DNA from: Muribaculaceae bacterium
GTDB taxonomy: Bacteria; Bacteroidota; Bacteroidia; Bacteroidales; Muribaculaceae
Assembly: GCA_017405965.1 (NCBI GenBank)
Contig: JAFQZK010000003.1
Coordinates: forward strand, 186,001 to 250,000
Direction: 5' to 3'
Length of the DNA stretch: 64,000 nucleotides
Shown here in pieces: positions 1-64,000 of the stretch. The first letter of the stretch is position 1, and every line of letters begins with the position of its first letter. The notes under the pieces are model-generated. The model did not search any database. It was given only the letters and a program-made list of their open reading frames with translations, and was not told where the DNA came from. Both the position numbers and the translations under genes were made by a program.

Positions 1-47
1 TCTTCGGTGGGGATTTGATGCTCATCGATATGATTTTCGGGTTTCAT
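1..47 (-). CDS. 5' end of a gene running off the left edge
   Basis: An ATG at 47 on the minus strand opens a frame that stays open to the window edge (15 complete codons, beginning MKPENHIDEHQ). It is supported mainly by a good Bacteroidota promoter about 65 nt upstream (112-142, minus strand). The visible peptide is hydrophilic, with no signal peptide in the first 15 residues. Too little is present to assign a family. Confidence 0.55.
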   Translation of the reverse strand, partial: MKPENHIDEHQIPTE

Positions 48-111
48 AATGCGTTGATTTTATGTTATTCATCTCTGCCCTTAAGACGGGACCAGGTATA
101 ATAAAACTTCA

Positions 112-142
112 CAAAGGTAGCATTTTTCTCCAGTTTTTGCAA
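112..142 (-). promoter_or_regulatory. Bacteroidota promoter for the left-edge gene
   Basis: Read on the minus strand, a TTG (-33 region) is followed after 20 nt by TACCTTTG (-7 region), matching the TTTG / TAnnTTTG consensus of the Bacteroidota primary sigma factor. It sits just beyond the 3' end of yaaA and points to the start codon at 47. Confidence 0.7.
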
Positions 143-145
143 GCT

Positions 146-913
146 CTAGTTTTCTTTGATGAAACACGGCTGGTCTGGTTCACTCGAGGCGGAGCTGAAA
201 GTGAAACCCTCGTACTGGAATGCCGCCAGTTCCTCGGGATTGGAGAGCCTTTCCTGAAGTATCATGCGGGTCGTGGCGCCGCGGCAGGTTTTGGCCCACA
301 CGGCTTGTACCTTGAGCAGATCGCCCTTGCGCACGAGGAACATGGGCTGCACCACGCGCACCTCTCGCTTGACGCGTTGCCAGTCCACCAGCCGCTGGAA
401 CTCCTCGGTGGCGAGGTGGATGAGCACACCGTCATCGGCCTTGACGCTGTCGATGAGCTCCTGGGTCAGGCGAGGCTTCCAGTAGTCAAATAAGGTGCCG
501 CCTCCCGCATCGGGCAGTTCTATATGACCTTCCAGCCTATAGGGGCGTATGTCGTCGAGCGGCCGCAGCAGGCCGTACAGGAACGACATCACCCACAGGT
601 GACTCTGGGCATGGAGCAACGTGGGCACGTCCAGTGTTTCGGCTTTGAGGTGCTTGTAGGCCTGGCCATGATAGGCGAGGATGGCAGGCAAGGGCTCGTG
701 GGGGTCATCAAAGCGCAGATAACGCAAGCGGTTCTGCGACGCGATGGCTTGGGAGCAGCCCAGCATTTCGGCAAGCGCCTCGACCGGGTATTGCATCATG
801 TCACGGGCAAGCGTCTGCGCCTCCTGCAGGAACTGCGGAGTCGTGGCCGTGATGCCCTCGGGCACCGTCGCCCGGTCATTCATGATTTTGGCACTGGCAA
901 GTATGATCTGCAT
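146..913 (-). CDS. yaaA: YaaA family peroxide-stress protein
   Basis: 255 aa, full length for the YaaA/UPF0246 family. The sequence shows the family's opening (MQIILASAKIMND, compare the ISPAKT start of E. coli YaaA), the central block LYGLLRPLD followed by IRPYRLEG, a later block HLATEEF, and the C-terminal QYEGFTF. In E. coli the protein is cytoplasmic, is induced by hydrogen peroxide through OxyR and limits damage by lowering free intracellular iron; that role is known for the family and inferred here. It stands alone on the minus strand, with the left-edge gene downstream and an intergenic region upstream. I chose the ATG at 913 because the conserved motif starts at residue 1. No clear promoter was seen upstream. 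Confidence 0.93.
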   Translation of the reverse strand: MQIILASAKIMNDRATVPEGITATTPQFLQEAQTLARDMMQYPVEALAEMLGCSQAIASQNRLRYLRFDDPHEPLPAILAYHGQAYKHLKAETLDVPTLLHAQSHLWVMSFLYGLLRPLDDIRPYRLEGHIELPDAGGGTLFDYWKPRLTQELIDSVKADDGVLIHLATEEFQRLVDWQRVKREVRVVQPMFLVRKGDLLKVQAVWAKTCRGATTRMILQERLSNPEELAAFQYEGFTFSSASSEPDQPCFIKEN

Positions 914-1182
914 AAAACGCTATTCTCAATGATTGTCTTTCAATCCGCTAAATTACAACAAAAACGCTGAATATCCGAGGCTGAACGACAAAAACCTGAT
1001 CTGCACTCGTGAAGGCGGCGTCATTGGAAACCTCTCCTGACTGTCCTTTTCAATCCTAAGATGTGCTGTGTTACTCCGCATTTTACGGGAAAATCGGGAG
1101 TGCTAGTCCGCCTTTTCAGTGTTTTTTCCCTCATCGCTTCTGGCTTTTGGCAGTGGGGCGTGGTGGAGATTTTTGCCGAAAT

Positions 1183-1214
1183 GTTGGTTAGGTCTAAAAT
1201 GCGTTGTACCTTTG
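1183..1214 (+). promoter_or_regulatory. Promoter for the lipoprotein gene at 1245
   Basis: GTTG at 1183-1186, a 20-nt spacer, then TACCTTTG at 1207-1214, a close fit to the Bacteroidota consensus, about 30 nt before the start codon. The rest of the 330-nt gap between 913 and 1245 shows no ORF or RNA that I can support. Confidence 0.75.
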
Positions 1215-1244
1215 CAGTATCACATAAAATTATAGACTGAAGAA

Positions 1245-1853
1245 ATGAAAAAGATGAAATTGTGGATGATGGCCGCCATCCTGTTTTGCGGCTTTACTTG
1301 TGTGACTTCGTGCAATGGCAATGCCGGCACTGATAAGGCAGAGAAAGAAACAGCCAGTATCGAGCTGGATGAAACTGTTACGTCGGTTATCGACAAATAT
1401 CTCATTGACTCAATCGGCAAGCATTATGCCGGTAATGGTATGTGCATCCCCGCTGTGTCTTATCAAACCAATGAAATGACTAACGACAGCTTGTTTGTGT
1501 GGGGCGACTACTGGGTATTCAAGTACAATATTGTGGGTGATACCCTGAAGTGTGCATCGGGAGGAAGCCATCCTGGAAAAATGTTGCTCCTCAAGAATAA
1601 TAAAGGTGAATACAAGGTGGTATCGTTTGAACAAGTCGAGGACGGTCATGGCAATATGGAGAGTGCAAAGCGCATTTTCGGTAAATACTATGATGATTTC
1701 CACGCCGCTAACAGCGATGAGAATCACCGCGAGGAAGTCCGTGCAGCCGCAATCGCCGACTTTGTGAAAGCCAAAAAGCTGCACGTCAAGCACTATCAGG
1801 ACTACGGCTGGCCCGCCAAGAAGATTCCCGTCGACACCGTTAGCGCGAAATAA
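1245..1853 (+). CDS. Predicted lipoprotein of unknown function
   Basis: 202 aa. The N-terminus is a lipoprotein signal: a basic start (MKKMKLW), a hydrophobic run, and a lipobox ending VTSC with the predicted lipidated Cys at about residue 23. A low-complexity, acidic linker follows (about 25-45), then a mixed alpha/beta domain with no motif that I recognise; residues 60-120 are rich in Tyr, Trp and Gly. The C-terminal third is strongly charged and helical. It is a single-gene unit behind its own promoter, ahead of cinA. It is probably anchored in the outer or inner membrane facing the periplasm. I do not recognise the family. Confidence 0.85.
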   Translation: MKKMKLWMMAAILFCGFTCVTSCNGNAGTDKAEKETASIELDETVTSVIDKYLIDSIGKHYAGNGMCIPAVSYQTNEMTNDSLFVWGDYWVFKYNIVGDTLKCASGGSHPGKMLLLKNNKGEYKVVSFEQVEDGHGNMESAKRIFGKYYDDFHAANSDENHREEVRAAAIADFVKAKKLHVKHYQDYGWPAKKIPVDTVSAK

Positions 1854-1885
1854 AGGTTAAAGGTTAGAGGTTACAGGTTATCAAG
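1854..1885 (+). repeat. Short degenerate GGTTA direct repeats
   Basis: Directly after the lipoprotein stop codon the hexamer AGGTTA or a close variant recurs four times in about 30 nt. It looks like simple-sequence filler between genes; no regulatory meaning is evident. Confidence 0.6.
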
Positions 1886-1935
1886 TCTCAGACAGCGGTA
1901 ACTGTACTTACAACTCAGAAACTTAAAACTGAATA

Positions 1936-3171
1936 ATGAAATACAGCATTATTGCCATCGGTGACGAGTTGCTCATCGGGCAGGTCACCGACACCAACTC
2001 GGGTTGGATTGCCCGTCACATGACGCCGCGCGGCTGGGATGTGAACACCGTTCAAGTCGTTCCCGACGATGCCCGTCAGATTGAGCTTGCCATCGATCGC
2101 GCCTTCGCTCAGACCGACGTCGTGCTCATGACGGGTGGCCTGGGCCCCACCAAGGACGACATCACCAAGCCCGCGCTGTGCCGCTACTTCGGCGGCGAAA
2201 TGGTGCTCGACAAGGATGTGGAGGCCAATGTGCGTCAAGTGATGGAGCGTCGTCACCTCAAACTCAACGAGTACACCCGCCTGCAGGCGATGGTGCCCTC
2301 GTCGTGCCGTGTGATCCAGAACGAGATGGGCACGGCGCCGCTCATGTGGTTTGAGCGCGACGGCAAGGTGCTGGTGAGTATGCCCGGCGTGCCCTTTGAA
2401 CTGCAAGGCATGATGGAGCGTGCTGTCATTCCGCAGTTGCTCACCCGCTTCAACGACGGCGAGGACATTGAGTTCCGCACCTTTGTCGTTACGGGCATCA
2501 TCGAGTCGGCATTGGCGATGCAGCTCGACGAGTTTGAGCGCAACATGCCTCATGGCATCCACTTGGCCTATCTGCCTGAGGGGGGCATCATCCGCCTGAG
2601 GTTGACAGGTTCCTCGACCGACGCCCGTCAGATCAATGATGACATGGAGCGTCTGTCACGCCAGTTGCACGACATCCTGGGCGGCCACATCATCGCCGAC
2701 GGCGACAAGCGTCTGCCCGAGATATTGGGCGACCGCCTGCGCGAGCGGGGCCTCACACTCTCCACTGCCGAGAGCTGCACCGGAGGCAACATTGCTCACG
2801 AGATAACCAGCATTGCCGGCAGCAGCGACTATTTCAAGGGCGCTGTGGTAAGCTATGCCAACGAGGTGAAGATGGACCTGCTTGGCGTCAACGAGCAGGA
2901 TATCATCGACCACGGCGTGGTGAGTGAGCCCGTCGTGCGGCAGATGGCCGAGGGCGCTTGCCGCGCCTTGGGCACCGATTGTGCCATCGCCACGAGCGGC
3001 ATTGCCGGACCTGGTGGCGGCACGCCGACCAAACCCGTGGGCACCGTGTGGATGGCCGCCAAGTGCGGTGACCGCATCGTGAGCCAGGTCAAGCAGTTGC
3101 CCGGCGACCGAGCCCGTGTCATCACCCGTGCCACCCTCGAGGCCCAGCTGCTCCTGCTGTCACTGCTATAA
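1936..3171 (+). CDS. cinA: CinA: nicotinamide-nucleotide amidohydrolase
   Basis: 411 aa, the normal two-domain length. The N-terminal COG1058/MoCF-like domain (about 1-250) begins IIAIGDELLIGQVTDTNS and has the binding-loop motif TGGLGPTKDD. The C-terminal PncC amidase domain (about 255-411) has STAESCTGG, the block SYANEVKMDLLGV and the glycine-rich SGIAGPGGGTPTKPVG. The family deamidates nicotinamide mononucleotide to nicotinate mononucleotide for NAD recycling, and the N-terminal domain has ADP-ribose pyrophosphatase activity in characterised members; both are cytoplasmic. The ATG at 1936 puts the conserved motif at the usual distance. In other Bacteroidales I recall cinA directly before rpmB; here rpmB lies about 18 kb downstream, with secreted-protein genes between. 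Confidence 0.95.
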   Translation: MKYSIIAIGDELLIGQVTDTNSGWIARHMTPRGWDVNTVQVVPDDARQIELAIDRAFAQTDVVLMTGGLGPTKDDITKPALCRYFGGEMVLDKDVEANVRQVMERRHLKLNEYTRLQAMVPSSCRVIQNEMGTAPLMWFERDGKVLVSMPGVPFELQGMMERAVIPQLLTRFNDGEDIEFRTFVVTGIIESALAMQLDEFERNMPHGIHLAYLPEGGIIRLRLTGSSTDARQINDDMERLSRQLHDILGGHIIADGDKRLPEILGDRLRERGLTLSTAESCTGGNIAHEITSIAGSSDYFKGAVVSYANEVKMDLLGVNEQDIIDHGVVSEPVVRQMAEGACRALGTDCAIATSGIAGPGGGTPTKPVGTVWMAAKCGDRIVSQVKQLPGDRARVITRATLEAQLLLLSLL

Positions 3172-3228
3172 CTTTTCAGCTTTTACAGCCAATGGCGCAT
3201 GACGTTCGAGACAAGACTGTAACATCAA

Positions 3229-3407
3229 GAGGGTGTGTCATAATTGCGACTCGGTAATATAACCGTGCTGTCGCACGGGAAATTAAACAAATTATTAAAT
3301 TAAAATTGATACTATTATCATATTAATAAAAATTTTATGATTAATTTGATTAATTTCCCGCCCGCAGGGCGGTTATAGTTCTAGCAGTTGAATTATGACA
3401 CACCCTC
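3229..3407. mobile_element. 179-bp MITE-like inverted-repeat element
   Basis: A perfect 17-bp terminal inverted repeat (3229-3245 against 3391-3407, beginning GAGGGTGTGTCATAATT) bounds 179 bp. Inside each end is a small GC hairpin (CCGTGC-N-GCACGG on the left, CCGCC-N-GGGCGG on the right), and the inner flanks both carry GGGAAATTAA or its complement around an AT-rich centre with no ORF. The whole element can fold into one long imperfect hairpin. It resembles a non-autonomous miniature element or BIME. No clear target duplication is visible. It fills most of the 315-nt gap between 3171 and 3488. Confidence 0.65.
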
Positions 3408-3487
3408 CTCGCGAGGCAGTTTATTGGCGGGATTTGGTGATTTCAATGTCCCCCCAAGACGTATAGAACCATAAACGTTTACCGATC

Positions 3488-4366
3488 ATGAAGAGATATA
3501 TCATATTACTGGTTGCTGCATTGCTGGGTGCTCTGGTCGTGGGTGCCAGTACCGTGCCTGACGATGACGACAAGGACCCGAGCATTCAGCGCGGTATCCG
3601 TCGCCTGCATCCCGAGCGTGAGCGCGCCAAGGCCATTCAGAAGCTCCGCCAGCAGATGTCACGCAAGGCCGACCCCAATGCCGATCCCTGGGACACCAGC
3701 GACGAGGTGTGGGGCACGGTCGATTTGCCGCCGCTCGACACCAGGGACAGTGCCGCCGTCGAGGGACACCGCCTGAACGGTGCCAACTATCACACCCGCA
3801 AGACGGCCGCCGAGCAGGCTGCGCTCGACTCGCTGCTCTCGCTTGACTACAGCATCAAGGAATACGGCTACCGCAGCATGAAATGGCGCGACCTGCCCGT
3901 GACCGCTACGCTGGACCAGCTGATGCCCTATTTCGTCCTTGACGAGGACGGCGACTGCTATTCCCGATATGTCTCCCGGGCCAAAGACAGTAACGAGGTG
4001 TTCTTCGTCTTCACCCTCAACGACGACAGTGTGCCCGGCCCGCTGCGCATGTGTGTGCAGTACTGTGCCGACGACCCGCTCGACTTCGACCAGATGGTAT
4101 TCACGATCGACGGCTATGACTATCCCTACTATCCTTCCAACCACGAGAGCGGCACTATCGGCGATAACCTGTTCTGGGAGACGAGCGACGATGTGCTGCA
4201 CCCCGCCTACAAGGATCTGGTCTATGCCCTGGCCCACAGCAACTGGGTCGCACTCAAGATGATGAGCACCCGCGGCATCCACCATGTGAAGATGCTCACC
4301 GACGGCCAGCGCGAAGACTTCGCCCACACGCTCGACCTCTACCGCCTGCTGGGCGGAGAACTGTAG
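3488..4366 (+). CDS. Secreted protein of unknown function
   Basis: 292 aa. A Sec signal peptide is clear (MKRYIILLVAALLGALVVGAS, cleavage near 20-23), with no lipobox. Residues 25-55 are acidic and then strongly basic, followed by a helical segment and a compact domain (about 110-290) with conserved-looking aromatic blocks such as YRSMKWRDLPV and FTIDGYDYPYYPSN. The protein is probably periplasmic or outer-surface. No family was recognised and no catalytic motif stands out. It is flanked by the inverted-repeat element upstream and by the CCACCTAT repeat tract downstream, so it is probably a single-gene unit. I used the ATG at 3488 because it gives the signal peptide directly. Confidence 0.85.
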   Translation: MKRYIILLVAALLGALVVGASTVPDDDDKDPSIQRGIRRLHPERERAKAIQKLRQQMSRKADPNADPWDTSDEVWGTVDLPPLDTRDSAAVEGHRLNGANYHTRKTAAEQAALDSLLSLDYSIKEYGYRSMKWRDLPVTATLDQLMPYFVLDEDGDCYSRYVSRAKDSNEVFFVFTLNDDSVPGPLRMCVQYCADDPLDFDQMVFTIDGYDYPYYPSNHESGTIGDNLFWETSDDVLHPAYKDLVYALAHSNWVALKMMSTRGIHHVKMLTDGQREDFAHTLDLYRLLGGEL

Positions 4367-4401
4367 TTAGTTAATCGCTCACCGTAGCTCCTCCCGTCAG
4401 C

Positions 4402-4460
4402 CCTCCACCCATCCACCTATCCACCAAACCACCTATCCACCTATCCACCCCTCCACCCCC
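4402..4460 (+). repeat. CCACCTAT-type tandem simple repeat
   Basis: About 60 nt made almost only of CCACC and CTAT units (an 8-nt CCACCTAT period with variants). It follows the secreted protein gene and has no open frame of note. Such tracts can slip during replication. Confidence 0.75.
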
Positions 4461-4484
4461 AGTTATGCAACGGATTGCATAACT
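4461..4484. promoter_or_regulatory. Perfect 10-bp inverted repeat, possible operator
   Basis: AGTTATGCAA (4461-4470) and its exact complement TTGCATAACT (4475-4484) are separated by 4 nt. The half-site core TTGCATAA recurs at 4509-4516 just before the promoter of the winged-helix gene. The size and symmetry suit a dimeric regulator, and the downstream gene itself encodes a small winged-helix protein. Function is inferred only. Confidence 0.5.
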
Positions 4485-4520
4485 GTTTTCGGCCGTTTGC
4501 ACGACTTTTTGCATAATTTG

Positions 4521-4552
4521 TTGGGCCAATATGGAGAAAAAGGTTACCTTTG
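4521..4552 (+). promoter_or_regulatory. Promoter for the winged-helix gene
   Basis: TTG at 4521-4523 with TACCTTTG at 4545-4552, about 50 nt upstream of the start codon at 4603; spacing and -7 sequence fit the Bacteroidota consensus. Confidence 0.7.
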
Positions 4553-4602
4553 CGCCGATTTTTACTAATCATTGATTGTTTTATTAAAGGTTTTATTTAT
4601 TT

Positions 4603-4806
4603 ATGAACGCAGAAAACATTGGTACTTGGGCTGGTCTCGTGTGGAACGCCCTGAACGATGCGCAGAAGGCTCTCACTCTGAAGGACCTGCGCAAGGCTAC
4701 TAAACTCAAAGTGAACGAAATGCACTGCGCCCTGGGTTGGCTCGCCAAGGAAGGCAAGCTCAACTTCGCCGAGGGCAAGGATGACATCGAGGTTTCGCTG
4801 CGCTAA
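4603..4806 (+). CDS. Small winged helix-turn-helix protein (DUF2582 family)
   Basis: 67 aa. The sequence matches the DUF2582/PF10771 winged-helix family common in Bacteroidota: a start with NIGTWAGLVWNAL, a helix-turn-helix region LTLKDLRKATKLKVNEM, then the Trp-containing recognition region and a basic/acidic wing (ALGWLAKEGKLNF). The length is normal for the family. It is expected to be a cytoplasmic nucleic-acid-binding protein, but I know of no defined target. It is monocistronic: its own promoter at 4521-4552 and a strong terminator at 4863-4903. A perfect palindrome upstream (4461-4484) could be an autoregulatory site. Confidence 0.9.
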   Translation: MNAENIGTWAGLVWNALNDAQKALTLKDLRKATKLKVNEMHCALGWLAKEGKLNFAEGKDDIEVSLR

Positions 4807-4862
4807 GCCGAGAGCGAACAAGATCAACCCCTGGATTAAGAAATAAACATCCACTGATATGG

Positions 4863-4903
4863 CAGTGATGGCGTGGGCTAGTTACCACGCCATCACTGTT
4901 TTT
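4863..4903 (+). terminator. Intrinsic terminator after the winged-helix gene
   Basis: A perfect 14-bp stem (CAGTGATGGCGTGG paired with its complement at 4885-4898), an 8-nt loop and a TTTTTG run. Confidence 0.9.
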
Positions 4904-4989
4904 GTATAGTATAACTCACGTTAAAAAACGATTGTTCCTGTTGTTTTGAAAAAAGTGTGCGGATGCCTCAATAGATTCAGTTGTCCAGG

Positions 4990-5023
4990 GATAACAAAAA
5001 CCCGTGGCTCGTGGCCACGGGTT
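4990..5023 (-). terminator. Minus-strand intrinsic terminator of a candidate microgene
   Basis: On the minus strand AACCCGTGGC and its complement GCCACGGGTT (plus-strand arms 4999-5008 and 5014-5023) form a 10-bp stem with a 5-nt loop followed by TTTTTGTT. The orientation of the U-tract fits transcription from the minus-strand promoter at 5129-5159. Confidence 0.75.
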
Positions 5024-5111
5024 ATCGTTCTGTAAAACAAACCATTACTAAGCACTTAAAGTCATACGCGGCTTCACAGCTTGCGATAAAACCATTTATT
5101 CCATAGTTCAT
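5022..5111 (-). CDS. Candidate 29-aa microprotein or sRNA
   Basis: A minus-strand ATG at 5111 opens a 29-codon frame (starting MNYGINGFIASCEAAYDF, with three Cys) that ends at a TAA overlapping the first stem of the terminator. A near-perfect promoter (TTTG, 19 nt, TACCTTTG) lies so that transcription would start about 10 nt before the ATG. The transcript would be about 130 nt: promoter, very short leader, ORF, terminator. It may encode a peptide, or be an sRNA in which the frame is incidental. I do not recognise the peptide. There is no Shine-Dalgarno sequence, as is usual in this phylum. Confidence 0.5.
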   Translation of the reverse strand: MNYGINGFIASCEAAYDFKCLVMVCFTER

Positions 5112-5128
5112 AAATTTGCTTGAGTGCA

Positions 5129-5159
5129 CAAAGGTAAACACATTTTTTGGATTTACAAA
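5129..5159 (-). promoter_or_regulatory. Strong minus-strand promoter for the microgene
   Basis: Read on the minus strand: TTTG (complement at 5156-5159), a 19-nt spacer, TACCTTTG (complement at 5129-5136). This is one of the best consensus matches in the window, and it serves no annotated long gene. Confidence 0.75.
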
Positions 5160-5316
5160 ACAAAATGATGGAAATTTTCAAAAAAGAATAATTTATTTTT
5201 GTAAATGCTATCCGAAATGGCGCTTAAGCGGCTTAAACTGCCATGATATAGTATATGTTGCACGGGGTGGGGAAGGCTGAAGTCGCGGTTTTCGTTTCTT
5301 AATTATTTCATGCGTT

Positions 5317-5344
5317 GTGTGGTTTGGCAAACTGCAAACCACAC
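5317..5344. repeat. 10-bp hairpin GTGTGGTTTG
   Basis: GTGTGGTTTG (5317-5326) and its exact complement (5335-5344) with an 8-nt loop. No U-tract follows, so it is not a typical terminator. It lies in the gene-poor stretch 5160-5560, which otherwise shows no convincing ORF. Confidence 0.55.
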
Positions 5345-5435
5345 TGATTGCCGCGCCCCAGGGGATGAAATATGCCTTATGACTACCGAAAGCAGTAGTA
5401 TTTATGTTATTTTGATAAAAAATCCCGGATTATGC

Positions 5436-5466
5436 TTGCATTTTGTTTGTTTATTCCCTTAATTTG
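5436..5466 (+). promoter_or_regulatory. Possible promoter for a short eroded ORF
   Basis: TTG at 5436-5438, a 20-nt gap and TTAATTTG at 5459-5466, one mismatch from the -7 consensus. Transcription would run into the short ORF at 5569. Confidence 0.45.
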
Positions 5467-5568
5467 CAACCGTAATAAGGTATTTGCCGTCATGTCCCGC
5501 CTGGATAACGGAATATGAGCAGCGGCGATGCCACGACCTGATTATTTGAAACTCTAAACATTGACATC

Positions 5569-5649
5569 ATGAAAAAGAGTATTAGCACGACCCGCGTGTC
5601 ACTGGCTGCTTGCAGTCGGTGCAATTCGTCGTGTGATGCTGTAAAGTAA
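5569..5649 (+). CDS. Short ORF, possibly remnant of a secreted protein
   Basis: A 26-codon frame starting MKKSISTTRVSLAACSRC, preceded by the kind of AT-rich leader seen before the secreted-protein genes nearby. The beginning resembles the start of a signal peptide but lacks a hydrophobic core, and the frame stops after 26 codons. It may be a decayed gene or a leader peptide. An 11-bp stem downstream (5695-5705 with 5770-5780) followed by TTTTTG could end the transcript. Confidence 0.25.
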   Translation: MKKSISTTRVSLAACSRCNSSCDAVK

Positions 5650-5694
5650 CGAAAGCAAACTGCAAGGTAATTTTTTCATAAGCGTTTTTTTGAT

Positions 5695-5785
5695 GGCACA
5701 CGGGGATTAAGGTTAGAGTTAATGGATGAGATGTTAAGAATGATTTGATTTGTAAAATAGGTGAAAGTGCCCCGTGTGCCTTTTT
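5695..5785 (+). terminator. Long-loop hairpin with U-tract
   Basis: GGCACACGGGG (5695-5705) and its exact complement CCCCGTGTGCC (5770-5780) bracket 64 AT-rich nt and are followed by TTTTTGATTTTT. It could be a terminator, or the ends of a tiny inverted-repeat element. Confidence 0.45.
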
Positions 5786-5830
5786 GATTTTCCATGTGAA
5801 TGGAGCATCAAGAAGAACCTTAAAGACAAA

Positions 5831-5874
5831 AGTGTCAAAAAATCACACACTAAAGTGTCAAAAAATTAGACACT
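5831..5874 (+). promoter_or_regulatory. Tandem AGTGTC-N9-GACACT boxes, copy 1
   Basis: Two 21-nt dyads start at 5831 and 5854, 23 nt apart. The second is an exact AGTGTC-N9-GACACT palindrome with core AAAAAATTA; the first differs at a few positions. They lie just upstream of the -33 element at 5897. The same tandem pair with the same 23-nt spacing recurs at 11830-11870 ahead of the C10 protease gene. This suggests a shared operator for a secreted-protein regulon. Confidence 0.6.
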
Positions 5875-5896
5875 TCTCGATTTTTGGTGAAAAAAG

Positions 5897-5929
5897 TTTG
5901 ACACGCCGTGAACACACATTATAATTTTG
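5897..5929 (+). promoter_or_regulatory. Promoter upstream of the scaffold gene
   Basis: TTTG at 5897-5900, 21 nt, then TAATTTTG at 5922-5929, matching TAnnTTTG. The tandem inverted-repeat boxes end 22 nt upstream of the -33 element. Confidence 0.75.
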
Positions 5930-5934
5930 TTGTA

Positions 5935-6070
5935 ACGGGACAGAGGGCTGATTCCTGTTCCCGTCGCGAACAAATGGTGATAAAAACAATAAAATACAGG
6001 CTTTATTTGTGGTTAAATATGAGAGGTGCGTCGGCAAGATGCGAGAGTCCCAGGACGCACCCCTCTTTTT
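5935..6070 (+). ncRNA. Structured leader with internal terminator (attenuator or sRNA)
   Basis: Transcription from 5897-5929 would begin at about 5936. The RNA starts with a hairpin (ACGGGACAG with CTGTTCCCGT, 5935-5964) and ends with a 12-bp, one-mismatch stem (6021-6032 with 6054-6065) followed by TTTTT at 6066-6070, a typical intrinsic terminator. It lies 73 nt before the scaffold start codon, so the promoter drives either a short sRNA of about 135 nt or an attenuated leader for the downstream operon. No known riboswitch class was recognised. Confidence 0.5.
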
Positions 6071-6142
6071 AGCGCCACGCGGCTATCGCAAGTGCAACAA
6101 AACTATAATAACTGATTATTTACTGTCTAAAACGTTTTGATT

Positions 6143-8701
6143 ATGAAGAAATTCTTAATGACTCTGATGGCGTTGTTCATGGTCAGCGCGGCCATGGCAG
6201 ACAGCTATTTGTACATCGATCCGGTATCGATGACTCAAGACCAGCTGGCCGAAGGCAGCATCACCCTGCCGGTGAAGGCCCATTTCGAGGGGCGCGTGAG
6301 CGGCTTCCAGCTGGATATGACCTATCCCCAGGGCATTACTGCCGCTGGTTTTGAAAATGGCCCTGGCATGACCATCCCCTACATGAACAGTGCCGGCTTG
6401 GATAAGACGCAGGAGATCTCACTCTACTCGAATGAGGCCATGACGCGCATCGTCGCCGCATCCATGACCTACGGCTACTGGTATCCCGCAGATGGCACTA
6501 TCCAGAACTACGGCGTCATCAAGTGGGAGCCTGGCGACTACGAAGAAATGTTCTATCTCACCTTGAATGTCGCTCCTGACTTCGAGGGCGGTGACTTGAT
6601 TGTCGAGAGCACCGTCGGCGCGGGCGAGGATGCCCGTGGCGGCACGGTCACCGACCTGGGCCAGAGCGGCCAGGTCTATACCGCTGTGTGCTACATTGAG
6701 GTCATTCCTGACCCGATCGAGATTACCCCGATGCCCGAAATCATGTATTACTGTGATGATGAATTCTGCACGATCGAGGCTATCGGCGAGGGCGAGGTGC
6801 ATCTCTACATCGACGATATGGAAGTCGAGAATCCTTATATGATCAGCAGGCTCTACGGCCAGGACCAGACCTTTATTGCTGCCGCTACCGCTCAGCTCGA
6901 GGGCTGGATCATCAGCGAGGTGACCATGATGGAGGTAATTGTGCCCGGTCGCGAGAAGACGCCAGTACCCGCTCCTGTCCTCAACTATACCATTGAGGAA
7001 GACAGGGTAATTGTGAATATCGAGTGGCCCGAGAGTGACGGTAACCGCAAGCTGTATATCGATGGCTGGAGGTATGATGCCTCGGTCACCACCCACGAGA
7101 TCTATCGCATGGATGAGGATCAGGAAATCAGTATTGTGGCCTTTGTGCTCGAGGGCGCGACTTGTGCCGCAAGCGAGGTGCTTGATTATATGCTCTATGT
7201 TCCCGCTCTTGTACCGCTCTATGCGCCCGTTCCTGTTATCGAGATCACGTACAACGACGACGCTACGATCGTCACAGCGTCAGGTGAAGGTGAAATTCAT
7301 CTCTATATCGATGGCCAGGAAGTGGAGAATCCTTGTGTGCTGCCGCGTGGCGACGTGGAATACCAGGTCGAGGTAACGGCAATAGCTCGCATCGACGGTA
7401 TGATTGACGGCAGTTATTCGATGACGCTGATCGTGCCTGCCAAGGAGGTTGTGCCCAATCCCGAGCCCGGCTTCAGCCTGACCATGGCTGACGGTAAGAT
7501 TCTGCACGGCCAGAGCATCGTCATCCCCGTGTCGATGACCAACCCCGAGGCTGTGACCGCCTTCCAGACCGACCTGTACCTGCCCGAGGGCTTCGAGCTG
7601 CAGGATGTGGTAATGTCCGACCGCAAGGCCGACCATCAGCTGCTGACCAGCAACCGTGCCGACGGCAGTGTGCGTCTGCTGTGCTACTCGCCCACGCTCG
7701 ACACGTTCGAGGGCAACGAGGGTGAATTGTTCTACATCACCGTCAAGACCCCCGACAATGCGGCCGGCGATTACACCCTTGAACTGAAGAAGAACCTGTT
7801 CACGCTGGCGGACACCTATGATGAGGTGCACTGCGATGATAGCGACGCCACGCTCACTGTGATGGCCTACATCCTGGGCGACGTCAATGGCGACGGTGTC
7901 GTGACCGTGACCGATGTCGTGCTCACCGTGCAGCGTGTGCTTGACCTGAATCCCGATCCGTTCATCTTTGATGCTGCCGACGTGAACCGCGATGGCGACA
8001 TCACCGTGACCGACGTCGTGCTCATCGCCCGCATGGTGCTCTATCCCGAGTTGGTTGACATGATGCGTGCTCCTGCCCTTGGCGAGATCAACGATGCCAT
8101 GAGCGGCAACGCCATCGACATCCTGCCTGGCGAGACGCGCACCGTGACCATCGCCCTGGACAACGACATCGACTACACGGCATTCCAGCTCGATGTGCAG
8201 CTGCCCGACGGCATGACCGCCAGCAACTTCAGCCTGACTGACCGTGCCGGCAGCCACACCCTGAACACCAACATGATGGCCGACGGCAGTCAGCGCGTGA
8301 TGTGCTACTCGCCGATGCTGACCTCCATCGGCGGCAACGAGGGTGCTCTGCTCACCTTCGAGGTGACTGCAGCGGGCAGCGTGAGCGGTGACATCATGAT
8401 TGATGGTATCGAGATGGTGAGCGCAGCTTGCCAGACGGTTAACCTCGACAGCTTCACCATCCAGGTGAATGCCGGTGCCGCCACTGCCGTGAAGGAGATG
8501 ACTCAGGGCTTGCGCATCTACACCGACGGTAACAACATCATTGTCGAGAGCCCCGTCAGCCAGCGCATCATCATCAGCGATGTTGCCGGACGCTCCTACA
8601 GTGTTGACGTGACCGAGGGTCGCAACGTCATCCCTGCCCGCAACTCGGGTGTGGTGATTGTGACCGGTGGTGGCAAGACTGCTAAACTCATGATCAACTG
8701 A
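6143..8701 (+). CDS. Multi-cohesin-like scaffold protein with internal dockerin and T9SS-type C-terminal domain
   Basis: 852 aa from the ATG at 6143 (an upstream TTG at 6137 is less likely). Signal peptide 1-19. Cohesin-like module 1 at about 21-190; three short beta-sandwich repeats resembling chitobiase C-terminal domains at about 192-440 (recurring block HLYIDDMEVENP / HLYIDGQEVENP); cohesin-like module 2 at 442-575 (FQTDLYLPEGFEL); paired dockerin-type repeats at 579-636 (GDVNGDGVVTVTDVV, ADVNRDGDITVTDVV, with regular Asp/Asn calcium ligands); cohesin-like module 3 at 641-780; and a C-terminal domain at 786-852 (RIYTDGNNIIVES ... DVAGRSYSV ... GVVIVTGGG) of the type that directs T9SS export and surface attachment. 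Known: cohesins bind dockerins in clostridial cellulosomes. Inferred: this is a surface scaffold for dockerin-tagged neighbours. The 8718 gene follows after 16 nt, so the two are probably co-transcribed. Confidence 0.85.
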   Translation: MKKFLMTLMALFMVSAAMADSYLYIDPVSMTQDQLAEGSITLPVKAHFEGRVSGFQLDMTYPQGITAAGFENGPGMTIPYMNSAGLDKTQEISLYSNEAMTRIVAASMTYGYWYPADGTIQNYGVIKWEPGDYEEMFYLTLNVAPDFEGGDLIVESTVGAGEDARGGTVTDLGQSGQVYTAVCYIEVIPDPIEITPMPEIMYYCDDEFCTIEAIGEGEVHLYIDDMEVENPYMISRLYGQDQTFIAAATAQLEGWIISEVTMMEVIVPGREKTPVPAPVLNYTIEEDRVIVNIEWPESDGNRKLYIDGWRYDASVTTHEIYRMDEDQEISIVAFVLEGATCAASEVLDYMLYVPALVPLYAPVPVIEITYNDDATIVTASGEGEIHLYIDGQEVENPCVLPRGDVEYQVEVTAIARIDGMIDGSYSMTLIVPAKEVVPNPEPGFSLTMADGKILHGQSIVIPVSMTNPEAVTAFQTDLYLPEGFELQDVVMSDRKADHQLLTSNRADGSVRLLCYSPTLDTFEGNEGELFYITVKTPDNAAGDYTLELKKNLFTLADTYDEVHCDDSDATLTVMAYILGDVNGDGVVTVTDVVLTVQRVLDLNPDPFIFDAADVNRDGDITVTDVVLIARMVLYPELVDMMRAPALGEINDAMSGNAIDILPGETRTVTIALDNDIDYTAFQLDVQLPDGMTASNFSLTDRAGSHTLNTNMMADGSQRVMCYSPMLTSIGGNEGALLTFEVTAAGSVSGDIMIDGIEMVSAACQTVNLDSFTIQVNAGAATAVKEMTQGLRIYTDGNNIIVESPVSQRIIISDVAGRSYSVDVTEGRNVIPARNSGVVIVTGGGKTAKLMIN

Positions 8702-8717
8702 TAAAACCCTACAGACG

Positions 8718-9371
8718 ATGATTACCAGAAGTCTATTGTCTATCATTATGGTCGTTGCGGCAACCTTCGGTGCTGCCGCAACCGACCTCTTTCATATCGA
8801 GGATTTCAACATCGAGCCCGGACAGACGGTCCAGGTGGAAATCCTGTTGGATAACGAGGTGCAATACACTGCATTCCAGAGTGACCTCTATCTGCCCGAG
8901 GGACTTGCCCTCGAAGCGCAGTCGGTGGCGCTGACCGACCGTAAGGTTGACCACAGCATCGCCACCAGTGTGCTGGCCGACGGCGGCATCAGAATGATGT
9001 CCTACTCGATGTCGTTACAGCCCTACGGCGGCAACAGCGGTGCCCTGGTCACCTTCAGGGTCACTGCCGACGAGGCCTTTACCGGCCCCGTGACCATCCA
9101 GCTCAGGAACACCCGTTTCACCACCCTTCAGGGACGTGAAATCCCTTTTGAGAGCACCAGCTGCACGGTGAACGCTGTGGCGCTTGTCCAGCGTGGTGAC
9201 GTGAACGGAGACGGCCAGGTGAACGTCAGCGACGTTTCCATCTTGATCAACAACCTCATGAGCGGCAACGAAGCCGCTCTTAACCCTCAGGCAGCCGATC
9301 TCAACGGTGACGGCGGTGTGAACATCACCGACGTGTCGTTGCTGATCAACCTGATCATGAGTGCTGTGTAG
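8718..9371 (+). CDS. Small cohesin-like plus dockerin adaptor protein
   Basis: 217 aa. Signal peptide MITRSLLSIIMVVAATFGAAA (about 1-21), one cohesin-like beta-sandwich (about 23-155, FQSDLYLPEGLAL and ALTDRKVDHS, closely similar to modules 2 and 3 of the upstream scaffold), then paired dockerin repeats at 160-217 (GDVNGDGQVNVSDVSILIN, ADLNGDGGVNITDVSLLIN). There is no T9SS-type C-terminal domain. In clostridial cellulosomes a cohesin-plus-dockerin polypeptide acts as an adaptor scaffoldin; the same role is inferred here. It probably shares the scaffold's transcript. The strong similarity to the neighbour's modules suggests local duplication. Confidence 0.85.
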   Translation: MITRSLLSIIMVVAATFGAAATDLFHIEDFNIEPGQTVQVEILLDNEVQYTAFQSDLYLPEGLALEAQSVALTDRKVDHSIATSVLADGGIRMMSYSMSLQPYGGNSGALVTFRVTADEAFTGPVTIQLRNTRFTTLQGREIPFESTSCTVNAVALVQRGDVNGDGQVNVSDVSILINNLMSGNEAALNPQAADLNGDGGVNITDVSLLINLIMSAV

Positions 9372-9495
9372 CATCACTACATCATCCCTCGGGGGTATCG
9401 GCGATAGCGTCGGGGGGGTATTATATAAAAAAGTGTCTCACAACTGCTGAGCTTGCTAGGAACTATTAAACGACAATCTCTGGTATCATTGTCAA

Positions 9496-9532
9496 GACGA
9501 GGGCGCACGGTGTCCTGCCTGCGCCTCTCGTC
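9496..9532 (+). terminator. Hairpin between the adaptor and the first BspA gene
   Basis: GACGAGGGCGCA (9496-9507) pairs with TGCGCCTCTCGTC (9520-9532) with one bulged base, followed by AATTTTGAG, a weak U-tract. It may end the scaffold-adaptor transcript. It is the only strong structure in the 207-nt gap. Confidence 0.5.
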
Positions 9533-9578
9533 AATTTTGAGAAAAGTCGATGAGTATTAACATTAAAACGATGAAGAG

Positions 9579-11711
9579 ATGAAAAAACACCATTTTGCAA
9601 TTATGAGACGTGCAAACAGTTTGCTCATTGTTATGATGCTGTTTGTGGCGATTCTTGTTCCGGGCACAGCCCGTGCCTGGGATTTAACCTACAATGGACT
9701 CCATTTCGACATGATCGGGGACGACGAGGTGGAAGTGGTTTACTTGATGAACACTTATAGCTCCGGCTATGAGGGCAACATTGTCATCCCTGCCCAATTT
9801 GATTATTATGGCATGACCTTTCGGGTGACGTCGATCGGTGAGCGTGCATTTTATCGTTGCCCTGACCTCACCAGTATCGTGATACCGAATTCTGTAAGGA
9901 ATATCAAAAAGGAAGCTTTTGTGGATTGTGAAGCTATAACCACCCTCAACCTGCCCCCGTCGGTCGAGACGATTGAAGAGAGGGCTTTCATGTGGTGTGA
10001 CGGACTGACCACGCTCACGATTCCAAGCACGGTGCGGACGTTGGGTAAAGAAGCGTTCTTAGACTGCAGAAATCTGACCAGCGCAACCGTTGACGCTCAT
10101 GAGATTTGTGATCAAGCATTCCGTGGCTGCTCGGCATTGACCGATGTCTTTATCGGTGCAAATGTCGAAGTCATCGGGGTCGCGCCCTTCTCTAGCTGTT
10201 CCCAATTGAGTTCAATCACCGTCAATGGGAACAATCCCAACTATGATTCTCGCGGCAACTGCAATGCGATTATCGAGAAAGCATCACGCAGTTTGTGGCA
10301 AGGTAGCACCACGACCATCATCCCTGAGGACGTAGTGGCAATCGCCCCTCGGGCATTTTTCGGTATTCACGGACTTGCCGAAATCACCTTCCCGGCTTCG
10401 GTGACCCACATCGGTGAAGCAGCGTTTATCGGCTGTGTTTCAATGACCGAATTGACCATTCCCAATACCGTGCTGCAAGTGGACTCGGCCGCATTCATGG
10501 CATGTGACGGTTTACAGAGCATCACGTTGTCAGAATCCCTGACCGAAATCAGCTGTAATGTGTTTCGTGATTGTTCTGGGTTGACCGACGTTACTATTCC
10601 TGATGGCGTGACCCGTATTGGGAAGGATGCGTTTAGTATGGATGGTTTGACGAGTGTGACATTCGGCAATAGAGTGGCCGAAATCTGTGAAAATGCTTTC
10701 AGCTATAACAATATCACTGAACTGAATTTGCCGCCATCATTGAAGATCCTCGGCCCATATTCATTTGCTGACAATGAAATGGTCGATTTTGTTCTTCCCG
10801 ACTCACTGATTTCCATTGGCGAGTTTGCTTTTTCTAATTGCACGAAATTAGTTTCGGTCACTTTACCTCATTCTCTCACGACCATCAGCGATAAGGCTTT
10901 CTACTCATGTCCTTATTTGTCCGCTGTTGTGATACCTAATTCGGTGACCAATATTGAGGGTGTTCCATTCTATAACTGTTATAGGATGAGTTCCATAATA
11001 GTCGAGGAAGGTAATCCTGTCTATGATTCCCGAGACAACTGCAGAGCCATTATCGAGACAGCGACCAACACGTTGAAGCAAGGCTGCTCTTCGAGCATAA
11101 TTCCTTCAACAGTCGTTGCTATTGGCCCTCATGCCTTTAGCGGTCAATGGTTTATGACTACCATAGCCATCCCGGAATCGGTTAAAGAAATAGGTGCCTC
11201 GGCTTTCAATAGTTGCACGTATCTCCGGAAAGTCGTCGTCCCCGATTCGGTCGTTAAGATCGGGCAATACGCATTCAACTACTGTAACAGGCTGACAAGC
11301 GTTACCTTGGGTGCCGGACTCAATGAAATCGGCGAGAAATGTTTTTCTAATTGTAGCAGCCTTACTGATGTGACGTGCCGCGCCCAGGTGCCTCCCGCCT
11401 GTGTGTCAAATACATTCAACGACCTATACAGCAAGGCGACCTTGCACGTGTTGCGCCCCTCACTTGATGCCTACAGGGCTCACGAGGTTTGGAGCCTGTT
11501 CTCCAACATCGAGGCGCTGCCGGGAGCAGGCCCCGGTGACATGAACGGCGACGGCGAGTTCACGGTGAGCGACATCACGTTGCTCATCAACGCAGTCGTT
11601 GGGGCCGGTGAAAACGTCGAGTACAATCCCGATGCCGATGTGAACGGTGACGGTGACGTGAACATCACCGATGTCATCCAGCTCATCAACCAGATGATGT
11701 CAGCGCGTTGA
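9579..11711 (+). CDS. BspA-like leucine-rich repeat surface protein with C-terminal dockerin
   Basis: 710 aa. The N-terminal 33 residues form a long signal peptide (hydrophobic LLIVMMLFVAILV, then TARA). A short N-terminal cap (YNGLHFDMIGDDEVEVVYL) leads into about 20 LRR_5/BspA-type repeats (consensus TSIxIPNSVxxIGxxAFxxC) to about residue 625. Two repeats are extended by an insert starting NPxYDSRxNCxAIIE (near 220 and 482). Paired dockerin repeats close the protein at 652-710. BspA-type proteins of oral and gut Bacteroidales and Treponema bind host matrix proteins or other cells; that is known for characterised members and inferred here. The ATG at 9579 was kept; a second in-frame ATG at 9603 would shorten the signal n-region. 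No T9SS-type C-terminal domain is present. Confidence 0.88.
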   Translation: MKKHHFAIMRRANSLLIVMMLFVAILVPGTARAWDLTYNGLHFDMIGDDEVEVVYLMNTYSSGYEGNIVIPAQFDYYGMTFRVTSIGERAFYRCPDLTSIVIPNSVRNIKKEAFVDCEAITTLNLPPSVETIEERAFMWCDGLTTLTIPSTVRTLGKEAFLDCRNLTSATVDAHEICDQAFRGCSALTDVFIGANVEVIGVAPFSSCSQLSSITVNGNNPNYDSRGNCNAIIEKASRSLWQGSTTTIIPEDVVAIAPRAFFGIHGLAEITFPASVTHIGEAAFIGCVSMTELTIPNTVLQVDSAAFMACDGLQSITLSESLTEISCNVFRDCSGLTDVTIPDGVTRIGKDAFSMDGLTSVTFGNRVAEICENAFSYNNITELNLPPSLKILGPYSFADNEMVDFVLPDSLISIGEFAFSNCTKLVSVTLPHSLTTISDKAFYSCPYLSAVVIPNSVTNIEGVPFYNCYRMSSIIVEEGNPVYDSRDNCRAIIETATNTLKQGCSSSIIPSTVVAIGPHAFSGQWFMTTIAIPESVKEIGASAFNSCTYLRKVVVPDSVVKIGQYAFNYCNRLTSVTLGAGLNEIGEKCFSNCSSLTDVTCRAQVPPACVSNTFNDLYSKATLHVLRPSLDAYRAHEVWSLFSNIEALPGAGPGDMNGDGEFTVSDITLLINAVVGAGENVEYNPDADVNGDGDVNITDVIQLINQMMSAR

Positions 11712-11745
11712 GACACAACGCAGTTCTCTTTACCCCTGTATTCTA

Positions 11746-11794
11746 AAAAAGAACGGTGTGCCGACCACGATGGTGGCACACCGTTCTTTTTTTT
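11746..11794 (+). terminator. Intrinsic terminator after the first BspA gene
   Basis: GAACGGTGTGCC (11751-11762) pairs perfectly with GGCACACCGTTC (11775-11786), followed by eight T. An A-run upstream makes it potentially bidirectional. Confidence 0.92.
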
Positions 11795-11829
11795 GAGGCA
11801 GATAACTCTCGGACCTCGTCGTCGCTCAA

Positions 11830-11870
11830 AGTGTCAAAAAATTAGACACTAAGGTGTCAAAAAATTAGAC
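11830..11870 (+). promoter_or_regulatory. Tandem AGTGTC-N9-GACACT boxes, copy 2
   Basis: An exact AGTGTC-N9-GACACT dyad at 11830-11850 is followed 23 nt later by a second, slightly degenerate copy (GTGTC-N8-GAC at 11854-11870). The core and spacing are the same as at 5831-5874. It ends 26 nt before the -33 element of the C10 protease promoter. Confidence 0.6.
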
Positions 11871-11896
11871 GATTGCGATAAAAGACGCTTGCATCT

Positions 11897-11928
11897 ATTG
11901 GTCGGGGCAATATCATTGATTAAGTTTG
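11897..11928 (+). promoter_or_regulatory. Promoter for the C10 protease gene
   Basis: ATTG at 11897-11900, 20 nt, then TAAGTTTG at 11921-11928, a good TAnnTTTG. The start codon follows 84 nt downstream. Confidence 0.7.
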
Positions 11929-12012
11929 TAAACAGAATCAGTGTGCCTGAACGGCAGGCTGTTACTCAAACGGTAATCGCCTAATTATTAATCTAAAAAT
12001 ACATTGAGAAAG

Positions 12013-14649
12013 ATGAAAAAGAGAACATTCTACCTGACTATCGTGATGGTGCTCACTGTGGTGATGAGCGCCCTGGCGTCCCCCGTTGACGAGGCCGCTG
12101 CCCGCCTTGCTGCCATGCAGGAGCTTAACAATTTGTCGGGCAAGCCCGGCTTCCGTTCTGGCCTGCCCGCAGGCAATCTGCAGCTGTTGCGTGCCGAACC
12201 CAGCGATGTGATGACAGGCCAGGCAGCCTATTTTATCTATAATACCGACAACGCCTTTGTCGTGGTCGCCGGTGATGACCGTGCAGGCATTCTGGCCCAT
12301 GGCAGCGCTCCGTTGGATATGAACCGCATCCCTTGCGGCCTGCAATGGCTGCTCGAGATGTACAAGGGCGACGTGGACTTCCTGCTGGCGCATCCCCAAC
12401 TGAATATCGCAGCTCCTGTTCTGGGCTCGGGCACAAGTGTGGCCCCGTTGTTGACCACCCAATGGGGCCAGGGTAATCCTTACAACAACGATTGCCCTGT
12501 CTATAGAGGTGCAACGTGTGTGACAGGCTGTGCTTGCACTTCGCTGACTCAGGTCATCAACTTTTGGCGCTTTGCCAATATCACGTCACCTATCGAGGCC
12601 TATACCACTTCGACTCTGGGCATCTATCTTGAGGAACTGCCGCCTGCCGACTTTGAGTGGGACCAAATGATCGAGAACTATTACTATATGCCCTTTAACG
12701 ATGTTCAGGCCGCCGCTGTAGCTAAACTGATGCGCTATGTGGGCCAGGCCGAGCATATGGATTACGCCCCCGACGGTAGCGGTGCCACTGGCAGTGATAT
12801 CTTGCGAGCCGCTTTGATTTTTGGCTATGACGAGGGTGTGGCGCTCTTGGACAAGGCGAACTTCCTTGCCGACCAGTGGACAGGTATCTTGCAGGCTGAG
12901 TTGCAGGCCGGTCGCCCTGTCGTGTACATTGGCCATGACAAATACTCCGGTGGCGGCCATGCTTTCAATGTGGACGGCTATGATGCCGAGAGCGGCCTCT
13001 ACCATGTGAACTTCGGATGGGACGGTGATGGCGACAACTACTGTGCCTTGAATGATTTCTCGGCCTACGGCCGCACCTATTCCAATTTCCAGTCGATGCT
13101 TATTGGCATCCAGCCCCCCGATAACGTTGAAACCGCAGTTACTTTGGCTCCCTCGTCGCTATTGTTCAACAGCCAGCCGGGCAATCGTGTAATCAAGTCG
13201 TTCACTGTCAAGGGCAGTGCCTTGCAGGGTAACCTGTCACTGGCGCTTGACGACCCGACGGGCTCCTATGCCATCAACAAGACCACCCTCACTGCCGGTG
13301 AGGCATCCGAGATGGCCACCGTGCAGGTGACTTACAATCCTGCCGATGTGGGTGTGCATAATGCCAGCGTGATCATCAGCGGTGGCGGCATTGAGCCGCA
13401 GACGGTGAGCCTGAGCGGCTTTGCTGTTGATGTGACCCCGACCATTGAAGTCGAGCCGGCTTCGTTGTCGCTTGAAACAACGGCGGGCGAGACCGTGACA
13501 TCGACTTTTACGGTCAAGGGCATGAACCTTACCTCTGGATTGACGCTTGCGCTCAATGGTGACAGTGAAGACTTCGCCATCGACAAGTCGTTCGTCTCGG
13601 TCGTTGCGGCTGCAGGAATTGCCACTGTAACGGTAACCTACGCGCCTGCCGAAGTGGGCGAGTCCGATGCTACAGTGACTGTTAGCGGTGGCGGCGCCGA
13701 GACAAAGACGGTGACGCTGCACGGAATTGCCAACGAGCCTGCTGCTCCCGCTCAGCCTGGCTTCACGCTGGATTGTGACCAGGTGGACTTCGGCTACGGT
13801 TTCAACGGCTATGGTGAGAACCGCAAGATTATGCTCACGGGTGAGGGACTCACCGGCAATCTCACCTTGAATCTGGTGGGTGGTGACAGTATCCATTTCA
13901 GCGTCAGCCCCAGCACCATCACTCCCGAGATGGCCGCCCAAGGCGTAGAAATCAACCTGCGGTTCTTCCCCTACAACGTGGGACGACTCAACACCCGCCT
14001 GGTCATTTCCAGCCCTGATGTCGCTGACAAGGTAGTGCTTCTCACTGGCTATGGCATCAAGACCGGCGCCTATCTCTACCCGAGCGCCGATTCCTTGAGT
14101 TTTGAGACCTCAGTGGGCGGTACTGCCCTCCAGACCGTCGGGGTACTCAAGAAGAACTTTGATGGCTGGATTGCTGCACCTGGCCCAAATCATGCCCCCG
14201 GCAGCATGGATCCTGTCTTACCTGTAGTTCTCACTTCGGTGTTCTGCAATATCGAGGGTGATGAAGAAGGCAATTTCAGCATCGTTTCAACTAACGTGAC
14301 CCAGAGTTCAACGGGCTGCGACAGCGTGATTTTCACCATCAGCTATACTCCCCTGGAGGCGGGCACTCACACGGCCAATCTTGTTTTCTCGACGATGATA
14401 TTGAACAACCGTTATCCCGCTTATCCTGTCACGATACCCATCACGGGTGTCACAACTGGCGGCAATGTCGCTGGTGACATGAACGGTGACGGCCAGTTGA
14501 CGGTGAGCGATGTGATTCTGCTCATCAATGACCTCATCAACGCCAATCGCATGACGACGGTCAACCCGGTTGCCGACGTGAACTGCGACGGCGATGTGAA
14601 CATCACCGATGTCGTCAAACTAATCGACGCTGTGATGCGCGCCGAGTGA
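12013..14649 (+). CDS. C10 (streptopain-like) cysteine protease with Ig-like repeats and dockerin
   Basis: 878 aa from the ATG at 12013 (an upstream TTG at 12004 is less likely). Signal peptide 1-23; an inhibitory Spi/C10 propeptide-like region (about 24-130); C10 peptidase domain (about 145-370) with the nucleophile block CVTGCACTSLTQ, predicted Cys173, and the histidine block GGGHAFNVDGY, predicted His316, then HVNFGWDGDGDNY. Three to four HYDIN/choice-of-anchor-D Ig-like domains follow (about 375-810), each ending near VSGGG or a variant, then paired dockerin repeats at about 820-878. SpeB, PrtT and B. fragilis Bfp proteases belong to this family and are secreted papain-fold proteases activated by propeptide removal. 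Both catalytic residues are present, so it is probably active. Transcription is likely controlled through the tandem boxes upstream. Confidence 0.9.
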   Translation: MKKRTFYLTIVMVLTVVMSALASPVDEAAARLAAMQELNNLSGKPGFRSGLPAGNLQLLRAEPSDVMTGQAAYFIYNTDNAFVVVAGDDRAGILAHGSAPLDMNRIPCGLQWLLEMYKGDVDFLLAHPQLNIAAPVLGSGTSVAPLLTTQWGQGNPYNNDCPVYRGATCVTGCACTSLTQVINFWRFANITSPIEAYTTSTLGIYLEELPPADFEWDQMIENYYYMPFNDVQAAAVAKLMRYVGQAEHMDYAPDGSGATGSDILRAALIFGYDEGVALLDKANFLADQWTGILQAELQAGRPVVYIGHDKYSGGGHAFNVDGYDAESGLYHVNFGWDGDGDNYCALNDFSAYGRTYSNFQSMLIGIQPPDNVETAVTLAPSSLLFNSQPGNRVIKSFTVKGSALQGNLSLALDDPTGSYAINKTTLTAGEASEMATVQVTYNPADVGVHNASVIISGGGIEPQTVSLSGFAVDVTPTIEVEPASLSLETTAGETVTSTFTVKGMNLTSGLTLALNGDSEDFAIDKSFVSVVAAAGIATVTVTYAPAEVGESDATVTVSGGGAETKTVTLHGIANEPAAPAQPGFTLDCDQVDFGYGFNGYGENRKIMLTGEGLTGNLTLNLVGGDSIHFSVSPSTITPEMAAQGVEINLRFFPYNVGRLNTRLVISSPDVADKVVLLTGYGIKTGAYLYPSADSLSFETSVGGTALQTVGVLKKNFDGWIAAPGPNHAPGSMDPVLPVVLTSVFCNIEGDEEGNFSIVSTNVTQSSTGCDSVIFTISYTPLEAGTHTANLVFSTMILNNRYPAYPVTIPITGVTTGGNVAGDMNGDGQLTVSDVILLINDLINANRMTTVNPVADVNCDGDVNITDVVKLIDAVMRAE

Positions 14650-14726
14650 ACGACTTGGTGAGGATTTCAACGGCATGCATGTGATTCAAAGAAATAAGTC
14701 ATATTGAATAAGAAACAATCTGTCAG

Positions 14727-14758
14727 TTTGATTCTTGCAGTGATTTTGATTAAATTTG
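14727..14758 (+). promoter_or_regulatory. Promoter for the large BspA gene
   Basis: TTTG at 14727-14730, 20 nt, then TAAATTTG at 14751-14758. The -7 region (TTGATTAAATTTGCAA) is almost the same as that of the protease promoter (TTGATTAAGTTTGTAA). Confidence 0.8.
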
Positions 14759-14841
14759 CAACCTGATGAGTGCCGATCAATAAATGACAAGGCTTATCTA
14801 TCTTGGACATTAACAATATATAAACATTAAAACAAAGGCTT

Positions 14842-17800
14842 ATGAAACAACGACTAAATTTGATGTGCCGAGTGGCGTTACTGTTACTGGCGCTGTTGCC
14901 GGTGGCACTATCGCTCCAAGCCCAGGATACTTTCTGGGTGAACGGCATCCGTTATTCAATTGACTACGAGGATGAGTACTATTGGGGCACCCCCGATATC
15001 ATCACCCTGAGGGTGATTTCGGCAACGGGCAGCACGACCTATAGCGGCGAGATCGTCATTCCTGAAACGGTCAAGGTGAACGTGTCGCGTTACGAAGGTT
15101 CGTACTATGGCGGTAACTATGATATGTTCTGCCAGGTCACGGCCATTGGTGAAGGTGCCTTCCGCAATTGCACCGGCTTGACAGCAGTCCAGCTCCCCAA
15201 GAGCATCAAGACCATCGGCAAGAATGCCTTCTACGGCTGCTCGGGTTTGAATGAATTAACTATTCCCAACGGCGTGAGTAGCATCGGAGAACAGGCTTTT
15301 GCTTATTGCACAGGTCTGACATCAATGACGTTACCCAACTCGGTGACCTCGTTGGGATGGAACGCGTTTTACTCGTGTACAGGACTGAGCAACGTGACGC
15401 TCTCCAAGAGTTTGACCAGCCTTAATGGCACCTTCGTGGGCTGCACGGGCCTGACTACGGTGTCGATTCCCGCCGGTGTGCAGTCGCTCAACACCACGTT
15501 CAACGGCTGTACGGCATTGACGACGGTGCAGTTGCCTCGATCGCTTAAATCGATTGAAGAAGCAGCGTTTGACGGTTGCACTTCACTGGCGAGCATCTAT
15601 CTGCCCGAAGGCGTGGATTACATCGGCAAACGGGCTTTCCGAAACACGGCTTTGACGTCAGTGGAACTGCCGAGCCGTGTGTCTAATGTGTTCGATAATG
15701 CCTTTGAGGGCTGCTCGCAGTTGACCTCGGTCACGAGTCGCAACCTCACGCCGCCTGTAATGGCCAACAGCGCAATCTTTGACGGCGAGACCTATGGCAC
15801 TGCAGCGCTTTATGTCCCTGCCGTGGCTGTTACCCAGTACAGCGGCGCCGACTGGTGGAAACTGTTTGAGAACATCGAGGGCCAGGCCGCACTCGATACC
15901 CACTACGACTTTGAAGCCGGTGGCATCTACTACCTGATTACCGGCAGCAATACCGTTGAGGTGACCTACAAGGACACGAATTATAACAGCTATAGCGGCA
16001 ATGTGACCATCCCTGCCAGCGTGACCTACAACGGCGTGACCTATAGCGTTACCGCCATCGGTACCTATGCCTTCAACAAATGCACGGGTCTGACCTCAAT
16101 CGCGATGCCGGCCACCATCACCAGCATCGGCAGTTTTGCCTTTAATGGCTGCAATGGATTGACATCACTCAACCTCCCCGAGTCGCTTGCTGCCATCGGC
16201 GAGAGGGCATTCATGGACTGCTTGGGCGTGACCTCGTTGACCATCCCTGAAAATGTCACGAGCATCGGTGAATATGCGTTTTCCGGCATCAGAAACCTGA
16301 CGTCCCTCACCTGGAACGCCCGCGAGTGCTGGACCAACGGCAACATGATCACCAGTGGCATCGCTACGTTGACCATCGGCGACGAGGTGGTTGTGATTCC
16401 AGGAAATCTGGCCTATGTCTCTGTCATCACAACATTGGATATTCCGCAGTCGGTGAAGTTTATTGGTCAGGACGCTTTCAATGGCTGTAATGGCTTGACA
16501 TCGCTGACGATTCCCCAGAATGTGATTGATATAGGCACTAATGCCTTTGCAAACATCAACAACTTGACCTCGCTCGTGTGGAACGCCCGCGAGTGCTGGA
16601 CCAACGGCAATATGCCCACCTATCGTATCAATACGTTGACTATCGGCGATGGTGTCAAGATATTACCCTCCTATCTGGCCAGGAACTCCAAGATCACAAC
16701 ACTGTCGATTCCTGAAAGTGCAACTGTCATTGGCGCATACGCTTTCGAACAATGCAGCGGCTTGACCAGTGTGGTCATTCCTGACAATGTCACCTTCATT
16801 GGTAAAAGCGCTTTCTACAGTTGCTATAATGTGGCAGACCTCACATTGGGCAAGTCGGTGACGACGATCGATGCCTACGCCTTCATGGGTTGCCTCATGA
16901 GCACGCTCACGTGGAATGCGCGCAACCTCAGCCTGGATGATTCAGGCGAGTATAATAATCAGTACGATTATTATCACACGATAGAGAAGCCTACTGTTTT
17001 TGATTTCTCAACGGTGTCGCAGTTAACCATCGGTAACGAGGTGGAGCAATTGCCCAACTATTTCGCCTATCAATCCAATGTGAGGACTGTGGAGATTCCG
17101 AATTCGGTCACTGCTATCGGTGATTATGCCTTTGCCGAATGCGACTTGTTGACCGATGTCACGCTGCCGGCAGGCCTCATCACTATCGGTGAAAGTGCAT
17201 TCGAGAGCTGTGAGAATTTGGCGCATGCCGACTTGCCTGCCTCGTTGACAACGCTAGGTGCCCGCGCTTTTTATGGCTGTGATGACCTCACCAGCCTTGT
17301 CGTGCCGGCTTCACTCACCTCGTTCGGCAAGCGGGCATTCAACCAGTGTTTGGGCTTGGAAACCATCGTTGTCGATAGCGAGAACCCCGTGTATGATAGC
17401 CGCGAGAACTGCAATATCATGTTCAAGACCGCCAACGACAGCATCATGTTGATGGGTAAGAATGCAGTGCTGCCCAGCTCGCTGACGGCCATCCCCGACT
17501 CGGCCTTCTATGGCCATACCGAGATTACCCACATGGAGATTCCTGCATCGGTTAAAAGGATCGGCAAAGATGCATTCAACGGATGTTCTAACCTGACTTT
17601 TGTCACGCTTCCCTATGGGTTGACACAGATGGGTGATCGTGTATTCTACGGTTGCAGAAAACTGACTTCGGTCACGCTGCCGCCTGCACTGACTCAGATC
17701 GGTGAATGTGCATTCATGCTGTGCACTCAACTGAATTCTGTCACAATTCCTGCTTCGTTGACTCAAATCGGCAATCGTGCATTCTCCAATTGTAGTGCTC

Positions 17801-19386
17801 TGCAGTCGATCACTGTCGAGAACGGTAATCCGGTTTATGATTCACGTGGCAACTGCAACGCCATTATCGAAACTGCCAGCAACACCTTGACCGAAGGCTG
17901 CCTTTCGACGGTGATCCCGTCCTCGGTGAAGACCATCGGTCAGTATGCTTTCCAAGGCCGCTCGCCGTCCAATGTCACGATACCTGCAGGTGTTGAGACC
18001 ATAGCCAGTTATGCATTTTACCAGTGTGACGTTGAGAATGTCTCTTTTGGTGAAACACTCAAGTCTGTCGGTTATTATGCTTTTGGCGGCTGTGACAATT
18101 TGATGACGCTTTCCCTCGGCAATTCGGTTGAGACCATTGGTGATTATGCTTTCAGCGGTTGCGAGAAATTGATGAATATCGATTTTGGTCATTCGCTGGT
18201 ATCAATCGGCAATTATGCTTTCAGGAACTCTATCAGTACTGTTTATAGTGACAATCCTTCAATCTTCGTCGATGTTAACGGTGAAATGTTCATGCTTGTT
18301 CAATATGAAGGATACGATGACTATTACTATACACCCATCTATAACAATTATGACGGTTGGTATTGGTACCATAACTGGTACGGAGAGGAAATTTGGATCT
18401 CTGAAGAAGAACTGAATGAATTGATGAATGTCTCAGGAACGGTTACGATTACCTTACCTGAGTCATTGAAGACCATCGGCAGGTACGCTTTCTATGAATG
18501 CGAGGGACTGAGAAGCGTTGTGATGGCTCCGAACTCAGTGACATCTATTGGTGAAAGCGCATTCAGTCAGTGCCGAGGTATCGAGAGCATTGTCATTCCC
18601 GAGTCCCTCAAGACCGTGGACTATGGTGCCTTCACCGGTTGCAACATTGATACGGTTTGCATCAGTGACCTTGGGGCATGGTGTGACATCAACTTCTGGA
18701 ATTCTAATAGTAATCCCGTTAACGGAAGTGAAGGTCTGTATCTGAACGGCGAAAAGATTGTCGATCTTGTGATCCCCGTTGGTGTGAGCGCCGTCAAGAA
18801 AGAAGCATTTGCCGGCTACAAGGGATTGAATAGCGCAACGATCGCCAACTCGGTCAAGAGCATCGGATACAATGCATTTAATGGTTGCCAGAATTTGAAG
18901 CGTGTGGACATCGGTGACTCAGTGGATTCGATTGCCAGCTATTCGTTCCCGTATTGCACTAGTCTGGATACTGTCAGCCTGGGTCGCTCAATGAGGTTCA
19001 TTGGCTACATGTCGTTCTATAACGCTCCCATCGAGAGCCTGACTTCCTTGGCAACAACGCCCCCTGTCGTTGAGAGCTACAATCCTTTCACTTGCTATAC
19101 GACTGCCACCTTGCGTGTGCCGATGGCTTCGGTCGAGGCTTATAGGGCCGCCGATATCTGGAAGAAGTTCACTTACGTCGAGGGTATTCCCGGTGGTGGT
19201 CCCGGTGACATGAACGGTGACGGCGAGTTCAGCGTCAGTGACATCACGATGCTCATCAATCTCATCATGGGTGCCGGTGAGGAAGGAATCGATGATAATG
19301 TCATGGCCGATGTGAACGGTGATGGCACCGTCAACATCAGCGACATCGTTATGCTCATCGAAATGGTTCTCAAATCGACCAGATAG
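14842..19386 (+). CDS. Giant BspA-like LRR surface protein with C-terminal dockerin
   Basis: 1514 aa. Signal peptide about 1-28 (MKQRLNLMCRVALLLLALLPVALSLQAQ). Two BspA blocks each open with a cap (YSIDYEDEYYWGTPD near 35; YYLITGSNTVEVTYKD near 367), showing internal duplication. More than 40 LRR_5 repeats follow (TSIGEYAFSGC-type). Distinct inserts include a recurring WNARECWTNGNM block (near 490 and 585) and the NPVYDSRxNCN insert (near 850 and 992). Residues about 1135-1185 form a low-complexity, Tyr/Trp/Asp-rich loop. Paired dockerin repeats end the protein (about 1454-1514). It is probably a cell-surface adhesin; ligands cannot be told from sequence. It has its own promoter at 14727-14758 and a terminator at 19420-19460. 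Confidence 0.9.
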   Translation: MKQRLNLMCRVALLLLALLPVALSLQAQDTFWVNGIRYSIDYEDEYYWGTPDIITLRVISATGSTTYSGEIVIPETVKVNVSRYEGSYYGGNYDMFCQVTAIGEGAFRNCTGLTAVQLPKSIKTIGKNAFYGCSGLNELTIPNGVSSIGEQAFAYCTGLTSMTLPNSVTSLGWNAFYSCTGLSNVTLSKSLTSLNGTFVGCTGLTTVSIPAGVQSLNTTFNGCTALTTVQLPRSLKSIEEAAFDGCTSLASIYLPEGVDYIGKRAFRNTALTSVELPSRVSNVFDNAFEGCSQLTSVTSRNLTPPVMANSAIFDGETYGTAALYVPAVAVTQYSGADWWKLFENIEGQAALDTHYDFEAGGIYYLITGSNTVEVTYKDTNYNSYSGNVTIPASVTYNGVTYSVTAIGTYAFNKCTGLTSIAMPATITSIGSFAFNGCNGLTSLNLPESLAAIGERAFMDCLGVTSLTIPENVTSIGEYAFSGIRNLTSLTWNARECWTNGNMITSGIATLTIGDEVVVIPGNLAYVSVITTLDIPQSVKFIGQDAFNGCNGLTSLTIPQNVIDIGTNAFANINNLTSLVWNARECWTNGNMPTYRINTLTIGDGVKILPSYLARNSKITTLSIPESATVIGAYAFEQCSGLTSVVIPDNVTFIGKSAFYSCYNVADLTLGKSVTTIDAYAFMGCLMSTLTWNARNLSLDDSGEYNNQYDYYHTIEKPTVFDFSTVSQLTIGNEVEQLPNYFAYQSNVRTVEIPNSVTAIGDYAFAECDLLTDVTLPAGLITIGESAFESCENLAHADLPASLTTLGARAFYGCDDLTSLVVPASLTSFGKRAFNQCLGLETIVVDSENPVYDSRENCNIMFKTANDSIMLMGKNAVLPSSLTAIPDSAFYGHTEITHMEIPASVKRIGKDAFNGCSNLTFVTLPYGLTQMGDRVFYGCRKLTSVTLPPALTQIGECAFMLCTQLNSVTIPASLTQIGNRAFSNCSALQSITVENGNPVYDSRGNCNAIIETASNTLTEGCLSTVIPSSVKTIGQYAFQGRSPSNVTIPAGVETIASYAFYQCDVENVSFGETLKSVGYYAFGGCDNLMTLSLGNSVETIGDYAFSGCEKLMNIDFGHSLVSIGNYAFRNSISTVYSDNPSIFVDVNGEMFMLVQYEGYDDYYYTPIYNNYDGWYWYHNWYGEEIWISEEELNELMNVSGTVTITLPESLKTIGRYAFYECEGLRSVVMAPNSVTSIGESAFSQCRGIESIVIPESLKTVDYGAFTGCNIDTVCISDLGAWCDINFWNSNSNPVNGSEGLYLNGEKIVDLVIPVGVSAVKKEAFAGYKGLNSATIANSVKSIGYNAFNGCQNLKRVDIGDSVDSIASYSFPYCTSLDTVSLGRSMRFIGYMSFYNAPIESLTSLATTPPVVESYNPFTCYTTATLRVPMASVEAYRAADIWKKFTYVEGIPGGGPGDMNGDGEFSVSDITMLINLIMGAGEEGIDDNVMADVNGDGTVNISDIVMLIEMVLKSTR

Positions 19387-19419
19387 AGATAAGGCCTATC
19401 CGAGATCCAATGCAAGAAT

Positions 19420-19460
19420 GAAGGTGCGTCGACCATGACGCGCGACGCACCTTCGTTTCC
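19420..19460 (+). terminator. Intrinsic terminator after the giant BspA gene
   Basis: GAAGGTGCGTCG (19420-19431) pairs perfectly with CGACGCACCTTC (19443-19454), followed by GTTTCCTTG. The stem shares the GGTGCGTC/GACGCACC core with the leader terminator at 6021-6065. Confidence 0.8.
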
Positions 19461-19514
19461 TTGACCTGAAAGGGTGAATAAAGCACTTGAGCGAATGATA
19501 TTCTGGATGATGGT

Positions 19515-19546
19515 ATTGCTCAAGTGAAACAAAAACGCTAATTTTG
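19515..19546 (+). promoter_or_regulatory. Promoter for the Ig-like dockerin protein
   Basis: ATTG at 19515-19518, 20 nt, then TAATTTTG at 19539-19546, 36 nt before the start codon. Confidence 0.7.
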
Positions 19547-19582
19547 CATTTTATTAATGACCAACTGTAAAATTCTGAAACA

Positions 19583-20500
19583 ATGATGAGAATAAGACTT
19601 TTTTTCGTGGCCGCCCTGCTCCTGGCTATGCTGCAGGGTTGGGCTGCTCCCGCAGTGATAAACGTGAATGTCGGGGAATTGGACTTCGGCAATCTTGAGG
19701 TGGGCTACCCGGTGACCAAGTCGTTTATGGTATCGGGCACCAATCTCCAGGGCGACATCAATCTGGCAATCGAGTCACGGCACGACTTTTACTATGAAGT
19801 CACCCCCGAGACCATCACGCCCGAGGAGGCTGCTGGCGGTGCCGTCGTGAGGTTGAAATGCCTTCCCATTTCAGATTACCTGCATGGTGCAACCCTCCGG
19901 TTGACCAGTCAGGATGCCGAGGATGTCCTCATCCCGATTACAGCCACGGCCTACTATCCCGATATGTTCGTGAACAATCGTGCCGAGAACTTCACGGCTT
20001 TTGCCGGGGGATTCAGTAGGCGCACCGGCGTTGTCCGTTTTGCCGATGCCGAGATTCCGCCCACTCCTGGTACCGACCCCGTGTTGAGAGCTGTACACGT
20101 TGATTATATCGTGCCCGACTACTATTCGATCAGTGTCGAGGGTGCTGATGCCTCCCAATTTGGGGCCCGAATCGTGAGAGGCAGCTTCCTCACCAACATC
20201 TGTACTGTCGAGATTACTTATGTTCCTCGCTGTATCGGCACCCATTCGGCGACGCTCAAGCTCTATTGCAGCCGTGCAGGAGTCCCCCAGGTCACCATTC
20301 CGCTCAGGGGCGAGGCTGCCGAGGTGCTGGGTGACTTGAACGGTGACGGTGTTCTGGGTGTAGGTGACGTGACTGGCTTTATCAACCTGATGCTCAGCAA
20401 TGGCGAGATTCCCTCGCGCGTCGACCTTGACAGCAACGGTTCGATTGACATCAGCGACATCACCATCCTGGTCAACCGCTTGCTTAACGCTGCCGAGTGA
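19583..20500 (+). CDS. Secreted Ig-like (choice-of-anchor D) protein with dockerin
   Basis: 305 aa. Signal peptide MMRIRLFFVAALLLAMLQGWAA (about 1-22). Residues 24-120 form an ASH/HYDIN-like Ig fold (LDFGNLEVGYPVTKSFMV) like those in the neighbouring protease, and residues 125-240 a second beta-sandwich ending in CIGTHSATLKLYCS. The dockerin pair at 249-305 is divergent: GDLNGDGVLGVGDVTGFIN is intact, while the second repeat reads DLDSNGSIDISDITILVN. There is no catalytic domain and no T9SS-type C-terminal domain. It may be a spacer or binding subunit of the same surface assembly; that is inference. It is monocistronic, with its own promoter and a terminator at 20535-20570. Confidence 0.82.
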   Translation: MMRIRLFFVAALLLAMLQGWAAPAVINVNVGELDFGNLEVGYPVTKSFMVSGTNLQGDINLAIESRHDFYYEVTPETITPEEAAGGAVVRLKCLPISDYLHGATLRLTSQDAEDVLIPITATAYYPDMFVNNRAENFTAFAGGFSRRTGVVRFADAEIPPTPGTDPVLRAVHVDYIVPDYYSISVEGADASQFGARIVRGSFLTNICTVEITYVPRCIGTHSATLKLYCSRAGVPQVTIPLRGEAAEVLGDLNGDGVLGVGDVTGFINLMLSNGEIPSRVDLDSNGSIDISDITILVNRLLNAAE

Positions 20501-20534
20501 CCGATTAAGCACTTTTTGACAGCAACCACCACAA

Positions 20535-20570
20535 GGGGTGCGGCAAATTTTTCTGCCGCCCCCTTTTTCT
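20535..20570 (+). terminator. Intrinsic terminator
   Basis: GGGGTGCGGCA (20535-20545) pairs with TGCCGCCCCC (20554-20563) with one bulge, followed by TTTTTCTT. Confidence 0.88.
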
Positions 20571-20654
20571 TAATACGAATTTCGCTAATTAGACGAACTA
20601 AACGAAAATAATTATTAGCTGTCCAGTAAAAGCTCAGTAAGGAGCGGCCAGGGC

Positions 20655-20818
20655 ATAGGCAGGGGTGTAACGAGGCGAAGCCGAGTGCAACCCCTGTAAT
20701 AGTTTAGCCCCATCGGGGCGGCAGTAAAATTGACATACAGCGTGTCGCCCCTGATGGGGCTATTATTCGTGTTTGGTTGTCATTTACAAGAGTGTAGCGA
20801 AGCGGAACTCCTGCCTAT
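20655..20818. repeat. Nested inverted-repeat element (REP/BIME-like)
   Basis: Outer arms ATAGGCAGG (20655-20663) and CCTGCCTAT (20810-20818) are exact complements. Inside lie TAGCCCCATCGGGGCG (20705-20720) against CGCCCCTGATGGGGCTA (20746-20762), and AGGGGTG/CACCCCT-type arms around GAGGCGAAGCC. A related GC hairpin (CCCCGCTGGGG) follows near 20855. There is no ORF. With the rpmB leader it fills the 840-nt gap 20501-21341. It looks like an intergenic palindromic repeat family rather than a gene. Confidence 0.6.
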
Positions 20819-20969
20819 AACCTGACAGCCTTACGGGCTTAAATGTAACCCCGCTGGGGAGATGCCCCAACAGCTATATCATTGCCTTTCAGTACCTCCA
20901 ACAGGACTCCATATTGCGCTCCTTAACACCCCATTTTGAATTAAAAAACTAAAAATGAGGCCAAATCTG

Positions 20970-21000
20970 TTGCACGGTTCAAAAAATGGTTCTATCTTTG
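20970..21000 (+). promoter_or_regulatory. Promoter of the rpmB operon
   Basis: TTG at 20970-20972, 20 nt, then TATCTTTG at 20993-21000, a very good consensus, but 341 nt ahead of the rpmB start. Confidence 0.8.
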
Positions 21001-21006
21001 CAGCCG

Positions 21007-21341
21007 ATTTCGCGGCACATGTCTTGCTGGCGATGATGCTCATGCGTTAGTCAAGTCAAGAGTGTGACACTTGATCGTTGAAACTTCGATGTCAAGGCTA
21101 TGATGCTAAGTGCCTGGCAGTCAAGCGTAGGACGATATAAAACGAGCGAGATAACCCTTGCCAGATGAACCCGTAAGGTCGGTGGGCTTCTCACACCGAC
21201 AGGGTGATGTGGCCTCTGGTTATCCACACCCGGAATATTGTGCTGCGCCTGTGTTTTTCTGTGCACAGGCAGGCATGTAGCGCGCGAGTCGACTCAAGAG
21301 AGCATGTAAAACAAGAACAATAACTAAACGAAACAAGAACT
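21007..21341 (+). ncRNA. Long structured 5' leader of rpmB
   Basis: About 335 nt lie between the promoter and rpmB without a convincing ORF. Visible elements include GTCGGTG-N7-CACCGAC (about 21179-21201), an outer ATAACCC/GGTTAT pairing (about 21150 and 21220), and GCCTGTG with CACAGGC (about 21248-21273). The length and structure are unusual for this compact operon and suit a ribosomal-protein autoregulatory or other cis-acting RNA. No class was recognised. Confidence 0.5.
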
Positions 21342-21599
21342 ATGTCTAAAGTTTGTCAAATCACCGGAAAGAAGGCGATCACGGGCAACAACGTATCGCA
21401 CTCCAAGCGCAGGACGAAACGTAAATTCAACGTTAACGTCTTCAACCGCAAGTTCTATTGGCCCGAGCAGGGTCAGTGGGTACGCCTGACCGTTTCGGCC
21501 GCAGGCTTGCGCAACATCAACAAGATGGGCCTTGACGCCGCCCTGAAAAAGGCTGCCGCTGATGGCCATCTGACTGAAATCATGGTTATTAACAAGTAA
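21342..21599 (+). CDS. rpmB: 50S ribosomal protein L28
   Basis: 85 aa. It starts [29 protein letters not shown], the diagnostic bL28 start (CxxxGK ... GNxVSHSxxRTKR), and continues with LRVS-equivalent residues [13 protein letters not shown]. The length is normal for Bacteroidota. It binds 23S rRNA near the E site of the large subunit. It is first in an operon with rpmG (18-nt gap) and a DUF4295 gene. It is expressed from the promoter at 20970 through a long structured leader. Confidence 0.97.
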
Positions 21600-21617
21600 G
21601 AAAGGAGCAACTGTATT

Positions 21618-21806
21618 ATGGCAAAGAAAGCAAAAGGCGACCGCGTGCAAGTCATTCTGGAGTGCACCGAGCAGAAGGGTACTGGCGTTCCCGGCATCAG
21701 CCGTTACATCACGACCAAGAACCGCAAGAACACCACCGAGCGTTTGGAGCTCAAGAAATACAACCCCTATCTGAAACGCATGACCGTTCACAAGGAGATC
21801 AAGTAA
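21618..21806 (+). CDS. rpmG: 50S ribosomal protein L33
   Basis: 62 aa, with the bL33 pattern [18 protein letters not shown], then [23 protein letters not shown] and the final HKEIK. The Cys pair used for zinc in C+ paralogues is absent (one Cys only), so this is the zinc-independent form. It lies between rpmB and the DUF4295 gene, and is co-transcribed with them. Confidence 0.97.
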
Positions 21807-21840
21807 TCGCAGTACAACCATTTAACGACGATATTAAGTT

Positions 21841-21990
21841 ATGGCAAAGAAAGTAGTTGCAACCCTTCAGACTGGTGAAGGACGCTCATGGAGCAAGGTG
21901 ATCAAGATGGTCCGCTCCGAGAAGACTGGCGCTTACGTGTTTGAGGAGCGCATGGTCCCCAACGACAAGGTACAGGACTGGCTGAAGTAA
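21841..21990 (+). CDS. DUF4295 small basic protein
   Basis: 49 aa, starting MAKKVVATLQTGEGRSWSKV and ending with NDKVQDWLK. It matches the short DUF4295 (PF14128) proteins that follow rpmG in Bacteroidota genomes. It is basic, and its fixed place in the ribosomal operon suggests a ribosome-associated role, but none has been shown to my knowledge. It is the third gene of the operon, 34 nt after rpmG. In many Bacteroidales ftsY follows; here a terminator and a CotH gene follow instead. Confidence 0.92.
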   Translation: MAKKVVATLQTGEGRSWSKVIKMVRSEKTGAYVFEERMVPNDKVQDWLK

Positions 21991-22019
21991 TTTCACAGTC
22001 AACCACAATACACAAGACT

Positions 22020-22056
22020 GCCCGACGCTGACATTCAGCCGTCGGGCGGTTTTTTT
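22020..22056 (+). terminator. Terminator of the rpmB operon
   Basis: GCCCGACGCTG (22020-22030) pairs with CAGCCGTCGGGC (22036-22047) with one bulge; a T7-type tract follows. Confidence 0.9.
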
Positions 22057-22143
22057 ATACTGGCGGCACCCTGGACAAGCAAGGCAATATCACCACCCGT
22101 TCCTCGTTATAAATGTGAATGAACCGTGCATGAGCCATACGGC

Positions 22144-23757
22144 ATGAAGAAAATCGCGATACATACTATTGTGGCGCTTATCACAATACTGTGGGGCATG
22201 AATATGAGTGCTCAGGACGGGCTGCGGCCCCGCGGCGACGTGAACGGCGACTGTGAAGTGACCATCGCCGACGTGAACATGCTGGTTGACGGTGTGTCGC
22301 GTGGGATTGAGTATCATCCGTTCTATACCTATGCCTGCGACATCAATGGTGACCGCGAGATCAACATCGCCGACATCAATCTACTCATCGATGCTCTGTT
22401 GGGTACTGAACTGCGGCCCATGCCCTCTTACTCGGGAACATTGCCCGTTCTCTATATCAATACCGAGGGCGGCCGTGACATCGTCGGCAAACAGAAGGAG
22501 GACTACCTGCATGCTGACTGGTGGCTGGATGCGATGGGCATCGAGGGATATGAGTCCATCGGGTCGCACGACGCTCCTCTGGGCCTGCTCATCAAGGGGC
22601 GGGGCAACTATACTTGGGAGAATTACAACAAGAAGCCGTTCACGATCAAACTCGACCAGAAATGCAGCATGCTGGGTATGCCCTCCAATAGGCATTGGGT
22701 GTTATTGTGCAATATGGAATACTGGATGGGCGATTTGAACGATGCAATACCCTTTGAAATCGGGCGGCGCCTGGGCATGGAATGGGCACCACGACAGGAA
22801 CCTGTCGAGGTGGTGCTCAACGGCCAGTACATCGGTCTGTATTTCCTCACCGAGAAGATAAGGATTAACAAGCACCGCATTAATGTCACCGAGCAGGAGA
22901 ACAACGAAACCAACCCCGATCTCATCACTGGGGGATGGCTTTTGGAAATCGATAATTACTACGCGTCTAACCAGATAAACTTGGTCGAGGGCAACGGCTC
23001 GGCGCTATGGATCACGCCCCATTCTCCCGACACGCTGAGTGCCGTCCAGCGGGAATATATCACCGCTTTGCTCACCGATGCCGATGCCGCCATCTACAAT
23101 CCCGACAAGGAAAGCGAGGAATGGGAACGATACATCGACTTGAACTCGCTGGCTGTCTATTATGTCGTCGAGGAGATTGTCGATAACCCCGAATCTTTCT
23201 CGGGGAGTTGCTATATGCACAAGGAACGTGGCGAGGACACAAAGCTGGTTTTCGGGCCGCATTGGGACGGGGGCAGTTGCTATGTGCGCCATGCGGCCAA
23301 TTTCCACGGTGATCATTTCATCTACGATGAAGTGCCCAGTGGCCTTCACCAGCACTGGATTGGGGAGATTGCCAAGTATCCCAGGTTTCAGGCACGGGTT
23401 CGCGAATTATGGGCGACATTTTATCGTGAGATTTATCCGTCAATGGACGACTATGCCTACTCATTAACGTCCCGCATCGAACAGGCCGGTGTGTATGACA
23501 ACCTGCGCTGGCGTCACTACTCGGGTGACTACGTCAGCATCACGTTCCGTTATAACCGGTATTTCAGGAGATATTTTCACATGAAGGTGGACTGGCTTAA
23601 CACACAGTGGGGTGTTGATACGATTGAAATTCCAGAGTCGCAAGAGCCAGTTCCAGATCCAAATTCGTATCAACAGAATGATGATGGGTGTTCAAACCGC
23701 AATACACAAGAATCATCAAGAGGCCACGGTGCACATCCCAGAGGAAAACAACGATGA
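22144..23757 (+). CDS. CotH-type kinase-fold surface protein with N-terminal dockerin
   Basis: 537 aa from the ATG at 22144; an upstream in-frame GTG at 22126 would extend the signal n-region. Signal peptide about 1-24, then paired dockerin repeats right at the N-terminus (29-85: GDVNGDCEVTIADVNMLVD, CDINGDREINIADINLLID), unlike the C-terminal placement elsewhere. The CotH domain spans about 95-500: the KGRGNYTWENYNKKPF motif, HWVLLCNMEYWMGDLND, VVLNGQYIGLYFLTEKI, GGWLLEID and a GPHWDGG block where characterised members have a WD-containing metal site. CotH proteins are protein kinases of spore coats and appear with dockerins in cellulosome organisms. The last ~35 residues are low-complexity and may reflect a frameshift. 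Secreted; substrate unknown. Confidence 0.88.
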   Translation: MKKIAIHTIVALITILWGMNMSAQDGLRPRGDVNGDCEVTIADVNMLVDGVSRGIEYHPFYTYACDINGDREINIADINLLIDALLGTELRPMPSYSGTLPVLYINTEGGRDIVGKQKEDYLHADWWLDAMGIEGYESIGSHDAPLGLLIKGRGNYTWENYNKKPFTIKLDQKCSMLGMPSNRHWVLLCNMEYWMGDLNDAIPFEIGRRLGMEWAPRQEPVEVVLNGQYIGLYFLTEKIRINKHRINVTEQENNETNPDLITGGWLLEIDNYYASNQINLVEGNGSALWITPHSPDTLSAVQREYITALLTDADAAIYNPDKESEEWERYIDLNSLAVYYVVEEIVDNPESFSGSCYMHKERGEDTKLVFGPHWDGGSCYVRHAANFHGDHFIYDEVPSGLHQHWIGEIAKYPRFQARVRELWATFYREIYPSMDDYAYSLTSRIEQAGVYDNLRWRHYSGDYVSITFRYNRYFRRYFHMKVDWLNTQWGVDTIEIPESQEPVPDPNSYQQNDDGCSNRNTQESSRGHGAHPRGKQR

Positions 23758-23814
23758 CCCGGGAACCCTAATGTCCGTTTGATTACTGTTACCTATGATC
23801 TGAAAAAAGTAAAG

Positions 23815-24401
23815 CTACAAGGTGAGGTCGCGCTGCTGGTCTAGGTGCTTGATGACGCGGGCGGGTACGCCAGCCACTACAGTGTTTGACGGCACATCCT
23901 TCACTACAAGCGCTCCGGCGCCGATAAGCACGTTGTCGCCCACGGTGACACCGCCCAACACCTTGGCACCACAGCACACCTCCACGTTGTTGCCGATGAC
24001 TGGTGCCTGCAGGTCGTGATCATAACCTAGCGTCACATGGTGATAAATCTTGCAGTTCTCGCCGATGGATTTGGCTGAGATGATGCTACTAAAGCCGTGT
24101 TGGAAGATTAAGCCCCCCCAATTTCAGTAGTGGTAATATACAAGTGCTGCATGGGGCGCAGCCAACAACTGAACAAAAGTCGCTTGATGCCTATGCGGCG
24201 ATACAACAGTGAACGGTACTCAGGAAAGTTGGCGGCGAGGTATGCCATTCCGCTGATTCCATCAGCGATGTGTTGCCATCGACACCACTGAGTCAGGTCG
24301 GCAGCGACCAGTTCTTTTTGTGTAGGGCTCATCATGAGCCACATTAGCCAAGCTACAGGCCACATCATTAGTCCTCGCAGTATACATAACCTTTTTCGCA
24401 T
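23815..24401 (-). pseudogene. Serine O-acetyltransferase, frameshifted at a poly-G tract
   Basis: Two minus-strand frames together encode a left-handed beta-helix acetyltransferase of the capsule-locus serine acetyltransferase type. The N-part (24401-24108, 97 aa) ends [11 protein letters not shown]; the C-part continues [20 protein letters not shown] and has hexapeptide repeats to [16 protein letters not shown]. The break falls at seven consecutive G (plus-strand C7, 24113-24119). Eight G would fuse the frames ([11 protein letters not shown]) into a normal protein of about 194 aa. Such enzymes O-acetylate serine or a sugar using acetyl-CoA. It lies at the end of a minus-strand polysaccharide cluster, 6 nt after the glycosyltransferase. 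It is either phase-variable, a true pseudogene, or a consensus error. Confidence 0.85.
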
Positions 24402-24407
24402 AGTGTT

Positions 24408-25490
24408 CTATCTTCTTACGTTATAATCAGGAAAAAGAATCCGACGGGTGGCGGCGGCAATGGTGTTCCAGTCGTATTTTTCAAGGTCGTAATGTTGAGT
24501 CTCGACTGGGGTTTCGAGCAGTCGGGTGATGGAGGAGCACAGGGCATCGACGTCTTTTACGGCGAAATAGTTCTGCTCGGGCAGATCGACCTGACGGGTG
24601 CCGGGGATGTCGCTGCACAGGATGGGCAACCCATAGGCCATCGCCTCGAGCAATACCATCGGGAAGCCCTCGTTGACCGACGGCAGGACGAAGCATCTGG
24701 CATGACTGTAGAGCTGGCGCAAGTCCTCACCGGTGGTGAATCCGGTGAAAATCACTTTATTTTCCGTATCGAGCTTTTCCAGCAGTTGGCGATAGGTGCT
24801 GTCGTGGTCGCTGGCGCCGGCAATGACCACTTGAGTCACTTGGGGCAGACGGTTGGCCGCTTCGACAAGGTACTCAAGGCCTTTCTCGGGCGTGAGACGT
24901 CCCACGGCGAGCAGGTATTGACCCGGCGAGATGCCGTGCTTCTCAAGAAACGAGGTAGACTCGCTGCGCGTGACGGGGTCGATGCCGTTTGGGATAAAGA
25001 CGCTCTTGTCCAGGGCGCCGCATTTCTCCATCTGATGCTTGTTGACGAAAATGACTCGGTTGCTATAGCGCAGCGACAGCAGTTCGCACTGGCGTAGCAG
25101 CCAGCGGGCGGGAGCGCTCCACTTGCTGTGCTCGTAGTTGGGACTGTGGTAGGTGAGCACCACGGGCAAGCCCATCAATCGCACCAGGGGAGCGAACATG
25201 CCGGGCCCGATGTTGTGGATATGCACCACGTCGGGGCGGTGCGTCAGGATGTGCAGCACGCTCAGCAGCGTGTGCCACACGGCCTCAAAACCCTTGACAC
25301 GCGTCGAGGGCAGGTCGATATACTCGATGTTGGGAAAGGTCTGGGACGATTGTTCGGTCAAATAGGCGCGACGACGATAGAGGCGCACCTTCACGTCCTG
25401 CATGTGGGTGTAAAGATGATAGCTATGAGCCTCGACACCCCCCTGGATGCCAGGGAAACCACGCGTGCCGATCACCGCTATCGTTTTCAT
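24408..25490 (-). CDS. Glycosyltransferase family 4 protein with DUF1972 N-terminus
   Basis: 360 aa. The start MKTIAVIGTRGFPGIQGGVEAHSYHL is the DUF1972 hallmark of rhamnosyl/GT4-type transferases. The C-terminal GT-B half shows GRLTPEKGLEYLVEAA, FTGFTTGEDLRQLYSHA and the nucleotide-sugar-binding motif PSVNEGFPMVLLEAMAYG with the EX7E glutamates. It is cytoplasmic, at the inner face of the membrane, and transfers a sugar from a nucleotide donor to a lipid-linked glycan. It overlaps no neighbour. The acetyltransferase follows closely and a radical SAM gene precedes, so an exopolysaccharide or O-antigen role is inferred. The donor sugar cannot be told. Confidence 0.92.
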   Translation of the reverse strand: MKTIAVIGTRGFPGIQGGVEAHSYHLYTHMQDVKVRLYRRRAYLTEQSSQTFPNIEYIDLPSTRVKGFEAVWHTLLSVLHILTHRPDVVHIHNIGPGMFAPLVRLMGLPVVLTYHSPNYEHSKWSAPARWLLRQCELLSLRYSNRVIFVNKHQMEKCGALDKSVFIPNGIDPVTRSESTSFLEKHGISPGQYLLAVGRLTPEKGLEYLVEAANRLPQVTQVVIAGASDHDSTYRQLLEKLDTENKVIFTGFTTGEDLRQLYSHARCFVLPSVNEGFPMVLLEAMAYGLPILCSDIPGTRQVDLPEQNYFAVKDVDALCSSITRLLETPVETQHYDLEKYDWNTIAAATRRILFPDYNVRR

Positions 25491-25493
25491 AGT

Positions 25494-25590
25494 GAACAGT
25501 TAATAGTTAATAGTGAACAGTGAACAGTGAACAGTGAATAGTTAACTGTTAACTCAAAGGTCCTAACTGTTAACTGTTCTCTGTTAACTG
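25494..25590. repeat. AGTGAACAGTTAATAG-type simple repeats
   Basis: About 95 nt made of short GTGAACAGT / GTTAATAGT / GTTAACTGT units in direct and inverted order, between the glycosyltransferase and radical SAM genes. It can form several alternative hairpins. No ORF. Confidence 0.7.
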
Positions 25591-25593
25591 AAT

Positions 25594-26601
25594 TTAGTCC
25601 CAGCAGATGTCTTGACCCTTGCGGATGCGCCACTTGTTCTTAAGGATCCACAGGATGGGTACCCAGGGACGGCGCACCATGTCGTGGCGCTCGGTGACGA
25701 TGAAGGTGCAGTTGCGCTTGCACTGGCGCACCTTTTCCATCGCTTCCTTGGCCTTGTCGCTGTTCATGATGTTCTCGAAGGAGTCTTCCTTGATGTTGCC
25801 CATCTTCCACTCTTCACAGCTGCCGTTGCAAGGGGTCACGTTGCCCCACGGGTCGATGAAGAAGAAATCGCTCAGCGCGCCGCAGGGCGGACGATACTCG
25901 TCGGTGTCACCGCGCAGGCGGCGGTGAATCGAACGGTTGAAGTAGGCACGGCCGTAATCCTTCAGGCGGTCCTTGAAGTGGCGGCGCTTGCTGGTGAGCA
26001 ATGCCTTGACAAAGAGCTCATGCTGTCGCAGGGCCTCCTCGCTCTCGATTTGGTTGTCCTCCTTGTGGAAGTACCATGAATTGTGTACTGCCGAGTTGCC
26101 CAACTCCACGTCCAGTGCCACGCACAGGTCGTAGAGGTGGAGCAGGTCCATGTAGTTGTCGGGCGAAATGACCACCGAGAAGCCGATGTTCTTGCACTTG
26201 GTCTTCTTCAACTCCAGCATCGTGCGCAGGGCATGGTCAAAGCCATCCTTGATGCCGCGCTTGGCGTCGTTGATCTTGGGCAGACCCTCGACACTCACGC
26301 GGATGAGGATGTTGGGATATTTATTGGCGAGCTCCACGATTTTAGCTGTGTTGTAACCGTTGGTGCTCAGCTCCAGCAGACGAGATTTGGGATAGAGAAT
26401 TTCGAAGATGCGGTCGATATCTTTACGCAACGTCGGCTCACCACCCGTGATGTTGATGCGCAACCCCGCGGGCAGTTTCTCATAGTAGGAGGCGTCTATT
26501 TCCTCGTTCGGGCTGGTCTGGAACTTCCAGATGTTGCACATGTTGCACTGGGCATTGCACCTGAAAGTGGTGATCAGACTTCCCTGAATCACATTCTTCA
26601 T
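25594..26601 (-). CDS. Radical SAM/SPASM-type enzyme in a polysaccharide cluster
   Basis: 335 aa. Near the N-terminus TTFRCNAQCNMCNIW has the CxxxCxxC motif that binds the SAM [4Fe-4S] cluster, followed by the SAM-binding ITGGEPTLRKD. The C-terminal half has extra Cys residues (PCGALSDFFFIDPWGNVTPCNGSC, CKRNC) arranged like a SPASM or twitch auxiliary-cluster region. The substrate is unknown; relatives modify peptides or act in cell-envelope biosynthesis. It lies between two glycosyltransferases on the same strand, so a sugar- or lipid-modifying role in surface polysaccharide synthesis is plausible. The ATG at 26601 gives the motif at the usual residue 15-22. Confidence 0.88.
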   Translation of the reverse strand: MKNVIQGSLITTFRCNAQCNMCNIWKFQTSPNEEIDASYYEKLPAGLRINITGGEPTLRKDIDRIFEILYPKSRLLELSTNGYNTAKIVELANKYPNILIRVSVEGLPKINDAKRGIKDGFDHALRTMLELKKTKCKNIGFSVVISPDNYMDLLHLYDLCVALDVELGNSAVHNSWYFHKEDNQIESEEALRQHELFVKALLTSKRRHFKDRLKDYGRAYFNRSIHRRLRGDTDEYRPPCGALSDFFFIDPWGNVTPCNGSCEEWKMGNIKEDSFENIMNSDKAKEAMEKVRQCKRNCTFIVTERHDMVRRPWVPILWILKNKWRIRKGQDICWD

Positions 26602-26660
26602 TTGCTATCGTCAATAAGCCTTATACACTAATTTAACTTGTGAAAAAGCGAAATATTGTG

Positions 26661-26668
26661 CAAAAGTA
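26661..26668 (-). promoter_or_regulatory. Possible -7 element for the radical SAM gene
   Basis: TACTTTTG on the minus strand, 60 nt before the start codon. The nearest TTTG upstream is 24 nt away, longer than usual, so this is a weak call. Confidence 0.35.
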
Positions 26669-26691
26669 ATAAAAAAATGTGAAGTGGAGTA

Positions 26692-27897
26692 TCAAATGTG
26701 GTAGATGTCTTTCATCAGCACGTTCATGTGGGTGGCGGGGGCAAAGCGTTCAAGGGCTTGGCGGGCGATGGCAGCATGGTCCCATTGGCGGGTCATCGAC
26801 ATCGTGATGGCGGTCGAAAGTGTCTCTTTATCAAATGGTTGGAAGATGATGCCGTTGGTGGTGTTGATGAGTTCGGGGATGCCACCCATGTTGGATCCGG
26901 CCACAGGGGTGCCGGCGCACAACGACTCGACGACACTCAGGGGGTTGTTCTCATACCACTGCGACGGCACTATGCAGAAGCGTGCACCGGCCAGCAGCCG
27001 TGCCACGTCGGGGGCGTCGAGCATACCCAGGAACTCGATGTTCTCTTTGTCGGCATACTTGATGCGCATGGCTGGCTCCAGCGTGCCGCTGCCGGCGATC
27101 TTCAGCCGGTAGGGCAGGTGAGAGGCCACCTCCAGCAGGTCCTCGATGCCCTTCTCGGCCGACAGACGTCCCACAAAGCAGTAATAGTCCTCTCGTGGTG
27201 CACTGGTGTCGATGGATTGATATTGCTTGAGCTTGACGGGGTCAAGGAAATTGTTCAGCACCTTGATTTTGTCGCGGTCGAAACCGCCGGCGATCATCTT
27301 GTCGGCCATGAACTGGCTGGGGCAGATGAACACGTCGGTGTTCTGCTGCAGTGTGCGGCGATTCCACTTCCTCGCCTCGAGCCATGCCACGCCGCTGGCC
27401 GGCAAGGACCCTTTCATGCAACGATGCATGAGCACGTTCAACTTTGAGCAGTTGAAGCATTTCTCACACGGCTTGCCGTTCAGCAGGCAATCATAGCGCG
27501 GGCACAGCAGTTTATAGTCATGCAGGGTCCACACCACGCGCACGCCATGCTTGTGGGCCAGTTCACCCACTACGGGCGACAAGTAACTGTGGATGTTGTG
27601 AAGGTGGACAACGTCGGGCTTGAAGTCGTTGAGCACGGCCTCGAAACGCTGGCCTACATCGCCGCGTCCCAGGGTGCGTTGCAGGGCACGCCACTGGTTG
27701 CCCATGCCGCCGCCGAAGCTCACCTGGCTGGCAAACCGGTCTTGATAATGGGCCTTAAGGTTCTGGGGGTACTCCATCGCAAACACCTGAGCCTCCGCGC
27801 CGTTCTCACGGAGCAGAGCCTCGGTGTTGAGGACAACGACACAGTCGCCGCCTCGGGGATAATAAAACTTATTGACCAAGAGTACGCGTTTAGCCAT
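26692..27897 (-). CDS. Glycosyltransferase family 4/1 protein
   Basis: 401 aa from the ATG at 27897 (an upstream in-frame TTG at 27903 is unlikely). The N-terminal Rossmann half begins KRVLLVNKFYYPRGGDCVVV, with the glycine-rich acceptor loop, then VVHLHNIHSYLSPVVGELA and VWTLHDYKLLCPRYDC. A Cys-rich patch (LNGKPCEKCFNCSKLN) is typical of this subgroup. The GT-B C-terminal half has FVGRLSAEKGIEDLLEVA, IEFLGMLDAPDVARLLA and the motif PSQWYENNPLSVVESLCAG. It is a cytoplasmic retaining GT-B enzyme in surface polysaccharide assembly. It is first in the minus-strand cluster, followed by the radical SAM gene after 90 nt. The sugar donor is unknown. Confidence 0.92.
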   Translation of the reverse strand: MAKRVLLVNKFYYPRGGDCVVVLNTEALLRENGAEAQVFAMEYPQNLKAHYQDRFASQVSFGGGMGNQWRALQRTLGRGDVGQRFEAVLNDFKPDVVHLHNIHSYLSPVVGELAHKHGVRVVWTLHDYKLLCPRYDCLLNGKPCEKCFNCSKLNVLMHRCMKGSLPASGVAWLEARKWNRRTLQQNTDVFICPSQFMADKMIAGGFDRDKIKVLNNFLDPVKLKQYQSIDTSAPREDYYCFVGRLSAEKGIEDLLEVASHLPYRLKIAGSGTLEPAMRIKYADKENIEFLGMLDAPDVARLLAGARFCIVPSQWYENNPLSVVESLCAGTPVAGSNMGGIPELINTTNGIIFQPFDKETLSTAITMSMTRQWDHAAIARQALERFAPATHMNVLMKDIYHI

Positions 27898-28000
27898 AGG
27901 CAATCATTACTTGTTGTCGTCACTATTATAACGCATCAACAAGTCTTTTATTTTTCAAGAACAAGTTTTTTATCTTTTCCGCCTCTCCTCAAAAGAACCT

Positions 28001-28040
28001 AAGGTCCTTAAAGACCTTAATGCCCTTAAAGACCTTAGAA
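28001..28040. repeat. CTTAAAGACCTTA direct repeats
   Basis: CCTTAAAGACCTTA occurs twice in tandem with small changes between the glycosyltransferase start and the ychF 3' end. Related CTTAGCG-type strings occur at 37880-37920. It looks like a dispersed intergenic repeat. Confidence 0.5.
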
Positions 28041-28056
28041 CCTTCTCAAGCAGGAA

Positions 28057-29160
28057 TCAGACATTGAAGCGGAACACGACGATGTCGCCGTCCTGCATCA
28101 CATATTCTTTACCCTCGATGTGCAGCTTGCCAGCCTCCTTGACGGCGGCCTCGCTGCCATAGTGGATGTAGTCCTCGTACTTGATGATTTCGGCACGGAT
28201 GAAACCGCGTTCAAAGTCGGTGTGGATGACTCCGGCGCACTGCGGTGCCTTGCTGCCGCGACGATAGGTCCAGGCGCGCACCTCCTTGGGACCGGCCGTG
28301 AGGAAGGTCTCGAGGTTCAGCAGGGCGTAGGCCGACTTGATGATACGGTTCACGCCGCTCTCTTCCAGCCCGATCTCGGCCAGGAACATCTGGCGCTCCT
28401 CGTAGTCCTCGAGTTCAGCAATCTCGCTCTCGGTCTGGGCGGCAACGACCAGAATCTGGGCGTCCTCGTCCTTGACGGCCTCGCGCACGGCATCGACATA
28501 GGCATTGCCGTTCACCACGCTCTTGTCATCGACGTTGCACACATACATCACCGGCTTGTTGGTCAACAGGAACAGCTCGTGGGCGATTTTCTCCTCGTCC
28601 TTGTTGAGCAGTTCAACGGTGCGGGCGCTGCGGCCTTGTTCCAGGGCCTCCTTGTAGCGTTTCAATACCTCATACTGCACCTTGGCCTCGCGGTCGCCAC
28701 CGGTTTGAGCCTGCTTCTGCACCTTGCTGATGCGGCTCTCGATGGTCTCCAGGTCTCGCAGCTGCAACTCCAGGTCGATGACCTCCTTGTCGCGCACGGG
28801 GTCCACGGTACCGTCCACGTGAGTCACGTTGTCGTCGTCGAAGCAACGCAGCACGTGGATGATGGCATCGGTCTCGCGGATGTTGCCCAGGAACTTGTTG
28901 CCCAGGCCCTCGCCGCGGCTGGCACCTTTCACCAGGCCGGCGATGTCAACGATCTCGACCGTGGTGGGGACGATGCGTGCCGGATTCACCAGCTTGGCGA
29001 GCTCGTTAAGACGCTCGTCGGGCACCGTGATCACACCCACATTGGGCTCGATGGTACAGAAAGGGAAGTTTGCCGACTGCGCTTTGGCGTTCGACAAGCA
29101 GTTGAACAGAGTGGACTTGCCCACATTGGGCAGTCCCACGATTCCACATTGTAATGACAT
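28057..29160 (-). CDS. ychF: Redox-regulated ATPase YchF (OLA1 family)
   Basis: 367 aa from the ATG at 29160. The frame is open 101 codons further upstream, but the conserved start MSLQCGIVGLPNVGKSTLF (P-loop) and the promoter at 29195-29226 show the true start. Further G motifs: DIAGLVKGASRGEGLGNKFL (G3 region), the atypical NVDDKS-type G4 that lets YchF prefer ATP, a coiled-coil insertion (about 130-200), and a C-terminal TGS-like domain (LETFLTAGPKEVRAWTYRRGSKAPQ). The protein is cytoplasmic and ribosome-associated in E. coli. It lies on the minus strand, divergent from the T9SS operon. Confidence 0.96.
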   Translation of the reverse strand: MSLQCGIVGLPNVGKSTLFNCLSNAKAQSANFPFCTIEPNVGVITVPDERLNELAKLVNPARIVPTTVEIVDIAGLVKGASRGEGLGNKFLGNIRETDAIIHVLRCFDDDNVTHVDGTVDPVRDKEVIDLELQLRDLETIESRISKVQKQAQTGGDREAKVQYEVLKRYKEALEQGRSARTVELLNKDEEKIAHELFLLTNKPVMYVCNVDDKSVVNGNAYVDAVREAVKDEDAQILVVAAQTESEIAELEDYEERQMFLAEIGLEESGVNRIIKSAYALLNLETFLTAGPKEVRAWTYRRGSKAPQCAGVIHTDFERGFIRAEIIKYEDYIHYGSEAAVKEAGKLHIEGKEYVMQDGDIVVFRFNV

Positions 29161-29194
29161 AGTTTTATCTCGTTTTTTTATGTTTTCTGGATGG

Positions 29195-29226
29195 CAAAGG
29201 TACACAATTCCCTCCACACCACCAAA
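29195..29226 (-). promoter_or_regulatory. Promoter of ychF
   Basis: On the minus strand TTTG (complement at 29223-29226), 20 nt, TACCTTTG (complement at 29195-29202), 35 nt before the ATG. It also excludes the longer upstream start of the ychF frame. Confidence 0.85.
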
Positions 29227-29340
29227 TGCCGCCTTCCCTGTAGCGTTTTCGAGGCTTAAAAAAGCAAGAAAAGCTCGTTTTGGCAGTACTTTTTTGCACT
29301 TTAAGCAATAACCGACAAAAAATTGCGTTAATATGAGTAA

Positions 29341-30099
29341 ATGGACCTGACTAAGCTCCGACATATTGCGATTATGCTGCTGTTGATGGTGTGCGCCGTA
29401 GCGCATGCCCAGGATAATGACATGATTCTGAATCGCCCCTATGCCGACACCAAGAAGGTGCACTTCGGCTTCTCGGTGGGCATGAATTTCCAGAATCTCG
29501 CCATTACCAATAACGGCCGTGTCACCGCTGGCGGCATCTCAGATAACGGTGAGGAGTGGTACGCCGACGTATCGGCTCACTCGCCGGGCTTCAGTGTAAA
29601 CGTGCTGGCCGATTACCGCATCGCCGAACACTTCAACCTGAGGATCTCGCCGGGACTGTACTTCGGTAACAAGGTGGTGCGTTTCCTGAACCATCGCGGC
29701 GATTCGCAATGGGCCGAGCAGAGCCACTACAAGCAGAGCCAGAACATCAAGTCGACCTATATTGTCGTGCCCGTTGACCTGAAGATGAGCGCCAAGCGTT
29801 ATCACAACATCCGCCCTTATTTCACAGCGGGTGCGATGTACGCGGGCGACCTGGCCAGGGATCGCGGTGAACAATACAAGCTCAAGAACAGCGACGTGAT
29901 GCTCACGGTGGGCATGGGTTGTGACTTCTATATGCCCTACTTCAAGCTGTGTCCCGAAATCAAGTTCTGCTTCGGCTTGAAGAACCTGTTGGATAAGAAC
30001 CGTCCCGACCTGGAGGACCGTCCCGAGGATTATCGCTTTACCGAGAGTGTGAACAAGATCAAGAGCGATATGGTGGTGGTCACGTTCTATTTTGAATAA
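29341..30099 (+). CDS. porT: PorT-like outer-membrane protein of the T9SS
   Basis: 252 aa. Signal peptide about 1-23 (LRHIAIMLLLMVCAVAHAQ). The mature part is an eight-strand outer-membrane-barrel type protein with the family features KKVHFGFSVGMNFQNLAI, DYRIAEHFNLRISPGLYFG, TYIVVPVDLKMSAKRYHNIRPYFTAGA and a C-terminal strand ending VVVTFYFE. PorT is needed for T9SS secretion in Porphyromonas gingivalis (SprT in Flavobacterium); its detailed role is not fixed. It is first in the operon porT-porP-porK-porL-porM-porN; porP starts 7 nt after its stop. The promoter is not clear (a weak TTTG-N20-AAAAATTG at 29293-29324). Confidence 0.88.
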   Translation: MDLTKLRHIAIMLLLMVCAVAHAQDNDMILNRPYADTKKVHFGFSVGMNFQNLAITNNGRVTAGGISDNGEEWYADVSAHSPGFSVNVLADYRIAEHFNLRISPGLYFGNKVVRFLNHRGDSQWAEQSHYKQSQNIKSTYIVVPVDLKMSAKRYHNIRPYFTAGAMYAGDLARDRGEQYKLKNSDVMLTVGMGCDFYMPYFKLCPEIKFCFGLKNLLDKNRPDLEDRPEDYRFTESVNKIKSDMVVVTFYFE

Positions 30100-30106
30100 T
30101 GAAGTA

Positions 30107-31096
30107 ATGTCGATTAAGTTACTTGACATAAAACGCTTGCTGGCTGCGATGACAATGGCTGTCGTCGTGGCGTTTGGCGCTTTGGCACAGTCCGATGCCG
30201 CTTTCTCTCACTTCTGGTTGGGCAAGAGCTACTACAATCCTGCAGCCGCCGGTGAGTATAACGGCATCCACATGAACGTGGGCAGCCGCATGCAGTGGGT
30301 GGACTTCAGGCATGCGCCCATGAACTTCTATGTCACCGTCGATGCACCTTACAAGTTCATGGGACAACTGTTTGCGGGCGGTGTGAAAGCCGAGTATGAA
30401 CGCATCGGTTTGTACACCAACACCCGAATCGGTGCCCAGGTCGCCTACAAGCGCAGGTTTGGACGCCTCCTGACGGTCAGTGTGGGCATTCAGCCCGGCG
30501 TGTTTTCCCAGACTTTCCGTGGCACTGAGACCATCACTCCCGCGGCCGATGAGGAGAATCCCAGTAACTCCGATATTATCCCTAATACCGATATTTCGGG
30601 TACGTCATTCGACGCCAATGTGGGCGCTTTTGTGTCCCATCCCAAGTTTTGGGCCGGCTTTGCTGTGACACACGTGACGTCGCCCGGCATCGAGCTCAAG
30701 CAGTCCCGCGAGTCGCTCGAAGTTTATGAATTCAAGGTGAGCCGTGGCTATAATTTTATGGCTGGTGGCAATATTCCTATTAATAATACGTTATTTGAAA
30801 TACAGCCCTCGGGAATGTTCTTTGCCACGGATAAGGTCTGGACAGCCCAGGTGGCCACTATGGTGCGTTATAACCGCATGCTCAACATCGGTGCCGGTTA
30901 CCGGTGGAAAGATGCAGTGACGGCCTTTATCGGCGTCAATCTCAAGAACGCTTACATCGGATATGCCTACGACTATCCGGTATCGGCCATCAGCAAGGCA
31001 ACCTTCGGCAGCCACGAGGTGTTTGTAACCTATAATGTGAAGCTCGATAAGCGAGAGAAGAACAAGAACAAACAAAAAAGCGTACGCTTAATGTGA
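30107..31096 (+). CDS. porP: PorP/SprF family outer-membrane protein of the T9SS
   Basis: 329 aa from the ATG at 30107 (an in-frame TTG at 30092 would overlap porT). Signal peptide about 1-28 ending GALAQ. The PorP/SprF type IX family is recognised by the start SDAAFSHFWLGKSYYNPAAAGEYNGIHMNVGSRMQW, the repeated beta-hairpins, and VWTAQVATMVRYNRMLNIGAGYRW near the end. In F. johnsoniae and P. gingivalis PorP/SprF-type proteins assist the secretion or attachment of T9SS cargo and associate with the PorK/N ring. It lies between porT and porK (5-nt gap), so it is probably translationally coupled. Confidence 0.93.
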   Translation: MSIKLLDIKRLLAAMTMAVVVAFGALAQSDAAFSHFWLGKSYYNPAAAGEYNGIHMNVGSRMQWVDFRHAPMNFYVTVDAPYKFMGQLFAGGVKAEYERIGLYTNTRIGAQVAYKRRFGRLLTVSVGIQPGVFSQTFRGTETITPAADEENPSNSDIIPNTDISGTSFDANVGAFVSHPKFWAGFAVTHVTSPGIELKQSRESLEVYEFKVSRGYNFMAGGNIPINNTLFEIQPSGMFFATDKVWTAQVATMVRYNRMLNIGAGYRWKDAVTAFIGVNLKNAYIGYAYDYPVSAISKATFGSHEVFVTYNVKLDKREKNKNKQKSVRLM

Positions 31097-31100
31097 GAAT

Positions 31101-32543
31101 ATGAAGAAACTAATTTTGATACTGTTGGTCGCTGTGGCGACCGTGTCCTGCGGATCGGTGCGCAAGGGTGGTACCGGCGGCGGTGAAGTCACCGGTGTCG
31201 GAGCCGCTGTGTTTAACGAGACCACGCCCTATGGCATGGTGCTTGTTGATGTGGGCTCGATGCGCGAGGGACCAGGGGAGCGTGACTCGATTTGGGGTAT
31301 CGATTCCACGGCACACGGCATCTCGGTCGACGCCTTCTGGATGGACGAGATGGAAGTGAGCAATTCCAAGTATAAGCAGTTTGTATATTGGGTGCGTGAC
31401 TCCATTATCCGTGAGCGCCTTGCCGACCCCAACTACGGCGGCAACGAGGAGTTCAAGATCGAGGAGGACAAGGAGGGTAATCCCGTCACTCCGCATCTCG
31501 ACTGGAGCAAGTCCATCCCCTGGAAGAACCCCAGCGAGGACGAGGAGCGCGCTATCAACAGCGTCTATCGCATCAATCCCATCACTGGGGTCAGGGAACT
31601 TGACGCTTCCCAGATGAATTACCGTTATGATGTCTATAACCTGACCGAGGCCGCCAAGCGTCGTCACCGCTTCGATCCCGAGCGCCGTGACTACAACACC
31701 GACCACGAGGTGGACATGACGCCTCCCACCATCAGCAAGGATACCGCCTTTGTCGATGACGACGGCCGCATCATCCGCCAGACCATCACCAGGCCCTTGC
31801 AGAGCGACTTCGACTTCCTGAACACCTACATTGTCAATATTTACCCCGACACCACGTGCTGGGTGAATGACTTTGAGAACGCTTACATGGAGCCTTACGT
31901 GCGCATGTACTTTGCCAACGGCAACTACAACAGCTACCCCGTCGTGGGTGTGAGCTGGGAGCAGGCCAATGCCTTCTGCCACTGGCGCACCGAGTTCCTC
32001 AAGAAGTCGCTGGGCAATCAGGGCATCTACGTGGAGCCCTTCCGCCTGCCCACCGAGGCCGAGTGGGAGTTTGCTGCCCGTGCCGGCCAGAACAAGAACA
32101 AGTATCCGTGGGACGGCGACCTGCCCCTGACGGTTGACGAGGGCTGCTTCTATGCCAACTTCAAGCCCGACGAGGGTAACTACGTCAAGGACGGTTACAT
32201 CATCTCGGCTCCCGTGGGCACCTATGAGCCCAACGACTACGGCCTGTATGACATGGCCGGTAACGTGAGCGAGTGGACCTCGACCGCCTACACCGAGAGC
32301 ATCGACCGCATGACCGACGACATCAACCCCGAGTACCGCTACTATGTGGCTAAGGAGGATCCTTACAAGATGTCGCGCAAGATCGTGCGTGGCGGTTCCT
32401 GGAAGGATGTGGTGCACAACATCCGTGCCGACTTGCGCATGTGGGAATACCAGAACGAGCAGCGCAGCTACATCGGTTTCCGTTGCGTGCGCTCCAAGGT
32501 GGGTCTCGTCAAGGGCAAGCGCAAAAACTGCTGCAAGGACTAA
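31101..32543 (+). CDS. porK: GldK/PorK lipoprotein, T9SS ring component
   Basis: 480 aa. Lipoprotein signal with the predicted lipid-bearing Cys17 (AVATVSCGS). An FGE/SUMF1-like domain occupies about 275-470 (YPVVGVSWEQANAFCHWR, FRLPTEAEWEFAARAG, GLYDMAGNVSEW, IVRGGSWKD, IGFRCVRSK); an insertion-rich region (about 60-270) is typical for GldK. With GldN it forms the periplasmic ring under the outer membrane that accompanies the GldLM motor in T9SS. FGE catalytic cysteines are not expected to be used. The gene order K-L-M-N is the classic T9SS core. Named gldK in gliding species; porK here because gliding is not implied. Confidence 0.96.
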   Translation: MKKLILILLVAVATVSCGSVRKGGTGGGEVTGVGAAVFNETTPYGMVLVDVGSMREGPGERDSIWGIDSTAHGISVDAFWMDEMEVSNSKYKQFVYWVRDSIIRERLADPNYGGNEEFKIEEDKEGNPVTPHLDWSKSIPWKNPSEDEERAINSVYRINPITGVRELDASQMNYRYDVYNLTEAAKRRHRFDPERRDYNTDHEVDMTPPTISKDTAFVDDDGRIIRQTITRPLQSDFDFLNTYIVNIYPDTTCWVNDFENAYMEPYVRMYFANGNYNSYPVVGVSWEQANAFCHWRTEFLKKSLGNQGIYVEPFRLPTEAEWEFAARAGQNKNKYPWDGDLPLTVDEGCFYANFKPDEGNYVKDGYIISAPVGTYEPNDYGLYDMAGNVSEWTSTAYTESIDRMTDDINPEYRYYVAKEDPYKMSRKIVRGGSWKDVVHNIRADLRMWEYQNEQRSYIGFRCVRSKVGLVKGKRKNCCKD

Positions 32544-32610
32544 TCCACATTATTATAATAACTAAGAGAGAACAAATCATCACACTCATTTTTTCATAGT
32601 TCAAGCAACA

Positions 32611-33594
32611 ATGGGTAAAATCAAGAGATATAAAAAGAAAGCAGGCCGCTTCCTCAAGAGCGACAGCGGACAGCGTTTTTTCAACTTCGCCTACAGTATC
32701 GGTGCCGCAATCGTTATCTTGGGTGCCTTGTTCAAGATTCTGCACATGCCGGCTGGTAATGCTCTGCTCTCTATCGGTATGGGTACCGAGGTGCTCATGT
32801 TCGTGCTCACGGCATTCGACAAGCCTGAGAAAGAGTATCACTGGGAGGAGGTATTCCCCGTACTGGCCAGCCAGGATCCCGAGGACCGTCCCGATTTCAA
32901 CTCGGGTGGCGGTATCTTCATTGGCGGCGGTGCAGGTGGTGACGGCGAAGGCTATGAAGGTGGCGGCGACGTCAACATCAGCGTGGCCGAGGCCAAGGGT
33001 GCCGTCGGTCTGCCCCAGGGCGTGAACCTGAGCGAGGAAGACACCCTGTCGCTGAGCGAGAGCATCGCCAAGATGGCTGCCGCCAGCGATCAGCTCTCAC
33101 GCATGGCCGAGCTGACCGATGCCACCCAGCAGTACCTGAGCCAGATGGCTGGCATCAGCGAGCAGATGCAGAAGCTCCAGGCCACCACGACAGCGCTCAA
33201 CGAGGTGAGCGAGACGTTGCTCAACAGCTACAAAGCCATTACCGACAACAGCCAGAACATCTCGAACAGCTCAACAGGTTATGTGGACCAGATGCAGGCC
33301 CTCAACCAGAACATCAGCGGCCTGAACACCATCTACGAGATCCAGCTCAAGAGCATCTCTTCACAGCTCGACAACATCGACCGCGTGAACCGTGGCTTGA
33401 AGGACATCCGCGACATGTACGAGAAGAGTGCCGCCGAGAGTGCCCACTACTGTGACGAGACCGAGAAGATGGCCCGCTACATGAAGCAGCTCAACAGCGT
33501 CTATGAAAAGATGGTCAAGGCCATGACCATGAACATGTACCGCCCGATGCCCGGCATGCCCGGCATCGAGCCTGACAATGATCAGGACGCGTGA
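32611..33594 (+). CDS. porL: GldL/PorL inner-membrane motor subunit of the T9SS
   Basis: 327 aa. Two transmembrane helices near the N-terminus: TM1 about 23-42 (FNFAYSIGAAIVILGALFKI) and TM2 about 49-68 (ALLSIGMGTEVLMFVLTAF). TM2 contains Glu60, the position of the membrane-buried glutamate used for proton coupling in GldL/PorL. A Gly-rich linker (about 98-118) and a long coiled-coil region (about 140-300) extend into the cytoplasm. With PorM it forms the proton-driven motor powering T9SS export. It lies 67 nt after porK and 63 nt before porM, in the same operon. Confidence 0.97.
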   Translation: MGKIKRYKKKAGRFLKSDSGQRFFNFAYSIGAAIVILGALFKILHMPAGNALLSIGMGTEVLMFVLTAFDKPEKEYHWEEVFPVLASQDPEDRPDFNSGGGIFIGGGAGGDGEGYEGGGDVNISVAEAKGAVGLPQGVNLSEEDTLSLSESIAKMAAASDQLSRMAELTDATQQYLSQMAGISEQMQKLQATTTALNEVSETLLNSYKAITDNSQNISNSSTGYVDQMQALNQNISGLNTIYEIQLKSISSQLDNIDRVNRGLKDIRDMYEKSAAESAHYCDETEKMARYMKQLNSVYEKMVKAMTMNMYRPMPGMPGIEPDNDQDA

Positions 33595-33657
33595 CGCCAC
33601 AACCAAAACCCGATATTTGACATCAATCCTATTTTAACCGATAGAGAGAAACAATAG

Positions 33658-35250
33658 ATGGCAACCTCAAAAAATAAGAGCGTCAACCGCATGTCGCCGC
33701 GAGAGAAGATGATTAACCTCATGTATATCGTCTTGACGGCTATGCTTGCCCTGAACGTGTCGAGCGATGTGCTCAACGGTTTCAGTCAGGTGCAGGACGG
33801 CTTGACTCGCTCCAACCGCACCATCATGGCGCGTAACCAGGCCCTCTATGCCCAATTGCAGGCCTTCAACGAGAAGAACCCCGAGAAAGGCAAGATATGG
33901 CTGGACAAAGCGACCCAGGTGGTGGGAGAAACCGATAAGCTCTACAACTACATAGACTCGCTGAAACTGTTGATCGTCAGGACTGCCGACGGCGAAGATG
34001 CCGATGTCAACAACATCCGCAGCCGTGACAACACCGAAGCCGCCAGCGTCGTCATGTTGCCTCCCAAGGAGACTGGACGACCCGGCAATGGCAAGATCCT
34101 GAGGTCGCGCATTGACCAGTATCGTCAGTTCGTGACATCCTATCTCGATGATCCCGAGAAACGTCAGAACCTGGAGGCGGCCCTCTCGACAGTGCCCCCC
34201 AAGGCCCGTGGTGAGGAAATGAGCAAGAAGAACTGGGAAGAGACCATGTTCGACAATATGCCCTGTATCGCAGCCGTCACGCTGTTGACCAAGTTGCAGA
34301 ACGATGTGCGCTATGCCGAGGGTGAGGTCTTGAACCAGATGCTGACCAACGTCGACCTGGGTGACCTGCGTGTGAACCTGGTCAACGCCTTCGTCGTGCC
34401 CGACTCGCGTATCGTGATGCGCGGCACCAAGTACAGCGCCCACATCGTGCTCGCTGCCATCGATACCACCCAGCGACCCATCGTGTATGTCAATGGCTCC
34501 CACTTGAACAACAACACGGGTATCTATGAGGTGGCGACCAGCAAGGCGGGTAATTATGAATACTCGGGCTGGATCGAGGTGCTGGGCCGCGACGGCACGG
34601 TGACAAAACGCGACTTCAAGTCGAGCTACACCGTCATCGACCCCCTGGCCACCATCAGTGCCACGATGATGAACGTGCTGTATGCCGGTATCAACAACCC
34701 CATCAGCATCGCTGTGCCCGGTGTGCCCGAGGGCAGCATCAGCGCCACGATGACCAACGGAACGCTCACCAGGAGCGGTGATGGATGGGTGGCACATCCC
34801 AGCAAGGTGGGTGCCGAGTGTGTCATCTCGGTGACCGCCGAGATGGACGGCCAGCGCACCAACGTGGGCAGCACCACCTTCAAGGTGCGCAAGCTGCCTG
34901 ATCCCACACCCTTCATCACCTACAAGGACGACAAGGGACAGCCCAACCGTTACAAGGGTGGCAAGCCCTTCTCCAAGGCCCTGCTGATGGCCGCCGGAGG
35001 ACTGGATGCCGCTATCGACGACGAAATCCTGAACATCGACTACAAGGTTGTGTCGTTCGAGACCGTATTCTTTGACTCGATGGGTAATGCAGTGCCCGAG
35101 CTGTCTAACGGCTCGCAGTTCTCCGAGCGACAGAAGGCCGCCATGCGCCGCCTGTCACACGGCAAGCGCTTCTACATCTCCCGCGTCAAGGCTACCGGCC
35201 CCGACGGCATCACCCGTGACATCTCGCCCATCGAGGTTATCGTGAACTAG
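33658..35250 (+). CDS. porM: GldM/PorM periplasmic shaft protein of the T9SS motor
   Basis: 530 aa. The N-terminus MSPREKMINLMYIVLTAMLALNVS contains the single transmembrane helix (about 19-36) that packs in the PorL ring. It continues into a helical D1 domain (about 40-220) and beta-rich D2-D4 domains (about 225-530: YSAHIVLAAIDTTQRPIVYVNG, SISAMM-type sandwiches). This matches the four-domain dimeric shaft seen in GldM/PorM structures that spans the periplasm to reach the PorK/N ring. Full length. It follows porL and precedes porN by 37 nt. Some family members retain an Arg/Lys-rich amino end, as here. Confidence 0.97.
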   Translation: MATSKNKSVNRMSPREKMINLMYIVLTAMLALNVSSDVLNGFSQVQDGLTRSNRTIMARNQALYAQLQAFNEKNPEKGKIWLDKATQVVGETDKLYNYIDSLKLLIVRTADGEDADVNNIRSRDNTEAASVVMLPPKETGRPGNGKILRSRIDQYRQFVTSYLDDPEKRQNLEAALSTVPPKARGEEMSKKNWEETMFDNMPCIAAVTLLTKLQNDVRYAEGEVLNQMLTNVDLGDLRVNLVNAFVVPDSRIVMRGTKYSAHIVLAAIDTTQRPIVYVNGSHLNNNTGIYEVATSKAGNYEYSGWIEVLGRDGTVTKRDFKSSYTVIDPLATISATMMNVLYAGINNPISIAVPGVPEGSISATMTNGTLTRSGDGWVAHPSKVGAECVISVTAEMDGQRTNVGSTTFKVRKLPDPTPFITYKDDKGQPNRYKGGKPFSKALLMAAGGLDAAIDDEILNIDYKVVSFETVFFDSMGNAVPELSNGSQFSERQKAAMRRLSHGKRFYISRVKATGPDGITRDISPIEVIVN

Positions 35251-35287
35251 TCCCAATTGAAAAGATCATAAAGCAATAAACCAGAAT

Positions 35288-36475
35288 ATGAAGAATCTTA
35301 GATTGATAATCGCTCTGCTGCTCATCGGCTTGGCTGTACAGGCCGGTGCCCAGGTGACCAAGCGCTCCGAAGGCGACTCCCGCAAGAAGGACAAGAAGGA
35401 GGGCGCTGCAGCAATCACCGACCGTCAGCAGTCATTCTACGAGGTCAGGGAACCCAGTGATGCCGACCTGCAGTGGATGAAGGTCATCTACCGTTCACTC
35501 GACCTAACCAAGGGCAAGAATCCGGCGCTTTACTATCCCGAGGTGCCCAACGAGGACGGTGAGAACCTCTACTTCATCATCATGCGCCTGCTGGCCACGA
35601 ACCAGATCTCGGCCTACGAGTACCTGGTTGACGGACGCGAGATGTTCACCGAGGACTTCAAGGTCAAGGTGAATGAGCTGTTCGACCGCTTCTCGATTTA
35701 CTACACCGAGGCCAAGGGCAGCACAGCCAAGAATCCCATCTATGAATTTGAGGCCGCCGACATCCGTGGTGGCGAAGTGCTCAGTTACTACATCATCGAG
35801 AAGTGGGAGTTTGACACCCGCAGCAACCAGATGAAGGCGCGCGTCGAGGCCCTGTGCCCCGTGCTGCACCAGGCCGACGACTGGAGTGGTGAGGCCGTGC
35901 CTTATCCCATGTTCTGGGTCAAGCTCAACGACATTCGTCCCTATCTGGCACAGCAGTATGTCTTCACCGACGACGACAACAACCTGGCCCGCTACAGCAT
36001 CGACGACTTCTTCAAGTTGAACATGTACACGGGCGACATCATCAAGACCAAGAACCTGCGCAACCTGTCGCTCAAGCAGATGTTCCCCGAGGAAGAGGCC
36101 TACAAGCACGCTCAGGACAGCATCGAGCAGCGCCTGCGCAGCTTCAACAAGGACCTGTGGGTTCCGCCGTTGGAGGAACTGCAGGCTCGTGCCGAAGCCG
36201 AGGAGAAGGCCCGTGCCGAGGCCGAGGGTGAACTCGAAGAGGGTGAGGAAGGCGCCGAGCAAGTTGAAGGCGAAGCCGCCGACAAGGAAGAGAAGACTGT
36301 GACGCGCACCACCAAGCGCGGCAGCAAGTCCTCGAGCTCTAAGAAGTCGAGCTCTAAGAAGTCGAGCAAAGCCAAGGAAAAAGAAAAGAAGGCCAAGATC
36401 AAGGAGCGCAAGCCCAAGACCAGCACCCAGACCGTCAATGCCGGCGTGCGTTCGGTGCGCAACCGCAAAAAATAA
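35288..36475 (+). CDS. porN: GldN/PorN ring protein of the T9SS with long charged tail
   Basis: 395 aa. Signal peptide about 1-22 (IIALLLIGLAVQAGAQ). The GldN/PorN core spans about 45-290 (YRSLDLTKGKNPALYYP, IIEKWEFDTRSNQMKARVEALCPVL, FWVKLNDIRPYLAQQYV). PorN partners PorK in the periplasmic ring. The last ~105 residues are a low-complexity tail: Glu/Ala-rich (about 292-335), then Ser/Lys-rich with repeated KKSSSKKSS units and a basic end. I do not know such a tail in the well-studied orthologues. It is the last gene of the operon; a terminator-like hairpin follows at 36507-36540. Confidence 0.95.
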   Translation: MKNLRLIIALLLIGLAVQAGAQVTKRSEGDSRKKDKKEGAAAITDRQQSFYEVREPSDADLQWMKVIYRSLDLTKGKNPALYYPEVPNEDGENLYFIIMRLLATNQISAYEYLVDGREMFTEDFKVKVNELFDRFSIYYTEAKGSTAKNPIYEFEAADIRGGEVLSYYIIEKWEFDTRSNQMKARVEALCPVLHQADDWSGEAVPYPMFWVKLNDIRPYLAQQYVFTDDDNNLARYSIDDFFKLNMYTGDIIKTKNLRNLSLKQMFPEEEAYKHAQDSIEQRLRSFNKDLWVPPLEELQARAEAEEKARAEAEGELEEGEEGAEQVEGEAADKEEKTVTRTTKRGSKSSSSKKSSSKKSSKAKEKEKKAKIKERKPKTSTQTVNAGVRSVRNRKK

Positions 36476-36506
36476 TCTTGAAATAATAAAAGAGTTAAAT
36501 CAGTAG

Positions 36507-36540
36507 CAATGCACGGGGCAGTACACTGTCTCGTGCATTG
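36507..36540 (+). terminator. Hairpin after the T9SS operon
   Basis: CAATGCACG (36507-36515) pairs with CGTGCATTG (36532-36540), followed by TATTAGG. The U-tract is weak, but position and symmetry suit an operon end. Confidence 0.6.
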
Positions 36541-36665
36541 TATTAGGCAACGATGTTGGCCCAAACCCTGCGGGTCTAATGCGAACCTTTAGCTCGGCGT
36601 AGCCAATTACACGAATTTATCAAATATAACATGAGTTCGATGAATAACAGTGCTGATAATCAGTT

Positions 36666-37053
36666 CCCCCTCTTGGTCAAGAGGGGGTGCCCGATAGGGC
36701 GGGGGCGTTCGTGTTACTGCGACAGATTATCGTCATCGGTGGCATTAACGCCCTCTAATACCCTCTAATCGCTCCCCCTCCTCCGCCCTTCGGGCACCTC
36801 CCCCCAGGCGGGGGAGGAATCCCTTCTCCCCTAGGGGATGAGTTGATTATCACTACTTTATTTTCGTCGAACTCACGTTAATCTAATGTAAGTTCGACGA
36901 TATTCTATTCTAGATCAACCAGTAGAGACGCAAAATATTGCGTCTCCAATCGTCAACCATTACCAATGGTGCCCTAGAGACGCAATATTTTGCGTCTCTA
37001 CATAGCGGACGAATTGATTATCATTGTTTTATTCTTGTCGAACCAACGTTAAT
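36666..37053. repeat. Cluster of palindromic and direct intergenic repeats
   Basis: The long gap 36476-37208 contains CCCCCTCTTG-NN-CAAGAGGGGG (36666-36687); GC-rich CTCCGCCC/CGGGGGAGG strings (about 36775-36815); two inverted copies of a GAGACGCAA...TTGCGTCTC palindrome (36925-36946 and 36975-37000) 28 nt apart; and flanking direct repeats of about 40 nt beginning TTGATTATCA and ending ACGTTAAT (36843-36882 and 37014-37052). There is no ORF. The layout resembles a dispersed repeat or MITE family that has inserted repeatedly. Confidence 0.7.
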
Positions 37054-37208
37054 TTGGTGAAATAATTAATTATTTTTCGTGTAATTCGACTGATTAGCGG
37101 AATCTGCATTGCAAAAAATCAATGGGCCGACTGCTGTTTCGTTCCCTTGTATGATGGTCATTCATCGCATGCGGGCTGTTTTTTGCAAAAAAATATTTCA
37201 CAAAAACC

Positions 37209-37239
37209 TTTGCCGGTTTTGGAAAATTATCTACCTTTG
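37209..37239 (+). promoter_or_regulatory. Promoter of rpsU
   Basis: TTTG at 37209-37212, 19 nt, TACCTTTG at 37232-37239: a perfect match to the consensus. A leader of about 185 nt lies between it and rpsU. Confidence 0.88.
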
Positions 37240-37245
37240 CGACGC

Positions 37246-37429
37246 TAAAAAACGAAAGGGGGTTGGTTAACCTACTGTAAGAGATTGATAATCAATACAT
37301 ATTGACCTGAATGACATCGCTCGGCACGTGGCTCGCTGGCGATGCTCCATCTGATATAGGGCCACAACCCAATGAAGAAATTCATCAATTAACAAACAAA
37401 TAAAACATTAAAAACAAAACAAACTCATT
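37246..37429 (+). ncRNA. Structured 5' leader of rpsU
   Basis: The leader contains GGTTGGTTAACC (about 37261-37272), ATTGATAATCAAT (about 37294-37306) and CATCGC-N18-GCGATG (37315-37344), and ends in an AT-rich tail with no Shine-Dalgarno sequence before the ATG. The length and stems suggest cis-regulation of S21 synthesis; this is inference. Confidence 0.35.
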
Positions 37430-37621
37430 ATGATTATTGTTCCCGTAAAGGAAGGCGACAACATCGAACGCGCCCTTAAGAAATTCAAACGTAAAACCGA
37501 GAAGACCGGTGTCATCAAAGAACTGCGTACCCGTCAGGCTTTCCAGAAGCCTTCGATCACCAACCGCAAGAAGATGATGAAGGCTGTCTATGTACAGCAG
37601 CTCCGCAACCGCGAAGAGTAA
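37430..37621 (+). CDS. rpsU: 30S ribosomal protein S21
   Basis: 63 aa. It starts MIIVPVKEGDNIERALKKFKRKTEKTGVIKELRTRQ, the standard bS21 pattern, and ends with a basic YVQQLRNREE tail. The length is normal for Bacteroidota. bS21 sits next to the 3' end of 16S rRNA; in Bacteroidota, with bS18 and bS6, it hides the anti-Shine-Dalgarno sequence, which helps explain the lack of Shine-Dalgarno sequences in this genome. It has its own promoter, leader and terminator. The neighbouring xerC-hpf order is conserved in the phylum. Confidence 0.97.
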   Translation: MIIVPVKEGDNIERALKKFKRKTEKTGVIKELRTRQAFQKPSITNRKKMMKAVYVQQLRNREE

Positions 37622-37652
37622 TACCCGATCAACTCACATCAATTATATCATG

Positions 37653-37690
37653 ACAGGAAGCGCCGTCAGGCGGTTCCTGTCTGTTTTTTT
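37653..37690 (+). terminator. Terminator of rpsU
   Basis: ACAGGAAGCGCC (37653-37664) pairs with GGCGGTTCCTGT (37669-37680) with one mismatch; CTGTTTTTTT follows. Confidence 0.9.
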
Positions 37691-37750
37691 GTGTCATCTT
37701 GTCATGGCACGGTAGGGGTCGCTTCCAGCGACGGGGATAGTGTGGTTCTC

Positions 37751-37804
37751 CCGTGGGTAATGCAAACCACTTCGCTGCTGCTCAGAGGTTTGCATTGCCC
37801 ACGG
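37751..37804. repeat. 18-bp inverted repeat in the rpsU-xerC gap
   Basis: CCGTGGGTAATGCAAACC (37751-37768) and its complement with one mismatch (37787-37804) are separated by 18 nt. Downstream (37810-37975) are scattered GCGTCTT, GCGTGG and CTTAGCG units. The 520-nt gap shows no gene. Best read as intergenic palindromic repeats. Confidence 0.65.
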
Positions 37805-38142
37805 TTACTCAAATGACCGCCCTTCGAGCGTCTTTACGCCTTCGCGTGGCAAGCGTCGCGGATGCCATATTGTTTAAGTTGTTTTAAAAATCTTAGCGTC
37901 TTAGCGCCTTTGCGTGGGGCCTAAACGCGCGGATGCCAAGGCAGCGTCTTTGCCTGGGGTCAACGAGCGCCGATGGTGTGTGGTGTTAAAATGTGCCAAA
38001 AGGCTTAAAAGTTGAATTTTTGACAAGATTTTTGGCCTAAAATTTGCAATTCATAAAAATAGTTGCTATTTTAGCGACGCAATAGCAGCACGTCCTCGGT
38101 CACCTGCCGTGACGGCTGCTGATGCCACACAATTGTATGCCT

Positions 38143-39042
38143 ATGAACGCTACTGTGGAACGCTTCCTGCAATACCTGCGCCTCGAGCGCAATCTGTCCT
38201 GGAGAACGGTGGACCTCTATCGCCGTGACCTTGAGCAGTGGGATGCGTTCGTCACGGGTGGCAACGGCAACCTCGATCTGGCTTCGGTCACCGCCAGCGA
38301 CATACGCGCATGGCTCATGCAACGGTCGGCCCAAGGAGACTGTGCAGGCACCTTGCGACACAAGGTGCAGGCCATCAGGGCCCTTTACCGTTACCTGCTG
38401 CGGCGTGGCGATGTCGCTTCCAATCCGGCAGCCCAGGTCGATCTGGCCAAGTTGGCCAAACCCTTACCCAAGTTTGTACGTCAACCCGCTGTCGATGCCG
38501 TGCTGGATGCCGACATCGATGAGGATGATTTCACCCAAGTGCGTGACCGTCTCATCGTCATGCTGTTCTATGAGACGGGCATCCGTTTGAGCGAACTCAT
38601 CGGCTTGCAGGACACGGCTGTCGATACCGCCAGCCGTGAGCTCAAGGTGCGAGGCAAGCGGGACAAGGACCGCATTGTCCCCTTCGGCGACGAGCTTGTC
38701 AAGTGGATTGAGCATTACCGCACCTTGCGAGCCACCTTGCAGCCCGAGTGCAGCAACTTGCTGGTCACCGTCAAGGGCAAGCCGCTCTATCCCTCGCTGG
38801 TCTATCACGTCGTGCACGACTCGCTGGCAGCTGCCGGTGCTACCGGCAAGCTCAGCCCTCACGTGTTGAGGCACACCTTTGCCAGCGTGATGCTTAACGA
38901 CGGGGCGCAGCTCAACAGTGTCAAGGAGTTGCTCGGCCACGAGAGTCTGGCTGCGACACAGGTGTACACTCATGTGACATTGAGTGAACTACAATACAAT
39001 TACGAACTCGCCCATCCACGGGCACTTAAAAAAGGAGGTTAA
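38143..39042 (+). CDS. xerC: Tyrosine recombinase XerC
   Basis: 299 aa from the ATG at 38143; in-frame ATGs at 38122 and 38137 are possible, but this one aligns with the usual SAM-like N-terminal domain (MNATVERFLQYLRLERNLSW). The catalytic set is complete: Arg in TGIRLSELIGL, Lys in KVRGKRDKDR, HxxR in SPHVLRHTFAS, His in LLGHESLAATQ and Tyr in VYTHV. With XerD it resolves chromosome dimers at dif. Its place between rpsU and hpf is conserved in Bacteroidota, so this is the housekeeping enzyme rather than an integrase of a mobile element. The stop overlaps the hpf ribosome-binding site. Confidence 0.93.
   Translation: MNATVERFLQYLRLERNLSWRTVDLYRRDLEQWDAFVTGGNGNLDLASVTASDIRAWLMQRSAQGDCAGTLRHKVQAIRALYRYLLRRGDVASNPAAQVDLAKLAKPLPKFVRQPAVDAVLDADIDEDDFTQVRDRLIVMLFYETGIRLSELIGLQDTAVDTASRELKVRGKRDKDRIVPFGDELVKWIEHYRTLRATLQPECSNLLVTVKGKPLYPSLVYHVVHDSLAAAGATGKLSPHVLRHTFASVMLNDGAQLNSVKELLGHESLAATQVYTHVTLSELQYNYELAHPRALKKGG
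39031..39038 (+). promoter_or_regulatory. Rare perfect Shine-Dalgarno sequence before hpf
   Basis: AAAGGAGG lies 5 nt before the hpf ATG and inside the last codons of xerC. Nearly all other genes in the window lack such a sequence, as is normal for Bacteroidota, so this one is notable and fixes the hpf start. Confidence 0.85.
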
Positions 39043-39043
39043 T

Positions 39044-39337
39044 ATGGAAATTAAAATCAATGCCATCCACTTTGATGCAACCGAGAAACTGAATGACTTC
39101 ATCAACAAGAAAGTGGAAAAACTGGGAAAGTACAATGAGGAGATCTCTAATGCCGAGGTTGTCCTCAAGGTCGTTAAACCTGAGACTGCCATGAACAAGG
39201 AGGCGTCGGTGCGCTTGAACGTGCCCCGCAGCGAGGATCTGTTCGCTAACAAGGTAGCTGACACCTTCGAGGAAGCCATCGACAACTGCGTGGACGCCCT
39301 GAAACGTCAACTCGAGAAAGGTCGCCGCGACAGGTAG
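39044..39337 (+). CDS. hpf: Ribosome hibernation-promoting factor (short form)
   Basis: 97 aa from the ATG at 39044, fixed by a perfect AAAGGAGG 5 nt upstream (the frame is open 20 codons earlier within xerC). The short HPF/YfiA fold is seen: MEIKINAIHFDATEKLNDFINKKVEKLGKY, AEVVLKVVKPE, and the basic end CVDALKRQLEKGRRDR. There is no C-terminal dimerisation domain, so it is the short type. The family binds the 30S A/P sites and the anticodon channel in stationary phase to silence ribosomes. It is coupled to xerC (stop and start within 2 nt) and followed by a strong terminator at 39372-39407. Confidence 0.95.
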   Translation: MEIKINAIHFDATEKLNDFINKKVEKLGKYNEEISNAEVVLKVVKPETAMNKEASVRLNVPRSEDLFANKVADTFEEAIDNCVDALKRQLEKGRRDR

Positions 39338-39371
39338 TCCCAGCTCCACATATTGACTAAAGGAAATATCA

Positions 39372-39412
39372 CGCCCCCTGCCGTCACATTGTTGACGGCA
39401 GGGGGCGCCGTT
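39372..39412 (+). terminator. Terminator after hpf
   Basis: CGCCCCCTGCCGTCA (39372-39386) pairs perfectly with TGACGGCAGGGGGCG (39393-39407) with a 6-nt loop; CCGTTTC follows. Confidence 0.88.
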
Positions 39413-39606
39413 TCATGGATTGTGCCTGCATTTTTTTGAACAATTGTTGTGAATTACATTTTTTTGAGTTATCGTTGTAGCGTGAAGCAGAAGGCTATGC
39501 CACGCTGCTGAACAAGACATGCTATTAACAAGACGAAAGCGTTTTGTTTTTGGCCTATAACTGAAATTTCGCCAATATTTCGCTCCGTTCAAAGGCAGTC
39601 AATAAC

Positions 39607-39700
39607 GCTCCGTCGCTGGTTGAGTGGTTCGCCATCCCCCACAACCAAGGGAGAGGGCTTGACCATAAGGCCAAGCGTGGGGGATGACTGTTCGCGGAGC
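39607..39700. repeat. Nested inverted repeat before the LRR gene
   Basis: GCTCCG/CGGAGC (39607-39612, 39695-39700) outside and CATCCCCCAC/GTGGGGGATG (39633-39642, 39677-39686) inside, with AAGGGAGAG-type sequence in the loop. It is related in style to the GC-rich repeats at 36775-36815. No gene is seen in 39338-39817 apart from the hpf terminator and this element. Confidence 0.55.
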
Positions 39701-39848
39701 AAGGGCGTTTGGCGATGCCTCAGTTATAGTGAACAGGACAAACAAAGTCCCTACGCTTTTCATTTACCAAATAATTAAAGCCGAATTCGGGGGACTCAGG
39801 AGGCAACCATTAACGTCATGAAAAAAACTACTTTTCTTTAAGGCCTTT

Positions 39849-41924
39849 ATGCTGGCTACGCTGGCGGCACAGGCTGCCACCGACTATGGCTTCTCTGTGG
39901 CTGGAGTGACGGTTACCAGCGCCAACTGTAACAACATCGTGAGCAACTATATCACCAGTGGCACGGTGTCTTACAACCCGAGTACCAACACGCTGTACAT
40001 GAACAATGTTACCATTACCATGACGGGTGACTACAACCGTGTTATCAACAACCTGGAGAATGATGGTCTGAAGGTCCAATTCAGTGGCACCTGCAACCTA
40101 ACGGCTCAGGATGCCTCCGTTATCCGCGTCAGGAAGCATACTACCACGCTGTATGCTCCTTCTGCATCCACTGTTGTGAACATTACAGGCGTTAACGATT
40201 GTGCCATTTATATGGCAACGGATAATTTTCCCAAGCTGTATTTTGAGGGACCTGGCAAATTCATTATCAAGTCCACCGCGAAACCTGCTCTCGAAGGTCA
40301 AGACAATGGCGATCTCCTGGGTGCTCCCTATTATGTTTTTTTCAAAAATGTGAATGCAACATTGTCTTCTACTCAGGATAATGTGGTCAGATTATATGGC
40401 TTTATCATATTTAACGAAGGCAGCAGCGTCAGGTTCAAGGCCACTAACAATTCTTCCAAATCCGTTATCACTAGAGCAAAATTCTGGTATAATGGAAACG
40501 AGACCATCTTGGAGCCTCTTGGAGCCTATAGCAGCGGCGATTGGGAAAGTGGTACCGTCTATGATGCCAACGGCAACAGGGTCATTTACGACGATGTTTA
40601 CGTCAGCGATGACTACGTGCTCATTAATGCTACTAACTTCCCCGATGCCAACTTCCGAAATGCTTTGCTGAGTATCTATCCCAAGGGCTACCTGTCGCAG
40701 AGTGACATCAACTCCCGCACTTCATTGAGTGTATCAAATAAGAGCATTTCAAGCCTTACCGGAATATCTTACTTCACCGAATTACAGTATCTGTATTGCA
40801 GCAACAACAGCCTGACCACGCTGCAACTCAAGAATAACCCCAAGCTGAAATATGTTGATGCCAGTAACAATCAGTTGCTGTGGCTTGACGTGACTAACTG
40901 CACGCAATTGAATAAACTGATATGCAATAATAACAAGTTGGGTCAACATTCTACCTACACGTCAGGTCTTTATGGTTTAGGCAGTTGCTATCAGACCCTG
41001 AATTATTTGGACTGCTCCAACAATTCGTTGCCAAGCCTATCGCTTTTCAACTATTCAAATTTGATGACCTTGAAGTGCAACAATAACACGACTCTGACGA
41101 CACTTACTTGCTATAATAACGCCTTGACCATTCTCGATATCACAGGTAACACGGGATTGACAACACTCAGGTGTTACAATAATGCCAACCTGACTGCCAT
41201 CACGGGTCTGGCTAGCTGCAAGGCCATCACCTATCTGGACTGTGAGGACTGCGCCATCACCAGCCTGCCTGGCGTGAACAACATGAGCAACATCGAGACG
41301 CTCTATGCCCGCAACAACAAGTTGACTACGCTAAATGTTAGCCAATTGTCTAACCTGAAGACCTTGAGGGTCAGCGGCAACACGTTGTTGACCAGGCTGG
41401 ATTGTTATTATTGTGATTTGACCTCTCTCTACGTGACGGGATGTTCTTCCATGACCTATCTCGATTGCTCGTTCAACCAACTGACGACCCTCGACTTGAC
41501 AGGCTGCTCAGCCCTTAATCACCTCGAGATTTATTTCAACAAGATCAGTGGTTCAGGCATGACGACCCTGGTCAATAGTTTACCCACGCGCTCGGCAAGC
41601 AATATGGGTACTTTGCTTGCAGTCCATGTTAACGATAATAACTCGATGACTGATGCCCAGATCACTACGGCCCGCAACAAGTACTGGCTGCCCAAGAAGT
41701 ACAATGGCAGCGCCTGGGTAGAGATGACGGCTTCTACCTCGATGCGCGGCGACGTGAACAGCGACGGCAGCGTGAACATCAGCGACGCCACCATGCTCAT
41801 CAGCTACATCCTGACTGGCAACGTGCCGGGTATCGACCTTAGTGCTGCCGACGTGAACGGCGACGGCAGCGTGAACATCAGCGACGCCACCATGCTCATC
41901 AACACCGTCATGACATCGAGGTAA
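39849..41924 (+). CDS. Secreted LRR protein with dockerin; signal peptide frameshifted
   Basis: 691 aa in the open frame (ATG 39849). The true start is probably ATG 39818: with six instead of seven A at 39821-39827 it would read MKKLLFFKAFMLATLAAQA, a normal signal peptide, in frame with the rest (about 701 aa). As written, ATG 39818 stops after seven codons. The mature N-terminal third (about 15-250) is beta-rich and looks helix-like (SYNPSTNTLYMNNVTI, LYFEGPGKFIIKS). Residues about 258-600 are short internalin-like LRRs (LQYLYCSNNSLTTLQL), different from the BspA repeats elsewhere. Dockerin pair at 631-691 (GDVNSDGSVNISDATMLIS twice). Surface-binding role inferred. Confidence 0.85.
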   Translation: MLATLAAQAATDYGFSVAGVTVTSANCNNIVSNYITSGTVSYNPSTNTLYMNNVTITMTGDYNRVINNLENDGLKVQFSGTCNLTAQDASVIRVRKHTTTLYAPSASTVVNITGVNDCAIYMATDNFPKLYFEGPGKFIIKSTAKPALEGQDNGDLLGAPYYVFFKNVNATLSSTQDNVVRLYGFIIFNEGSSVRFKATNNSSKSVITRAKFWYNGNETILEPLGAYSSGDWESGTVYDANGNRVIYDDVYVSDDYVLINATNFPDANFRNALLSIYPKGYLSQSDINSRTSLSVSNKSISSLTGISYFTELQYLYCSNNSLTTLQLKNNPKLKYVDASNNQLLWLDVTNCTQLNKLICNNNKLGQHSTYTSGLYGLGSCYQTLNYLDCSNNSLPSLSLFNYSNLMTLKCNNNTTLTTLTCYNNALTILDITGNTGLTTLRCYNNANLTAITGLASCKAITYLDCEDCAITSLPGVNNMSNIETLYARNNKLTTLNVSQLSNLKTLRVSGNTLLTRLDCYYCDLTSLYVTGCSSMTYLDCSFNQLTTLDLTGCSALNHLEIYFNKISGSGMTTLVNSLPTRSASNMGTLLAVHVNDNNSMTDAQITTARNKYWLPKKYNGSAWVEMTASTSMRGDVNSDGSVNISDATMLISYILTGNVPGIDLSAADVNGDGSVNISDATMLINTVMTSR

Positions 41925-41960
41925 ACCATCCTTGTGGTTATAACCACGTTTTTCACATGA

Positions 41961-41992
41961 TTTAGGGCAGGGGCATCAACCCTTGCCCTAAA
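41961..41992 (+). terminator. Terminator-like hairpin after the LRR gene
   Basis: TTTAGGGCAGGGG (41961-41973) pairs with CCCTTGCCCTAAA (41980-41992) with one mismatch. A short palindrome GTGGTTATAACCAC (41934-41947) followed by GTTTTT lies just upstream and is also a possible terminator. Confidence 0.7.
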
Positions 41993-42084
41993 TATATTAT
42001 AATGTATTATAAGGATCGCCTCAAAGTTCCCTTTCCAGCCTTTTATCTCCCAATAGCGCCATAGCGTGAGATTGTAGTACCCCC

Positions 42085-42124
42085 GTCCGACTTAGTCTGA
42101 CTTAGTCCGACCTTGTCCGACCCC
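42085..42124. repeat. Four tandem 10-bp repeats (GTCCGACTTA)
   Basis: Four units of exactly 10 bp: GTCCGACTTA, GTCTGACTTA, GTCCGACCTT, GTCCGACCCC. They lie in the 448-nt gap ahead of the tRNA-tuf operon, which otherwise holds only the terminators and the promoter at 42296-42326. Confidence 0.75.
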
Positions 42125-42295
42125 GCCCCCATGGCTCGAAATTCCAGAGAGATTGGTCGTTTTCTTATTCCGTGGGGCAGGGTGGGGTGAAAAAGCGTTG
42201 TATTGTCGAACTGTGGTAATATATTGTCAACCAGTTTGTTGTGGCGCATTGTGGCGGCCGGTTGAAAACTTTTTTGAAAAAAAAGTGCGAAAAAG

Positions 42296-42326
42296 TTTGC
42301 CAGTTTAAAAAATGGCAGTACCTTTG
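42296..42326 (+). promoter_or_regulatory. Promoter of the tRNA-tuf operon
   Basis: TTTG at 42296-42299, 19 nt, TACCTTTG at 42319-42326: perfect consensus, 46 nt before the first tRNA. Confidence 0.88.
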
Positions 42327-42372
42327 CATCCGCAAACGAGATCACCCCGTATCTCCAAGCGCAACGATAGAT

Positions 42373-42446
42373 GCCTCTTTAGCTCAGTTGGCCAGAGCAC
42401 GTGATTTGTAATCTCGGGGTCGTTGGTTCGAATCCGACAAGAGGCT
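42373..42446 (+). tRNA. tRNA-Thr (TGT)
   Basis: 74 nt. Acceptor GCCTCTT pairs with AAGAGGC, discriminator T; anticodon loop TTTGTAA gives TGT; T-arm GGTTCGAATCC is intact. The anticodon stem CGTGA/TCTCG has one T-T mismatch. CCA is not encoded. First of four tRNAs ahead of tuf. Confidence 0.95.
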
Positions 42447-42463
42447 CAAGAACATAACACAAT

Positions 42464-42546
42464 GGGTAGATTCCAGAGTGGCCAAATGGGGCAGACTGTA
42501 AATCTGCTGCGTCATCGCTTCGGTGGTTCGAATCCATCTCTACCCA
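42464..42546 (+). tRNA. tRNA-Tyr (GTA)
   Basis: 83 nt, class II with a long variable arm (TGCGTCATCGCTTCGG region). Acceptor GGGTAGA pairs with TCTACCC, discriminator A; anticodon GTA in CTGTAAA; T-arm GGTTCGAATCC. Confidence 0.95.
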
Positions 42547-42554
42547 CATGTTTT

Positions 42555-42627
42555 GCGGAAGTAGCTCAGTTGATAGAGCATCAGCCTTCCAAGCTGAGGG
42601 CCGCGGGTTTGAGCCCCGTCTTCCGCT
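42555..42627 (+). tRNA. tRNA-Gly (TCC)
   Basis: 73 nt. Acceptor GCGGAAG pairs with CTTCCGC, discriminator T; anticodon stem TCAGC/GCTGA with loop CTTCCAA giving TCC. The T-loop reads GGTTTGAGCCC. Confidence 0.95.
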
Positions 42628-42644
42628 CAAGAACAAAAGAAATT

Positions 42645-42716
<72 letters not shown>

Positions 42717-42837
42717 CAAAATGTAGAACGCTTCGCCTCTCACTGATTGCGGGTTAAGTTATCAATAGGGGGTGGAGTGATTTACGCAATAAGGTAGACT
42801 AAATTTATCATTCAATTTTCAATAACAACTATTCATT

Positions 42838-44037
42838 ATGGCAAAAGAGCATTTTGAAAGAACTAAACCGCATGTTAACATCGGTACTATTGGTCACGTT
42901 GACCACGGTAAAACTACCCTGACCGCTGCTATCACTACCGTGCTTGCTAAGGACGGTGATATCGCTGGTGATAGCGTTCGTTCGTTTGACTCGATCGACA
43001 ACGCACCCGAGGAGAAGGAGCGCGGTATTACTATCAACACCGCTCACGTTGAGTATGAGACCAAGAATCGTCACTATGCTCACGTTGACTGCCCGGGCCA
43101 CGCTGACTATGTAAAGAACATGGTTACTGGTGCCGCTCAGATGGACGGTGCTATCGTAGTTGTTGCTGCTACCGACGGCGTTATGCCGCAGACCCGCGAG
43201 CACATCCTGCTCGCCCGTCAGGTGAACGTTCCCCGTCTGGTTATCTTCCTGAACAAGTGCGACTCTCCCGATGTTGACGAGGAGATGATCGAGCTCGTTG
43301 AGATGGACGTTCGTGACCTGTTGAGCGAGTATGAGTTCGACGGTGACAACACCCCCATCATCAAGGGTTCGGCACTGGGTGCCCTCCAGGGTGAGCCCAA
43401 GTGGGAGGATACCGTACGCGAGCTGATGAACGCTGTTGACGAGTGGATTCCCCTGCCCCCGCGTGATCGTGACAAGCCTTTCCTGATGCCCATCGAGGAC
43501 GTCTTCTCAATCACTGGCCGTGGCACCGTTGCCACCGGTCGTATCGAGACTGGTGTCGTTAAGGTGAGCGACGAGGTTCAGATCATGGGTCTGGGTGCCG
43601 AGATGAAGTCGGTAGTTACTGGTGTTGAGATGTTCCGCAAGATCCTCGACGAAGGTGAGGCTGGTGATAACGTAGGTCTGCTGCTCCGCGGTATCGACTA
43701 CAAGACCATCAAGCGCGGTATGGTAATCTGCCACCCGGGCGTTATCAAACCCCACGACCACTTCAAGGCTTCTATCTACGTCCTGAAGAAGGAAGAGGGC
43801 GGTCGCCACACTCCGTTCCACAACCACTATCGTCCCCAGTTCTACATCCGCACCCTGGATGTTACCGGTGAGATCATGCTCCCCGCTGGTGTCGAGATGG
43901 TAATGCCTGGTGACAACGTCGAGATCGACGTCAAGCTGATCACCCCGGTTGCTTGCAGCGAAGGTCTGCGTTTCGCTATCCGCGAGGGTGGCCGCACCGT
44001 AGGTTCGGGTCAGATCACTGGCATCATTGAGGACTAA
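42838..44037 (+). CDS. tuf: Translation elongation factor Tu
   Basis: 399 aa. It starts [32 protein letters not shown] (G1 P-loop), then [12 protein letters not shown] (G3), NKCD (G4) and GSALGAL (G5), with the usual two beta-barrel domains ending in [15 protein letters not shown]. It delivers aminoacyl-tRNA to the ribosomal A site as a GTP complex. It is in an operon with four upstream tRNA genes, sharing the promoter at 42296; the terminator is at 44091-44124. In line with its high expression it uses more T-ending codons than the surrounding secreted-protein genes. Confidence 0.99.
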
Positions 44038-44090
44038 TCTGTAAGATTGTCTCAACCGTCAACCGCCCTTGTGGCGATTGACAAAAAAAT

Positions 44091-44124
44091 AAGGGGTCTG
44101 GCTCTAGCCAGCCGGACCCTTTTT
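44091..44124 (+). terminator. Terminator of tuf
   Basis: GGGTCTGGCT pairs with AGCC...CGGACCC (two small bulges), followed by TTTTT at 44120-44124. tRNA-Trp begins 4 nt later, so this may allow partial read-through. Confidence 0.8.
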
Positions 44125-44127
44125 AAT

Positions 44128-44200
44128 ACGGGAATAGCTCAGTTGGTAGAGCGACGGTCTCCAAAACCGTAGGTCGTGAGTTCGAGCCTTACTTCCCGTG
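44128..44200 (+). tRNA. tRNA-Trp (CCA)
   Basis: 73 nt. Acceptor ACGGGAA pairs with TTCCCGT, discriminator G; anticodon stem ACGGT/ACCGT with loop CTCCAAA giving CCA. It is directly ahead of secE, a conserved order in Bacteroidota. Confidence 0.96.
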
Positions 44201-44223
44201 CAAGAAAAAAGAAGAATAAACAA

Positions 44224-44430
44224 ATGAAGAAGTTTTTTAATAACCGGCTTACGGATATCAAGGAATCTTATAATGAGCTCGTTCATAAGGTTTCTTGGCC
44301 TACTAAGAGTGAATTGGCCAATAGTACCATTGTCGTGATGGTTGCTTCCATCATCGCGTCTCTGGTGATTTGGGTAATCGACCTTTGCATCAACGAAGTG
44401 ATGCACCTCGTTTACAAGGTAGCTGCCTGA
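44224..44430 (+). CDS. secE: Preprotein translocase subunit SecE
   Basis: 68 aa from the ATG at 44224 (the frame is open upstream through the tRNA and should not be extended). A short cytoplasmic amphipathic helix (NELVHKVSWPTKSELANST, with the conserved VxWP) precedes a single transmembrane segment (IVVMVASIIASLVIWVIDL). It stabilises SecY in the Sec translocon. It lies between tRNA-Trp and nusG. Confidence 0.96.
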   Translation: MKKFFNNRLTDIKESYNELVHKVSWPTKSELANSTIVVMVASIIASLVIWVIDLCINEVMHLVYKVAA

Positions 44431-44527
44431 CGCGATCGTCAAGTTGAGACCTACCTGCGCTCTGACGCGCGGACGTTTCTGTTATCATTCACATTATTCA
44501 CAAACTGTCACTGCACTAGTCACAACT

Positions 44528-45082
44528 ATGTCTCAAGGTAAGCATCAATGGTACATCTTGCGCACCATTTCGGGCAAGGAGATGAAGGTCAAGGAGATGA
44601 TCGAGGGTTACAGGAAGAATAATCCTGTGTTCGCCGAGAACATCTCTCAGATTCTCGTGCCTACCGAGAAGGTTTACACGACGCGTGCCGGGAAGAAGGT
44701 CCTCAAGGAGAAGGTCATGTTCTCGGGTTACGTGTTTGTAAAGCTCGAGCTCACCGGCGAGATCGAGGCTACGCTGCAGGACACCACCAACGTGGTGAAC
44801 TTCGTGCGCAACCGCGAGGGTGAGCGTCGCCCCGAGCCCGTGCCCGAGCATCAGATCTTGACGATGCTGGGTAAGGCCGAGGAACGCGAGATGGAGGCCG
44901 CCGATGCCATCAGCGACTATGTCGTTGGTGAGTCGGTAAAGGTCAACTTCGGACCCTTCAGCGGCTTCATCGGTGAGATCAAAGAGATCAACCAGGAGAA
45001 GCGCGAGCTGACAGTTATGGTGAAGGTGTTTGGTCGCGAGACCCCGCTCAAGTTGGATAATTCGCAAGTCGAACGCGAGTAA
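44528..45082 (+). CDS. nusG: Transcription termination/antitermination factor NusG
   Basis: 184 aa from the ATG at 44528; the frame is open 28 codons earlier, but MSQGKHQWYILRTISGKEMKVKEMI is the standard NGN start. The NGN domain (about 1-115) has MFSGYVFVKLEL; the KOW domain (about 130-184) has GESVKVNFGPFSGFIGEIKEINQEKREL. It binds the RNA polymerase clamp and links transcription with translation or Rho. It is in the order secE-nusG-rplK. Confidence 0.97.
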   Translation: MSQGKHQWYILRTISGKEMKVKEMIEGYRKNNPVFAENISQILVPTEKVYTTRAGKKVLKEKVMFSGYVFVKLELTGEIEATLQDTTNVVNFVRNREGERRPEPVPEHQILTMLGKAEEREMEAADAISDYVVGESVKVNFGPFSGFIGEIKEINQEKRELTVMVKVFGRETPLKLDNSQVERE

Positions 45083-45156
45083 GGTCACGGTCGATGTTAC
45101 GCAATCGTGACTTGCTTGCATTGTTTTTTAACAACAAATAATTAAGAATTTGTACA

Positions 45157-45600
45157 ATGGCTAAAGAAATTGCTGGACAGATCAAATTGCAGATTAAGGG
45201 TGGGGCAGCAAACCCCTCTCCTCCCGTAGGTCCCGCTCTGGGTTCTAAGGGTATCAATATCATGGATTTTTGCAAGCAATTCAACGCCCGTACCCAGGCT
45301 AAGGCCGGCAAGGTGTTGCCCGTAGTGATCTCTTACTACGCCGACAAGAGCTTTGACTTCATCGTTAAGACCTCGCCCGTGCCCGTACAGCTGCTCGAGG
45401 CCGCTAAGGTCAAGGGTGGTAGCGGTGAGCCCAACCGTAAGAAGGTGGCTTCCGTGACCTGGGATCAGGTGAAAGAAATTGCCGAAGACAAAATGCCTGA
45501 TTTGAACTGTTTTACATTAGCCTCGGCTATGCGTATGGTGGCCGGAACAGCAAGAAGTATGGGTATCACTGTAAAGGGTCAATTCCCTGAGAACGTTTAA
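45157..45600 (+). CDS. rplK: 50S ribosomal protein L11
   Basis: 147 aa. [43 protein letters not shown] is the standard uL11 N-terminal domain, and the C-terminal rRNA-binding domain ends [16 protein letters not shown]. It forms the GTPase-associated stalk base and is needed for stringent-factor activation. It is 74 nt after nusG and 14 nt before rplA. Confidence 0.98.
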
Positions 45601-45614
45601 AAACTTTATTGATT

Positions 45615-46310
45615 ATGAGTAAGTTAACGAAAAATCAGAAGTTGTACAACGCGAAGGTAGACACGGGGAAAGCTTACACCCTTGAGGAAGCTGCAGCATT
45701 GGTTAAGGAAATCACTTTCACCAAGTTTGACGCTTCTGCAGATATAGACGTACGTCTTGGTGTGGATCCGCGTAAGGCCAACCAAATGGTCCGTGGCGTT
45801 GTATCGCTGCCTCACGGCACTGGCAAGCAGGTTCGCGTCCTGGTTCTCTGTGGACCGGAGGCCGAAGCTGCCGCTAAGGAAGCTGGAGCAGACTATGTCG
45901 GTCTTGACGAGTACATCGACAAGATTAAAGGCGGTTGGACCGACATCGATGTGATCATCACTCAGCCCCAAATCATGGGAAAGGTAGGTCCTCTCGGACG
46001 CGTGCTGGGTCCTCGTGGCCTCATGCCCAACCCCAAGAGCGGCACCGTTACTCCTGACGTGGCAAAGGCTGTGAAAGAAGTGAAACAAGGTAAGATCGAC
46101 TTTAAGGTCGACAAGGGTGGTATTGTACACACCTCGATTGGTAAGGTATCGTTCAGCCCCGAGCAGATCCGCGACAACGCTGCCGCGTTCATCAACACGC
46201 TCATCAAGCTGAAACCCGCTGCTGCCAAGGGTACGTACATCAAGAGCATTTATCTTTCAAGCACCATGAGCAAGGGTATCAAGGTTGATCCCAAGTCGAT
46301 TGAGGCTTAA
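45615..46310 (+). CDS. rplA: 50S ribosomal protein L1
   Basis: 231 aa from the ATG at 45615 (a TTG two codons upstream is less likely). [46 protein letters not shown], and [21 protein letters not shown] are uL1 hallmarks. It forms the L1 stalk controlling tRNA exit and in other bacteria represses its own operon by binding mRNA. Confidence 0.98.
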
Positions 46311-46333
46311 ACATTTTAATGACTTAGAACGAA

Positions 46334-46858
46334 ATGAAGAAGGAAGATAAAACCTTAATGATCGACAAGATCAAGGAGACTCTTGACCAGTATAGTGTAA
46401 TTTATCTGGCTAACACCACATCGCTGAATGCCGAGAAGACCGTGGACTTGCGCCGCGCTGCTTTCAAGGCTGGTATCAAGATGATGGTTGTCAAGAACAC
46501 CCTGTTGAAGAAGGCCATGGATGCTTGTGACATCGATTACAGTGGCCTCTATGACTCCCTGGCTGGCCCCACCACCCTGTTGCTGAGCGACACGGGTAAC
46601 GCGCCTGCTAAACTCATCAAGGAATTCCGCGGTAAGAAAGAGACCATTCCCGCATTCAAGGCTGCTTATGTTGAGGAGACCGTCTATGTTGGCGAGCAGA
46701 ACCTCGACGCCCTCGTGGCCATCAAGAGCAAGAACGAGCTCATCGCCGATGTTGTGGCATTGCTGCAGTCGCCGGCCAAGAGCGTCATCAGTGCTCTCCA
46801 GTCGGGTGGCAACAAGCTCCACGGAGTCCTGGAAACCTTATCCAAGAAAGAAAATTAA
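46334..46858 (+). CDS. rplJ: 50S ribosomal protein L10
   Basis: 174 aa. The uL10 pattern is seen in MKKEDKTLMIDKIKETLDQYSVIYL, VDLRRAAFKAGIKMMVVKNTLLKKAM and GPTTLL, with the C-terminal helix that binds L7/L12 dimers (ALQSGGNKLHGVLETLSKKE). It anchors the L7/L12 stalk. It lies 23 nt after rplA and 39 nt before rplL. Confidence 0.98.
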   Translation: MKKEDKTLMIDKIKETLDQYSVIYLANTTSLNAEKTVDLRRAAFKAGIKMMVVKNTLLKKAMDACDIDYSGLYDSLAGPTTLLLSDTGNAPAKLIKEFRGKKETIPAFKAAYVEETVYVGEQNLDALVAIKSKNELIADVVALLQSPAKSVISALQSGGNKLHGVLETLSKKEN

Positions 46859-46897
46859 CAAAAACAAAACAACAACCAATTTTAAATCCATACTATT

Positions 46898-47275
46898 ATG
46901 GCAGATTTGAAAGCTTTTGCAGAACAGTTAGTGAACCTTACCGTAAAGGAAGTAAACGAACTCGCTCAGATTTTGAAAGACGAATATGGCATTGAGCCCG
47001 CCGCTGCAGCTGTTGCTGTTGCCGCTGGTCCCGCTGCCGGTGCAGCCGCCGAGGCCGAGGAGAAGACCTCCTTCGACGTTGTCCTCAAGGCCGCTGGTGC
47101 CCAGAAGCTCCAGGTGATCAAGAAGGTGAAGGAACTCCTGAGCCTTGGTCTGAAGGATGCTAAGGACATGGTCGACAAGGCTCCCGCTACCCTCAAGGAG
47201 GGTGCTTCCAAGGACGAGGCCGACGCTCTCAAGGCAGAGCTCGAGGGCCTGGGTGCCGAGGTTGAGCTGAAATAA
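46898..47275 (+). CDS. rplL: 50S ribosomal protein L7/L12
   Basis: 125 aa. N-terminal dimerisation domain ([26 protein letters not shown]), an Ala/Gly hinge ([18 protein letters not shown]) and the factor-binding C-terminal domain ([41 protein letters not shown]). It recruits elongation factors. It is followed by a terminator-like hairpin and a large stem before rpoB. Confidence 0.98.
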
Positions 47276-47299
47276 TAGCACCTGTCTAATCAGGTGTGT

Positions 47300-47341
47300 A
47301 GGTTAAGAATCACCACCACGAGTCGATTCTTAACCTTTTTG
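47300..47341 (+). terminator. Attenuator between rplL and rpoB
   Basis: AGGTTAAGAATC (47300-47311) pairs perfectly with GATTCTTAACCT (47325-47336), 13-nt loop, followed by TTTTTG. It looks like a full intrinsic terminator inside the rplL-rpoB gap, so polymerase expression may depend on partial read-through, as in the E. coli rplJL-rpoBC attenuator. Confidence 0.85.
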
Positions 47342-47368
47342 TGTCAAATTTGACCTGCACACAAGATG

Positions 47369-47431
47369 ATTCATCGGAGTTGTCCGCGGCAGTGGGGCTC
47401 TCCACTGGCTGCGGCAACTCGTCCGATGAAT
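47369..47431 (+). promoter_or_regulatory. Long hairpin before rpoB (possible RNase III site)
   Basis: ATTCATCGGA (47369-47378) and TCCGATGAAT (47422-47431) are exact complements; inner pairings GTTG/CAAC, CCGC/GCGG and CAGTGG/CCACTG continue the stem to a short loop. No U-tract follows. E. coli has an RNase III processing stem at the same place; that role here is inference. Confidence 0.6.
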
Positions 47432-47559
47432 GTACCGCTCCCCGACAACGCGCCGCGTTACCCCTCTCTCTCTTGACAAACCATGTACGATTGTGGTGCG
47501 TGAAGGCCTATTATTTCGCTTTTCAACAAATTAATTGAGTTCACAAAACTTCATTGTCA

Positions 47560-51363
<3,804 letters not shown>

Positions 51364-51377
51364 TAACGCTTTCTACT

Positions 51378-54300
51378 ATGGCTTTCAAGAAAGATTCTAA
51401 GATAAAGAACAATTTCACCAAGATTTCTATCAGTCTGGCTTCGCCCGACGAAATCCTGGAGAATTCACATGGTGAGGTTCTCAAGCCCGAGACCATCAAC
51501 TACCGTACCTATAAGCCCGAGCGCGACGGCCTCTTCTGCGAGCGCATCTTTGGTCCCGTCAAGGACTATGAGTGCCATTGCGGTAAGTACAAGCGCATCC
51601 GCTACAAGGGTATCGTGTGCGATCATTGCGGTGTCGAGGTGACCGAGAAGAAGGTGCGCCGCGAGCGCAGCGGTCACATCGAGCTGGTGGTGCCGGTGGC
51701 TCACATCTGGTACTTCCGTTCGTTGCCCAACAAGATTGGTTATCTGCTGGGTATTCCCACCAAGAAGCTCGACATGATCATCTACTATGAGCGTTATGTC
51801 GTGATCAACCCTGCCGGTGTGAAGTATGACAACGGTACCGATAGCCGCGAGCTGCAGAAGTATGACCTGCTCACCGAGGACGAGTATGTAGCCATCATGG
51901 AGAAGCTTCCCAAGGACAACCAGTCCCTGGAGAATGACAACCCTGAGAAGTTCATCGCCAAGATGGGCGCCGAGGCCATCTATGACCTCCTCGCCGAGCT
52001 CGATTTGGACTCGTTGGCCAATACCCTGCGCGACCGTGCCTACAAGGAGAACTCGCAGCAGCGCAAGACCGAGGCCCTGAAGCGTCTGCAGGTAGTGGAG
52101 TCGTTCCGCGCCAGCAAGAACGTGAACCGCCCCGAGTGGATGATCCTCAAGGTCATCCCCGTCATCCCGCCCGAGCTGCGTCCCCTCATCCCGCTGGATG
52201 GTGGCCGCTTTGCCACGAGCGACGTCAACGACCTGTATCGTCGCGTGATCATCCGCAACACCCGTCTGAAACGACTCATCGAGATCAAGGCCCCCGAGGT
52301 CATCATGCGCAACGAGAAGCGTATGTTGCAGGAGGCAGTTGACTCGCTGCTTGACAACTCACGCAAGTCGAGCGCCGTCAAGAGCGACTCCAACCGTCCC
52401 CTCAAGTCGCTGAGCGACAGCCTCAAGGGTAAGCAGGGTCGCTTCCGTCAGAACCTGCTCGGTAAACGTGTGGACTATTCGGCCCGCTCGGTTATCGTTG
52501 TAGGTCCCGAGCTGAAGATGGGCGAGTGCGGTATCCCCAAGGATATGGCCGCTGAGCTGTACAAGCCCTTCGTTATCCGCAAGCTCATCGAGCGCGGCAT
52601 CGTCAAGACGGTGAAGAGCGCCAAGAAGATTGTGGACCGCAAGGAGCCCGTCGTTTGGGACATCCTCGAGAATGTGATGAAGGGTCATCCCGTGTTGCTG
52701 AACCGTGCACCGACACTGCACCGTCTGGGTATCCAGGCGTTCCAGCCCAAGCTCATCGAGGGCAAGGCCATTCAGCTGCACCCGCTGGCATGTACCGCAT
52801 TCAACGCCGACTTCGACGGTGACCAGATGGCAGTTCACCTGCCTCTGGGTAACGAGGCCGTTGTCGAGGCTCAGATGCTGATGCTCGAGCCCCACAACAT
52901 CCTGAATCCCGCCAATGGCGACCCCGTGACCGTTCCTTCACAGGATATGGTACTCGGTCTGTATTATATCACCAAGCTGCGCAAGGGCGACAAGGGCGAG
53001 GGACTCAAGTTCTACGGTCCCGAGGAGGCTCTCGTGGCTTACAACGAGGGCAAGGTAGGCATGCACGCCATCATCAGCGTTGTCGCTGATGTCGTTAACG
53101 AGAACGGCGAGCATGAGTCGAAGCTGATCGAGGAGACCTCGGTGGGCCGCATCATCTTCAACGAGACGGTGCCCTACGAGATCGGTTATATCAATGAGCT
53201 TATCTCCAAGTCCTCGCTGCGCAAGATCATCACCCGTGTTATCCGCAACTGCGGTGTGCCCCGTTCGGCACAGTTCCTTGATGACGTCAAGAACATGGGT
53301 TACTACATGGCATTCAGGGGCGGTCTGTCCTTCAACCTGAACGACGTGCTCATCCCCGACAAGAAGGCCGATATCATCGCAGCCGGTGATGCCGAGGCCG
53401 AGCGCATCAAGGGCAGCTACGAGATGGGTCTGATTGGCGACAACGAGCGCTACAACCAGATCATCGATATCTGGACCAACGTCAACAACGAGTTGACCAA
53501 GGAACTGATGAAGCAGATTACTGCCGACAAGCAGGGCTTCAACTCGGTATTCATGATGCTTGACTCGGGAGCTCGTGGTTCTAAGGACCAGATTCGTCAG
53601 CTCTCCGGTATGCGTGGTCTGATGGCCAAGCCGCAGAAGTCGGGTGTCGAGGGTGGTCACCAGATTATCGAGAACCCGATTCTCGCAAACTTCAAGGAAG
53701 GTCTGTCGGTGCTCGAGTACTTCATCTCGACCCACGGTGCCCGCAAGGGTCTTGCCGATACCGCCTTGAAGACCGCCGATGCAGGTTACCTGACCCGTCG
53801 TCTTGTCGATGTTGCTCACGATGTGATCATCAACGAGGAAGACTGCGGTACGCTGCGCGGACTCGTTTGCCGCGAGGTGCGTCAGGGCGACCGTGTCGTT
53901 GCCACGCTGGGTGAGCGCATCCTGGGCCGCGTGTCGGTTCACGATGTGGTTGATCCCACCACTGGCGAGATCATCGTCAAGAGCGGTGAGGAAATCACCG
54001 ATGCCATTGCAGCGCGCATCGACAACTCGCCCATCGAGTCGGTGGAGATTCGTTCAGTCCTCACTTGTGAGGCTAAGCGCGGCGTCTGCGCCAAGTGCTA
54101 CGGACGCAATCTGGCATCGCACCGCATGGTTCAGCGAGGTGAGGCTGTGGGCGTGATCGCCGCACAGTCCATCGGTGAGCCCGGTACACAGCTGACCCTG
54201 CGTACCTTCCACGCCGGTGGTGTGGCAAGCAACGCTTCGTCGGTTTCCAACATCACGTCCAAGTATAACGGTCGCATCGAGATCGAGGATCTCCGCACCG

Positions 54301-55676
54301 TTAAGGATAAGGACGGCATCGACATCGTTGTAGGTCGTATGGCCGAGATGTCTATCCGCGACATTCACACCAATATGGTGCTGACCCACGCTCCCATCGA
54401 GTACGGTTCCAAGCTGTTCTTCAATTCGGGCGACACTGTTGCTCCCGATGACAAGATCTGTGAGTGGGACGCTTTCAATGCCGTTATCGTCAGTGAGGTT
54501 GCAGGTACCCTGCGCTTCAAGAACCTGATCAAGGATGTGACCTATCGCGAGGAGTATGATGAGATTTCGGGCAATGCCGAGATGTTCATCATCGAGACCA
54601 AGGACCACAACCGCATCCCCGAGGCCGAGATCATCGACACCGAGGGCAACGTGGTGAAGTCCTACTCGCTGCCCGTGCGTGCTCACCTGATGAAGCGTGA
54701 CGGTGAGGAAATCACGGCTGGTGAGGTCTTCGTCAAGATTCCGCGTTCGTTCTCGGGTGGCGCTGGTGATATCACCGGTGGTCTGCCCCGCGTGACCGAG
54801 CTGTTCGAGGCCCGCAACCCGTCTAACCCCGCTATCGTCAGCGAGATCGACGGTGAGGTATCCTTCGGCCGCATCAAGCGCGGTAACCGTGAGATCACGG
54901 TCAAGAACCGCATTGGTGAGGAGAAGAAGTACCTGGTGCCCCTGTCCAAGCAGATCCTCGTGCAGGAGAACGACTTCGTGCGTGCCGGTACACCGTTGTC
55001 CGACGGTGCCGTCACTCCCGCCGACATCCTCCGCATCAAGGGTCCCACGGCCGTTCAGGACTATATCGTTAACGAGGTTCAGGACGTTTACCGCACCCAG
55101 GGTGTGAAGATCAACGACAAGCACTTCGAGGTAATCGTGCGCCAGATGATGCGCAAGGTTCGCATCATCGATCCGGGCGACACCCGATTCCTCGAGGAGC
55201 AGACCGTCGACAAGCGCGACTTCATGGAAGAGAACGACCGCATCTGGGGCAAGAAGATTGTCACCAACAGCGGTGACAGTGATGAGGTCCAGAACGGACA
55301 GATCCTCACTGCTCGCAAGCTGCGCGACATCAACTCGTCGCTCAAGCGCCGTGACATGAAGCTCGTTGTCGTGCGTGACGCCGTTCCCGCAACCAGTGAG
55401 CAGATCCTGTTGGGTATCACGCGTGCCGCGCTGCAGACCAGCAGCTTCATGTCGGCCGCATCGTTCCAGGAGACCACCAAGGTCCTCAACGAGGCCGCCA
55501 TCAACGGTCGCGTGGACACCCTCGAGGGTATGAAGGAGAACGTCATCTGCGGTCACCTTATCCCCGCCGGCACCGGTCTGCGTGAATACCAGACCCTCGT
55601 CGTGGGCGACAAGAACGAGATGGCGCTCGCCGAGCAGGCTCGCAAGGAACGTGAACTCGCCGAAATGGATGATTGA
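51378..55676 (+). CDS. rpoC: DNA-directed RNA polymerase subunit beta'
   Basis: 1432 aa. Zinc finger 1 near the N-terminus ([25 protein letters not shown]), the catalytic metal motif [12 protein letters not shown], the bridge-helix/trigger-loop regions, zinc finger 2 ([17 protein letters not shown]) and the C-terminal blocks [25 protein letters not shown] and ITQGLPRV-like [15 protein letters not shown]. It is full length for Bacteroidota and the last gene of the block; a terminator follows at 55762. Confidence 0.99.
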
Positions 55677-55761
55677 CCCCGATTAGGCCAATTTGACATT
55701 GAATGATAATAACTAGAAATTGACAATCGTATAATTTTCCATAGTTAATTTGTTTATTGAG

Positions 55762-55798
55762 ACTCCAGCCCGCAGAGATGCGCACTGGAGTTTTTTTT
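55762..55798 (+). terminator. Terminator of the rpoBC operon
   Basis: ACTCCAG (55762-55768) pairs with CTGGAGT (55785-55791) with an inner GCGCA-rich loop, followed by eight T. Confidence 0.88.
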
Positions 55799-55875
55799 GT
55801 TGAAAAAAAATGCCGATTCGTGATATTGTAATGAAAATATTATATCATTTTCGGTAGTCATCGTCAAGCAATAGC

Positions 55876-55883
55876 TATTTTTG
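55876..55883 (+). promoter_or_regulatory. -7 element of the glycosyltransferase gene
   Basis: TATTTTTG fits TAnnTTTG and lies 43 nt before the ATG at 55927. The -33 region is less clear (TTTCGG at 55848-55853). Confidence 0.5.
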
Positions 55884-55926
55884 TGGGTCTCGTCTGGTAA
55901 GGCGAGACCTGTTGGCTATTGTATCA

Positions 55927-56922
55927 ATGCATACTTGCGTGAGCAATGATGAAAAACATAAGCATGTCTCTATTGTGATGTGCACCTGTAACGGGGAAGC
56001 CTATCTGGCAGAGCAGATGGAGTCCCTGTTGGCACAAACCTATCCCATAGACGAAATTATTGTCCAGGACGATGGTTCGAAAGACGGTACTGTGGCTTTG
56101 CTGCAGAAGTATGCCGCAACACATCCTGTCATCAAGTTGTATAGCAACGAGACCGAGCACGGCGTAAACAATAATTTCTTCACTGCCATGCGCCGCGCCC
56201 ATAGTGATTACATCGCCATCTGTGACCAGGACGACATTTGGGAGAAAGACAAGGTAGAGAAACAAATCATGGCCATCGGCGACAAGTTGCTGTGCACTTG
56301 TCGCAGCAAGCCTTTCTCAACCGACGGCTCCCCCGTGAATTATGATCCTCGTAGGCCCAATTATGCCTTGCCCCGCATGCTCTACACTTCGATTGCTGGA
56401 CACACCATGCTCATCAACCGGCATTTGCTCGACATGATTCCCGAACAGGCGGTGGTGGGTAAACTGTATTACGACGTCTTCCTCTCGATGGCTGCAGCTA
56501 CCAACGACAGCATCGTTCTTGTGGACGAGGTTCTGGTTCATCAGCGCCGCTACACCGGTGCCGTCACTTTCTCGAATGCCGACAAGCATCGTTCTCCGTC
56601 GTTGGGTAACGGATTGTACACCCTGTTGTGGTCTTTGAGGCATTTTGGCGAGATTCGACCCTATCTGCATGATTATTTCCAGCGACGTTACCGCCTGCTG
56701 CGAGCAATAAATGGCCAGGGCGAGACCTATGAGGACGTGACGACCATGGCGGCCCTCGAGGGACGTAATGGGCTGGTCAACCTGCTCCACTTGTGCCTCT
56801 ATCACATCAAGTATCGCCATACCCTATTCTATACCGTAGGCCGTGGTCCTGTCAACTGTCTGCGATCAATTCTCTACTGCGTGATGCAGGTTTATTTCTA
56901 CCGCCATCTCCTCCCCAAATAA
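55927..56922 (+). CDS. Family 2 glycosyltransferase (rhamnosyltransferase-like)
   Basis: 331 aa from the ATG at 55927 (earlier in-frame TTG at 55912 rejected because the -7 element is so close). GT-A fold: VSIVMCTCNGEAYLAEQMESLL, the nucleotide-binding DDGSKDGT and ICDQDDIWEKDK, the last providing the DxD-type metal ligands. The C-terminal third (HFGEIRPYLHDYFQRRYRLLRA) is typical of dTDP-rhamnose-type transferases but not specific. It is a single gene between rpoC and the B12 locus. It probably adds a sugar to a surface glycan; donor and acceptor are unknown. Confidence 0.9.
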   Translation: MHTCVSNDEKHKHVSIVMCTCNGEAYLAEQMESLLAQTYPIDEIIVQDDGSKDGTVALLQKYAATHPVIKLYSNETEHGVNNNFFTAMRRAHSDYIAICDQDDIWEKDKVEKQIMAIGDKLLCTCRSKPFSTDGSPVNYDPRRPNYALPRMLYTSIAGHTMLINRHLLDMIPEQAVVGKLYYDVFLSMAAATNDSIVLVDEVLVHQRRYTGAVTFSNADKHRSPSLGNGLYTLLWSLRHFGEIRPYLHDYFQRRYRLLRAINGQGETYEDVTTMAALEGRNGLVNLLHLCLYHIKYRHTLFYTVGRGPVNCLRSILYCVMQVYFYRHLLPK

Positions 56923-56962
56923 CCTTGAAAGACAAATATTTAAAAAACATGTTCACTTGATA

Positions 56963-56991
56963 TTTGGGCATGATTTTTTATAGTATCTTTG
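56963..56991 (+). promoter_or_regulatory. Promoter of the B12 uptake operon
   Basis: TATCTTTG at 56984-56991 is a good -7 element; the nearest TTTG (56963-56966) gives a short 17-nt spacer. The riboswitch starts about 10 nt downstream. Confidence 0.7.
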
Positions 56992-57000
56992 CAGCGAGAT

Positions 57001-57200
57001 TTGGTGCCTGAGGGTGTTTCCTCGGGTGAAAAGGGAACCGGGTGAGAATCCCGGACAGACGGTGCTGCTGTGTGCTCCCGTTACTGATACCCCGCACCAG
57101 GCCACTGCGCGATTTTCCCGACAGCAAGGGACAGCGTGGGAAGGGCTGGTTGCAAACAATTGGGGTAGGGGCGAGTCAGAAGACCTGCCAAGTCGCAAAC
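57001..57200 (+). promoter_or_regulatory. Cobalamin riboswitch
   Basis: Conserved parts are in order: GGGAACCGGGTGAGAATCCC (about 57040-57059), GCCACTG (about 57102-57108), and the B12 box variant AGTCAGAAGACCTGCC (about 57174-57189). The box ends about 25 nt before the btuB-like start codon. Known: such aptamers bind adenosylcobalamin and lower expression of B12 uptake genes; here the short distance suggests control of translation initiation. Confidence 0.95.
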
Positions 57201-57216
57201 ATAGAAACCCGTGACA

Positions 57217-59301
57217 ATGCGTAAGACGTTACTGACAGCATTATTGGCTATAGTGTCTTTCCTGTGCGCCCATGCCCAGGAAGGTGTGCTTGCGCATCAG
57301 GCCGACTCGGTCATGGCGGCCGTGGGACACGGGCGCTTGGACTCGATGCAGTATATCCAGAACGTCATCATCTATGGCCGTCGTCCCTACGAGGACGTGA
57401 TACCGGCTCAGGAGTTGACTGGCAAGCAGCTTGAGGGCCTCAACAGCCACTCGGTGGCCGATGCCGTGCGCTACTTTGCCGGTGTACAGCTCAAGGACTA
57501 TGGTGGCGTGGGTGGCCTCAAGACGGTGGATATCCGTTCGATGGGCACCAATCACATGGGTGTCTTCTACGACGGCATCCAAATCGGCAATGCCCAGAAC
57601 GGCCAAGTGGATTTGGGTAAATTCTCGCTCGACAACCTCGAGGCGATTTCTCTCTACAACGGCCAGCGCAGCAACATCTTCCAGAGTGCCAAGGACTACG
57701 GTTCGGCCGGAACCATCTACCTGCGCACGCGCCGCCCCAAGTTCAAGGACGGCAAGCGTGACAACCTCAATGTGTCGTTCAAGACGGGCTCCTTTGGCCT
57801 CGTGAATCCCAGCGTGCGCTGGGAGCACAAGTTGAGCCGTGCCGTGAGTTTGTCGTTCAACAGCGAGTTCACCTATGCCACGGGCAAGTACCGCTTTCGC
57901 TACATGCGTCACTACAGCGACGGTTCGGTGGCGTGGGACACTACGGCCGTGCGCCAGAACGGCGAGGTGCGCTCCTATCGTGTCGAGGGAGCCGTTTTCG
58001 GCGTGATGTCAAGCGGCAAGTGGCACGCCAAGGCTTACTGGTACGACAGCAGCAAGGGCATACCCGGTGCCATCGTCAACAACGTGTGGAAACATGCCCA
58101 GAAGCAGTGGGACACCAACTTTTTCCTTCAGGGGGCTTACCAGCGCAAGTTCACCGACCGCTACGAGATGATGTTCAACGCCAAGTATTCGCGTGACCGT
58201 CTGCACTACCTCAACCCCGACACCACGTTGATGTACATCGACAACAAGTTCTGGCAGGACGAGATTTACCTCTCTACCGCCAATAAATACACCATCCTTA
58301 CCGACTGGGATGTGAACCTCTCGTTGGATTACCAGTGGAACAGCCTGGATGCCACCCTGACGGGCTTCGGCTATCCTATCCGCCACACGGTGCTCACGGC
58401 CCTGGCAACGGCCTATACCTGGCACGGATTCAAGGCCCAGGGCAGCCTGCTCTACACGATGGTCAACGACCGCTCGTCGGCTCGATTCAATGGTGAGGTG
58501 GTGGGCAAGACAAGCAAATACATGAACAAGGTCACGCCAGCCGTCTTCTTCAGTTGGCAGCCGTGGCATGAGCGCGAGTTCAACCTGCGTGCGTTCTACA
58601 AGCGCATCTTCCGCATGCCCACGTTCAACGACCTCTACTACACCGACATGGGCAACATCACGCTTGATCCCGAGTATGCCACCCAGTACAACGTCGGCTT
58701 CCTGTACCGTCTGCTCACCGATCACGGTCTGCTTGCCGGTGTCAAACTCAGTGCCGACGCCTACTATAACTACATCACCGACAAAATCATCGCAGTGCCC
58801 AAGGGCACGGGCCAGTATCGCTGGATGATGATGAACGTGGGCATCGTGAAAATCCGAGGCATTGACGTGAGCGCCCGCACGACCTTGCGGCTGCCCGCCG
58901 ATGTCATTCTGGACATCAACTTGAGTTACACATACCAGAAGGCTCAGGACTACACCAATCCCGCCGACAATGGCGACGGAGGTACTTATAAGGGCCAACT
59001 GGCCTATATCCCTTGGCACAGTGGCTCGGTAGTCGGTCATCTGGGCTGGCACGACTTGGACGTGAACTACAGCTTCATCTACGTGGGCGAACGCTATCAC
59101 ACCAGCGCCAACACCCGCGAGAACCATGAGCAGCCCTGGTATACCCACGACCTGTCGGCAGGCTATCTGCTTCACTTGGGCAAGACGACGTTAAAAATCT
59201 CGGGCGAGGTCAACAACCTCTTCAACCAGTACTATGATGTCATCCTCAATTATCCCATGCCCGGCCGCAATTACAAACTCATCCTCAAATTCGACATCTG
59301 A
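57217..59301 (+). CDS. btuB: TonB-dependent cobalamin receptor, BtuB-like
   Basis: 694 aa from the ATG at 57217 (GTG at 57211 is the other option). Signal peptide about 1-20 (LLTALLAIVSFLCAHAQ). Plug domain about 45-165 (HSVADAVRYFAGVQLKDYGG, KTVDIRSMGTNHMGVFYDGI, LDNLEAISLYNGQ), then a 22-strand barrel ending NYPMPGRNYKLILKFDI. It lacks the N-terminal carboxypeptidase-like extension of SusC proteins. Substrate assignment to cobalamin rests on the riboswitch and the adjacent BtuG-like gene. The TGA overlaps the next ATG (TGATG), so translation is coupled. Transport needs TonB-ExbBD, which are not in this window. Confidence 0.93.
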   Translation: MRKTLLTALLAIVSFLCAHAQEGVLAHQADSVMAAVGHGRLDSMQYIQNVIIYGRRPYEDVIPAQELTGKQLEGLNSHSVADAVRYFAGVQLKDYGGVGGLKTVDIRSMGTNHMGVFYDGIQIGNAQNGQVDLGKFSLDNLEAISLYNGQRSNIFQSAKDYGSAGTIYLRTRRPKFKDGKRDNLNVSFKTGSFGLVNPSVRWEHKLSRAVSLSFNSEFTYATGKYRFRYMRHYSDGSVAWDTTAVRQNGEVRSYRVEGAVFGVMSSGKWHAKAYWYDSSKGIPGAIVNNVWKHAQKQWDTNFFLQGAYQRKFTDRYEMMFNAKYSRDRLHYLNPDTTLMYIDNKFWQDEIYLSTANKYTILTDWDVNLSLDYQWNSLDATLTGFGYPIRHTVLTALATAYTWHGFKAQGSLLYTMVNDRSSARFNGEVVGKTSKYMNKVTPAVFFSWQPWHEREFNLRAFYKRIFRMPTFNDLYYTDMGNITLDPEYATQYNVGFLYRLLTDHGLLAGVKLSADAYYNYITDKIIAVPKGTGQYRWMMMNVGIVKIRGIDVSARTTLRLPADVILDINLSYTYQKAQDYTNPADNGDGGTYKGQLAYIPWHSGSVVGHLGWHDLDVNYSFIYVGERYHTSANTRENHEQPWYTHDLSAGYLLHLGKTTLKISGEVNNLFNQYYDVILNYPMPGRNYKLILKFDI

Positions 59302-60467
59302 TGAATAAAATAAGGAAAATAAGGACGGCTCTATTGATGGCATTTTTCCTCACCGTGATCCTGACGGGATGCCGTGAGGAAGTGACGATTTTCCTGCCGG
59401 AGCACGTGTCGGTGGCGCAGCCCGAGTTTACCGAAATCGAGGGCTTCTACCTGCTGTGTGAGGGCAATATGGGCTGGAACAAGGCCACGCTGGACTATTA
59501 TGACTACGCCTATGGCGAGTACGTCCGCAACATCTTTTCCTATGCCAATCCCACGGTGCCCAAGGAGATGGGCGACGTGGGCAACGACATCGGCATCTAT
59601 GGCAGCAACTTGTACTGTGTCATCAACTGCTCCAACAAGGTGGATGTGCTCGACAAGTACACCTGCAAGAAGAAATATCAGGTTAACATCCCCAACTGCC
59701 GTTTCATACGCTTCTACGGCGGCTATGCCTATGTGACCAGCTATGCCGGCCCGGTGCAGATCAACCCTAACTACGAGCAGCGCGGCTATGTCGCCAAGAT
59801 CGATACCGTGACCATGCAGGTCGTGGACACCTGTCTTGTGGGCTTCCAGCCCGACGAGCTGGAGATTGTCGAGGGCAAGATCTATGTCGCCAACTCGGGC
59901 GGCTATATGGTGCCCAACTACGAGAACACGGTGTCGGTCATCGATGTGGCGACTTTCAAGGAGGAGCGCCGCTTTCCCGTGGCCATCAACCTGTCATGGG
60001 TAAAGGGCGACCGTCACGGCATGCTCTGGATTGCCTCACGCGGCGACTATTATACCCGCCCGAGCAAGATATATGCCTATGACACGCGCAAGCAGCAACT
60101 CGTGGACAGCATCGACTGCCCCGTGAGCAACATGTGGCTCGACGGTGATTCCCTCTACGTGGTGAGCACCCAGTGGAGCTATGTGTCGATGAGCAACACG
60201 TTTGCCTATGCCGTCATCAACACCCAGACGCGGCAGAAGGTGAGTGACAATTTCATCACCGACGGCACCGACAAGGAGATCGTCATCCCCTATGCCGTCG
60301 CAGTCAATCCCATCACCAAGGACATCTATGTCACCGATGCCAAGGACTACGTGTCACCCGGACGCCTGTATTGTTTCGACCGCTACGGTGTCAAGAAGTG
60401 GGATGTGCGCACCGGCGATATCCCTGCTCATTTCGCCTTCCTGGGCAACAACATCAACGAGAGATAA
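59301..60467 (+). CDS. btuG: BtuG-like surface B12-binding lipoprotein (beta-propeller)
   Basis: 388 aa. Lipoprotein signal with Cys24 (VILTGCREE); the acidic residues directly after Cys resemble the Bacteroidota surface-export signal. The rest is a seven-bladed YncE/DUF5074-type propeller with blade motifs GNDIGIYGSNLYCVINCSNK, YAYVTSYAGPVQINPN, ELEIVEGKIYVANSGG and YAVAVNPITKDIYVTDAKDY. In Bacteroides BtuG captures cobalamin with extremely high affinity and caps BtuB; neighbour and fold match that here. The start overlaps the btuB stop by 1 nt. Confidence 0.9.
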   Translation: MNKIRKIRTALLMAFFLTVILTGCREEVTIFLPEHVSVAQPEFTEIEGFYLLCEGNMGWNKATLDYYDYAYGEYVRNIFSYANPTVPKEMGDVGNDIGIYGSNLYCVINCSNKVDVLDKYTCKKKYQVNIPNCRFIRFYGGYAYVTSYAGPVQINPNYEQRGYVAKIDTVTMQVVDTCLVGFQPDELEIVEGKIYVANSGGYMVPNYENTVSVIDVATFKEERRFPVAINLSWVKGDRHGMLWIASRGDYYTRPSKIYAYDTRKQQLVDSIDCPVSNMWLDGDSLYVVSTQWSYVSMSNTFAYAVINTQTRQKVSDNFITDGTDKEIVIPYAVAVNPITKDIYVTDAKDYVSPGRLYCFDRYGVKKWDVRTGDIPAHFAFLGNNINER

Positions 60468-60483
60468 TTAACACAATAGGATT

Positions 60484-61695
60484 ATGAAAATAATAAGAAG
60501 TATTGCAACGATCGTGTTGCTCATGACGACTGCACTGACTATGTGGGCCAATCATCCGTGGCTCACGCGTGTTTACCAGTATCGGCCTGCTCCGGGGCAA
60601 TTCGTCAACACCTTGCCGGTGGCGAGGGTGGGCGAGCCTGTCGATAGTGTGCTGGCGCGATGCCAAGCCAGCATCTGCGGCCGCATCGACACCGTTTCCA
60701 GCACTTTCCACGGGCAGATCATCACCCGCATCGATACCGTGTGGGCCGAGAGCATGATCACCCTCGGCGGCTATGGCGGCTATGTCGTTGTGGGATTTGA
60801 TCACCCCGTGGTCAATATGCATACCTGGGACTTTGAAATCATGGGCAACGCCTTCTACAGTGACCAGACGTCGGCGGGTGGCAGTTGCGAGCCCGGTATC
60901 GTCATGGTGGGTGTTGATGCCGACGGCGACGGCGTGCCCAGCGACGGCGACAAGTGGTATGAACTTGCGGGAAGTGAATATAGTCATCCCACGACTCAAC
61001 ACGATTATGCCATCACCTACTACCGTCCCGACGAGGCCAAGCCGCGCACACCCAGCACGACCGACCCGAGCCTGATCGACACCACCTACATCCGCTGGAC
61101 CAGCAACGACGTCAACCCTGACAGCACCAGTGGCTACATGAGCCGCAACAGTTTCCACATGCAGCCCTATTGGCCCTTGTGGCTGCAGGACGAGGAAACC
61201 TTGGAATTCAACGGTGCCAAACTGCGCTGCAATGCCGAGGATATCGGCGGCACCGACGGCAATGCCTACTTTGTGCTGTACAATCTGCCGTGGGGCTATG
61301 TCGATAACCTGCCCAATCATCCCGGACGACAGCCTGGCGTTGAGGGTTATAACCCGGGTTTCAAGATTGACTGGGCCGTTGACGAGCAGGGACGCCACGT
61401 CAACCTCACCCACATCGATTTCGTTAAGGTCTATAATGCTGTGAATCAGTATTGCGGTTGGATAGGCGAGACCTCGACCGAGGTGGCAGGCGGCATCGAT
61501 TATCATCCCGATGCCCCGATGCCTGCCGTCAACCCCGCTGACGTGAACATTGATGGCGAGGTCAACATCAGCGACGTGAATGCGGTGATCGACCTCATCC
61601 TGTCGGACGTGGTGGGTGCGACAGGTGATGTGAACCGCGACGGCGAGGTCAACATCAGTGACGTGAATGCATTGATTGACCTGATACTGCAATAA
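60484..61695 (+). CDS. B12-locus secreted protein with C-terminal dockerin
   Basis: 403 aa. Signal peptide about 1-22 (IIRSIATIVLLMTTALTMWA). The body (about 60-340) has GGYGGYVVVGFDHPVVNM, YSDQTSAGGSCEPGIVMVGVD, DADGDGVPSDGDKWYELAGSEY and NPGFKIDWAVDEQGRHVNL, a pattern I associate with surface proteins found in Bacteroidota B12 loci; an exact family name is not certain. The dockerin pair at 351-403 (ADVNIDGEVNISDVNAVID, GDVNRDGEVNISDVNALID) ends the protein. It is the third gene of the riboswitch operon, 16 nt after btuG. It may bind or present cobalamin-related ligands; the dockerin could link it to a shared scaffold (inference). Confidence 0.82.
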   Translation: MKIIRSIATIVLLMTTALTMWANHPWLTRVYQYRPAPGQFVNTLPVARVGEPVDSVLARCQASICGRIDTVSSTFHGQIITRIDTVWAESMITLGGYGGYVVVGFDHPVVNMHTWDFEIMGNAFYSDQTSAGGSCEPGIVMVGVDADGDGVPSDGDKWYELAGSEYSHPTTQHDYAITYYRPDEAKPRTPSTTDPSLIDTTYIRWTSNDVNPDSTSGYMSRNSFHMQPYWPLWLQDEETLEFNGAKLRCNAEDIGGTDGNAYFVLYNLPWGYVDNLPNHPGRQPGVEGYNPGFKIDWAVDEQGRHVNLTHIDFVKVYNAVNQYCGWIGETSTEVAGGIDYHPDAPMPAVNPADVNIDGEVNISDVNAVIDLILSDVVGATGDVNRDGEVNISDVNALIDLILQ

Positions 61696-61726
61696 CTCGA
61701 CGCCCAAGAACGACTGAAAAGCAAAA

Positions 61727-61760
61727 CGGGAGGGAATGAGCCATGTGCCATTCCCTCCCG
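61727..61760. terminator. Convergent terminator
   Basis: CGGGAGGGAATG (61727-61738) pairs perfectly with CATTCCCTCCCG (61749-61760). The U-tract is better on the minus strand (GTTTTGCTTTT), so it can end both the B12 operon and the convergent gene. Confidence 0.85.
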
Positions 61761-61781
61761 CTTGTGTTGCAGGCCGTGGGG

Positions 61782-63866
61782 TTACATATTCAGAATCATG
61801 TCGATGATGGCGTTGACATCGGCGATGTTGACTTCGCCGTCACCGTTCACGTCGGCCTCGGAAATTGATGAGTCGGTCAGAATCATGTCGATGATGGCAT
61901 TGACATCGGCGATGTTCACCTCGCCGTCGCCGTTCACGTCACCCGTCAACGGGGCAGCGGGAGTGAGGTCCTCGATCATCATGCTGTTCACCAGCAACAT
62001 GCCCATGTCATACTGCGAGCAGCAGCACAGCGCGATAAAGCTGGCAAATTTCTTGTTGTCGGTGCCATAGCCGTCGTCCTCGACCTTGAACGTGATGCTG
62101 TAGTCGCGGAACTCGCCGGGGTGCTTCACCGAGAAGGCCTCGTTTCCAAGGGGTGTGGCGCCCACCATGTCATAGCCGCTGAAGGTGTAGAAGCGGAAGC
62201 GTTCCTCGCGATAGCCGGCAATGTCATCGTTGCTCACGTTGGCCGTGATCTTGTACTCGTGGCCTTCCTGGAATTCGATGGGCGGCGAGATGATGAAGTC
62301 GTTGGCCGAGAATACTTCATTCTTCTGGTAGATGAAGAAGCACTTGTCACCTCCCTGGCCGAACATGTTCATGAAGTCCTTGTACCACACGAAGGGGTAG
62401 CCGTCCTCGTTAGCGTCGAGCACGGTCCAGAACTGGCCACTTTCCTCCCACGAGTTGAACGGGGCGACATAGGGGCACTTGACGGGCATGCCGTTCACCA
62501 GATCGTTGGTGGTGGCACTCAGGCCGGTGCCATCGGCGTTCTTGACATTGATCTGATAGGAATAGCGGGTCAGCTCATCGATGAGTTTGGTGTCGTTGAA
62601 GGTTGTGGCGGTGAGGTCCTGGGCAATGACCCTGTTGTCGTTCAGGCGCACGATGTCATAGGTAAGCGAACTCTGGTCCAGATAACCGCCGTGGGCGCCG
62701 GTCGTTGGCGCTGTCCATGACAGGTTGTTGACCAGCAGGGCCATGCGGTCGAGTGTGGCACGAGCATCGGTGACGGCAGCGGGCACGTCATGTCCAATCC
62801 AAGCCTCCACAGGTTGTTCCAGACTGGCTCCGGCAGCATTGACGGCCGTGATGGTGAATTCATACATGCCAGCCTCATTTACCGTGACTGCAAGTCTCAT
62901 GGGCTCGCCGGGCAGGCAGTCCTCAAGGACGGTTTTCTCGCCGGTGACCGTGTTGGCGATTTCGATGTTGATGGTGCCCTCGAGCGGTGAGCCGCTGTAG
63001 TCGTTCACGGGGTTGCACCACGTCAGCTGGGCTTCCAGGGCACCCTCCTCGTCGGCCGTGATGGTGGCATCGGTCACGCGTTGAGGCGCACTGCCGCTGG
63101 TCGGCTCGTAGGGGATGCCCAGGGCGATGACGTGAGAGCCGTCGCCGATGACGCCCACCATTGTGGCCGTGCCAGTGGTGGTGTCGATGGTGTACAGTGC
63201 GCTTTTCTCATTGCTGCCCCATAAAGCCAGATACAAGGTTCCGCTCTTGCGGTCAAATTCCATGCTCTGGAAGTTCCACCACGATGCCGGTGTCACCCCT
63301 GTCGAGCCGATGACCTCGGTGTCTCCGGTGCTCTTGTTCACTTTGAGCAGGTGACCGTTGTTGGCAAGTGCATACATCTGGCCGCGGGCATCGATAGCGA
63401 TGGCCTTGCAGTAGTAGGGGAGATTGCTGGTGAAAGTCATCGCGCCGTTCTCCAGGTTCACGGTACCGATGGCCGACACGCCGTCGATGTCCTCACTGTT
63501 GGCAATGAAATACATTGTGCTGGTCGAGTAGTCGTAGGAGAGGTCACCCGGACAGGTCGCGTCGCCCAGTTTCTTGATGGTTTCGCTTTCACCGGTCGTG
63601 GTGCTCATCTTGTAGAACCACATGTAGAAGTCGCCGTCGATGCCCATCATGTACAGCGTGCTGCCCACAAGAGCACCCGAGCGGGGCTCGGCCTTGGTGT
63701 AACCGCCCATGCGGGTCACTGCCGACGGCTCATCGGTTGTGAAACTGATCATCGTCTGTGTGTTCGACGGCAACATGGTATAGCCGAAAGCTGTCTGTTG
63801 CGCCGATGCGCACAAGGCAGTGGACGTCAAGGCCACAGCCAGCGCAAATTGAAAGAGTCTTTTCAT
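61782..63866 (-). CDS. Secreted propeller/Fn3/adhesin-like protein with dockerin
   Basis: 694 aa. Signal peptide about 1-22 (LFQFALAVALTSTALCASAQ). N-terminal propeller-like repeats (about 25-265: GALVGSTLYMMGIDGD, YDYSTSTMYFIANSED, RKSGTLYLALWGSNEKSALY); two Fn3-like domains (about 270-465); a jelly-roll of the choice-of-anchor-J/cleaved-adhesin type (about 468-635: APFNSWEESGQFWTVLDANE, FIISPPIEFQEGHEYKI); and a dockerin pair at about 642-694 (GDVNGDGEVNIADVNAIID twice, almost identical). Probably surface-exposed and binding carbohydrate or protein. It is monocistronic on the minus strand, convergent with the B12 operon. Confidence 0.88.
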   Translation of the reverse strand: MKRLFQFALAVALTSTALCASAQQTAFGYTMLPSNTQTMISFTTDEPSAVTRMGGYTKAEPRSGALVGSTLYMMGIDGDFYMWFYKMSTTTGESETIKKLGDATCPGDLSYDYSTSTMYFIANSEDIDGVSAIGTVNLENGAMTFTSNLPYYCKAIAIDARGQMYALANNGHLLKVNKSTGDTEVIGSTGVTPASWWNFQSMEFDRKSGTLYLALWGSNEKSALYTIDTTTGTATMVGVIGDGSHVIALGIPYEPTSGSAPQRVTDATITADEEGALEAQLTWCNPVNDYSGSPLEGTINIEIANTVTGEKTVLEDCLPGEPMRLAVTVNEAGMYEFTITAVNAAGASLEQPVEAWIGHDVPAAVTDARATLDRMALLVNNLSWTAPTTGAHGGYLDQSSLTYDIVRLNDNRVIAQDLTATTFNDTKLIDELTRYSYQINVKNADGTGLSATTNDLVNGMPVKCPYVAPFNSWEESGQFWTVLDANEDGYPFVWYKDFMNMFGQGGDKCFFIYQKNEVFSANDFIISPPIEFQEGHEYKITANVSNDDIAGYREERFRFYTFSGYDMVGATPLGNEAFSVKHPGEFRDYSITFKVEDDGYGTDNKKFASFIALCCCSQYDMGMLLVNSMMIEDLTPAAPLTGDVNGDGEVNIADVNAIIDMILTDSSISEADVNGDGEVNIADVNAIIDMILNM

Positions 63867-63927
63867 TCCTTTGATGGTTGTAATGTTGATGATGATTTAT
63901 ATCTTACTATCTTATCGAAAACGGGTG

Positions 63928-63958
63928 CAAATTTCGCTCTTTTTGGCTAATGCCACAA
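63928..63958 (-). promoter_or_regulatory. Probable promoter of the 61782-63866 gene
   Basis: On the minus strand CTTG, 20 nt, then GAAATTTG, one mismatch from TAnnTTTG, about 62 nt before the ATG. Confidence 0.5.
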
Positions 63959-64000
63959 GTTTTTTATGCAAGATTTGGAACATGGCCAGTGACATTAACA

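What the first reader, a model, noticed from the sequence alone, without database searches (positions are those of the whole stretch)
6143..20500. Candidate cohesin-dockerin surface assembly in a Bacteroidales genome
Six adjacent genes encode secreted proteins with paired dockerin-type repeats; two also carry cohesin-like modules (three in the 6143 protein, one in the 8718 protein). Four more dockerin proteins lie elsewhere in the window (22144, 39849, 60484, 61782). Seen: the repeats with regular Asp/Asn calcium ligands and the beta-sandwich modules. Known: cohesin-dockerin pairs build clostridial cellulosomes. Inferred: a cellulosome-like complex whose clients are LRR adhesins, a C10 protease, a CotH kinase and a B12-locus protein rather than cellulases.
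Basis: partly seen in the sequence, partly recalled or inferred. Interest (0 to 1): 0.85.

Follow-up and report, generated by a model that had tools for sequence, protein, structure and literature searches.

The report
Bacteroidales cohesin–dockerin surface display system
A bacterium whose nearest relatives come from the rumen seems to dress its surface by plug and socket: over a hundred secreted proteins, few of them recognisable as fibre-degrading enzymes, carry a dockerin plug, and a few proteins carry cohesin sockets that are easily overlooked because their sequences have drifted.

Summary
All ten named proteins carry Pfam dockerins above cut-off. The beta-sandwiches are cohesins: all 50 listed Foldseek rows for module 442-575 are cohesin entries, and a wider family profile finds PDB cohesins by sequence. 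The N-terminal third module is probable.

The system is genome-wide: 153 dockerin matches against 14 cohesin modules in ten proteins. 125 of 149 dockerin frames end at the dockerin. Of 75 uncut cohesin ORFs, here and in relatives, 25 end in a dockerin and 48 in tails that match or resemble type IX secretion (T9SS) sorting tails. A T9SS operon lies in the window. Some relatives have scaffoldins with 5-10 cohesins. Few client domains seen are glycoside hydrolases.

A 2020 rumen catalogue left open whether Bacteroidetes lack cohesins or have unrecognisable ones (PMC7260996); this supports the second. Not shown: binding, T9SS dependence of the window scaffoldin, and how tail-less dockerin proteins cross the outer membrane. 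New variant of a known kind.

The parts
6143..8701 (+). Scaffoldin: signal peptide, N-terminal cohesin-like module, repeats of unknown fold, Coh1, internal dockerin, Coh2, C-terminal tail (852 aa)
6200..6730 (+). N-terminal cohesin-like module (residues 20-196), less certain
   Evidence: AF2 pLDDT 75.1; 16 of 24 PDB matches at E<=0.001 are cohesins, best E 3.7e-5
7466..7867 (+). Cohesin module Coh1 (residues 442-575)
   Evidence: AF2 pLDDT 90.2; all 50 listed PDB rows are cohesin entries
7874..8041 (+). Internal dockerin of the scaffoldin (residues 578-633), a class distinct from client dockerins
   Evidence: Pfam 39 bits; class signature; 0 amino-acid changes in 65 codons against L063
8063..8482 (+). 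Cohesin module Coh2 (residues 641-780)
   Evidence: 31% identical to Coh1; groups with the Coh2 of relatives
8483..8698 (+). C-terminal tail, read as a T9SS-type sorting tail
   Evidence: DUF6383 below cut-off (20.8 bits against 23.7); no NCBIfam match; 71 of 72 residues as in L063, dN/dS 0.03
8718..9371 (+). Adaptor: one cohesin plus C-terminal dockerin (217 aa)
8784..9182 (+). Cohesin module of the adaptor (residues 23-155)
   Evidence: 35% identical to Coh1; adaptor group in the tree
9195..9356 (+). Dockerin of the adaptor
   Evidence: Pfam 56.8 bits
9579..11711 (+). Client: LRR_5 (BspA-type) protein with C-terminal dockerin 11532-11696
12013..14649 (+). Client: C10 peptidase with Inhibitor_I69 propeptide and C-terminal dockerin 14470-14631
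14842..19386 (+). Client: long LRR_5 protein with C-terminal dockerin 19201-19371
19583..20500 (+). Client: weakly matched Ig-like (HYDIN-type, below cut-off) protein with C-terminal dockerin 20327-20485
22144..23757 (+). Client: CotH protein with N-terminal dockerin 22234-22401
39849..41924 (+). Client: LRR_4 protein with C-terminal dockerin 41748-41909; start uncertain
60484..61695 (+). Client in the B12 locus with C-terminal dockerin 61537-61686
61782..63866 (-). Client with sub-threshold DUF4394 and Cleaved_Adhesin matches, C-terminal dockerin 61791-61943
29341..36475 (+). T9SS core operon PorT, PorP, PorK, PorL, PorM, PorN: likely export route of the scaffoldin, not proven
   Evidence: NCBIfam matches above cut-off for all six

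Best explanation
This is a cohesin-dockerin surface-assembly system of Bacteroidales. Shown here: the genome has 153 dockerin matches, in about 150 frames that mostly have a Sec-type signal peptide and mostly end at the dockerin, and 14 cohesin modules in ten proteins, seven ending in tails and three being small cohesin-dockerin adaptors. Inferred: the tails are T9SS sorting tails, so the cohesin proteins are exported by T9SS and anchored on the outer surface, as anchoring scaffoldins. Client proteins (LRR proteins, C10, M6 and S8 peptidases, CotH proteins, nucleases, a few glycoside hydrolases) plug their calcium-loaded dockerin into those cohesins, directly or through an adaptor, so one small anchor set displays a large exchangeable repertoire. 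The internal dockerin between Coh1 and Coh2 has a different signature and probably pairs with another partner, possibly another scaffoldin. How tail-less dockerin proteins cross the outer membrane is open.
For: Fold: all 50 listed Foldseek rows are cohesin entries. Sequence: Pfam Cohesin in 18 of 42 family modules at E<=0.01; PDB cohesins from E 6.9e-7 with the 42-row profile. Dockerins: 10 of 10 in the window, 153 matches in the genome, two calcium loops in 137 of 149 frames, C-terminal in 125 of 149, signal peptide by one and the same heuristic in 121 of 122 complete frames against 41 of 55 control ORFs. Division of tags: of 83 cohesin ORFs, 25 end in a dockerin, 30 in my tail profiles, 20 in neither (18 of these look like Por tails by eye), 8 are cut. 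Of 40 matches of one tail type, 3 share a frame with one of the 150 listed dockerins, and all three are scaffoldins. Co-occurrence p=7e-6. The pair Coh-Doc-Coh-tail plus Coh-Doc recurs; Coh1, Coh2 and adaptor cohesins cluster by position (23 label changes against 91.8 in shuffles). Purifying selection: dN/dS 0.21 for the scaffoldin, 0.20 for the adaptor. T9SS core operon in the window and a full-length SprA in the genome.
Against: No binding shown. 41 of 54 dockerin-bearing genomes have no recognised cohesin; of 12 of them searched again with the wider profile, 2 gave weak matches and 10 none, among these the dockerin-rich G085, G105, G108 and G097. The window scaffoldin's tail has no NCBIfam match, and profile comparison with confirmed Por tails found no support. 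Clients have no outer-membrane export signal that I recognise. With the narrower nine-row profile, no PDB cohesin was found by sequence. One client dockerin (12004 ORF) is not well conserved against L063 (83% identity, dN/dS 0.64).
Confidence: 0.76

Rival explanations
1. The dockerin is itself a sorting or anchoring tag read by the secretion machinery or by a non-cohesin receptor; the cohesins serve only a few proteins.
For: 125 of 149 dockerins sit at the extreme C-terminus, where T9SS tails sit; 41 of 54 dockerin-bearing genomes have no recognised cohesin, including four with 13 to 40 scored matches.
Against: Cohesins and dockerins co-occur; dockerins also occur N-terminally (22144 protein) and between cohesins; in the four cohesin-less dockerin-rich genomes most listed matches start at profile position 8 or later, so they may be another repeat (by eye).
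Confidence: 0.12
2. The dockerin repeats are calcium-stabilised C-terminal caps without a partner.
For: No binding data; calcium-loop aspartates are the most conserved feature.
Against: Client and adaptor dockerins share conserved non-ligand positions (T or N, L, I, N or D after the loop), and internal dockerins differ at the same positions, as expected of recognition surfaces; cohesins are conserved alongside.
Confidence: 0.07
3. The beta-sandwich modules are carbohydrate-binding or adhesin domains, not cohesins.
For: Pfam Cohesin is below cut-off in the window and absent in the adaptor; the narrow profile finds no PDB cohesin.
Against: All 50 listed fold rows are cohesin entries; the wider profile retrieves PDB cohesins and 18 of 42 modules match Pfam Cohesin at E<=0.01.
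Confidence: 0.03
4. It is a true cellulosome for plant fibre.
For: 24 of the 28 named loci carry ruminant or RUG isolate names; a few glycoside hydrolase domains among clients (GH53, alpha-amylase, GH32, GHL10).
Against: The commonest domains of 122 complete frames are LRR, peptidase and CotH families; no cellulase family appears among the 25 of 50 and 25 of 41 families shown, and each family not shown matches one member at most.
Confidence: 0.02

Closest known systems
Clostridial and ruminococcal cellulosome (CipA, R. flavefaciens ScaA-E; recalled)
   Same: Cohesin fold, paired F-hand dockerins, multi-cohesin scaffoldins in relatives, a single-cohesin-plus-dockerin adaptor resembling ScaC (recalled)
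   Different: Gram-negative host; apparent T9SS-type tails instead of SLH or sortase anchors (recalled); few glycoside hydrolases among the client domains seen; cohesins mostly below the Pfam cut-off
R. bromii amylosome and R. albus type (category iv in PMC6118326: many dockerins, few cohesins; passages seen)
   Same: Large dockerin-to-cohesin ratio; cohesins may anchor single proteins at the surface
   Different: Different phylum, anchor and client set
Non-cellulosomal cohesins: A. fulgidus 2xdh, C. perfringens NagJ 2jh2
   Same: Among the closest solved folds and sequences; not fibre-related
   Different: Few cohesins and dockerins per genome (recalled) against 14 cohesins and 153 dockerin matches here
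Dockerins of rumen Bacteroidetes MAGs without recognised cohesins (PMC7260996, PMC7480376, PMC9863278; passages seen)
   Same: Same phylum and habitat; the dockerin side of the system
   Different: Those papers report no recognisable cohesin (PMC7260996) or an undefined role (PMC7480376); PMC9863278 reports Prevotella with both, and Muribaculaceae C941 with dockerins only
T9SS cargo with C-terminal sorting domain (TIGR04183)
   Same: 16 of 50 cohesin-protein ends match it; T9SS is present
   Different: Dockerin clients mostly end in the dockerin instead (125 of 149)

Membership tests
Cohesin domain (PF00963 superfamily) | Cohesin beta-sandwich fold | tested here: met
   AF2 pLDDT 90.2; all 50 listed PDB rows are cohesin entries, TM up to 0.83
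Cohesin domain (PF00963 superfamily) | Score above the Pfam gathering cut-off | tested here: not met
   Window: 17.7 bits in the whole protein, 21.1 for the module alone, against 24.1; own genome: 2 sub-threshold matches. Best family member E 2e-8
Cohesin domain (PF00963 superfamily) | Binds a dockerin | not testable with these tools
   No complex prediction or assay available
Dockerin type I (PF00404) | Above the curated cut-off, with paired 12-residue calcium loops | tested here: met
   10 of 10 above cut-off; two loops in 137 of 149 frames, one in 11, none in 1
Scaffoldin | Cohesin(s) on a non-catalytic secreted protein with a cell-surface anchor | tested here: inconclusive
   Cohesins and signal peptide met; the tail looks T9SS-like but has no NCBIfam match in the window protein; a relative's scaffoldin passes TIGR04183 (L218: 38.3 bits against 23)
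Adaptor scaffoldin (ScaC type, recalled) | Single cohesin plus dockerin | tested here: met
   8718 protein; 21 cohesins of such small Coh-Doc ORFs are in the tree
Cellulosome | Dockerin clients are mainly cellulases and hemicellulases | tested here: not met
   LRR_5 31, C10 10, CotH 10, M6 7, S8 5 of 122 complete frames; no cellulase family among those shown (25 of 50 and 25 of 41 families shown)
T9SS type A cargo (TIGR04183), window scaffoldin | Por_Secre_tail match | tested here: not met
   No match up to E 10; DUF6383 below cut-off
T9SS type A cargo (TIGR04183), cohesin proteins here and in relatives | Por_Secre_tail match | tested here: inconclusive
   16 of 50 non-dockerin ends match at E<=0.01, 34 do not; of the ends scanned singly, L218 is above cut-off, L067 and L224 below it, L058, L059, L056 and L089 have none

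The most novel reading that the evidence does not exclude
Two-tier secretion by adaptor: dockerin clients have only a Sec signal. They fold in the periplasm, dock onto tail-bearing cohesin proteins, and ride through the T9SS pore as a complex, so the dockerin replaces the T9SS sorting tail in more than a hundred proteins and a small set of cohesin carriers decides what is displayed.
Probability: 0.22. Interest if true: 0.92.

Novelty: new variant of a known kind. Interest (0 to 1): 0.74.

Why it matters
Dockerins without cohesins in rumen Bacteroidetes have been an open puzzle: PMC7260996 wrote that either cohesins are not needed or they are too diverged to recognise. Here are diverged cohesins in the same kind of genome, many on proteins that look T9SS-exported, together with adaptors and multi-cohesin scaffoldins. 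That makes the question directly testable with small recombinant modules, extends cohesin-dockerin assembly to a Gram-negative lineage whose recognised clients are mostly not fibrolytic, and offers a new source of cohesin-dockerin pairs. It also raises a concrete question about protein export: how more than a hundred tail-less proteins reach the surface, if they do.

Tried and rejected
Rejected: carbohydrate-binding domains (fold and sequence matches are cohesins); cellulosome in the strict sense (client domains); local gene cluster only (genome-wide). Tried without use: the nine-row profile against PDB sequences found no cohesin, the 42-row profile did; SprA across the order is nearly universal (140 of 148), so it cannot discriminate; profile comparisons of the tails with Por tails gave no support; TIGR04183 in the own genome gave only 7 matches, so most tails here are not that model. 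Dockerin-rich genomes without cohesins stay unexplained.

Limits: in the own genome 150 of 153 dockerin matches were listed and 150 of 322 first-look candidates scored; some matches are halves of one dockerin. Three of the ten window dockerins (12004, 19583, 60484 ORFs) are not among the 149 frames analysed (one search lists seven window frames), so totals lean low and the 149 lean to strong matches. Of 149 frames, 27 that ran off a fetched stretch were left out of the 122 complete ones. The dockerin profile used 145 of 149. Dockerin counts per genome were capped at 40 scored, and relatives are not independent samples. The signal-peptide test is a hydrophobicity heuristic of mine; the start of each dockerin frame was chosen in its favour. 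Under the same any-start rule 41 of 55 controls pass; a stricter rule gives 121 of 122 against 25 of 55, but there only the dockerin starts had been pre-chosen, so the contrast is softer than that number. The tail profiles were built from tails of the own-genome cohesin proteins themselves, so those seven match by construction; of the seven, only the C37:40590 tail was found by a later profile that did not contain it, and the C37:38584 and C21:121595 proteins' tails were not found. 18 of 20 unmatched ends were judged by eye. The client set holds all 149 own frames, scaffoldins and adaptors included.
Full report
1. The observation. Pfam Dockerin_1 lies above its curated cut-off in 10 of 10 (lowest 25.4 bits against 22.9). 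Pfam Cohesin gives only a sub-threshold match in the 6143 protein and none in the 8718 protein. The two clear modules of the 6143 protein and the one of the 8718 protein align over their length (31% and 35% identity to the first).

2. Are they cohesins? AlphaFold2 models module 442-575 with mean pLDDT 90.2 and pTM 0.83 from a three-row alignment. Foldseek against the PDB gives 130 matches at E<=0.001, and all 50 rows shown are cohesins or cohesin complexes, led by the non-cellulosomal cohesin of Archaeoglobus fulgidus (2xdh, E 5.4e-10) and a Clostridium acetobutylicum cohesin (6kgc, TM 0.83). By sequence, a nine-row profile finds no PDB cohesin, but a 42-row profile of the wider family finds R. 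flavefaciens ScaB cohesin 5 at 6.9e-7, the C. perfringens NagJ cohesin and 2xdh near 1e-4; the first 11 of its 23 rows are cohesins, and some of the weak rest are not. 18 of the 42 modules match Pfam Cohesin at E<=0.01. The N-terminal module of the 6143 protein (residues 20-196) has a weaker model (pLDDT 75.1); 16 of its 24 PDB matches at E<=0.001 are cohesins, the best five among them.

3. The whole genome. The window lies in a 3.6 Mb, 96% complete genome. Dockerin_1 has 153 matches there, with 150 of 322 first-look candidates scored. The profile of the window cohesins finds 14 modules, in ten proteins: four with Coh-Doc-Coh-tail (the window, C31, C4, C24), two with Doc-Coh-tail (C37), one Coh-tail (C21:121595) and three small Coh-Doc adaptors (window, C31, C4). 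At the window, C31 and C4 the adaptor gene directly follows the scaffoldin gene (window). Pfam Cohesin itself finds only two sub-threshold places in this genome, which shows how such cohesins escape annotation.

4. The clients. The 150 listed dockerin matches lie in 149 frames; 125 end within 15 residues of the dockerin match, 10 are cut by the fetched stretch and 14 go on for more than 15 residues. Two canonical calcium loops are present in 137 of 149; three loop aspartates are invariant in 145 of 145 aligned. By a hydrophobicity heuristic with free choice of start, 121 of 122 complete frames have a signal peptide (118 plus 3 possible lipoproteins), against 41 of 55 control ORFs under the same rule. 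Pfam domains of the 122 (which include five scaffoldins and three adaptors): LRR_5 in 31, Peptidase_C10 in 10, CotH in 10, Peptidase_M6 in 7, Peptidase_S8 in 5, Endonuclease_1 in at least 3, alpha-amylase in 3, GHL10 in at least 2, GH53 and GH32 in at least 1 each (25 of 50 and 25 of 41 families are shown, the others match one member at most). No cellulase family is among those shown.

5. Relatives. The genome-contig scan returned 28 loci. Their titles name Prevotellaceae, Muribaculaceae, Bacteroidaceae, Porphyromonadaceae, Bacteroidales or (one) just a bacterium; 24 of 28 carry RUG or ruminant isolate names. The nearest, RUG278, is 93% identical in Coh1. Scaffoldin-adaptor pairs recur there. 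In other families of the order there are larger scaffoldins: frames with 8, 5 and 7 cohesins in G003 and 10 in G043. Across 148 genomes of the order, 54 have a dockerin match and 14 a cohesin match; 13 of the 14 cohesin genomes have dockerins, against 41 of the 134 others (Fisher p=7e-6; without the own genome 12 of 13, p=2e-5). Relatedness is not corrected for. In the own family 36 of 118 genomes have cohesins, among them at least 11 of the own genus, the own genome included (62 no-match rows not shown). Against the reading: 41 dockerin genomes have no recognised cohesin. I searched 12 of these again with the wider profile: G035 and G140 gave weak matches (best E 3.7e-4), ten gave none, among them G085, G105, G108 and G097 with 13 to 40 scored dockerin matches.

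6. Classes and selection. In a tree of 154 cohesin modules, first, second and adaptor cohesins cluster by position (23 label changes, 91.8 in shuffles; few columns, 37 of 151 inner branches open). Internal dockerins of scaffoldins differ from the others at the positions after the calcium loop and have a conserved N-P-x-P-F-like linker, while adaptor dockerins resemble clients. This suggests at least two recognition classes; specificity is inferred. Against RUG278, dN/dS is 0.21 for the scaffoldin and 0.20 for the adaptor. The internal dockerin has no amino-acid change in 65 codons and the tail 71 of 72 identical residues. The 9579 client is only 62% identical in total while its last 60 residues are 98% identical; the 12004 client's last 60 are less conserved (83%, dN/dS 0.64) than its whole (90%).

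7. Anchor and export. Of 83 cohesin ORFs, 8 run off the sequence, 25 end in a dockerin, 30 end in one of two tail profiles and 20 in neither; 18 of these 20 look like Por tails by eye, L073:7248-8750 and L079:683-2065 do not. The tail profiles were built from the own-genome tails, so those match by construction. TIGR04183 (T9SS sorting domain) matches 16 of the 50 non-dockerin ends at E<=0.01, Pfam Por_Secre_tail 7 and DUF6383 12. The window scaffoldin's own tail has no NCBIfam match and only a sub-threshold DUF6383 match; profile comparisons with confirmed Por tails gave no support. The second tail type has 40 matches in the own genome, of which 3 share a frame with a listed dockerin, all scaffoldins: tail and dockerin look like alternative C-terminal tags. 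T9SS is present: PorT, PorP, PorK, PorL, PorM and PorN at 29341-36475 of the window and a full-length SprA. That the scaffoldin is T9SS cargo is likely but not proven. Dockerin clients have no outer-membrane export signal that I recognise, which leaves carriage with a cohesin protein, direct recognition of the dockerin, or a route that I do not see.

8. Relation to the literature (passages seen, not whole papers). PMC7260996: Bacteroidetes MAGs with dockerins but no recognisable cohesin, role unclear, cohesins perhaps too diverged; only about 24% of rumen dockerin proteins carry a CAZyme domain. PMC7480376: dockerins in Prevotella MAGs, role not defined. PMC6071333: cohesins found in certain species of Bacteroidetes. 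PMC9863278: Prevotella with dockerins and cohesins, Muribaculaceae C941 with dockerins but no cohesin. PMC6118326: category of many dockerins and few cohesins. PMC5831590: no cohesins or dockerins in its Bacteroidetes genome, T9SS cellulases instead. Ten searches of the held library listed no paper that, by its title or the start of its abstract, describes T9SS-tailed cohesin scaffoldins in Bacteroidales. Most of these lists were cut (for example 30 of 99 and 25 of 41 papers), and the library lacks most subscription papers, so this is weak evidence of absence. Cohesins in some Bacteroidetes have been reported before; the architecture, scale and tags described here I did not find.

9. Verdict. 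The finding is real and larger than reported: a new variant of a known kind. Binding and export are the two steps to test.

Noticed in passing
window 29341-36475: T9SS core operon PorT-PorP-PorK-PorL-PorM-PorN in the same window as the scaffoldin.
   Followed up: yes
window 56985-61695: Cobalamin riboswitch, BtuB-like TonB receptor, DUF5074 protein and a dockerin-tailed protein: a B12 uptake locus one of whose proteins carries the display tag.
   Followed up: partly
window 39849: The dockerin LRR protein starts with what looks like a cut signal peptide; true start upstream or a frameshift.
   Followed up: no
L186, L178 (own genome C33:157012-160476, C31:55747-59211): Two endonuclease-like proteins carry a dockerin and, after it, a T9SS-like tail, unlike the other clients. 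L186's tail is just above the TIGR04183 cut-off (24 bits) and below it (18.4 bits); L178's is by eye.
   Followed up: partly
own genome, 40 places listed: A tail of about 48 residues, consensus YFNLAGQQ..GVT.VVTTYTDGT...K, on about 40 proteins; the one tested has no NCBIfam match: a possible undescribed sorting tail.
   Followed up: partly
G085, G105, G108, G097: Dockerin-rich Bacteroidales without any recognised cohesin, with listed matches mostly starting at profile position 8 or later.
   Followed up: partly
L079:683-2065: A cohesin-dockerin protein fused to a sulfatase-modifying-factor-like domain.
   Followed up: no
own genome C35:28226-29599: A SprA fragment with an internal TGA besides the full-length gene on C34.
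   Followed up: no
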